The notes below the pieces were generated by a model. That model saw only the letters and a list, made by a program, of their open reading frames with translations, was not told where the DNA came from and ran no database searches. The position numbers and the translations under genes are program-made. Shown here one piece after another: positions 1 to 34,249 of a stretch of DNA of 34,249 nt (positions within the stretch are counted from its first letter, which is position 1; each line of letters opens with the position of its first letter). Source of the DNA: Parabacteroides hominis (GTDB lineage Bacteria > Bacteroidota > Bacteroidia > Bacteroidales > Tannerellaceae); assembly GCF_014287585.1 (NCBI RefSeq), contig NZ_JACOOJ010000046.1, forward strand, positions 1-34,249. Reading direction: 5' to 3'.

Positions 1-384
1 TACCCGAACCTGTATGTGCAGGGTGGCGACTTGTTTGCGCGGATCGTGCCGGAGGATGCTGGCGAATGGGTCGGGCTGGCGTCGATGCCGATCGCGAGTT
101 CGGGCAAGGTGCGGAAGGGTCAGCGCGTGATTGTCCGTTTCAGCAATTACCCGGATCAGGAGTTCGGGATCGTGGAGGGGCGTGTGTTGTCCGTCTCGAT
201 GGTCCCGCTGGAAGACAATTACAGGGTGGAGATTGCCTTCCCCGTCGGACTGACCACCAATTACGGAATCTGTCTTCCTGTGGCGCAGGAAATGAAAGCC
301 ACGGCCGGAATCGTAACAGAAGAACTTCGTTTGATAGAGCGTTTCTTCCAGCCACTGAAAAAGATCTTGCGGGAAGGAATGTAA
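1..384 (+). CDS. HlyD-family membrane fusion protein, C-terminal fragment
   Basis: The reading frame is open from base 1 and ends at a TAA at 382-384, so the start lies outside the window; an internal GTG at 16 is not needed as a start. The visible 127 residues match the C-terminal beta-barrel and membrane-proximal part of periplasmic adaptor (HlyD/membrane fusion) subunits: a beta-rich stretch with GQRVIVRFSNYPDQEFGIVEG, then a V.I.FP.GL-type strand, a T.YG segment, and a basic amphipathic end. In Bacteroidales such proteins usually work with a peptidase-containing ABC exporter and an outer-membrane channel to export small peptides; that partner would lie upstream, outside this window. Family assignment is good; the exported substrate cannot be told. 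Confidence 0.75.
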   Translation, partial: YPNLYVQGGDLFARIVPEDAGEWVGLASMPIASSGKVRKGQRVIVRFSNYPDQEFGIVEGRVLSVSMVPLEDNYRVEIAFPVGLTTNYGICLPVAQEMKATAGIVTEELRLIERFFQPLKKILREGM

Positions 385-389
385 GTGGC

Positions 390-428
390 TTTCCGGGCGC
401 GAGGGATCAATTTTCCCCCTCCCGGAAG
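390..428 (+). repeat. Hairpin just upstream of the 435 start codon
   Basis: TTCCGGG at 391-397 pairs perfectly with CCCGGAA at 421-427 around a 23-nt loop. The stem ends seven bases before the ATG at 435. There is no T-run, so it looks more like a translation-modulating or mRNA-end structure than a classical terminator. Seen directly; function inferred. Confidence 0.4.
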
Positions 429-434
429 TTATTT

Positions 435-899
435 ATGAAAGAACAATTGATTGCGCTGTTTGGAGGCGCAAAACCTACCGTTCAAAAGTTTCATGAGTTT
501 TTAAATGGGATGCCTCTTGAAGAAAGGGGCATTTTTTTTGATCGTACCTTTGGCCTTGCTTTGTCCGGTTGGACAGGGTTAACGGTTCCTTATCGCCTGT
601 TTTTGATACGTTTGATCAAGAAAAACCGTCAGTTGTTTGTGGATTATGTCCGGCAAAAGACGGTGTTGGGTGAGTTTTTGTATGGGATGGACGAGTTAAA
701 TCTGTTCCTGAAAGTAGTCAATTTATGGATGCAACCGTATAAAAACCATAAATCTTCGTATACGGAAATTTCATTTTCTCTTTTGCTTACTTTTGATATG
801 AATGTGTCTGTCAAGTATTTGGCAGACAAAATCCGGTATGCGCGGATGGATTCGTACGATTTTGCCGACCTGATGGAGAAAAGCAGTGAGATGGAATAG
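435..899 (+). CDS. Hypothetical protein, 154 aa
   Basis: I do not recognise this family. A longer frame opens far upstream but overlaps the HlyD gene in another frame and reads as arginine/glycine-rich noise. The coherent protein begins at the ATG at 435 (MKEQLIALFGGAKP). It is mostly alpha-helical by composition, has no signal peptide or membrane span, and carries aromatic/basic stretches (FLIRLIKKNRQLFVDYVRQK) around residues 55-75. It lies 50 bases after the HlyD gene on the same strand, so it may belong to the same export operon, for example as an accessory or immunity-type protein. That role is inferred only from position. Confidence 0.6.
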   Translation: MKEQLIALFGGAKPTVQKFHEFLNGMPLEERGIFFDRTFGLALSGWTGLTVPYRLFLIRLIKKNRQLFVDYVRQKTVLGEFLYGMDELNLFLKVVNLWMQPYKNHKSSYTEISFSLLLTFDMNVSVKYLADKIRYARMDSYDFADLMEKSSEME

Positions 900-957
900 T
901 TGAAAGGTGAAAGTTGAAAGGTGAAAGTTGCGACAAGCGGTATTTCACCTTTCAACT
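900..957. repeat. 14-bp tandem duplication plus matching inverted copy
   Basis: TTGAAAGGTGAAAG occurs twice in tandem (900-913 and 914-927), the first copy overlapping the stop codon of the preceding gene by sequence. A 15-bp inverted copy lies at 943-957, so 912-926 and 943-957 form a perfect stem with a 16-nt loop. A short T-run (974-979) follows only after a gap. It may act as a transcript 3-prime end, but it also fits the short intergenic repeats seen elsewhere in this window. Confidence 0.6.
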
Positions 958-996
958 GTCTTGTCTCCCTGCTTTTTTAACAGTTTTCGGGCGCCA

Positions 997-1004
997 TATC
1001 TTTG
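997..1004 (+). promoter_or_regulatory. Bacteroidetes -7 box (TATCTTTG) for the HU-like gene
   Basis: TATCTTTGC matches the Bacteroidetes sigma-ABfr -7 consensus TAnnTTTG and lies 46 bases before the ATG at 1051, a normal leader length. The -33 region is only T-rich (974-979). The leader between box and start is AT-rich, as expected for highly translated Bacteroidales genes. Confidence 0.6.
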
Positions 1005-1050
1005 CAGTGTGATCAAAAACAAATTATTAATCATTTAAAAATTAAAGATT

Positions 1051-1497
1051 ATGGCATTGAAGTACAAATTGGTCCAGAAAAGGAATTTGGGAAAGGACCA
1101 GGATGAAAATCCAGAAAAGGTGTATGCACAGATGGTCAGTGGCGACTTGGTGACGTTTGAAGAACTGATTGAAGAAGTAGGTGACAGCACCGTTGCCGGG
1201 AGTGCCGGTGTAAAGGCTGTCTTGGATCGTGTGAATGTGGTTTTGGCTCGTCACTTGCGTAACGGGCGTCGTGTGAATGTGGGCGAATTGGGTACTTTTC
1301 GTCTGAACTTCGGATCGCAGGGTGTGGTTGGTTCCGATGATTTTAATACGGGACTAATCCGTGAACCCCGTGTGCGTTTCCTTCCAGGTAAGGCGTTGCG
1401 CACCATGAAAAGCCTTACAAGTTTCGAACGAATCGGACCGGAAACGGACGGACCGGACTCCGGAGGCGGAGAGGAAGAGAGACCGGGAGAACTTTAG
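1051..1497 (+). CDS. HU-related DNA-binding protein (Bacteroidales histone-like), 148 aa
   Basis: This belongs to the Bacteroidetes HU-related group of histone-like proteins. The IHF/HU fold covers about residues 1-120: an N-terminal strand (MALKYKLVQKRNLG), paired helices around 30-75, and the GRRVNVGELGTFRLNFGSQG beta arm at about 71-92. A Gly/Glu/Pro-rich tail then ends in GGGEEERPGEL. It is longer than the roughly 90-aa canonical HU because of the N-terminal strand and this tail. It likely binds DNA in the nucleoid, but its specific role is unknown. The same 11-residue tail ends the HU-like/DUF4469 protein at 22802-23560. A small membrane protein gene follows 41 bases later and may be co-transcribed. 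The promoter is at 997-1004. Confidence 0.85.
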   Translation: MALKYKLVQKRNLGKDQDENPEKVYAQMVSGDLVTFEELIEEVGDSTVAGSAGVKAVLDRVNVVLARHLRNGRRVNVGELGTFRLNFGSQGVVGSDDFNTGLIREPRVRFLPGKALRTMKSLTSFERIGPETDGPDSGGGEEERPGEL

Positions 1498-1525
1498 AAT
1501 TGACAATTGATAATTGACAATTGAA
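1498..1525. repeat. 14-bp AATTGACAATTGAt tandem repeat
   Basis: Two near-identical 14-bp units (1498-1511, 1512-1525) begin right after the stop codon of the HU-like gene. The unit is itself partly palindromic (AATTG/CAATT). A related AATTGGCAATTGTCAATT lies at 12447-12464. Confidence 0.65.
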
Positions 1526-1538
1526 AGGATCATAAATC

Positions 1539-1736
1539 ATGAAGAGGTTGACGGTTCAGTTGACGATGGCAATCCTGCTCACAATGAGCGGGATTGTTTT
1601 GCTCTTCTGCGGATTCTGGATCGATCCGCAGGGGAAGGTGGATAACAGCGTGTTGGTGGCTTTCGGGGAGATCAGCACGTTTGCGGGGGCGCTTTTTGGG
1701 GTGGACTACTCTTATAAATTAAGAATTAAGAATTAA
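1539..1736 (+). CDS. Small membrane protein, 65 aa
   Basis: This is a short hydrophobic protein with two predicted membrane-associated stretches: about residues 8-27 (MAILLTMSGIVLLFCGFWI) and a weaker one at 40-54 (AFGEISTFAGALFG). It resembles small hypothetical proteins that sit next to HU-like genes in Bacteroidales; I know no assigned function. It lies 41 bases downstream of the HU-like gene, so co-transcription is likely. Its last residues (KLRIKN) and stop codon are written by the AATTAAG tandem repeat at 1717-1736, so the natural C-terminus may have been overwritten by repeat insertion. Confidence 0.6.
   Translation: MKRLTVQLTMAILLTMSGIVLLFCGFWIDPQGKVDNSVLVAFGEISTFAGALFGVDYSYKLRIKN
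1717..1736. repeat. AATTAAG tandem repeat, 2.9 units
   Basis: Three heptamer units (AATTAAG AATTAAG AATTAA) overlap the 3-prime end of the 65-aa gene and supply its stop codon. The same repeat recurs at 8160-8179 and 12394-12420, each time at a stop codon. Confidence 0.75.
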
Positions 1737-1757
1737 AAAATGGTCTGAGAGTGCTGG

Positions 1758-1782
1758 AAAGTTCGTTCGCAGAAACTTTTTA
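1758..1782 (+). terminator. Weak terminator-like hairpin
   Basis: AAAGTT at 1758-1763 pairs with AACTTT at 1774-1779 and is followed by TTA. The stem is only six AT-rich pairs and the T-tract is short, so this is a weak candidate for the end of the HU-like transcript before the thrS promoter. Confidence 0.3.
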
Positions 1783-1814
1783 CCTAAAAGTTCTGTTTAA
1801 CAAAAAAAGAATGC

Positions 1815-1822
1815 TAAATTTG
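1815..1822 (+). promoter_or_regulatory. Bacteroidetes -7 box (TAAATTTG) for the thrS operon
   Basis: TAAATTTGC fits TAnnTTTG exactly and lies 40 bases upstream of the thrS ATG. No clear -33 element; TTCTG at 1791-1795 is at about the right distance. It probably drives thrS-infC-rpmI-rplT. Confidence 0.6.
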
Positions 1823-1861
1823 CATCCTGATTAATTTTTAGGAATTTATAGTGAACAGATT

Positions 1862-3817
1862 ATGATAAAGATTACATTTCCGGATAATTCCGTAAAAGAA
1901 TATGCCGAAGGAACGACCGCCATGCAGATTGCGGAAAGCATCAGTTCCCGTCTGGCACAGGAAGTTCTGGCAGCAAGCGTGAATGGTGAGATTTGGGACT
2001 TGACCCGTCCGATCAACCAGGATGCCGCCATCAAACTTTTCAAGTGGGAAGACGAGGAAGGTAAACATGCATTCTGGCACTCCAGTGCTCACTTGATGGC
2101 TGAAGCTTTGCAGGAATTATATCCCGGCATTAAGTTCGGTATCGGACCGGCTATTGAAAACGGGTTCTACTATGATGTGGATCCGGGTGAAGCAGTTATC
2201 AAAGAAGGCGATTTCCCTGCCGTCGAAGCAAAGATGCTCGAACTGGTAGCGAAGAAAGAGGAAATCAGACGCCAGGACATTTCGAAGGCAGATGCCATGA
2301 AAATGTTCGGTGACAGAGGCGAAGAGTATAAAACAGAGCTTATCAGCGAGTTGGAAGACGGTAAGATCACGACTTATACGCAAGGTTCGTTTACCGACCT
2401 GTGCCGTGGTCCTCACTTGCCGAATACTTCTTATTTGAAGGCTGTTAAAATAATGAGTGTCGCCGGTGCTTACTGGCGTGGTGACGAAAAGCGCAAACAG
2501 TTGGTCCGTCTGTATGGCATTACTTTCCCGAAGAAAAAGATGCTGGACGAATATCTGGCATTGATGGAAGAAGCTAAGAAACGCGACCACCGTAAGATCG
2601 GTAAAGAACTGGAGCTGTTTACATTCTCTACGGCGGTAGGAGCAGGGCTTCCGTTGTGGTTGCCGCGTGGCACGCAGTTGCGCCTGAAACTGGAAGATTT
2701 CTTGAAACGCATCCAGAAGAAATACGGTTACCAGCAGGTAATGACTCCGCATATCGGTGGCAAGCAGTTGTATGTGACTTCCGGCCACTACGCTAAATAC
2801 GGTAAGGACTCGTTCCAGCCGATCCATACTCCGCAGGAGGGTGAAGAGTTCTTGTTAAAACCGATGAACTGTCCTCACCACTGTGAAATATTCAAATCGT
2901 TCCCGCGTTCATACAAGGACCTGCCTCTGCGTTTCGCGGAGTTCGGAACTGTGTATCGTTATGAACAAAGCGGTGAGTTGCACGGTTTGACAAGGGTACG
3001 TGGCTTTACGCAGGATGATGCCCACCTGTTCTGTCGTCCCGACCAGTTGAAAGACGAGTTCCTTAAGGTGATGGATATTATCTTTATTATCTTTAAGGCT
3101 TTGGATTTTGAAAACTTTGAAGCACAGATTTCTTTGCGTGACAAGGTAAACCGGGATAAATATATCGGTTCGGAAGAAAACTGGGAAAAAGCCGAAAGCG
3201 CGATTATCGAAGCTTGTCAGGAGAAAGGCTTGAAAGCCAAGATCGAATATGGCGAAGCAGCTTTCTACGGTCCTAAACTGGACTTTATGGTGAAAGATGC
3301 CATCGGTCGCCGTTGGCAGTTGGGTACGATCCAGGTAGACTACAACCTGCCGGAACGTTTCGAACTGGAATATACGGGTGAAGACAATAAGAAACACCGT
3401 CCTGTTATGATCCACCGTGCACCGTTCGGTTCTATGGAACGTTTCGTTGCCGTGCTGATCGAACATACAGGTGGCAAGTTCCCGTTGTGGCTGACTCCGG
3501 ATCAGGTGTCGATCCTGCCGATCAGTGAGAAGTTCAACGATTATGCTTATGAGGTGAAACGTCAGCTCGAAGCCGAAGAACTGAGTGTTTTGGTTGATGA
3601 CCGTAATGAGAAAATCGGACGTAAAATCCGCGATACAGAATTGAAACGTATCCCTTACATGCTCATTGTCGGAGAGAAAGAAGCAGAAAATAATGAAGTT
3701 TCTGTAAGAAAACAGGGCGAAGGTGATAAAGGTTCGATGAAAATTGCTACCTTTGCAGCGCTTTTGAAAGGTGAGATAGAGGAACAAATGAATCACTGGA
3801 AGAAAGATAATAATTAA
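1862..3817 (+). CDS. thrS: Threonyl-tRNA synthetase
   Basis: Cytoplasmic class II aminoacyl-tRNA synthetase that charges tRNA-Thr and edits mischarged Ser-tRNA. The 651-aa length is normal. Domains in order: TGS (about 1-63); the N2 editing domain with its metal-type residues H73, H77 (HSSAH), C181 and H185 (CRGPH); the class II catalytic core (about 245-540), with the first zinc-type ligand C337 in [10 protein letters not shown]; and the C-terminal anticodon-binding domain (about 545-645), containing [13 protein letters not shown]. The ATG at 1862 gives a natural N-terminus (MIKITFPD), so no longer start is needed. It is the first gene of the conserved thrS-infC-rpmI-rplT cluster. Confidence 0.98.
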
Positions 3818-3850
3818 TTAACTAATAACGAGGAGAATAAATCTTTTTGA

Positions 3851-4465
3851 ATGAAGAATGACAGTCTGAAAGAACAGTATAGAATCAACGAACGTATTCG
3901 TGTTCGTGAAGTTCGTTTAGTAGGTGATAACGTAGAACAGGGGGTTTATCCTACTTCTCAGGCATTAAAGATGGCTGAAGATCAGGGGCTCGATCTGGTT
4001 GAAATTTCACCGAATGCTGCGCCCCCCGTTTGTAGAATTACTGATTATCAGAAATTCCTTTATCAACAGAAGAAGCGCCAGAAGGAACAGAAGGCGAAAT
4101 CAGTGAAAGTGATCGTGAAGGAGATCCGTTTCGGACCTCAGACCGACGATCATGATTACAACTTCAAGTTGAAACATGCTAAGGGATTTTTGGAAGAAGG
4201 AGCAAAAGTAAAAGCATATGTGTTCTTTAAAGGACGTTCCATTCTTTTCAAAGAGCAAGGAGAGGTTTTATTGCTTCGTTTTGCCAATGACTTGGAGGAA
4301 TACGGAAAGGTAGAACAATTACCGGTACTGGAAGGTAAACGTATGATCATCATGCTGACACCGAAGAAAGCCGCCGCTGCCGCCGCTCCCAAACCTGCCG
4401 TTTCAAAACCGGTAGTGAAGAAGGTGATCGTGACTCCCAAGCCTAAGACTGAAGAGTCTGAATAA
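3851..4465 (+). CDS. infC: Translation initiation factor IF-3
   Basis: IF-3 binds the 30S subunit, prevents premature 50S joining and checks start-codon pairing. Residues 1-85 are the N-terminal domain ([17 protein letters not shown], then [19 protein letters not shown]), and about 85-170 the C-terminal domain ([34 protein letters not shown]). An Ala/Pro/Lys-rich tail of about 30 residues follows, typical of Bacteroidetes IF-3. The ATG at 3851 comes directly after an in-frame TGA (3848-3850), so no upstream start is possible. The rare AUU-type autoregulatory start known from enterobacteria is therefore not used here. AGGAG at 3831-3835 is a possible but distant ribosome-binding site. Confidence 0.97.
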
Positions 4466-4481
4466 TAACAAAGAAAGAAAC

Positions 4482-4497
4482 CACCCGATAGAGGGTG
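4482..4497 (+). promoter_or_regulatory. Small hairpin between infC and rpmI
   Basis: CACCC (4482-4486) pairs with GGGTG (4493-4497) around a 6-nt loop, 31 bases before rpmI. No T-run follows. It could be a processing or regulatory element in the operon mRNA; evidence is slight. Confidence 0.3.
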
Positions 4498-4528
4498 TAA
4501 AGTTTAATAATTAAAACATATTTGGAAA

Positions 4529-4726
4529 ATGCCTAAGATGAAGACTAATTCCGGTGCCAAAAAAAGATTCGCTCTTACCGGAACAGGTAAAATCAAAAGA
4601 AAACACGCTTTTAAAAGTCACATTCTGACAAAGAAGACTACAAAGCAGAAGAGAAATCTTACTCACACAGGCTTGGTTGCCAGTGTAGACGTAAGCAACG
4701 TTAAGCAGTTGCTTGGTTTGAAGTAA
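4529..4726 (+). CDS. rpmI: 50S ribosomal protein L35
   Basis: 65-aa, highly basic ribosomal protein of the large subunit, at the family's normal length. It has the typical start [14 protein letters not shown], the central [20 protein letters not shown] block and a conserved short C-terminus (VKQLLGLK). It lies between infC and rplT in the standard order. The start at 4529 is fixed by the conserved MPKMKT N-terminus. Confidence 0.97.
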
Positions 4727-4767
4727 TCTTTTTTAATTAAGCGAGTTTTACAAGATTTTTATTAACC

Positions 4768-4816
4768 GAATGTATTTAGCAAATAAGATCATCCGAGAGT
4801 GATGACGCTAACATTC
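4768..4816 (+). promoter_or_regulatory. Nested RNA fold in the rplT leader, candidate L20 autoregulatory element
   Basis: The 106-base rpmI-rplT gap holds three nested stems: GAATGT (4768-4773) with ACATTC (4811-4816), TAGC (4777-4780) with GCTA (4807-4810), and TCATC (4789-4793) with GATGA (4801-4805) around a 7-nt loop. The fold ends 16 bases before the rplT ATG. L20 is known to repress its operon by binding leader RNA in both Enterobacteria and Firmicutes, with unrelated structures. A comparable role here is an inference. Confidence 0.5.
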
Positions 4817-4832
4817 AAAACAGATTAGTATT

Positions 4833-5177
4833 ATGCCTAGATCAGTAAATCATGTTGCTTCAAGAGCAAAAAGAAAACGGATTTTAAAACTTACCCGTGG
4901 TTACTATGGTGCACGTAAGAACGTGTGGACCGTTGCAAAGAATACCTGGGAAAAAGGTTTGACTTATGCATTCCGTGACCGTCGTAACAAGAAACGTAAC
5001 TTCCGCGCATTGTGGATTCAGCGTATTAACGCTGCTGCCCGCCTGGAAGGTATGTCTTATTCTCGCCTGATGGGAGCTTTGCATGCAGCAGGTATCGAAA
5101 TCAACCGTAAAGTTCTTGCCGACCTGGCTATGAACCATCCGGAAGCTTTCAAAGCAATCGTTGCTAAAGTTAAGTAA
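4833..5177 (+). CDS. rplT: 50S ribosomal protein L20
   Basis: 114-aa basic protein needed early in 50S assembly. The sequence is collinear with the family: [20 protein letters not shown], then [20 protein letters not shown], the [20 protein letters not shown] helix, and the globular C-terminal half that includes [10 protein letters not shown]. In other bacteria the C-terminal half both contacts 23S rRNA and represses its own mRNA. It is the last gene of the operon; the intrinsic terminator at 5201-5230 follows. Confidence 0.98.
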
Positions 5178-5200
5178 TTGACAGTATATAGCAATTGGAA

Positions 5201-5230
5201 AAAGAGCTCTTGAATGGAGCTCTTTTTTTT
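5201..5230 (+). terminator. Intrinsic terminator of thrS-infC-rpmI-rplT
   Basis: AAAGAGCTC (5201-5209) pairs perfectly with GAGCTCTTT (5217-5225) around a 7-nt loop and runs into eight T. Located 24 bases after the rplT stop. Confidence 0.92.
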
Positions 5231-5240
5231 ATGTCAAAAG

Positions 5241-5272
5241 TTTGGTGGTTTCATTCCTATTGCTTATCTTTG
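5241..5272 (+). promoter_or_regulatory. Complete Bacteroidetes promoter in front of the ncRNA candidate
   Basis: TTTG at 5241-5244 (-33 type) is separated by 20 bases from TATCTTTG at 5265-5272 (-7 type). Both boxes match consensus with near-ideal spacing, the best promoter in the window. No convincing ORF starts downstream. Confidence 0.75.
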
Positions 5273-5277
5273 TGATA

Positions 5278-5515
5278 AGAAAAATGAGTTAGCCGCACAT
5301 GTTCGATTGGGAAACTCATCAGTTTATTTTAATTCCGAGACACAGCTCTTGTCGTCAATGGCGGGTCGCACCCTTCGGGGCATGCTTAGCACGGCGGATT
5401 ACAAAGATGGCAAAGCACTCAAATCCTGTCATACGGAGTTTGTTCATATCTACGGTGCGGCTTTCTTCACATAAGAGAGGCTTTTCCTTCGGGAAGGGTC
5501 TCTTCTTATTTTTGA
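5278..5515 (+). ncRNA. Candidate structured non-coding RNA, about 235 nt
   Basis: A promoter (5241-5272) and a strong terminator (5475-5515) bracket DNA with no credible gene. Long-range complementarity suggests a rod-like RNA: AAGAA (5277-5281) with TTCTT (5463-5467), AGCCGCAC (5291-5298) with GTGCGGCT (5455-5462), then AAACTC (5312-5317) with GAGTTT (5436-5441), leaving a symmetric 13/13 internal loop. A closing stem, central bubble and apical part recall 6S RNA, but I cannot confirm that family. tmRNA, RNase P RNA and SRP RNA were considered and their conserved motifs are absent. The two overlapping ORFs (5214-5474, 5299-5583) have noise-like composition, and the second runs through the terminator. 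Confidence 0.5.
5475..5515 (+). terminator. Intrinsic terminator of the ncRNA unit, possibly bidirectional
   Basis: A 13-bp stem including G-T pairs (5475-5487 with 5492-5504) is capped by a TTCG tetraloop and followed by CTTATTTTTG. It sits between the plus-strand unit and the minus-strand HTH gene that ends at 5530. Confidence 0.88.
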
Positions 5516-5529
5516 TAGTAGCCTGTTTC

Positions 5530-5847
5530 TTACAGGATTGTCACGCTGACTCGTTTCCCCAATCCCTGGAAGATTTTGTATAAGGTGGACAACTGTATAT
5601 CACATTTGCCATTTTCCAAGCGGGAAATATAACTTTTCTTCGTTCCTATTTTCTCTGCAAGTTGCTGTTGGGTGAGGCCGGCTTTCCGGCGTTCCTCTTT
5701 GAGGCGTTCGGCAAGGATGAATGCTTCCGCTTCTTGCTCGAACTGGTTGCGTGCAGGCGTACCCTTTGTTCTCGCATCTAAAGGCAACGATCTATAGAAC
5801 TCGATGTAATAAGTCTTATAAATTTCGATTATACGTTTATATTCCAT
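5530..5847 (-). CDS. XRE/HigA-type antitoxin with toxin-like N-terminus (likely fusion remnant)
   Basis: Residues 29-105 are a typical HigA-family antitoxin: GTPARNQFEQEAEAFILAER, then a helix-turn-helix (AGLTQQQLAEKIGTKKSYIS, about 56-75) and ENGKCDIQLSTLYKIFQGLG. Antitoxins of this type normally begin with a short acidic helix ahead of the GTP motif. Here residues 1-28 (MEYKRIIEIYKTYYIEFYRS, then LPLDARTK) instead look like the first strand and helix of a HigB/RelE-type toxin. No toxin gene lies next to it. The simplest reading is that a deletion removed most of the toxin and the start of the antitoxin, joining the two in frame near residue 28. The HTH could still bind DNA. Fusion is my inference; the HTH is clear. 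Confidence 0.75.
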   Translation of the reverse strand: MEYKRIIEIYKTYYIEFYRSLPLDARTKGTPARNQFEQEAEAFILAERLKEERRKAGLTQQQLAEKIGTKKSYISRLENGKCDIQLSTLYKIFQGLGKRVSVTIL

Positions 5848-5868
5848 AGCTAAGATTTTTGTTTGTAA

Positions 5869-5899
5869 TTGGAAATGTTAACTAATTAATTTACTTTTG
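5869..5899 (+). promoter_or_regulatory. Candidate promoter for the GH20-GH92 genes
   Basis: TTGG at 5869-5872 lies 19 bases before TACTTTTG (5892-5899), which fits TAnnTTTG. The ATG of the GH20 gene is 87 bases downstream. A weaker TATATTTA lies closer, at about 5942-5949. Confidence 0.5.
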
Positions 5900-5985
5900 C
5901 AACTAATCCGTAGTAAAAAAGAGATCGTCTGTTTTTTCTTTGTATATTTACCCACCAAGAATCAAACACACTAAACTAAATATTT

Positions 5986-8160
5986 ATGTTACTGCCAAAA
6001 CAGTCTCACAAATGTGTAACCGGGCTGGCTTTTGCTTGTTCGTTACTGTTGGTATCCTGCACTCCGAAAGAAGTCCGGCAGGTAAGTCTTATTCCCAAAC
6101 CGGAACAGATGACAATGACCGGAGGAGTCTTTCTGGTTGATAGTCTCGCTTTGTTTGGTGAGGAATCTTCTCAAAATCTTAAAGCTGTGATCGTTGATGC
6201 CTGGTCCGGTAGCCCGGAGGGTTATCGGTTGGACGTTACGTCGAAAGGGATCGATCTGCGTGCCGGTTCGCCGGACGGCCTGTTCTATGGGATGCAGACG
6301 TTACGCCAACTTTATGCCGGAGGAGAGGTTCCATGCGTTTCGATCCGGGATAATCCTCGTTTTGGGTATCGGGGATTGCATCTGGATGTTTCCCGTCATT
6401 TCTTTTCCAAAGAGGAAGTGATGAAATTGCTGGATGTGATGTCTTTTTACAAGCTGAACACCTTGCATATGCATCTGACGGATGCCGGAGGATGGCGTAT
6501 CGAGATAGACAAATATCCGAAACTTACTTCCGAAACAGCATTCCGAACCGAATCCGATTGGCGTAAATGGTGGGACGGTCGCGATCGTAAGTATTTGCCG
6601 GAAGGCACGCCGGGCGCTTATGGCGGTTACTACACGAAGGAGGACATCCGGGAGATCGTGAAACATGCAGCTTCCAAACATATTAATATAATACCGGAGA
6701 TCGAATTTCCGGGGCATTCGGAAGAGGTCCTGATGGCCTATCCCGAACTGAGTTGTTCCGGTAAGCCTTACCGGAACGGCGATTTTTGTATCGGCAACGA
6801 GCAGTCGTTTACATTCATGGAAGACGTACTGGCGGAGGTGATCGATCTTTTCCCGTCCGAATATATCCACGTCGGTGGCGATGAAGCCGGGAAGTCAGCC
6901 TGGAAAGAATGTCCGAAGTGCCAGGCTTTGATGAAGGAAAAAGGGATGAAGAGCGTGGACGAGCTTCAGAGTTACATGATTCACAGGGCTGAAGAGTTTC
7001 TGATTTCGAAGGATCGCAAGCTGATCGGTTGGGACGAGATCCTGGAAGGCGGTCTGGCTCCCGAAGCGACCGTCATGTCATGGCGGGGAGAAGACGGTGG
7101 AATCAAATCGGCCCGGATGGGGCATGATGTGGTGATGACGCCGGGTAATTATATGTATTTGGATTTCTATCAGGCCGATCCGAAGACACAACCGTATGCC
7201 ATCGGTGGCTATACGCCGATAAAGAAAGTGTATAGCTATAATCCCGTCCCGGCAGATTCGTTGACGGCGGAGGAATGCCGGCATATTTTGGGTGTGCAGG
7301 CCAATACCTGGACCGAGTATATCCAGACACCCGAACATCTGGAATATATGATGTTCCCGCGTGCCCTTGCCGTAGCCGAGATAGGATGGACGCCGCAGGA
7401 ATTACGGACATGGGAAGATTTCAAACCTCGCATGAATGCTCATATCTCCAAATTGCAGGGAATGGGGATCCGTACTTTTACCCTTTCGGACGAACTGGAA
7501 GTGACCATGCAGGTCGATACCGCAGGCAGAAAGATAGAAGTTATACTGGATGCCGAGAAATATCCGGCGGAAGTCCGCTACACGACGGATGGTTCGACTC
7601 CGGTTGCATCTTCCGCTTTATATGCCGGACCGATTATCGTGAGAGATTCAGCTTATATCAAAGCTGCTATTTTCCGGGACGGAGTTCTTCAGGGAACGCC
7701 GACGGAAAAGAAGGTGGATTATCATCAGGCCATCAATAAGCCTATACATTATAATAGTAAGCTCTACAAAGGCTATATGGCCGGAGGAATGAACGCCCTG
7801 TTGGATGGCTACCGCGGTGGCCTGACTTATCTGGACGGACGTTGGCAAGGCTATTTGGATGATCTGGACTGTGTGATCGATATGGAAGGGGAGACGGATA
7901 TCCATAAAGTGTCTATCCGTTTCATGCAACTGATCGGTCCGGGTGTGTTCCAACCCGGACAAGTGGAGTTGTTGACTTCGGAAGATGGGGAAAACTTTAT
8001 TTCCCGCGGAATTGTTCCAACAACGATTCCGGCTGACGATCCGGATCTTCTGTTCCAGGAATATACGTTCGACGGTAACTGGAAAGCCCGTTATGTCCGT
8101 TTGAAAGCGCCAAGGGCGAATCCCGGTTTTATTTTTGCGGATGAGATCGTTGTTTGGTAA
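5986..8160 (+). CDS. GH20 beta-N-acetylhexosaminidase, lipoprotein
   Basis: Removes terminal beta-linked GlcNAc/GalNAc from glycans by substrate-assisted catalysis. The 724-aa sequence starts with a lipoprotein signal (LLVSC, lipid-anchor Cys at 25), so it is probably bound to the outer membrane or faces the periplasm. Order: N-terminal GH20b domain (about 32-125), GH20 TIM barrel (about 128-480) with the hallmark HVGGDE giving the catalytic pair D299-E300, a chitobiase-type C-terminal domain with YTTDGSTP near 532, and an F5/8-type carbohydrate-binding module (about 590-724). GH92 follows 24 bases later, implying shared transcription and a joint job on host or dietary N-glycans. No SusC/SusD pair is present in the window. 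Confidence 0.95.
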   Translation: MLLPKQSHKCVTGLAFACSLLLVSCTPKEVRQVSLIPKPEQMTMTGGVFLVDSLALFGEESSQNLKAVIVDAWSGSPEGYRLDVTSKGIDLRAGSPDGLFYGMQTLRQLYAGGEVPCVSIRDNPRFGYRGLHLDVSRHFFSKEEVMKLLDVMSFYKLNTLHMHLTDAGGWRIEIDKYPKLTSETAFRTESDWRKWWDGRDRKYLPEGTPGAYGGYYTKEDIREIVKHAASKHINIIPEIEFPGHSEEVLMAYPELSCSGKPYRNGDFCIGNEQSFTFMEDVLAEVIDLFPSEYIHVGGDEAGKSAWKECPKCQALMKEKGMKSVDELQSYMIHRAEEFLISKDRKLIGWDEILEGGLAPEATVMSWRGEDGGIKSARMGHDVVMTPGNYMYLDFYQADPKTQPYAIGGYTPIKKVYSYNPVPADSLTAEECRHILGVQANTWTEYIQTPEHLEYMMFPRALAVAEIGWTPQELRTWEDFKPRMNAHISKLQGMGIRTFTLSDELEVTMQVDTAGRKIEVILDAEKYPAEVRYTTDGSTPVASSALYAGPIIVRDSAYIKAAIFRDGVLQGTPTEKKVDYHQAINKPIHYNSKLYKGYMAGGMNALLDGYRGGLTYLDGRWQGYLDDLDCVIDMEGETDIHKVSIRFMQLIGPGVFQPGQVELLTSEDGENFISRGIVPTTIPADDPDLLFQEYTFDGNWKARYVRLKAPRANPGFIFADEIVVW

Positions 8161-8179
8161 ATTAAGAATTAAGAATTAA
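8160..8179. repeat. AATTAAG tandem repeat between GH20 and GH92
   Basis: The same 20-bp AATTAAG array as at 1717-1736 starts on the last base of the GH20 stop codon and ends five bases before the GH92 ATG, filling the intergenic gap. Confidence 0.75.
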
Positions 8180-8184
8180 AAAAT

Positions 8185-10428
8185 ATGAAGGTATTGTTGT
8201 TTTCTTTTTTATTGGGTTGCTGTTCTTTGCTGGTTTCTGCGCAACAGCCGGTAGATTATGTGAACCCGTTTATCGGGACAAGCAACTACGGGACGACCAA
8301 TCCCGGTGCGATTTGCCCCCAGGGAATGATGAGTGTTACGCCCTTCAATGTGATGGGGTCGGAAAGTAATAAGTTTGACAAGGACAGCCAGTGGTGGTCC
8401 ACGCCTTATTCGGCGGATAATAATTTCTTCACCGGCTATGCACATGTCAACCTGAGTGGTGTCGGTTGTCCGGAGATGGGAAGCCTGTTGCTGATGCCTA
8501 CTTCCGGGGAACTGAATGTGGATTATCACGAATACGGCAGCGAATATAAGAGTGAGGTGGCCCATCCCGGCTATTACAGCAATATCCTGACGAAATATAA
8601 CATCAAGACGGAAGCTACCGCCTCCATGCGTACCGGCCTGACACGCTTTACTTTCCCGAAAGGGCAGGGGAATATCCTCTTGAATTTGGGTGAGGGGCTG
8701 ACGAATGAAACAGGTGCGACTGTCCGTATGGTGAGCGATACGGAAATAGAGGGGAGCAAGCTGCTCGGTACATTCTGTTATAACCCGCAAGCCGTTTTCC
8801 CGATCTATTTCGTGATGAAGGTCAGTAAAGCCCCCAAGCAGGCCGGCTATTGGAAGAAGCAACGCGAGATGAAGGGAGTGGAGGCCGAATGGGATGCCTA
8901 CTCCGGCAAATATAAATTGTACACGAAGTACGACCGTGAGATGAGCGGTGACGATATCGGCGTCTGGTTCAAGTATGACACCGAAGAAGACGAAGTGATC
9001 GAAGTAAAAATGGGTGTCTCGTTTGTCAGTATCGAGAATGCCCGCCTGAATATGAATACCGAACAGCCGGATTTCAATTTCGACAAGGTGCGTGCGGCTG
9101 CCGGCAAGATGTGGAACGACGATCTGTCACGCGTGATGGTGGAAGGCGGGACGAACGACGATAAGACGATTTTCTATACCGCCATGTACCACCTGCTGAT
9201 CCATCCGAATATCATCCAGGATGTGAATGGCGAATATCCGATGATGGAGAGCCTGAAAGTCGGCCATACTACCGGGAACCGCTATACGGTCTTTTCACTC
9301 TGGGACACCTATCGCAATGTGAGTACGCTAATGACGTTGCTTTACCCGGAAAAGCAACTCGACATCATCCGTACCATGATCGACATGTATAAGGAGAGCG
9401 GATGGCTTCCGAAGTGGGAACTGTACGGACGCGAGACGCTGACGATGGAAGGCGATCCGTCTATCCCTTATATCGTGGATGCCTATATGCGCGGTTTACG
9501 TGATTATGATATCGAGACTGCTTATGAAGGCATGCGCAAAGGCGCTACTACTCCCGGCGAGTTCAATCTGCTCCGCCCGGACAATAACGATTATATGAGC
9601 AAAGGCTACGTCCCTTTGCGCGAACAGTATGATAATTCGGTTTCGCATGCTTTGGAATATTACATTGCCGACTGGAATTTATCGTTGTTGGCGGATGCGT
9701 TGGGAAAGAAGGAAGACGCCAAGCTGTTCCGTGAGCGGGCTATGGGTTATAAGCATTACTATAGCAAAGAGTTCGGTACGCTTCGTCCCATTCTGCCCGA
9801 CGGCACGTTTTATTCTCCTTTCGATCCGAAGCAGGGGGAAAACTTCGAACCGAGTCCCGGTTTCCATGAAGGAAATGCCTGGAACTACACATTCTATGTC
9901 CCTCATGATATCAAAGGTCTTGCCAAGTTGATGGGCGGACAGAAGAAGTTTGTCGATAAACTGCAGATGGTCTTCGATAAAGGATACTATGATATGGCAA
10001 ACGAGCCGGATATCGCCTATCCGTATCTCTTCAGCTATTTCAAGGGAGAAGCCTGGCGTACGCAGAAGCTGGTTCGCGAATTGTTGAGCAAATATTATCA
10101 TAATGCCCCGAACGGACTTCCCGGCAACGATGATACGGGTACGATGTCTACCTGGGCGATCTTCTCGATGATGGGGTTCTATCCGGCCTGTCCCGGTGAC
10201 CTGGATTATGTCCTGACCTCTCCGACCTTCAACAAGGTGACGATCCGGCTGGACGAGAAGTTCTATCCGAAAGGCAGCCTGGTGATCGAATCTTCCCACC
10301 GGACACCGGATGATATTTATATTAAGGAAGTGACGGCCGATGGTAAGAAGCTGAAAGGCTATACGATCTCGCAGCAGGAACTGGTTAATGCCGGGACGTT
10401 GCGGTTCATATTGGAAAGTAAACATTAA
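8185..10428 (+). CDS. GH92 alpha-mannosidase, secreted
   Basis: Family GH92 enzymes are calcium-dependent exo-alpha-mannosidases (mostly alpha-1,2, some 1,3/1,4/1,6) used by gut Bacteroidetes on N-glycans and yeast mannan. The 747-aa protein opens with a signal peptide (cleavage likely after LLVSA). The GH92 N-terminal beta-sandwich hallmark follows (VNPFIGT, then NPGAICPQGM), then the (alpha/alpha)6 catalytic domain with FSLWDTYRN, HEGNAWNY (E562 is the likely general acid) and GNDDTGTMSTW (D649-D650, base region). Key motifs are all intact. Linkage specificity cannot be read from sequence by eye. It pairs with the upstream GH20 gene. Confidence 0.96.
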   Translation: MKVLLFSFLLGCCSLLVSAQQPVDYVNPFIGTSNYGTTNPGAICPQGMMSVTPFNVMGSESNKFDKDSQWWSTPYSADNNFFTGYAHVNLSGVGCPEMGSLLLMPTSGELNVDYHEYGSEYKSEVAHPGYYSNILTKYNIKTEATASMRTGLTRFTFPKGQGNILLNLGEGLTNETGATVRMVSDTEIEGSKLLGTFCYNPQAVFPIYFVMKVSKAPKQAGYWKKQREMKGVEAEWDAYSGKYKLYTKYDREMSGDDIGVWFKYDTEEDEVIEVKMGVSFVSIENARLNMNTEQPDFNFDKVRAAAGKMWNDDLSRVMVEGGTNDDKTIFYTAMYHLLIHPNIIQDVNGEYPMMESLKVGHTTGNRYTVFSLWDTYRNVSTLMTLLYPEKQLDIIRTMIDMYKESGWLPKWELYGRETLTMEGDPSIPYIVDAYMRGLRDYDIETAYEGMRKGATTPGEFNLLRPDNNDYMSKGYVPLREQYDNSVSHALEYYIADWNLSLLADALGKKEDAKLFRERAMGYKHYYSKEFGTLRPILPDGTFYSPFDPKQGENFEPSPGFHEGNAWNYTFYVPHDIKGLAKLMGGQKKFVDKLQMVFDKGYYDMANEPDIAYPYLFSYFKGEAWRTQKLVRELLSKYYHNAPNGLPGNDDTGTMSTWAIFSMMGFYPACPGDLDYVLTSPTFNKVTIRLDEKFYPKGSLVIESSHRTPDDIYIKEVTADGKKLKGYTISQQELVNAGTLRFILESKH

Positions 10429-10448
10429 TCGGATACCAGATAAGAGGT

Positions 10449-10532
10449 GTTCCCTGCCGATGGAATTTTAGTTTCATAGGCAGGGAACTTTTGTTTCATG
10501 TAGGGGAAACTTTCGTTTCATACTTGTGAAAC
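10449..10532. repeat. Array of four interrupted dyads, 22-bp period (GTTTC-N8-GAAAC type)
   Basis: Four 18-bp dyads start at 10449, 10471, 10493 and 10515, exactly 22 bp apart. Arms are GTTCC/GGAAT, GTTTC/GGAAC, GTTTC/GAAAC and GTTTC/GAAAC, each with an 8-bp spacer. In addition GTTCCCTGCC (10449-10458) pairs with GGCAGGGAAC (10479-10488), which could form a terminator-like stem followed by TTTTGTTT after the GH92 gene. The array lies between GH92 and the aspS promoter. The same architecture with other arm sequence occurs at 23586-23672. Confidence 0.75.
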
Positions 10533-10608
10533 TCTTTTTACGATAAAATATTTAGGTCCCGCAGTCCGGTTTTTCGGCGCATTTGGCAATAACATCCTTA
10601 TATATTAT

Positions 10609-10616
10609 TATCTTTG
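10609..10616 (+). promoter_or_regulatory. Bacteroidetes -7 box (TATCTTTG) for aspS
   Basis: TATCTTTGC lies 38 bases before the aspS ATG. TTTGG at 10582-10586 is a possible but slightly too distant -33 element. Confidence 0.6.
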
Positions 10617-10654
10617 CAGCCATAGTTTGAAAATAATAGTTTAATCCATATCAT

Positions 10655-12406
10655 ATGTATAGAACAAGAACATGTGGCGACCTGCGCCTCGCTGATGAAG
10701 GCTTGGTGATTACGCTGGCCGGCTGGGTACAGAAAACCCGTAAGATGGGTGGCATGACGTTCGTGGATATCCGCGACCGTTACGGTATTACGCAATTGGT
10801 GTTTAACCAGGAAGTTGATGCCGCTCTTTGTGAGAAAGCAAATAAACTGGGACGCGAATATGTTATCCAGGTAACGGGAACCGTTCGCGAACGTTCCAGC
10901 AAAAATCCGAATATTCCTACCGGCGAGATCGAAATCATCGTTTCGGAACTGAATGTCCTGAATGCTGCCGTAACTCCTCCTTTCACGATTGAAGACGATA
11001 CGGACGGTGGTGACGACCTGCGTATGAAATACCGTTATCTGGATTTGCGTCGCAACGCCGTCCGCAAGAACCTGGAACTACGCCATCGTATGGCTTTCGA
11101 GGTTCGTAACTATCTGGACAAGCAGGGATTCCTGGAAGTGGAAACTCCGGTGCTGGTAAACTCTACGCCTGAAGGGGCACGTGACTTTGTCGTACCTTCC
11201 CGCATGAATCCGGGACAGTTCTACGCCTTGCCGCAATCCCCGCAGACCTTGAAGCAGTTATTGATGGTTTCCGGTTTCGACCGTTATTTCCAGATCGTGA
11301 AATGCTTCCGTGACGAGGACCTGCGTGCGGACCGCCAGCCTGAATTTACACAGATCGACTGCGAAATGAGCTTTGTGGAGCAGGAAGATGTGTTGAATAT
11401 TTTCGAAGGAATGGCCAAGCATTTGTTCAAGGTGATTCGCGGCATTGAAATAAAGGAAGCTTTCCCGCGTATGACTTGGCACGATGCCATGAAGTATTAC
11501 GGTAGCGACAAGCCGGACCTGCGTTTCGATATGAAGTTCGTGGAACTGATGGATATTATGAAGGGACATGGTTTCTCCGTATTCGATAACGCTGCTTATG
11601 TCGGCGGTATCTGTGCGGAAGGGGCGGCTTCTTATACGCGTAAGCAACTGGATGCGCTGACCGAATTTGTGAAACGTCCGCAGATCGGTGCAAAGGGCAT
11701 GGTATATGCCCGTGTGGAAGCCGACGGCAATGTGAAGTCGAGCGTGGACAAATTCTATACACAGGAAGTTTTGCAGCAGATGAAAGAAGCCTTCGGCGCA
11801 AAACCGGGCGACCTGATCCTGATCCTTTCCGGCGACGATGCGATGAAGACGCGCAAGCAACTTTGCGAATTGCGTCTGGAAGTGGCCGGCCAGTTGGGCT
11901 TGCGTGACAAGAACAAGTTCGCCTGCCTCTGGGTGATCGACTTCCCGCTGTTCGAGTGGAGCGAAGAAGACCAGCGTTTCTATGCTATGCACCATCCGTT
12001 TACTTCTCCTAAACCCGAAGATATTCCTTTGCTGGACAGCGATACGGGAGCTGTTCGTGCGAATGCATACGACATGGTGATCAATGGTGTTGAAGTGGGT
12101 GGCGGTTCTATCCGTATTCATGACAGCAAGTTGCAGGATAAGATGTTCCAGCTGTTAGGCTTCACCGAAGAAAAGGCACAGGAACGTTTCGGCTTCCTGA
12201 TGAATGCCTTCAAATATGGTGCGCCTCCTCACGGTGGCCTGGCTTACGGTCTGGATCGTTGGGTATCTCTGTTTGCCGGCTTGGATTCTATCCGTGACTG
12301 TATCGCGTTCCCGAAAAACAATTCCGGCCGCGATGTTATGCTGGATGCGCCCGGACAACTGGATGATTCGCAGTTGGAAGAACTGCAATTGGAAATTAAG
12401 AATTAA
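10655..12406 (+). CDS. aspS: Aspartyl-tRNA synthetase
   Basis: Class IIb synthetase that charges tRNA-Asp in the cytoplasm; 583 aa, the bacterial-type length. It has an N-terminal OB-fold anticodon domain (about 1-105; [20 protein letters not shown]), a catalytic core with motif 2 ([16 protein letters not shown]), the bacterial GAD insertion (about 280-410) and motif 3 GLDR at about 532-535. The C-terminal LEIKN and the stop codon are contributed by the AATTAAG repeat at 12394-12420, so the end of the protein is repeat-derived. The ATG at 10655 gives the normal [10 protein letters not shown] start. Confidence 0.97.
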
Positions 12407-12420
12407 GAATTAAGAATTAA
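12394..12420. repeat. AATTAAG tandem repeat, 3.9 units, overlapping the aspS stop
   Basis: Units at 12394, 12401, 12408 and a partial at 12415. It is the longest of the three copies in the window and the one that enters an essential gene. Confidence 0.8.
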
Positions 12421-12446
12421 AATTCAAAGAGAGTATCGCGAAGCCT

Positions 12447-12464
12447 AATTGGCAATTGTCAATT
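12447..12464. repeat. AATTG-type short repeat
   Basis: AATTGGCAATTGTCAATT resembles the array at 1498-1525. It lies 17 bases before the Nif3-like gene. Confidence 0.5.
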
Positions 12465-12481
12465 AAAAAAACGAAGTTTTT

Positions 12482-13576
12482 ATGCGTATAAGGGATATAC
12501 TGAAAGAAATCGAACAATACGCTCCGTTGCCATTGCAGGAAAGCTTTGACAATGCAGGTGTGCAGGTCGGCGATGTGAATCAGCCTGCTGCCGGTGCGCT
12601 TCTTTGCCTCGATGTCACCGAAGAGGTCGTGGACGAGGCGATCGAGATGGGGTGTAACCTGATTATCTCTCATCATCCTTTGGCCTTTAAAGCGTTCAAA
12701 TCCCTGACCGGTTCGACCTATATCGAGCGGTGCATGATGAAAGCCTGCAAATATGACCTGGTGATCTATGCCGCCCATACCAACCTCGATAATGCGGCGG
12801 GAGGCGTGAACTTCCGTCTGGCGGAACTGATCGGACTGGAAAATGTCCGTGTCCTGAGCCCGCAGAAAGGAGCTTTGTTGAAGCTGGTCACTTTCGTGCC
12901 GGAAGCCTATGCCGATTTGGTGAGGACAACCTTGTTCAATGCGGGAGCCGGAACGATAGGCGACTATGATTCCTGTAGCTTCAACCTGCCGGGTAGCGGA
13001 ACTTTCCGTGCCGGCGAGGGGACGAATCCGTTCTGTGGCGAAATAGGCGAGTTGCATGTGGAACCGGAAATACGTATTGAAACGATATTGCCCGCTTTCC
13101 GTAAATCGACGGTGACCCGTGCATTGCTTTCCGTCCATCCTTATGAAGAGCCGGTGTTCGATTTCTATCCTTTGGATAATGCTTGGAACCAGGTCGGTTC
13201 GGGGGTAGTGGGAGAGTTGCCCGAAGAAGAGGGCGAACTGGTTTTCCTGCAACGGATCAAGGAACTGTTCCAGGTGGGGTGCGTGAAGCATTCCGCCTTG
13301 ACCGGCAAGCCGATACGGGAAGTCGCTTTATGCGGGGGGAGCGGTGCTTTCCTGATCAAAGACGCAATCAATTACGGTGCGGACATTTTCATAACGGGAG
13401 AGGCTAAATATAATGACTTTTACGATGTGGAAGACCGGATTCTGCTGGCGGTTATTGGTCATTATGAAAGTGAAGTCTGTACAAAAGACATCTTTTATAA
13501 CATAATATCGAAAAAATTCCCTACCTTTGCCGTACATTTTTCGAATGTTAATTCAAACCCGGTAAAATATTTATAG
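12482..13576 (+). CDS. Nif3-like dinuclear metal-centre hexameric protein
   Basis: Member of the Nif3/YqfO family (sometimes annotated as GTP cyclohydrolase 1 type 2 homolog), which forms toroidal hexamers with a two-metal centre; the physiological reaction is still unsettled. Metal-site motifs are present: SHHPLAFKAF (H64, H65) and HTNLDNAAGG (H99, D103), with further His/Glu residues in the C-terminal half (GHYESE). At 364 aa it is the long form, with a CutA1/NGG1p-like insertion at about 125-235 (VTFVPEAYADLVRTTLFNAG). The zinc-ribbon gene begins one base after its stop, so the two are surely co-transcribed, as is usual in Bacteroidetes. Confidence 0.93.
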   Translation: MRIRDILKEIEQYAPLPLQESFDNAGVQVGDVNQPAAGALLCLDVTEEVVDEAIEMGCNLIISHHPLAFKAFKSLTGSTYIERCMMKACKYDLVIYAAHTNLDNAAGGVNFRLAELIGLENVRVLSPQKGALLKLVTFVPEAYADLVRTTLFNAGAGTIGDYDSCSFNLPGSGTFRAGEGTNPFCGEIGELHVEPEIRIETILPAFRKSTVTRALLSVHPYEEPVFDFYPLDNAWNQVGSGVVGELPEEEGELVFLQRIKELFQVGCVKHSALTGKPIREVALCGGSGAFLIKDAINYGADIFITGEAKYNDFYDVEDRILLAVIGHYESEVCTKDIFYNIISKKFPTFAVHFSNVNSNPVKYL

Positions 13577-13577
13577 A

Positions 13578-14342
13578 ATGGCTACAGATAAACAATCAGC
13601 TGAAAAAGAGATTACAGTTGAAGAAAAGCTTTCTACGCTGTATCAGCTTCAGACGATGATGACTGAAATTGATAAGATCAAAACACTTCGCGGCGAACTT
13701 CCTTTGGAAGTACAGGACCTGGAAGATGAGATCGCAGGTCTGGAAACTCGTCTTCAGAACTATCAGTCAGAAATTAAAGACTTTGAGAATGCTGTTGTAG
13801 AACAGAAACATAAGATTACGGAGTCAACCGGTCTGATTGAAAAATATAAAACGCAGTTGGATAACGTGCGTAACAACCGTGAGTTCGACAACTTGTCAAA
13901 AGAAATAGAATTCCAGGGACTTGAAATCGAGTTCTCTGAAAAGAAGATTCGTGAATTCGGTGAATCGATCAACCATAAGAAAGGGGAAATAGCCGAACTG
14001 TCCGAAAGGTTGGATGGTCGTAAAGCTGATTTGGTTCAGAAGCAGGGCGAATTGGAGCAGATCATTTCCGAAACCAAACAGGACGAAGAAAGATTGCGCG
14101 AAAAAGCAAAGAAGCTGGAAGCGAATATCGAACCGCGTCTGTTGACAGCTTTCAAACGTATCCGTAAGGGAGCCCGCAACGGTCTGGCTGTCGTCTATGT
14201 ACAGCGTGGCGCCTGCGGTGGTTGTTTCAACAAGATTCCGCCTCAGAAACAGTTGGATATCAAGTTGCGTAAAAAAGTTATCGTTTGCGAATACTGTGGT
14301 CGTATCATGATCGATCCGGAATTGGCAGGTGTAGAAGAATAA
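13578..14342 (+). CDS. C4 zinc-ribbon coiled-coil protein
   Basis: 254-aa protein with a long N-terminal coiled-coil hairpin (about 15-190; many E/K/L heptads) and a C-terminal four-cysteine zinc ribbon: CGGC (C213, C216) and CEYC (C237, C240), with the conserved RGACGGCFNKIPPQ context. This is the zf-RING_7/COG1579 type, found across many bacteria next to Nif3-like genes. Its molecular role is not firmly established; nucleic-acid or ribosome association has been proposed for relatives. It follows the Nif3 gene by one base and precedes tilS by four. Confidence 0.9.
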   Translation: MATDKQSAEKEITVEEKLSTLYQLQTMMTEIDKIKTLRGELPLEVQDLEDEIAGLETRLQNYQSEIKDFENAVVEQKHKITESTGLIEKYKTQLDNVRNNREFDNLSKEIEFQGLEIEFSEKKIREFGESINHKKGEIAELSERLDGRKADLVQKQGELEQIISETKQDEERLREKAKKLEANIEPRLLTAFKRIRKGARNGLAVVYVQRGACGGCFNKIPPQKQLDIKLRKKVIVCEYCGRIMIDPELAGVEE

Positions 14343-14346
14343 TCAG

Positions 14347-15681
14347 ATGCGCGACGTTGTCCGTGCATATATAGAGAAATACCGGTTGCTTACGGAAAAC
14401 CGTCCGGTTCTGGTCGGTGTAAGTGGCGGAGCGGATTCAATAGCCCTACTCACCATTTTGGTGGAGTCGGGCTATTCCTGTATTGCGGCACATTGTAATT
14501 TTCATTTGCGGGGAGACGAATCCCAGCGTGACGAACAGTTTGTAAGAGAGTATGCCCGAAAACTGGATGTCCCTTTTCTGATGTCGGACTTCGATACCCG
14601 GAAATATGCGGTTGGCCGTCATCTCTCCATTGAAATGGCTGCCCGTGAGTTGCGTTATAACTGGTTTGAAGAACAACGGGTTGCAACCGGGGCGCAGGCT
14701 GTCGCTGTGGCTCATCATCGTGATGACAGTGTGGAAACGCTTTTGATGAATCTGGTGCGTGGAACCGGTATCCGGGGAATGAGCGGGATTCGTCCTAAGA
14801 ACGGTTTCGTGGTGCGTCCTTTGCTTGCCGTGAGCCGTGGGGATATCTTGGAATGGCTTGCCGGACGCGGTTTGACGTATGTGACCGACAGCACCAACCT
14901 TTCCGATGCCTATACGCGCAATTTCATCCGCCTGCGTGTCCTTCCACTTCTGGAAGAGATCAATCCTTCCGTGAAAAATGCGATAGCCCGTACGTCCGAA
15001 CATCTGTCGGCAGCCGAGGCTGTTTATCTGCATGTGGTGGAAGAGGCGAGGAATACCGTGGTCGAGCGGGGAGACCGCCTTTCTATTGCCGCCCTGATGC
15101 GTTACCCGTCGCCCGATGCAATTTTATATGAGTTGCTCAAAACCTATGGCTTTACTCGTCCGGTGGCAGAAGATATTTATTTGTCCCTGACGAAAGAGCC
15201 GGGCAAAACCTTTTTTTCTTCTACACATCGGTTGATAAAAGATCGTGACTATTTATTGTTGTCTCCCCTTGTAAAAGAAGAGGTTTGTGAATACACACTG
15301 ACCGGCGGCGAGAAAGTTTGGTCCGGTCCTGTTGAACTTTCTTTCGAGAAGGTTGTTATTAAAGAAGATTTCCATATCCGGAAAGATAAAAATATCGCCT
15401 ATTTTGATTACGACAAACTAACTTTTCCGCTTACCCTGCGTACATGGAGAGAGGGAGATTGGTTTATTCCTTTTGGAATGAAAGGACGGAAGAAATTAAG
15501 CGATTATTTCTCGGATCATAAGTTCAGCCGTTTCGATAAGGAACGGACGTGGCTTTTATGCAGCGGAGACGCTGTTATCTGGATTGTTGGAGAACGCTCC
15601 GATAATCGTTTTTGCCTGGACAAAATAACTAAAAGCGTGTTAGTTGTGAATTTTTTTCCGACAAAAAGCGAGAGTAAGTAA
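14347..15681 (+). CDS. tilS: tRNA(Ile)-lysidine synthetase
   Basis: Converts C34 of the CAU-anticodon tRNA-Ile to lysidine so that it reads AUA; essential in most bacteria. It has the N-type ATP pyrophosphatase loop SGGADS (residues 26-31), then AHCNFHLRGDES and AHHRDDSVETLLMNL typical of TilS. Linker and C-terminal substrate-binding domains include a TilS_C part near residues 365-440 (LRTWREGDWFIPFGMKGRKK). The 444-aa length is normal. The start at 14347 is four bases after the zinc-ribbon stop, consistent with an operon. Confidence 0.96.
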   Translation: MRDVVRAYIEKYRLLTENRPVLVGVSGGADSIALLTILVESGYSCIAAHCNFHLRGDESQRDEQFVREYARKLDVPFLMSDFDTRKYAVGRHLSIEMAARELRYNWFEEQRVATGAQAVAVAHHRDDSVETLLMNLVRGTGIRGMSGIRPKNGFVVRPLLAVSRGDILEWLAGRGLTYVTDSTNLSDAYTRNFIRLRVLPLLEEINPSVKNAIARTSEHLSAAEAVYLHVVEEARNTVVERGDRLSIAALMRYPSPDAILYELLKTYGFTRPVAEDIYLSLTKEPGKTFFSSTHRLIKDRDYLLLSPLVKEEVCEYTLTGGEKVWSGPVELSFEKVVIKEDFHIRKDKNIAYFDYDKLTFPLTLRTWREGDWFIPFGMKGRKKLSDYFSDHKFSRFDKERTWLLCSGDAVIWIVGERSDNRFCLDKITKSVLVVNFFPTKSESK

Positions 15682-15690
15682 AAATATTAT

Positions 15691-15698
15691 TACATTTG
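15691..15698 (+). promoter_or_regulatory. Bacteroidetes -7 box (TACATTTG) for rho
   Basis: TACATTTGC fits TAnnTTTG and would give a leader of about 160 nt before the rho ATG. No clear -33 element. The leader contains the short ORF at 15797-15877. Confidence 0.55.
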
Positions 15699-15796
15699 CA
15701 AAGATTTACTCCGCAGATGTGTTACTAATGATTCAAATTAGCTCAACAATCCGGTTTTCACATGAAATTATTAATTATCAAATTATAAAAGATACA

Positions 15797-15877
15797 ATGA
15801 TTGCGTTGTACGCGTGCCGTATCAGGTCGTGTAGTACGTCGTTTTTATTATTCACTTCGCATTATGCAAAAATATAA
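15797..15877 (+). CDS. Possible 26-aa leader peptide overlapping the rho start
   Basis: ATG at 15797 opens a 26-codon frame (start [12 protein letters not shown], end TSHYAKI) that stops at 15875-15877, 11 bases inside rho in a different frame. The overlap could couple rho translation to the leader or serve in autoregulation. Rho is known to control its own leader in Escherichia coli, but by another mechanism. It may also be chance. Confidence 0.3.
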
Positions 15878-17909
15878 CATTCTTGAACTAAATGAAAAAC
15901 TCCTTCCTGAGTTGCAAAGTATAGCGGAAGAGTTAGGTATTAAAAAGGTAAGTTCTCTTAAGAAAGAAGAACTCGTATACAGAATTCTTGACGAACAGGC
16001 CATTTCATACGCCGGCATCCAGGCTGAAAAGGAGAAAGAGAAGGAAGCAAAGAAAGCAGAAAGGCAGACTAAGGCTAAGAAAACAAAAGCTGCGGCTCCG
16101 AAAGGTGCAAAAGCTGATGTCAAAACAAAGACTGCTGCTCCCGCCATACCCGTTGAAGTTTCGGTAGAAGAGGTAGCTTCAGAGGCTCCGGAACGACCCG
16201 AACGTAAAAAACGGACGCGTATTGAAAAGAAAGAAAAAGTGGCTACCGCTGCTGTCCCTGACCAGAAAAACGAAGAAGCAGTCGTTTCTAAAAGCCTGGT
16301 TTCAGCCAATGCTCCTGTTTCCGAAGCTCTTGTCCAGGTAGTTGACACTACTGCCAATGCTCCTGTAGAAACAGAAAAACCGGCAGCAAAGAAAGTGGTT
16401 AAGAAAACAGGCAAACCTGTTGAGAAGCCGTTGCTTCCTCCTGTTGTTGTGGAATCTGATAACGGAGAGCTTCCGGCTGAGGTTGCTCCTGAGGTAACGA
16501 AAGAACCGGCAGTTGTAGAAACACCTGCTGCTTCGACTTCAACTCCGGCAGACGAACCTAAACGTGTAGTATTCCGCCATCCGGATACCAAATCGGTTCT
16601 CGACCAGCTTTTCCCATTCTCTTCTACACCGGCAAAACCGGAACCGAAGGCACAGGCCGACCAGCCTGCTGCTCCCCAGCAGAACAATCCTCGTCAGAAT
16701 AGCAATAGACAGAACAATCAGAATAATCATAATAACCAGCGCAACAATAACAATGCTGCACAGGAAAAACAGTATGAGTTTGACGGCATACTGACAGGTG
16801 TCGGTGTGTTGGAAATGATGCCTGACGGATATGGTTTCCTGCGTTCTTCCGATTATAACTACCTGACTTCCCCGGATGATATTTATGTATCACAATCACA
16901 AATCAAGTTGTTCGGCCTGAAGACCGGCGATGTGGTAGAGGGTGCTATCCGTCCTCCGAAGGAAGGTGAAAAATATTTCCCGCTTGTCAAAGTGGACAAG
17001 ATCAATGGCCGTACGCCGGAAGAGGTTCGCGACCGCGTTCCTTTCGACCATCTGACTCCGCTTTTCCCGGACGAAAAGTTCATGTTGACGGCCCGCAAGT
17101 CTTCGAAAGTATATGACAATATTGCCGTACGTGTAGTAGACCTGTTCTCGCCGATCGGCAAGGGGCAGCGCGGTTTGATCGTGGCCCAGCCGAAGACCGG
17201 TAAGACGATGCTGTTGAAAGATATCGCCAATGCGATTGCAGCCAATCACCCTGAAGTGTATATGATTATCCTGCTGATCGACGAGCGTCCTGAAGAGGTG
17301 ACCGATATGGCTCGTAGCGTAGATGCGGAAGTGATCGCTTCTACTTTCGACGAACCGGCTGAACGCCATGTGAAAATCGCTGAAATCGTCCTGAACAAGG
17401 CTAAGCGTATGGTGGAATGCGGCCATGATGTCGTGATCCTGTTAGACTCCATCACGCGTCTGGCTCGTGCTTACAATACGGTTCAGCCTGCTTCCGGCAA
17501 GGTTCTTTCCGGTGGTGTGGATGCCAACGCTTTGCAGAAACCGAAACGTTTCTTCGGCGCTGCCCGTAACATCGAAAACGGCGGTAGCTTGACGATCCTG
17601 GCAACGGCATTGACAGAAACCGGTTCGAAGATGGATGATGTGATCTTTGAAGAATTCAAAGGTACGGGTAATATGGAATTGCAGTTGGATCGCAAGCTGG
17701 CAAACAAACGTGTTTATCCGGCTGTCGATATCACAGCTTCCAGCACGCGCCGCGACGACCTGTTGCAGGATGAAAGCACGGTAAACCGTATGTGGATCCT
17801 GCGTAAATACCTTGCCGATATGAACTCTATGGAGGCTATGGAATTTGTCAAGAAACGTATGGAACAGACATTCGATAACATGGAGTTCTTAGCTTCGATG
17901 AACGGATAA
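15864..17909 (+). CDS. rho: Transcription termination factor Rho with long disordered insertion
   Basis: Hexameric RNA-dependent ATPase that terminates transcription. Residues 1-48 are the Rho N-terminal helical domain ([20 protein letters not shown]). About 50-300 is a low-complexity Ala/Pro/Glu/Lys-rich region that ends in an Asn/Gln-rich tract. The RNA-binding cold-shock-like domain follows (about 304-385; [17 protein letters not shown]), then the ATPase with Walker A KTGKT at 444-448, [10 protein letters not shown] and [13 protein letters not shown]. The reading frame opens upstream, but MQKYNI at 15864 is the conserved start. At 681 aa it is far longer than the 419-aa E. coli protein; such insertions are known in Bacteroides, where the disordered part supports condensate formation and gut fitness. 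Confidence 0.97.
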
Positions 17910-17933
17910 TAACATAGATAAAAAACGTATATG

Positions 17934-17972
17934 AACGCAGACCGGGCTTTAACCCGGTCTGCGTTTTTTTTC
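17934..17972 (+). terminator. Intrinsic terminator of rho
   Basis: A perfect 13-bp stem (17934-17946 with 17953-17965), loop CTTTAA, followed by a T-tract. It is notable that rho itself ends in a strong Rho-independent terminator. Confidence 0.95.
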
Positions 17973-17979
17973 TGCTAAC

Positions 17980-18010
17980 TTGGCTTATACAAGTATTTTA
18001 TGTATTTTTG
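17980..18010 (+). promoter_or_regulatory. Promoter for the MntA-HepT gene
   Basis: TTGG (17980-17983) and TATTTTTG (18003-18010) are 19 bases apart. Predicted transcription start near 18017 rules against the earlier ATG at 18000 and supports the ATG at 18030. Confidence 0.65.
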
Positions 18011-18029
18011 CTTCCTGACATCGCTGAGT

Positions 18030-18785
18030 ATGAAAACGAAGAAAGAATATATCGATATACTTAAATTACATGTGCCGGAGTTGAAAAATCAATTTGGCAT
18101 CCGTTCATTTCGTTTGTTTGGCTCTGTTGCACGTGATGAACAGCAAGATGATAGTGATGTTGACGTTTGTGTAGAGATGGATCCGGATCTTTACCAGCTC
18201 GTCGGATTAAAACAATTTCTTGAAAAGTTATTAGGATGTTCTGTCGATGTTATTAGAATACACCGAAATATGAATAAATTATTGATGAAACAAATTGAAA
18301 AAGATGGATTTATGTCTTCTGATATTCAAGAAATGGTATTAGGGATTTTTCGGCAGATTGAAAATTCTATATTATTACTTCAAGAGTGGAATACTGAAAT
18401 AAATCAGGTTGATGACTATTTGCTATCTCCTGAGGGTATGAAGAACCTGGCAGCAAGTTGTATGCTTATTGAAGCTATAGGGGAAGGTGTCAAGAAGATT
18501 GATAAGAAAACAGGAGGTGTGCTATTGCCTATGCGTCAAGAAATACCTTGGAGTAGAGTAATGGGAATGCGAGATCATATAGCCCATGGCTATTTTGATA
18601 TTGATGCTGATGTTGTTTTCCAAACCATAAAAAATAGTAAATTTATGTGTCTTTCTCGTCATGAGAGAAATTGGCGGAAGACCCTGCCAAGCCGCATGAA
18701 TACTGCATTTGTGTGCAGAATTTCAGATATGAAATTGATTGAGAATCAGTCAAAATGCCGCCCGATTGCCGCCCCAATTTCCTAA
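18030..18785 (+). CDS. Fused MntA nucleotidyltransferase antitoxin / HepT toxin, aberrant C-terminus
   Basis: Residues 1-95 form a minimal nucleotidyltransferase with the full GSX10DXD signature (G31-S32 to D43-V44-D45). Residues about 100-205 form a HepT domain with the RX4HXY motif intact (R181, H186, Y188). In known systems these are two genes: MntA adds AMP to the HepT tyrosine and so silences its RNase activity. Here they are one frame, with no stop at the junction (DGFMSSDIQEM); the internal ATG there could restore separate HepT translation. After about residue 205 the usual HepT C-terminus is replaced by an unrelated Arg/Cys-rich tail that reads into palindromic, mobile-element-like DNA. 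The gene may therefore be disrupted. AT-rich compared with neighbours. Confidence 0.8.
   Translation: MKTKKEYIDILKLHVPELKNQFGIRSFRLFGSVARDEQQDDSDVDVCVEMDPDLYQLVGLKQFLEKLLGCSVDVIRIHRNMNKLLMKQIEKDGFMSSDIQEMVLGIFRQIENSILLLQEWNTEINQVDDYLLSPEGMKNLAASCMLIEAIGEGVKKIDKKTGGVLLPMRQEIPWSRVMGMRDHIAHGYFDIDADVVFQTIKNSKFMCLSRHERNWRKTLPSRMNTAFVCRISDMKLIENQSKCRPIAAPIS
18719..18748. repeat. Two adjacent small palindromes in the HepT tail
   Basis: AATTTCA-gata-TGAAATT (18719-18736) is followed by TGATT-gag-AATCA (18736-18748). Such clustered dyads often mark recombinase or regulator sites; here they lie where the HepT homology ends. Confidence 0.5.
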
Positions 18786-18943
18786 ACACTTGTAAGAAGC
18801 AACAAGCACTAAAGAGAGGTTATGAGGAAACGATCTTTTATATGACAATTTTCCGAGTAGCAATTAGACGATATGGAGAGTACGCATTAGGCAAAAAAGT
18901 CGCAGAACGACAAATCGGAATTTATATGGAGGGTATGGAGTGA
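18755..18943 (+). other. Uncertain 62-codon ORF
   Basis: An open frame with a plausible helical end (TIFRVAIRRYGEYALGKKVA) overlaps the tail of the MntA-HepT frame and the first bases of the next gene. I recognise no family. It may be a remnant of a truncated gene rather than a working one. Confidence 0.2.
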
Positions 18944-18957
18944 AGCAAGGTACTATA

Positions 18958-19308
18958 ATGAAATTTGTTGAAGCAATTAACAATAAAAATTTGCCGCTTA
19001 TTATTGATATGATGTCAGAAGATTTCTATTTCATTGATACCTATGGTAATAAAGAAAATAAGGAACAAATGAAAACAGGATGGCAAGGGTATTTTGATTG
19101 GTTTCCTGATTATCTTATTGATGTGTTTGATTATATTGAAAATGAAAAATTTTCTATGATTATAGGTAAAGCAAGTGCTTCATATATGGGAAACAAAGAA
19201 AAGTATTGGGAATTTCCTGCTTGTTGGAAAGTGATTGTTAATGGAAATCAGATTCAAACATGGCAAGTATTTTGTGATTCCAAAAAACAATTAGATTCAA
19301 TGAAGTAA
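18958..19308 (+). CDS. NTF2/SnoaL-like protein, 116 aa
   Basis: Small cone-shaped alpha+beta fold of the NTF2-like superfamily: the first helix KFVEAINNKNLPLIIDMMSE, then DFYFIDTYGNKENKEQM, the hallmark aromatic WQGYFDWFPDY segment, and paired strands ending in IQTWQVFCD. Members bind small hydrophobic ligands, and many have no known function. I chose the ATG at 18958 (AAGG eight bases upstream); a GTG at 18940 would give six more residues. AT-rich and isolated, inside a segment that looks acquired. Confidence 0.65.
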   Translation: MKFVEAINNKNLPLIIDMMSEDFYFIDTYGNKENKEQMKTGWQGYFDWFPDYLIDVFDYIENEKFSMIIGKASASYMGNKEKYWEFPACWKVIVNGNQIQTWQVFCDSKKQLDSMK

Positions 19309-19394
19309 ATTCCCGTTTATTGTGCTGATGTAGGTACCCCTTCTTGGTATAATACGCAGATACGAATACAGGCAATACAATAGCGGCAAGCAGT

Positions 19395-19416
19395 GTATGA
19401 GTGTACACACTCATAC
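19395..19416. repeat. 22-bp palindrome
   Basis: GTATGAGTGT and ACACTCATAC are separated by two bases. The arms are perfect, a good candidate operator or recombination site. Confidence 0.7.
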
Positions 19417-19510
19417 GTTTTCTCCAATTTGGGTGATACACAAATTGAGAAATCCGCTTGTTGGAGGCCCAGCCCCCAATCCCCTGTGAACGCCCCTGAT
19501 GGGTCGGCGG

Positions 19511-19531
19511 CATGTCCGACGAACGGACATG
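19511..19531. repeat. 8-bp hairpin
   Basis: CATGTCCG (19511-19518) pairs with CGGACATG (19524-19531), 5-nt loop, no T-run. Confidence 0.6.
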
Positions 19532-19645
19532 TAGAGTGCCAGGAATGGAGTGTATGGCCCTCTTGCGGCAATCAAACAGCTAGGGGTAAGGGTTCTATAC
19601 CCGAAGCCTTAAAACACGTTTTTTAACGTTCGGTGTGTACTGTTT

Positions 19646-19659
19646 TTACCAGCTGGTAA
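19646..19659. repeat. 14-bp perfect palindrome
   Basis: TTACCAGCTGGTAA has no spacer. Function unknown. Confidence 0.6.
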
Positions 19660-19932
19660 GGAAGCGCTTGTGCCGCCCAAATGCCGCCCAACATTACAAA
19701 ATCACTTTATAAAGCAAAAATCTCCACTTGGACAGAAATCTAAGAAAATCCTTATTCCATGCGGCTTCGCGGCGTTGTGCTATAAGAAGATATGTACAAT
19801 TATAAAGCTTGTTTTATCTATTCGTGAATAAAAAATAATTTGTCTCTCCTGTTAGAAGCTGTACGTTTTTTTATCAAGTACTTATCGAAGGAAAGACCAT
19901 TGGCACAAGGTTGATACGGTAACAGGTGTTGA

Positions 19933-20455
19933 ACAGGCGACCACCTGCGTGTCAACACGCGCGAACGTGATGTGATCGTCTCGCATCTTCCCGCCGAAAT
20001 CTTCCCCGAATATATCTTAGTCCGTGTAAACGAGTTCGACAAAGTAGCTCTCACCCCTTTGGACGAATGGATCGAATACCTGAAAGACGGCACGATCCGC
20101 CCCGACACGACCGCACCGGGCCTGAAGGAAGCTCGCGAGAAGTTAAAAATACTACTCGATGTCGCCCCAGGAACGCCTTATCTACGACCGCCATCTCGAC
20201 GCCATCATGATCCAAAACGACGTGATCGACACGGCCAAATTAAAAGGGAGAATAGAAGGGAAAGCCGAGGGGATCGCCGAAGGTGAGGCGAAAGGAAAAG
20301 CAGAAGGCAAAGCCGAAGGGATCGCCGAAGGAAAAGCCATAGGCATTGCCGAAAGTATGCGCCAAGTCGCTTCGAAGATGAAAGATACGGGTGTAGGCGT
20401 TGCTACCATAGCAAAATGCACCGGCTTAAGCGAAGAAATAATCCGGTCTTTATAA
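19933..20455 (+). pseudogene. Rpn-family PD-(D/E)XK nuclease/transposase remnant, truncated and frameshifted
   Basis: The C-terminal half of a Bacteroidales Rpn-type (PDDEXK_2) protein is readable: HLRVNTRERDVIVSHLPAEI, then LTPLDEWIEYLKDGTIRPDT, then AREKL. After that the frame must shift by one base in the A-run at 20145-20149 to continue as KYYSMSPQERLIYDRHLDAI, a G/K/E/A repeat tail (KAEGIAEGEAKG) and KCTGLSEEIIRSL. An in-frame stop at 19930-19932 and lack of homology above it show the N-terminal catalytic half is gone. Rpn proteins promote RecA-independent recombination; this copy should be inactive unless the frameshift is a sequencing error, which would still leave it truncated. Confidence 0.8.
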
Positions 20456-20513
20456 GGAAGGCTATATTCGTTTCCCTTTATTTGTACGGGTGAGGTTCGG
20501 ATATAAGAATATA

Positions 20514-20649
20514 TGAGTCTGATAGACGCAAATATGATTTTGACGCGGATTTCGCGAATAACGCGGATAAGAAAATATGTATCAGGAGTTTAATCCGCGT
20601 CAAAAAATCATCCGTGTTTATTTATTTTAATCTGCGTCTATCAGACTCA
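20514..20649. repeat. Long nested inverted repeat (136 bp), MITE-like or bidirectional terminator
   Basis: Outer arms of 17 bp match perfectly (TGAGTCTGATAGACGCA at 20514-20530 with its complement at 20633-20649). Inner arms GATTTTGACGCGGATT (20536-20551) and 20592-20609 match apart from a 2-base difference. Short direct repeats of CGCGGAT lie in the centre. It separates the Rpn remnant from the convergent TPR/AraC gene. No ORF inside. Confidence 0.8.
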
Positions 20650-20679
20650 AATACTGCCAGAAGTGAATCCTTTCCCCCC

Positions 20680-22428
20680 TCATCCCTGCTCCAAAGTATT
20701 CCTGTATTCCGACGGCGTCATGCCATATTTATCCCGGAAGATGCGATAGAAGCTGCGGACGCTGTTGAAGCCCGAATCCACGGCAACCGCTTCTATCGTG
20801 TAGCCCTGGAAGTCTTTGAGCAGGCTGAGGGAATGGTCCAGCCGCTTGTTGTTCATGTACGTGTTGAAGTTCGTCCCGTTGTATGTCTGTATCAGTCCGG
20901 CGAAGACATTTTTAGAGATATGGATCTGCTTCAGCAACTGGTCGCGGGAGATGTCCGGGTCGAGATATAGCTTTTCCTCGTCGATCAGCCGGTCCAGTTC
21001 GGCAAACAGCTTTTTGTTCAGTTCGGAAGTCCTTCTGGCGTTCTCTTCCGCGGCGGCTTCCGGCATCTCTTCCTCCGCACCGGCTTGTATTTGCTGTTTG
21101 AGCAGTTCGATTTCCGCATTCGCCTTTTTCAGTTCTTCCCGGTAAGCCAGCTGGCTGTCGATCTGTGTGGCGAGGAACCGGTTCTTGCGCTTGATGGCCC
21201 GCAGGTGCTGGCAGATGAAGAAGATGGCAAGCCCGGCGAGCAGCAGCAAAGCCACCGAGCCGTAGAGCGTGGCGCGTTGTCGGCTGATATGCTTGTTTTG
21301 TTCTTCGATCTGCCGGTTCTTCTCGTTCGTCTGGTAGATGGTCGCCAGTTCGATCGCCGCGTTTTGCTTGTCGCGTGCCGTGAGGCTGTCCTGGATCGCC
21401 GTAATGCGGCCGAGGTAGCCCGCCTGGCTCCGGTAATCGCCCGAACCGGCTGCTATTTTAGCCAGGTTGCCCAGGTGGATGATGAAATCGAGGTTGACCG
21501 TGTCGTTCCCGAAGATCTCTTCACCGGGGATAATGGCGGCGGCTTTTTTGTACTGTCCCGATTCGAGCAGGTAAGGGACGGCATCCCTTCTGCCAATCAG
21601 GGTCTTGGAAAACCGTGTCGCGTTGAATTTCCCGTAAGCCCCGGCAGCCTTTCCGGGCTGGCCGTCCTGCTCGTAGGCGCTTGCCAGCTTGCTGTAGAGG
21701 AACCCGTATTGCTCGTCGACATAACCTTTCGGAGGTCCCGCCATGCCGCTGATCCTGCCGATCAACAACTCCCTTTTTTCTCCCGTTTCGATCGCTTTCC
21801 CAAATTCTTTCCGGCTCATGTCTCCGGCCATCTGCATACCGTAGATATAAGAGAGGTAAGCCAGTTCCCTGACGTCGTGGCTGTCTTCGAGCAGCCGGAT
21901 GGCTTCGGCGGAATAGGCTTCGGCCTCGTCATGCATGAATTGCGCCCGGTATATCATCCCGATGGAGTAGAGCATTTCGCTTTCCATCCGCCTGTTGTCA
22001 TCCTTCCGGGCTTTTTCGCATAGCTCCGTGGCCACCCGCATGGCTTCCGCGTAGTTGGACAGGCGTATGTTGAGGTCCACGAACGCGCTTTTCAGTTTGA
22101 ACTCCTGCTGGGGCGCGATCGTCTTCATGGAATCGCTTTTCATCGCTTTTTTCAGGTAGTCTTCGGCGATGTGGTACATGCCTTTGCCATTATAGATGGA
22201 GTAGCGGAAGTAGTTCGCCTGCAAATCCGGGATGTTCCCCCGGCTCTCCGCCGTGTCCACAAGGCCGAGAGCCCTTTGCGGGTCGTCGATATAGATTTTC
22301 GTGATATACTGGCTTGTGTAAATGCTGTCGGAAGGAGAGGCCGTACCGCTTTGTTGCGGCGCCTGGGTGCATTGCCAGGCCAGCAGCAGATAAACCATAA
22401 GGCAAAAGATAGGGTAGAATGTTTTCAT
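20680..22428 (-). CDS. Membrane-anchored TPR sensor with AraC-type DNA-binding domain
   Basis: 582-aa Bacteroidetes-type regulator with these parts: N-terminal signal (residues 1-19, then Cys20; the lipobox AWQC is not canonical), periplasmic TPR-like helical repeats (about 45-370; YAEAMRVATELCEKA, DEAEAYSAEAIRLLE), one membrane span at about 387-408 (GSVALLLLAGLAIFFICQHL), a coiled coil (about 415-455), and an AraC HTH_18 pair at about 475-580 (ISRDQLLKQIHISKNVFAGL and VDSGFNSVRSFYRIFRDKYG, then MTPSEYR). The layout suggests it senses a periplasmic cue and controls DNA from the membrane. Targets are unknown; the divergent surface operon at 22802-34120 is the natural guess. Homologs in Bacteroides are mostly uncharacterised. 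Confidence 0.9.
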   Translation of the reverse strand: MKTFYPIFCLMVYLLLAWQCTQAPQQSGTASPSDSIYTSQYITKIYIDDPQRALGLVDTAESRGNIPDLQANYFRYSIYNGKGMYHIAEDYLKKAMKSDSMKTIAPQQEFKLKSAFVDLNIRLSNYAEAMRVATELCEKARKDDNRRMESEMLYSIGMIYRAQFMHDEAEAYSAEAIRLLEDSHDVRELAYLSYIYGMQMAGDMSRKEFGKAIETGEKRELLIGRISGMAGPPKGYVDEQYGFLYSKLASAYEQDGQPGKAAGAYGKFNATRFSKTLIGRRDAVPYLLESGQYKKAAAIIPGEEIFGNDTVNLDFIIHLGNLAKIAAGSGDYRSQAGYLGRITAIQDSLTARDKQNAAIELATIYQTNEKNRQIEEQNKHISRQRATLYGSVALLLLAGLAIFFICQHLRAIKRKNRFLATQIDSQLAYREELKKANAEIELLKQQIQAGAEEEMPEAAAEENARRTSELNKKLFAELDRLIDEEKLYLDPDISRDQLLKQIHISKNVFAGLIQTYNGTNFNTYMNNKRLDHSLSLLKDFQGYTIEAVAVDSGFNSVRSFYRIFRDKYGMTPSEYRNTLEQG

Positions 22429-22801
22429 CTTTATGTTTTTCTTTAAAACGGCAGTAAAGGTATAAAAAAAGTAGTCGTATTCTCCGCTAAAATGAAATAA
22501 ATGACTGTTTTACCTTTGCCAAGTGATAGGAATGCCCCTGTTTGCGACATATTGGTGACTATTTGGCGCAGGTGGGGACTCGTTGTCACGCTTATCCGGC
22601 GGCTTTCCCCTTTTTTTGTCACTCAATAACCCACCGGGATATCATATCATCTGAAGAGAATGTGACGTCAGGCTTTTCTCTCCATAATGGAGAGAGGGCC
22701 CGCGTCCGTTTTTGAAGAACGCGGGCCATTGGAAGCGTATAGTGTCAAAAAAATAATCGGAAAGGGATAATCTCCTTTCCATCTAATTTAATAAATGTAA
22801 T
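22429..22801. promoter_or_regulatory. 373-bp divergent intergenic region
   Basis: Between the minus-strand TPR/AraC gene and the plus-strand HU-like gene. Plus-strand TACCTTTG at 22511-22518 fits a -7 box, giving a leader of about 280 nt. TACCTTTA on the minus strand (complement of 22455-22462) is a weaker box for the regulator. The leader contains CTCTCCA/TGGAGAG (22678-22694), GGCCCGCGT/ACGCGGGCC (22697-22727) and GGAAAGG/CCTTTCC (22759-22780). No ORF was seen. Confidence 0.5.
22678..22727 (+). promoter_or_regulatory. Tandem leader hairpins upstream of the surface operon
   Basis: A 7-bp stem with a 3-nt loop (22678-22694) is followed after two bases by a 9-bp GC-rich stem with a 13-nt loop (22697-22727). 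No T-tract follows on the plus strand, so this is an mRNA leader structure rather than a terminator. Confidence 0.45.
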
Positions 22802-23560
22802 ATGCAAAACACCCTGAAAGGTTGGATGGCTGACAACACCGTCACCACCGACAACAAAGACGACAAGATCCTGCTGCTCGAATCGGCAGGGAGTGTGAAC
22901 ATCGAAGACATCTACAAGGAGATGGAAGAAGAAGGCACGGGGCTTAAGCGTGAGACCCTCGTACATGTCGTGATGCTATTCCTGCGCGTCGTGGCGCGCT
23001 TCATCCTGAACGGCTATAACGTCAACACCGGCCTGTTCCGCGCCGTCGCCCAGTTTACCGGCGTGATCGAGAGCGGACGATGGAATCCGGAGAAAAACTC
23101 CGTCTACGTCTCCTTCATCCAGGACAAGATGATCCGCGAAGAGATCGCCCAGACGACCGTCAACATCCTCGGCATGAAAGCCGATGTGATGTACATCCTC
23201 GAAACCGAAGACCGGAAGACGAAGCTCAAAGACGGCAGCGCAACGGCAGGCCGCAACTTCTTCGTGCGCGGCGCCATGCTGAAGGTGATGGGCGACGACC
23301 CCGCGGTAGGCGTCACACTGACAGCCGAAGACGACACGGTGACGAAGCTCGAAGACGACGAAATCGCCATCAACAAGCCATCCGAACTGACGCTGTTGCT
23401 ACCGGCTACGCTGACGGCGGGGACTTATACGTTGACGGTGACGACGCAGTACAGCCACGGTGCTCGCCAGCTATTGAAAGAGCCGCGCAGCGTTAGCACG
23501 ACTATTTACATTGGAGGTAAGCCCGGTGGCGGGGAGGAAGAACGCCCAGGTGAATTATAA
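22802..23560 (+). CDS. HU-like DNA-binding domain protein with DUF4469 domain
   Basis: 252-aa Bacteroidales-specific protein. Residues 12-140 match the HU-type DNA-binding domain family (SVNIEDIYKEMEEEGTGLKR, NVNTGLFRAVAQFTGVIESG). About 150-235 is an Ig-like DUF4469 domain (PSELTLLLPATLTAGTYTLT, VTTQYSHGARQLLKEPRS). The last residues are GGKPGGGEEERPGEL, sharing GGGEEERPGEL with the HU-like protein at 1051-1497 but with different codons. It has no signal peptide, so it should be cytoplasmic. Function is unknown; abundant relatives are found in Bacteroides nucleoids or phage-like loci. It is the first gene before the giant surface protein, with a dyad array in the 149-base gap. Confidence 0.85.
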   Translation: MQNTLKGWMADNTVTTDNKDDKILLLESAGSVNIEDIYKEMEEEGTGLKRETLVHVVMLFLRVVARFILNGYNVNTGLFRAVAQFTGVIESGRWNPEKNSVYVSFIQDKMIREEIAQTTVNILGMKADVMYILETEDRKTKLKDGSATAGRNFFVRGAMLKVMGDDPAVGVTLTAEDDTVTKLEDDEIAINKPSELTLLLPATLTAGTYTLTVTTQYSHGARQLLKEPRSVSTTIYIGGKPGGGEEERPGEL

Positions 23561-23575
23561 TAGAAAAGAAATTAG

Positions 23576-23672
23576 GAACACGCCATGTTCTCGGTCGGGA
23601 ACAGGGCGTGTTCTCGCTCAGGAACAACCGATGTTCTCGCTCAGGAACAACAGGTGTTCTCGCTAAGGAACA
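23576..23672. repeat. Array of four and a half interrupted dyads, 23-bp period (TGTTC-N8-GAACA)
   Basis: Perfect dyads TGTTC-N8-GAACA start at 23586, 23609, 23632 and 23655, exactly 23 bp apart. Spacers are TCGGTCGG, TCGCTCAG, TCGCTCAG and TCGCTAAG. A lone GAACA at 23576-23580 sits in register as the right half of a fifth unit. The array lies between the stop of the HU-like gene and the ATG of the giant gene, with no T-run after any dyad. Confidence 0.9.
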
Positions 23673-23709
23673 AAGAGAGATCGAAATAATAAATACACAC
23701 GATAAGCGT

Positions 23710-26700
23710 ATGATTATAAATTTACAATTAAGGAATGAAGGCAAGGCCGAAAAGAACTGGCCTCGCTTTCGGTTCGGGGTATGGTTGGTCTTGATGCTTG
23801 TATTGTCGGCTGCGAAAAGCTACGGACAAGACAGCCGTCTGGCAGATAAATCAAACTACTTGGTTACCAATAATGAACGAAACGGCTATGTCTCCTTTCA
23901 GATACCGATATTAGACGATCAAGGAAATAATGAATGGGTTGACGCAAATAATAAAGGGTATCTGTATGTGACGATAAAAGGTGGTAAACCGGTGAAAATC
24001 ATGACTTATAGCTCTAATTCTGAACACACAGATATGCCAACCGCACCTGCGGCGATGACACTCCATATTGGTAGTGCCGTGTTCAAAACCACAGATGGAA
24101 ACAAAGAAGGTAGTGCTGGAAAAGATTATAACTATAGATTCAGCCGTCAAGGACAGTATGTTACTTATATGATTTTCGATTGGTATTATCCGCCAGAATA
24201 TGAAGGGAAAGTGATGGACTTTTCCGTAGGTGCATACATTGCTGTTTATGAAGGTGGAACTGACAATGATTACCGCTTTGATGGTGATATCGGGACAGGA
24301 GGCTACAACGCCCGCGATTTCTCCGATCCGACATTGGGAGCACCTACTCTTTCTTACACGGAAGTCGGAAAGTATCAAATGACTTACAATACGACTGAAA
24401 CACCCGTCAAGATTTGGAATAGCATAGCTAATAGTTGGAGTAACTCTACCAATAAGTCCGGTACGTTATATGCCCCTATCCAAGATTCAAAAAGGGAGTA
24501 TACATTCAAGGTCAAATACCAGTTGAACCAGTTTTATGAGACTAACGAGCATTCGGTGGCCACAACCATAAAAGGATTTCAACAAGCGAAAAATTTCACA
24601 GCGGCGGAAGGTGCAAACGGAAATACCTTGCTGACTTGGTCTATCGTTAGTGAAAACAATTGTGAAACAGGCGATAACTTTGAAATCCAACGTGCTCAAA
24701 AGGCGGATTTTGAGTCTCCGGAAACTGTCGGAACGGTGGATTTCGATCCCAACCAAACGAGTTATAGTTTTACGGATAACAGCGGTAACCAGAATTTGAA
24801 CGGGACGTTATATTACCGGATACGTCGTACTAAACAAGCAGCGAGCTGGGGATGGAGCATCACACAAACAGCGCAAATAACGAAAGACATCTCGCATCGG
24901 AATGTGGTATCGGCTACTGCTGATCGGCATGAGTGGAGTGCAGCCTCTCAAGCCAAAATATCATGGGATTTGGAGGGGATAGCAAACAACAAAGTGTGGT
25001 CTGACGGAGCCGAATTGATCGTCACACGTACTATGGACTATGGTAAAGGGACCATTAAAAGTGTAGATTTAACAGCCAGTGACGAGGATATCGAGAAGGG
25101 CTATATGATCGATAATTTGGATGCGCTATGCGTGAAATATAGCTATACGGTTCGTGTAAAACCGGGTAATACCCATTTCAAGGCACAAGAAGCCGTCACT
25201 GCAACAGTGACAGGAGATCCGATCTTCCCGACAGAAATGGGAAAGGTCGCGTCGCTCACGGTCTCCAAAGGCTATTTCCCGACTTACACTTCACTGCAAT
25301 GGACGACCGACGAGAAAGCGATCGACCAGTTCCAAATCATGCGCCGTTCCGTCAAGGAAGGACAGGGTGAAGATGATGGATGGGATATCCTCCAAACGGA
25401 TGCGGGAGGGACACAGGCCTCTTATGTTTATATAGATGAGCATGGATTGCCGGGCGTAGTTTATGAATACCAAGTTCGCGCCTTGACGACTTGTGCCGAT
25501 GAGACATCCGTAAACCGTTCCGAGATTGTGCGCGGTTTCCGTAGCCCGACCGGGACTATCAGCGGACAGATCCTGTTCAAATATGGTGATGCAATGGTCG
25601 GAGCCGAAGTGCTTTTAACTTCCGCAGAACCAGGTTTGACAACAGGACAGAGCCTTCAGTTCGCCGGCAGCACGAACAGCTATATGGAAACGACTACAGC
25701 AATGACAGTTCCGACGGATGCCTCTATTCAGCTGTTTGTTAAACCGGCAGCAGGGAATCAGAATGTGACGTTGCTCTCTTGGGGACGCTACCGCGTCGGC
25801 ATTCAAGGGGGGAAAGCAGCCATCAGTGCCGATGGAGGAGCTAATTGGCAACAAACAGAAGCAGCCTTGCCAACCAATCAATTCACGCAACTGACTGCCG
25901 TGTTCGATACCGATCTTTCACTTTATCTTTATGTCGATGGCGAAAAGGTGATCGAAACGACTGCTTCAGGCCATGTCGGCGGAAGTACCGAGCCGGCCAA
26001 TGTGACAATCGGTAAAAGCTTCAATGGCTATCTCGATGAGATCCGCCTGTGGGAACGGGTGTTGGATGAAGGTAAGGGGGATATTAAAAATACGTATAAC
26101 CGCTTGTTGACCGGTAACGAAAACGGCCTGGTTGCCTATTGGCGACTGAATGACCCGGTGACGGACGAAACGTATGATATCTCCTATACGGGAACAAACT
26201 ACCATAAAAACCATGCCAAGCTGACAGGCGTCAAATTGAGTACGGATGAACATCCGACTGACGGGCAGTTAGGCTTGCGTGGCCTGACAGATGGGGCTGG
26301 AAACTATCAGATCACGGGAGTCCCTTACATTGGCAGTCAGACGTCCTATGTTGTAACCCCTTCTTATACGGGACATACATTTGAACCTGTTTCGACCACC
26401 GTGACGATTGGCAACCAACAACCGGTAGCGGCCGGAATCAACTTCAAAGATGCTTCCGCTTTCACGATTCGAGGGTATGTCTTCTATGAAAACAGTACCA
26501 TCCCCATAACAGGCGTCACCTTCTCGGTCGATGGCGTCAAAGTGGTCGGCGGAAACAATTCCCCGGTGACAACAGACGCGAATGGTCAATTTTCTTTCAG
26601 CGTGCCGACCGGCACACACTCGGTACAGATCGAAAAAGCGAACCATGTATTTAAAGACAATGGTTTCTTGTTAGATGACAATGGATTAAACTTCAACTAC

Positions 26701-29700
26701 CAGGATGAATCCCTGTTTACCGACGTCCGTTTCTGGGACCAGACGAAAGTGAAACTGATCGGTCGTGTGTCAGGCGGTACGGTCGAAGGTAACAAGCCGC
26801 TCGGTTTCTCGCTCTCAAAAAACAATCTGGGAGACGATACTTATCTGAAACTTACTTTGGAAGGGAATACCTCTGCCTACTTGAGCACGGAGAAGAAAGA
26901 CAGCACGATGACGCACTACGACGGCAAGCATAGCAACACGGTTTCATACGAACAGTCATACATCAAAATTTCTCCGGACAGGCTCACCGGAGAGTTCACG
27001 GCATGGCTCTATCCTGAAAAATACAAAGTGGACGAGATCTCTGTTAAAGGACACGGTGACTTGCTGTCTGGTACGGGTCAAACACTCTCGCTGACCGACT
27101 GCTTTAATGAGCAGACCTCGGAATACATGGACGGAAACGAGGTGACACACCGGATCATCTACAATGCCGACTATAACTATACCCGACGGGTCGATCCGGC
27201 CTTGACCTACGTGCAGTTGAACCGTGCCGGCGGGAAACCGCTCGATTACTTTGGCGACAAGGCATTTTTGATGGTGACGCAAACGGGCGATAACGAAGAG
27301 ATCATGCTCTATGATGAAGGCAACAAGAAGTATCTGTTTGAGCATCCCATCTTCCATGCGGCGACTTACCACTTCCGGGTGTCGAGCCATGAAGATTATT
27401 ACTATAATAACGTAAAAGAAGGAGAGGAGATCAGAGTAGACCAAGTGCCGACACAGGGTGGAATATTGAAGATCACGAACCAGATGGGCACAATCAGCCA
27501 ACCGGCAAACGTCGAATTGGATGATAATGGTTCCGCTGATGTAGAAATCACGGTAAATAACCCGGATATTACAGGGGTTAGTAAAGGTGTAAAAAGTTTG
27601 GATTTCTCCGTGGGAGGTACGAACGCTCAGCAACTGGAAGCAATTGTTCTCGGTGCTCGCGTAAAAGGCAACAGCTATGTTACGGCAGGACCGATCCGCC
27701 TGTTCAACATCTTGCGCGACCCGCCCGGCAGCAACAGCTACTCTTATTGCGAGAAAGGGCAGGTCTACAGTTACCACTCCTCATATGCGACAGGGAAAGC
27801 ACAATCAGGCAGTGAAACGGTTAACTCATATTTCGGTCCGTCGATAACAAGCGGTGTCGGTGTCATGGTGACCAACGAAGCCATCAATACCGTCGGCGTC
27901 AAAAGCGACCACGAGGTTTCGAGCAGCGATGCCAACTCCGAGACGTTCTCCATTACGACTACTTCGCGCTACCAGACCAGTGACGATCCGCTTTATGTCG
28001 GTGCTGATGGCGACCTCTTCTTGGGAACCACCAGTAACATCCAGTATGGACCGGCAGACGACATCACTCTGATGACCAAAGAAGAATACCAGCGTTTGGT
28101 TGATGCAAACCATGAAAGTGTTTTCGGGGAAGGGAATGGCATACTGCAAGAAGTAGGCAATTATGTCGTTGCCAAACGCACGGCCCTTAGTGTCGGTGTG
28201 AAACATGACACCTTCTTTGCTTATCCGCAGATATTTATTAAAAATACGTTGATGGATAATATCCGGGCGGTACGAAACTCGCTGTTTGCGCCCTACGGTA
28301 CAACGGAAGCGCAAGCCAAAGCGATGGCTGATGTCAATAATGCTCCTGTCTACCTTACTCACAGGAAAGCGGACGAAGAGGATTATGGCGAAGACAATAA
28401 GATAAATAACAACGCGAACGGAGAAACTGTTGAAGAGGGAGGATATGCCTCCAACGGCGATAGCTACACCGTTATCTTGCCGAGCGGAAGTTTCGAGGGT
28501 ACTTCGGATTCCATCTACGTTTTGAACCAGAGCATTCGCCAGTGGGAAGCCTTGTTGGAACAAAACGAAAAGGAGAAAGTCTCGGCAACTGATTTGATCA
28601 GCAACTATTCGATACATGCCGGAGCATTGATGGAGTATGCCGAAGAAATGTCGCATGTGACGGAACAGACGCATACCTACAACCTGATAGCCGGCGGAGG
28701 GCTGCTTGGTGATCTTGGATTCAAGGGAGGTGGCGTCGGTGTGGTCGTCTCGATCGAAGAATTGGGTTATGGTACGAAAGACGAAGAGTCCGGCTCTTCT
28801 TCCGAAGAAACTCGTTCGGCCGGCTTCGTGTTGGCGGATGAAGGCGATGATGATTTTTTGAGTGTGAATGTCTATCGTGTGAAAGCTCCGGGAACGGAAA
28901 ATGACGATTTCAACGACAAATGGGATTCGGACTTGGGTTCATACATTAAGGATAAACAATATGGCAGTTTCGTCTTCCTGACACAGGGTGGTGCGACAAG
29001 CTGCCCGTATGAAGGCGAATTGAGGACGGAGTATTACAATCCTGGGACTGTAATCAACAAAGCGACTTCGAAGATAGAGAATCCGAAAATTTCTGTAGAA
29101 AAGCCGGTCATCAGCAATGTCCCGTCCGATCAGGCCGCCACGTTCGTATTGAATCTTTACAACGAGTCGGAAATAGCTGAAGGCTGTTACTTCAATCTTT
29201 CAATTGTTGATGCTGCTAACCAGCAGGGAGCTAAGTTTTCGATCGACGGTGTACCTTTGGCAGATAAACGTGGTATTTTGGTCAACTATGGGGAACCCTT
29301 GCAGAAGACTTTGGAAATTCGTCGGGGTACGGAATATGATTACGAAGACTTGGCGGTTGTCATTAGTTCGCAGTGCCAGACAGATCCGACAGGTTTCCAG
29401 GATATCATTGCCGATACGGTCTATATCTCCGCTCACTTCATCCCGTCTTCTTCGGACATCAACATCAAGAGCCCGACGGACAAATGGACGCTGAATACGC
29501 AGTCTTCGCTCGATTCTACTTCCGGCAAATACTACATACCGCTCACGATCGACGGTTTCGATGTGAACTTCCAGGGTTTCGACCATATTGAGATCCAGTA
29601 CAAACCCTCTTCCGGTTCCGATAAGGATTGGACGAATATTTGCAGTTTCTACAACGATTCCGTTCCCTATAAAGCAGCTACCGGCGAGAAGGCCATGATC

Positions 29701-32700
29701 GAGGGAGCGACGATCTCGACCCGTTTCTATGGCGCCGAAGACCAGAAGTACGACATCCGCGCGGTGACGTTCAGCAAGGTAGGCAATGAGTTCGTGACGA
29801 AATCGTCTCCGATCATCTCCGGCGTGAAAGATACCAAGCGGCCTGTCGTGTTCGGCAATATCCAACCTGCCGACGGCGTGTTGGGCATCGAAGACGAAAT
29901 CCGCCTGACCTTCAACGAAGAGATTGCCGAAGGGTATATGACCGACGTGAAGAACTTCCAGGTGACAGCCGTGCGCAACGGTTCGAATGGCGACCATTCG
30001 ACTTCGCTCACCTTCGACGGAGCCTCTTCTTATCTGGCGACACAGGCCGAACGCAACCTGACGGACAAAGACTTCTCGGTCGAAATGTGGGTATTGCCCG
30101 CTACACTCGGCCAGGAAATGACGCTGTTCAGCCACGGGACGACAACCAATGCGCTGGAACTCTCGATCGGGGCGGACAATTCGATCCAGGTAAGCATCGG
30201 AGGAAAAGTCTATACTTCCAAGCCGCAGAGCTTCAAAACAAGCGATTGGGCGCACGTCGCCATGACCTATAAGGCATCCAACCGCCAGCTCTCCGCTTAT
30301 TTCGGCGGAACGGAAGTGATCACCGGGGTACAGACCTCCGATCCGAACACTTCGATCGGGCCGATGCTGTTCGGGCGCAGCGTGAAGGGCGGCGATTATT
30401 TTGCCGGTAAGATGCACGAAGCACGTGTCTGGAACAAAGTGGTAAGTTCGAACGAAATCATGGCGAACAAGCTGACCATTTACACCGGACAGGAAGCGGG
30501 CATGCTGGCCTACTATCCGATGAACGACGGTAAGGGCGACCGCGTGACCGACAAGGCGCAGGGAGCTACGGCCTGGGTGTATGGCGCCGACTGGAGCACG
30601 CTTGCCGGGCTGTCGGTCGCGTTTAAGGGAGACACGCTTATGGCCGTCAATTCCTCTAAAGTGGCCTTGACGGATGCGCAGGATTATACGCTTGAATTTT
30701 GGTTCAAAGCGGCTCCCGGACAGAAAGATGCCGCTTTGGTGTCGAACGGGAAGGGTGTCGGCGATGAAAATAACACGAACCGCAACAAGGTGTTTGTCGG
30801 TTTCGCCGATAACAAGTTGGTGTTCCGTAATAACGGCCATGAAGAGGTGCTTTCCGGAAAGTGGGACGACGACAGTTGGCATCATTTTGCCATTGCCGTG
30901 AACCGTAATGCCGGGAATGCGCAGGTATTCCTCGACGGTGCGCTGAATACTTTCTTCGATGCGGGCAAGTTAGGAGGTTTCTCAGGCACGACCCTTTATC
31001 TGGGCGCTCGTCGTTGGACGAAAGCTACGCAGATGGTCGACACTACGGATATGTACCTGAAAGGGCAGGTGGACGAACTCCGCCTTTGGAACATGGCGTT
31101 GCCTTCGACAATCATCAATAAGAACTATAACGTTTGCCCGAAGGGGACGGAAATGGGCTTGATGATGTATCTGCCGTTCAGCAAATATATAAGGAATAGC
31201 GCGAACGTCCAGGAGATGGTCTTCAGCGGTGAAGACATGGTGACGGATTCGACGTTGGTCACCGCCGGCAGCCGGTTGGCTTCCGAGGAGAAAGCGCCTG
31301 TACGGGCGAAGGGGCCGGAAGTCTCTATCCCGTTCACCTTCGTGGTCAACAAGGATGCGTTGGTCATCAACCTGATGGACACGCCTGAAGCGTTGGAGAA
31401 GACGGTGGTCAACTTTACGGTCAAGGATGTGAGCGACCTGAATGGCAACCTGATGCAAAGCCCGGTGACCTGGAGCGCGTATATCAACCGCAACCAGTTG
31501 AAGTGGAGCAAGCCTTCCATCACGAAAGAAAAGAAACTGTATGCTCCGATGAGCTTTACGGTCGATGTGGAAAACCAGGGCGGCACGGAAAAGAACTTCA
31601 CGATCGAAGGGCTTCCTGCCTGGTTGAAGGCTGATCCGGAATACGGGACAATCGACCCGTTGGGACGCCAGACGATCCTCTTCACGGTGGACGAAGGCAC
31701 GAATGTGGGCCGTTATGACGAGGTTGTCTATGTGAAAGGCGACAATAACGTGTCGGAGGCTTTGCCGGTCACATTGAAAGTGTTTGACGAGCAACCGGAC
31801 TGGACGGTCGATCCGGCTGATTTCAAATATAACATGAATATATACGGTAAACTGCGCGTGAACAAGCTGTTCTCGACGGATGCCGAGGATATGATTGCCG
31901 TGTTCGATGGCGGTCGTTGCGTAGGGGTTGCGAACAACCAGTATGCGGACAAGAATGATATGTGGTATGTATTCCTGACCGTTTACGGGAACGAGATCAG
32001 GGGCAGCGAATCGTTGAGCTTCCGCGTATGGGATGCCAGTACCGGGACTGTCTACGATGCCTGGTCTGATTCACCGATTACGTTCGGCAGCAATTCTGTC
32101 GTGGGAACGGCTTCGACTCCGGTTATCTTTGATGCCGAGGAACGGGTGGTTCAGAATATCAACCTGACGGAAGGCTGGAACTGGGTTTCTTTCAATGTCA
32201 AGAGCGATACTCCTGACCTGGCGACAATTTTGAAAAACACGATGTTGGCAGGCGACGAGCAGGTGAAAGACGAGGCGATGGGCTCATTTGCCGCTTACGA
32301 CCAGGAATCTAAGACGTGGTTAGGCAATAACATCGTTTTCGACAACAAGCACATGTATCTGATCCAGTCTTCTGTCGCACAGAAACTGTCCGTTTCGGGC
32401 ATCGCGATCAAGGAGAAGGAAGACTTGACGATACCGGTGGCCAATAACTGGAATTATATCAGTTACCTGCCGATGACCAACTTGCCGATCGGTGAGGCTT
32501 TGTCCGGCTATAATGCGAAGGAAGGCGATATTGTCAAGTCGCAGAATGCCTTCTCCATGTACGTAGTGAAGACCGGCTGGCTGGGGAATCTGACCTATAT
32601 GGAACCGGGCAAAGGCTATATGCTGCTGAATAACGGCGAAAGCACGTCTTTGGTTTATCCGGATATGATGGGCGGCAGCGGTTTGAGAAGCACGGGTGTC

Positions 32701-33309
32701 CTGACGCGTTCGGGTGATGCGATGACGACCGGAACCGGTTATGCGGACACTCGCTTTGAAGCGAATATGTCTGTCGTGGCAACGGTAGCAGAGAGTTTGC
32801 CGGTTTATGCAGGCGACAAATTGCAGGCGTATGTCGGTGGCGAATTGCGGGGTGAAGCCTTGCTGACGGAAGATCCGTATGACGGCAGGCCGCTGTACTT
32901 TGTTTCGATCGGCGGAGACCGTAACGAATCTGTTTCTTTCGCTCTCGAACGGGGTGGAGAGATTATTGCCGAGACTTCTCCGATGTTCGACTACCGGGTG
33001 AACAATGTGCAGGGCAGCATCGAGCAGCCTGTTATCCTCGATTTCGTCAACGATCTGCAGATTTCGGTTTATCCGAATCCGTTTGAACGTGAACTGAACT
33101 TTGTGATGAACACGCAGCCTGGCGATAAGGTCGGGATTTACCTCTACACAATGGCGGGGCAGATGATACATCGTCATTCTGAAACCAGTGTCAACGGAGG
33201 TTACCTGCATTATCGTTGGGAGTGCTATGAGGATTTGGCGCGTACGGTCTATATGGCAGTCGTGGTCGTGAACGGACAGAAACATGTGTATAAAGTAAAA
33301 AGGAAGTAA
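23710..33309 (+). CDS. Giant secreted multidomain surface protein (LamG, Ig-like, type IX sorting domain), 3199 aa
   Basis: The frame opens at 23608, but the first 34 codons are dyad-array noise; ATG at 23710 gives a signal peptide ending about residue 39 (VLMLVLSAAKSYG). Domains: fibronectin-like repeats (about 290-620); a carboxypeptidase-regulatory-like fold (about 622-915) interrupted by LamG 1 (648-815); a second such fold (918-985); an unrecognised central region with a Gly-rich stretch (AGGGLLGDLGFKGGG) near 1660-1680; an Ig-like Big_5 fold (about 2050-2590) interrupted by LamG 2 (2099-2285) and LamG 3 (2302-2490); a BACON-like domain (2600-2690); paired surface modules; and a C-terminal VYPNPF domain (3116-3199) typical of type IX secretion cargo. 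It probably binds glycans or partner cells. Operon with 33314. Confidence 0.9.
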   Translation: MIINLQLRNEGKAEKNWPRFRFGVWLVLMLVLSAAKSYGQDSRLADKSNYLVTNNERNGYVSFQIPILDDQGNNEWVDANNKGYLYVTIKGGKPVKIMTYSSNSEHTDMPTAPAAMTLHIGSAVFKTTDGNKEGSAGKDYNYRFSRQGQYVTYMIFDWYYPPEYEGKVMDFSVGAYIAVYEGGTDNDYRFDGDIGTGGYNARDFSDPTLGAPTLSYTEVGKYQMTYNTTETPVKIWNSIANSWSNSTNKSGTLYAPIQDSKREYTFKVKYQLNQFYETNEHSVATTIKGFQQAKNFTAAEGANGNTLLTWSIVSENNCETGDNFEIQRAQKADFESPETVGTVDFDPNQTSYSFTDNSGNQNLNGTLYYRIRRTKQAASWGWSITQTAQITKDISHRNVVSATADRHEWSAASQAKISWDLEGIANNKVWSDGAELIVTRTMDYGKGTIKSVDLTASDEDIEKGYMIDNLDALCVKYSYTVRVKPGNTHFKAQEAVTATVTGDPIFPTEMGKVASLTVSKGYFPTYTSLQWTTDEKAIDQFQIMRRSVKEGQGEDDGWDILQTDAGGTQASYVYIDEHGLPGVVYEYQVRALTTCADETSVNRSEIVRGFRSPTGTISGQILFKYGDAMVGAEVLLTSAEPGLTTGQSLQFAGSTNSYMETTTAMTVPTDASIQLFVKPAAGNQNVTLLSWGRYRVGIQGGKAAISADGGANWQQTEAALPTNQFTQLTAVFDTDLSLYLYVDGEKVIETTASGHVGGSTEPANVTIGKSFNGYLDEIRLWERVLDEGKGDIKNTYNRLLTGNENGLVAYWRLNDPVTDETYDISYTGTNYHKNHAKLTGVKLSTDEHPTDGQLGLRGLTDGAGNYQITGVPYIGSQTSYVVTPSYTGHTFEPVSTTVTIGNQQPVAAGINFKDASAFTIRGYVFYENSTIPITGVTFSVDGVKVVGGNNSPVTTDANGQFSFSVPTGTHSVQIEKANHVFKDNGFLLDDNGLNFNYQDESLFTDVRFWDQTKVKLIGRVSGGTVEGNKPLGFSLSKNNLGDDTYLKLTLEGNTSAYLSTEKKDSTMTHYDGKHSNTVSYEQSYIKISPDRLTGEFTAWLYPEKYKVDEISVKGHGDLLSGTGQTLSLTDCFNEQTSEYMDGNEVTHRIIYNADYNYTRRVDPALTYVQLNRAGGKPLDYFGDKAFLMVTQTGDNEEIMLYDEGNKKYLFEHPIFHAATYHFRVSSHEDYYYNNVKEGEEIRVDQVPTQGGILKITNQMGTISQPANVELDDNGSADVEITVNNPDITGVSKGVKSLDFSVGGTNAQQLEAIVLGARVKGNSYVTAGPIRLFNILRDPPGSNSYSYCEKGQVYSYHSSYATGKAQSGSETVNSYFGPSITSGVGVMVTNEAINTVGVKSDHEVSSSDANSETFSITTTSRYQTSDDPLYVGADGDLFLGTTSNIQYGPADDITLMTKEEYQRLVDANHESVFGEGNGILQEVGNYVVAKRTALSVGVKHDTFFAYPQIFIKNTLMDNIRAVRNSLFAPYGTTEAQAKAMADVNNAPVYLTHRKADEEDYGEDNKINNNANGETVEEGGYASNGDSYTVILPSGSFEGTSDSIYVLNQSIRQWEALLEQNEKEKVSATDLISNYSIHAGALMEYAEEMSHVTEQTHTYNLIAGGGLLGDLGFKGGGVGVVVSIEELGYGTKDEESGSSSEETRSAGFVLADEGDDDFLSVNVYRVKAPGTENDDFNDKWDSDLGSYIKDKQYGSFVFLTQGGATSCPYEGELRTEYYNPGTVINKATSKIENPKISVEKPVISNVPSDQAATFVLNLYNESEIAEGCYFNLSIVDAANQQGAKFSIDGVPLADKRGILVNYGEPLQKTLEIRRGTEYDYEDLAVVISSQCQTDPTGFQDIIADTVYISAHFIPSSSDINIKSPTDKWTLNTQSSLDSTSGKYYIPLTIDGFDVNFQGFDHIEIQYKPSSGSDKDWTNICSFYNDSVPYKAATGEKAMIEGATISTRFYGAEDQKYDIRAVTFSKVGNEFVTKSSPIISGVKDTKRPVVFGNIQPADGVLGIEDEIRLTFNEEIAEGYMTDVKNFQVTAVRNGSNGDHSTSLTFDGASSYLATQAERNLTDKDFSVEMWVLPATLGQEMTLFSHGTTTNALELSIGADNSIQVSIGGKVYTSKPQSFKTSDWAHVAMTYKASNRQLSAYFGGTEVITGVQTSDPNTSIGPMLFGRSVKGGDYFAGKMHEARVWNKVVSSNEIMANKLTIYTGQEAGMLAYYPMNDGKGDRVTDKAQGATAWVYGADWSTLAGLSVAFKGDTLMAVNSSKVALTDAQDYTLEFWFKAAPGQKDAALVSNGKGVGDENNTNRNKVFVGFADNKLVFRNNGHEEVLSGKWDDDSWHHFAIAVNRNAGNAQVFLDGALNTFFDAGKLGGFSGTTLYLGARRWTKATQMVDTTDMYLKGQVDELRLWNMALPSTIINKNYNVCPKGTEMGLMMYLPFSKYIRNSANVQEMVFSGEDMVTDSTLVTAGSRLASEEKAPVRAKGPEVSIPFTFVVNKDALVINLMDTPEALEKTVVNFTVKDVSDLNGNLMQSPVTWSAYINRNQLKWSKPSITKEKKLYAPMSFTVDVENQGGTEKNFTIEGLPAWLKADPEYGTIDPLGRQTILFTVDEGTNVGRYDEVVYVKGDNNVSEALPVTLKVFDEQPDWTVDPADFKYNMNIYGKLRVNKLFSTDAEDMIAVFDGGRCVGVANNQYADKNDMWYVFLTVYGNEIRGSESLSFRVWDASTGTVYDAWSDSPITFGSNSVVGTASTPVIFDAEERVVQNINLTEGWNWVSFNVKSDTPDLATILKNTMLAGDEQVKDEAMGSFAAYDQESKTWLGNNIVFDNKHMYLIQSSVAQKLSVSGIAIKEKEDLTIPVANNWNYISYLPMTNLPIGEALSGYNAKEGDIVKSQNAFSMYVVKTGWLGNLTYMEPGKGYMLLNNGESTSLVYPDMMGGSGLRSTGVLTRSGDAMTTGTGYADTRFEANMSVVATVAESLPVYAGDKLQAYVGGELRGEALLTEDPYDGRPLYFVSIGGDRNESVSFALERGGEIIAETSPMFDYRVNNVQGSIEQPVILDFVNDLQISVYPNPFERELNFVMNTQPGDKVGIYLYTMAGQMIHRHSETSVNGGYLHYRWECYEDLARTVYMAVVVVNGQKHVYKVKRK

Positions 33310-33313
33310 TAGT

Positions 33314-34120
33314 ATGAATCGATTAGAAATGAGAAATGTAATTCATTATATGATCATTTTGGCAGCCTCCGCGTTTTTGTGGGGCTGCTCGGATGAACCG
33401 GGACCAAAGGTGGTCCCGGAACCTGAGTGGGAACTTGACTTGGTCGAGAATGAACCGGCTCCTCAGTGGAAAGCTCCGGAAAGCGGGATTTACCAGTTCA
33501 GCATGACGGCTATTATCCGCCTGTCCGGGTTCCTGGAAAAGTATGCAGACCCGAAAGACGAGATATCTGCTTTCGTCGGAGATGAATGCCGGGGAATCGC
33601 TACCGTCCAGGATAACGGGAAGAAACTTTTCTTTCTTTATATCCGCGGGAACGAGGGTGAAGTGCAAAAGGTGACATTAAAGTATTACAGTGCCAAAAAC
33701 AAGAAGACGTATACTTGCCGGGACTTTCTGGTGTTCGAACAAAACGGGACGTATGGAAAAGTATCCGATCCGGCAGTTCCTCCGTTCGAAGAGTCCGGCA
33801 AATATCCGGAAACGATGACTGCCGTGGTCTCTTTGCCCGAAGCGTTGCCTTTCGAACGGCGTGATAAGGACATCCTGGCTGCTTTCGTCGGCGATGAATG
33901 TCGTGGCGTAGGGGAACAGGTCGATGCTACAGGAAAGATTGTCTATCAGTTTGAGATCCGTGGCAAGAAGGATGAAACGGCTTCTGTCTATTTTATGTAT
34001 TACAGCATGCAGAGCAGCGGCGTTTATAAAGCAGCGGAATCTTTCCCGTTTGTGGACGAAGGTGTACAGGGTACGTTGGATGCTCCGTTTCCGGTCACGT
34101 TGCAACCGGTTGTAGAATAA
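33314..34120 (+). CDS. Lipoprotein with two copies of the AFVGDECRG module
   Basis: 268-aa lipoprotein: signal with lipobox LWGC (Cys25), then two tandem copies of a beta-rich module of about 95 residues. Copy 1 (about 60-155) holds DEISAFVGDECRGIA and copy 2 (about 165-262) holds DILAAFVGDECRGVG, followed in each by a strand pair ending in (Y/F)..YYS and an aromatic/acidic segment. The giant protein upstream carries two diverged copies (MIAVFDGGRCVGVA near 2720; KLQAYVGGELRGEA near 3035), so the two gene products share a building block. The start is four bases after the giant gene's stop, so they are co-translated. It may anchor or partner the giant protein on the cell surface; no function is known. 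Confidence 0.85.
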   Translation: MNRLEMRNVIHYMIILAASAFLWGCSDEPGPKVVPEPEWELDLVENEPAPQWKAPESGIYQFSMTAIIRLSGFLEKYADPKDEISAFVGDECRGIATVQDNGKKLFFLYIRGNEGEVQKVTLKYYSAKNKKTYTCRDFLVFEQNGTYGKVSDPAVPPFEESGKYPETMTAVVSLPEALPFERRDKDILAAFVGDECRGVGEQVDATGKIVYQFEIRGKKDETASVYFMYYSMQSSGVYKAAESFPFVDEGVQGTLDAPFPVTLQPVVE

Positions 34121-34131
34121 AATGTTTGTAT

Positions 34132-34167
34132 GAGGGTGTGTCAAAACCGTCGCATCCTCTTTTTTTA
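34132..34167 (+). terminator. Intrinsic terminator of the surface operon
   Basis: GAGGGTGTG (34132-34140) pairs with CGCATCCTC (34151-34159), including two G-T pairs, with a 10-nt loop and a following run of T. It lies 12 bases after the lipoprotein stop. Confidence 0.8.
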
Positions 34168-34172
34168 TGCGC

Positions 34173-34202
34173 AAAGTCCGAACTTTCCCAAGCTCGGACT
34201 TT
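34173..34202. repeat. Second hairpin after the operon
   Basis: AAAGTCCGA (34173-34181) pairs perfectly with TCGGACTTT (34194-34202), 12-nt loop. It could be a back-up terminator or the end of a convergent unit outside the window. Confidence 0.6.
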
Positions 34203-34249
34203 GTTATTACCCAAAGTTTATGTAACTTTCGGCATAAGATTTTTTGTTA

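Follow-up and report, generated by a model that had tools for sequence, protein, structure and literature searches.

Dyad arrays with a 23-bp period lie behind many genes for HU-like/DUF4469 proteins in Bacteroidales and in a second phylum

In a contig of Parabacteroides hominis, the short region between a gene for an HU-like protein and a gene for a very large surface protein carries a regular series of inverted arms, and it is natural to ask what this series is and to which of its neighbours it belongs. We analyzed the entire stretch of 34,249 nucleotides in which it lies, which we call the window (Table 1). An earlier note on this DNA had described a strictly periodic 23-bp array of TGTTC-N8-GAACA dyads, i.e., four dyads and a half unit, and an exact motif search and TRF bore this description out. 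Its placement of the array between the HU-like/DUF4469 gene (stop at 23560) and the gene for the 3199-aa protein (ATG at 23710) is also correct. The 34-kb window contains only four exact matches to TGTTC-N8-GAACA (starting at 23586, 23609, 23632 and 23655), all of them in the array, and TRF reports a period of 23 at 23574-23672 (score 106) and at 23586-23673 (score 113). In the first 125 bp past the stop codon of the HU-like gene, 15 bp beyond which the array begins, identity at a lag of 23 is 0.68 (z ~10 against base shuffles). The array can equally be read as four GAACA-N5-TGTTC dyads; the two readings describe one object, because a single mirror through a circle of 23 bp yields two axes, one of them odd and the other even. 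In the consensus of the window array, 7 of 11 column pairs are complementary, and its symmetry rests on the nine exact arms.

Table 1. Coordinates of the array and of the features around it in the window
Feature	Position	Strand	Basis or remark
Whole array, nine alternating GAACA/TGTTC arms, period 23 bp	23576..23672		Direct sequence, motif search, TRF
First GAACA-N5-TGTTC dyad	23576..23590		Half unit of the earlier note (GAACA 23576-23580) and first arm of dyad 1
Dyad 1, TGTTC-N8-GAACA	23586..23603		Exact motif match
Dyad 2, TGTTC-N8-GAACA	23609..23626		Exact motif match
Dyad 3, TGTTC-N8-GAACA	23632..23649		Exact motif match
Dyad 4, TGTTC-N8-GAACA	23655..23672		Exact motif match
HU-like gene, 252 aa	22802..23560	+	PF14848 HU-DNA_bdg, residues 5-124; PF14734 DUF4469 Ig-like, residues 132-231
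Short leader, array to start codon	23673..23709	+	37 bp; ATG at 23710
3199-aa surface protein gene	23710..33309	+	Laminin_G_3 repeats, carboxypeptidase-regulatory-like domain, T9SS sorting tail
Divergent gene	20680..22428	-	AraC-type HTH and weak TPR match; adjoins HU-like gene on its other side

The HU-like protein belongs to both of its Pfam families (PF14848, 119.9 bits, cut-off 30; PF14734, 103.2 bits, cut-off 22.6). Over nearly its full length, its fold resembles that of BVU_2165 of Bacteroides vulgatus (4fmr), residues 28-117 being HU-like and residues 127-239 IPT/TIG-like; 4fmr is a solved structure that was deposited as a putative DNA-binding protein, under a title that mentions no array. 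The T9SS sorting tail of the 3199-aa protein scores 23.9 bits (cut-off 23). The window resembles chromosomal DNA of a Bacteroidales genome near Parabacteroides: its aspS gene is 81% identical to that of P. distasonis, in whose record tilS, NIF3 and an HU-DUF4469 gene likewise lie in the aspS neighbourhood. Elsewhere in the window, an ORF at 18000-18785 encodes a nucleotidyltransferase with a HepT-like domain, with scores under the cut-offs of the MntA/HepT equivalogs, and 7-bp tandem repeats (AATTAAG, AATTGAC, TGAAAGG) stand at or near several ORF ends (898-930, 1498-1524, 1717-1736, 8160-8179, 12394-12424).

The earlier note could match the array to no named element, and we likewise found none in Rfam or in the open literature. 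An Rfam scan of the window found nothing over the gathering threshold in the array; the sole match in the window is the Bacteroidales-1 RNA, a suggested 6S RNA (RF01693, 185 bits), at 5291-5468. A search for phage matches in the array region returned none. CRISPR arrays consist of conserved repeats around unique spacers of about 30 bp, a plan that the window array does not follow: its 23-bp units directly adjoin one another, and the spacers in them measure 5 and 8 bp. As for an intrinsic terminator, for which a GC-rich hairpin with a T-run behind it would be expected, there is no terminator-like site on the plus strand in or behind the window array, and one weak site on the minus strand (23712-23696).

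The motif TGTTC-N8-GAACA itself, which the earlier note took to be the element, does not hold up as such. For one Tannerellaceae MAG (G001), we searched 123 genomes of its family; the paired motif occurs in two of these, in G001 with period 23 and in the other with period 22; relatives keep the geometry with other arms. A search for pairs of TGTTC dyads 0-20 bp apart yielded at least 118 stretches in genome contigs and 25 in viral contigs. Among the matches listed, most pairs have spacings other than that of the 23-bp form, which among them occurs in G001, an Archaeoglobales contig (L043) and five viral contigs (L126, L127, L135, L136, L142). Several other arrangements were seen in the course of these searches. 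The Flavobacteriaceae MAG SJ88 has long 21-bp TGTTC/GAACA arrays of up to 17 units (L020, L045, L108), and many Pelagibacteraceae loci (e.g., L002-L004, L011, L015) have a conserved pair near TGTTCGAATAGATGAACA, with 8-9 bp between the copies, adjoining ATATCTATATCCGAT. Scattered through G001 are dyad arrays of 23 and 42 bp whose arms are of several types (L244-L263, L155, L157, L010), e.g., TTACC/GGTAA units directly adjoining a TGTTC array.

We also searched without regard to letters, i.e., for arms together with their reverse complements in register, and beside HU-DUF4469 homologues this revealed dyad arrays of 23 bp whose arms differ from TGTTC, e.g., GCAAA/TTTGC, GCGTCA/TGACGC, GATAA/TTATC, GTGTA/TACAC and TGAAG/CTTCA. 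In Parabacteroides distasonis (NZ_OY725761), an array with arms GGTAA/TTACC lies directly past the stop codon of the HU-DUF4469 gene. What is conserved among relatives is the geometry, i.e., the spacing, and not TGTTC. The interpretation in the earlier note, which set the array before a giant surface gene, is partly supported; beyond what it noted, the array goes with the upstream HU-like gene family and recurs, with different arms, behind most members tested in two phyla.

This association was measured at 30 homologue loci (one short locus, L189, having been dropped), using the first 125 bp past the stop codon and lags of 8-60. The best lag was 23 in 24 loci and 46 in three, i.e., 27 of 30, and mean identity was 0.53 at lag 23 and 0.48 at lag 46, against 0.22-0.28 at other lags. 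A larger set comprised 133 distinct HU-DUF4469 genes, drawn from loci that had been retrieved on the strength of a Pfam or protein score and located with an HMM that was built from 37 array-bearing proteins and that could slightly favour array-bearing members. For the 132 genes tested at lags 8-40 (one short locus was dropped), the strongest period 3' of the stop codon was 23 bp in 95, 24 in 12, 22 in 4 and another value in 21, so that 111 of 132 have a period of 22-24 bp. In the upstream flanks (n=102), the strongest period was never 22 or 23, and was 24 in 8 cases.

It is important to consider how these loci were obtained. They were fetched without regard to arrays, except those of G001, whose family and order were sampled and which was itself reached through its arrays. 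Without G001, 100 of 118 HU-like genes have a period of 22-24 bp; among its own genes, 11 of 14 have a period of 22 or 23. Sixty regions were picked by hand from the listed matches because their flanks were long, at a stage when their arrays had not yet been viewed, and five of these are loci already examined. When one gene is retained per cluster of proteins at 80% identity, 92 of 111 are at 22-24 bp and 78 at 23. With a fixed score, HU genes from many genomes can be compared with other genes from two genomes, each represented by a long contig: a 22-24 bp array follows 95 of 130 HU genes, versus 6/276 and 21/303 other genes, and an array of exactly 23 bp follows 81 of 130, versus 0/276 and 5/303. 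A stricter score gives, for 22-24 bp, 76 of 130 versus 4/276 and 17/303.

Matches to PF14734 were found in 71 of the 123 genomes of G001's family, with at least 36 matches in one genome, and in 10 of 149 genomes sampled across the order. In the order-wide set of 29 matches, arrays are frequent and not universal, at least six loci having no period of 23 (L266, L269, L272, L287, L288, L289). The array begins at a median of 19 bp past the stop codon, and the number of units ranges from about 3 to 16 between loci. The next ORF is co-directional with the HU-like gene in 53 of 59 cases and often encodes a large surface protein, as judged by Pfam scans of nine hand-picked proteins and the window's own. 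As a separate observation, 22-bp dyad arrays with private arms occur near the 3' ends of unrelated genes in genomes of the Tannerellaceae family (16/303 in G037 and 6/276 in G071; L204-L243), and 13 of the 24 non-HU sites of 22/23 bp that we inspected in these two genomes lie between convergent genes.

The same arrangement was found in a second phylum, namely that of the genome (G276) whose contig is titled Spirochaetia bacterium; PF14734 matches occur in 68 of its 392 genomes. Thirty loci were returned, and 29 HU-like genes, located with the HMM named above, could be tested. A 23-bp period exceeded the score limit behind 20 of these; eight genes were under the limit, and one had a period of 14, in a sequence that still shows 23-bp units (L385). 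None of 28 upstream flanks has a 23-bp period. Because some loci are near copies of one another (L388/L389, L397/L398/L400, L404/L405), only about 16 of the 20 arrays are distinct. The 22 arrays collected from this phylum, near copies included, have the same design: within arrays, central arm columns are conserved at about 0.9 and spacer centres less so (0.77-0.94 for arms versus 0.73-0.84 for spacers). A tendency toward RR-S-N-S-YY around the odd axis is common to the arrays of both phyla. In both phyla, gene and array occur together, and the period hardly departs from 23 bp except in one part of the family, where it is 24.

Dyad symmetry is clear for the set of arrays, and not for each single array. 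In 92 arrays with period 23 that were chosen with no symmetry filter, a mean of 7.3 of 11 column pairs are complementary at the best mirror, versus 5.9 for shuffled consensus sequences. At least 8 pairs are complementary in 36 of the 92 arrays (3.5% of shuffles) and at least 7 in 63 (20% of shuffles), leaving 29 under 7. For the analysis of conservation, we kept 100 of 133 arrays, dropping those with a lag value below 0.6 or with fewer than six paired columns. In the 84 Bacteroidales arrays with period 23, conservation within arrays is 0.85-0.96 in columns 3-9 from the odd axis, versus 0.70-0.81 in spacer columns. Between arrays, the central arm columns share 0.01-0.06 bits, and most columns beside the two axes share 0.1-0.2 bits. 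The period, for its part, follows the HU gene family, to which shared descent of the loci may contribute. On a tree of 88 HU proteins within length limits, six of the eight 24-bp arrays with usable proteins have one another as nearest neighbours, with arms that differ among them, and period 24 requires 3 Fitch changes, versus 7.8 on shuffling (the lowest of 1000 shuffles being 5). The loci L193 and L367, which do not have period 23, were left out of the HU-tree, T-run and compensated-change analyses.

We propose that the array is the cis half, and the upstream HU-like/Ig-like protein the protein half, of a two-part module in which the HU part reads spacing and dyad shape and tunes the next gene; we give this proposal an even chance of being right. 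The HU-like protein would bind the double-stranded array cooperatively, with one dimer per 23-bp unit (~2.2 turns), and would read dyad symmetry, spacing and the weak RR-S-N-S-YY preference at the centre, not fixed arm letters. Phased dimers might bend or bridge the stretch that separates the HU gene from its next neighbour on the same strand, which is often the first gene for a surface structure. The bent nucleoprotein stretch could then tune transcription into this gene, by silencing or by read-through, with the array length (3 to 16 units) as the setting. Binding by HU, cooperativity and an effect on expression are what we infer from the sequences. A broader claim we hold only tentatively, considering it somewhat improbable as a whole: that the pair of regulator and array is common to Bacteroidales and the second phylum, with an HU/IPT-type protein that recognizes the 23-bp dyad geometry while arm letters are free, so that nearly every locus has a private, self-complementary code.

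Several observations count against this module. Of the HU-like genes, 21 of 132 have no 22-24 bp period, and similar 22-bp arrays stand away from HU genes. Many arrays, taken one by one, do not exceed chance in symmetry, and compensated double changes (counts below) are no more evident between neighbouring arms than between others, at low power. HU proteins that are nearly identical can have unrelated arms beside them. Even so, the arms within one array agree closely, which reading of geometry alone would not bring about; this agreement could reflect a common origin of the units together with selection for symmetry, or a reader of letters.

The array might instead act as RNA: transcribed between the HU gene and the surface gene, its units would form a row of hairpins by which the transcript is attenuated, terminated or protected. 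We consider this explanation unlikely. The frequent co-direction of the next ORF agrees with it as well as with the module, the window array is predicted to fold strongly (-41.5 kcal/mol on the sense strand, a value with no shuffle control), and RNA-based read-through has been proposed, in excerpts of the source, for a capsule repeat of P. gingivalis (PMC3969353). However, the opposite strand is predicted to fold about as strongly (-39.0). If the arms paired as hairpins in a transcript, G.U pairs ought to be accepted there. Counted on the sense strand, distinct substitutions in paired columns lead to G.U about as often as to A.C: 90 vs 93 in Bacteroidales, 28 vs 29 in the second phylum, and 118 vs 122 combined. 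An apparently significant asymmetry in 37 arrays, with an excess of A.C over G.U (21 vs 7 events; 60 vs 21 cells), vanished in 100 arrays. A T-run stands behind 1 of 98 arrays, compared with 3 of 98 control stretches. Since G.U-making and A.C-making changes are equal and T-runs are missing, RNA hairpins or terminators are not favoured. There is also no excess of local compensation, at low power: compensated double changes number 8/1602 and 9/1608 between neighbouring arms, and 3/1205, 5/1199, 3/796 and 6/802 between non-neighbours. These results favour a double-stranded DNA element over an RNA, although they do not prove it. They also separate the two mechanisms that the earlier note had offered: the regular dyads are spaced as they would be for a dimeric protein, as it suggested, whereas its row of RNA hairpins, with neither a G.U preference nor a T-run, fares worse.

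It is quite improbable, in our judgment, that each HU-like paralogue recognizes the arm letters of its own array, as a sequence-specific operator whose specificity shifts quickly through a few residues. The conservation of arms within arrays is what such an operator predicts, and arm similarity does correlate weakly with HU similarity among 76 proteins within length limits (Mantel rho 0.12, a value that none of 1000 permutations reached). Arm similarity climbs from 0.25 to 0.33 at up to 70% identity and is 0.58 in the 6 pairs with an identity of at least 90%. One such pair, L211/L221, has HU proteins that are 96% identical and arms that differ by one base, changed in both arms. However, arm similarity lies at 0.25-0.34 in every class of HU identity up to 90%, with 0.276 at 70-80% and 0.344 at 80-90%, against an overall mean of 0.274. 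Because these values stay near the mean, a given HU protein does not fix which letters the arms have. At one pair of loci (L175/L368), the HU proteins differ by 17 mostly conservative substitutions, yet the arms are largely different, and in one pair with 95% HU identity the arm similarity is 0.2. Unrelated arms beside nearly identical HU proteins mean that any reading of sequence by HU must be weak. Co-variation between HU residues and arms gave seven columns just over the permutation limit, with relatedness uncontrolled.

We judge it no more probable that the arrays are minisatellites, self-amplifying or neutral, i.e., hairpin-prone sequences at 3' ends that are duplicated by slippage or by an enzyme in steps of 22-23 bp, and that HU genes tolerate or attract. 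Such an origin would suit the private-arm 22-bp arrays at other 3' ends in two genomes and the dispersed 23- and 42-bp arrays of G001, and tandem repeats of 23 and 22 nt are known in P. gingivalis according to excerpts of PMC4596501. However, it would not account for the strong concentration of arrays at a single gene family in both phyla, for arms that are more conserved than spacers, or for a period that tracks the HU tree. Finally, a single dyad, with its paired arms around an 8-bp spacer, resembles the core sites of tyrosine recombinases, but a target for site-specific recombination or inversion is extremely improbable given tandem units in one orientation, spacer centres that are the least conserved columns of both spacers, and no recombinase among the 10 window proteins scanned with Pfam.

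The proposed module of HU-like protein and array can be compared with several known systems. In iteron/Rep and ParB/parS systems, a protein gene also lies beside a tandem array of sites, but the letters of these sites are conserved between close relatives, whereas here only spacing and symmetry are. The closest published biology that we found is that of P. gingivalis, with the HU protein PG0121 and the BrickBuilt repeat. According to excerpts of two reports, PG0121 is co-transcribed with a capsule operon in which there is an inverted repeat of 77 bp, and without PG0121 the capsule genes are transcribed less (PMC3969353; PMC8757827). In these excerpts, the likeness consists of an HU-family gene with a surface-structure operon and an inverted repeat in the 5' part of this operon. 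PG0121 is, however, described there as highly similar to E. coli HU, while the window protein joins HU to an Ig-like domain, and the single 77-bp repeat lies near the other end of the operon, while the window has tandem dyads behind the HU gene. With tandem 23-bp dyads, an HU + Ig-like protein and a surface-protein gene next in line, the window does not have the layout of the PG0121 system.

The BrickBuilt MITE of P. gingivalis, as portrayed in excerpts of PMC4596501, consists of 23-nt tandem, intergenic units in variable copy number for which self-folding is predicted, and 5 of its 19 sites have as neighbours genes whose products end in a T9SS (PorSS) C-terminal domain. The window array also consists of intergenic 23-nt tandem direct repeats. 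However, BrickBuilt, which we compared by its description and not by letters, is one repeat family shared by 19 sites, with a leader, a tail and IS5-like ends, and these excerpts name no HU-DUF4469 gene. The window holds one array, and the arrays of relatives have mostly locus-private arms. A search of the window for terminal inverted repeats of the GAGACCTTTGCA type, with at most 2 mismatches, gave 3 matches where chance predicts 2.64, and there is no match in the 1 kb on either side of the array.

A member of the same protein family as the window protein, TDE_2259 of Treponema denticola (PF14848 + PF14734), adjoins, by locus number, the surface-protein gene lrrA/BspA (TDE_2258), and mutation of trtA lowers the two in parallel (log2 -5.18 and -5.69, respectively), as given in excerpts of PMC12724145; no repeat array is reported in these excerpts. 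In the open full-text literature, which leaves out most subscription papers, we found neither a description of the HU-DUF4469/array pair nor an assigned function for the PF14848+PF14734 family, and the pair of HU-like gene and palindrome array appears not to have been described.

For this family of proteins, the array offers a candidate site. The pair of array and HU-like protein could explain part of the control of large surface proteins and capsules in gut and oral bacteria. If the broader claim is true, these genomes would contain an operator for surface-structure genes that is read by its spacing and not by its letters, with spacing and symmetry being inherited while the sequence turns over.
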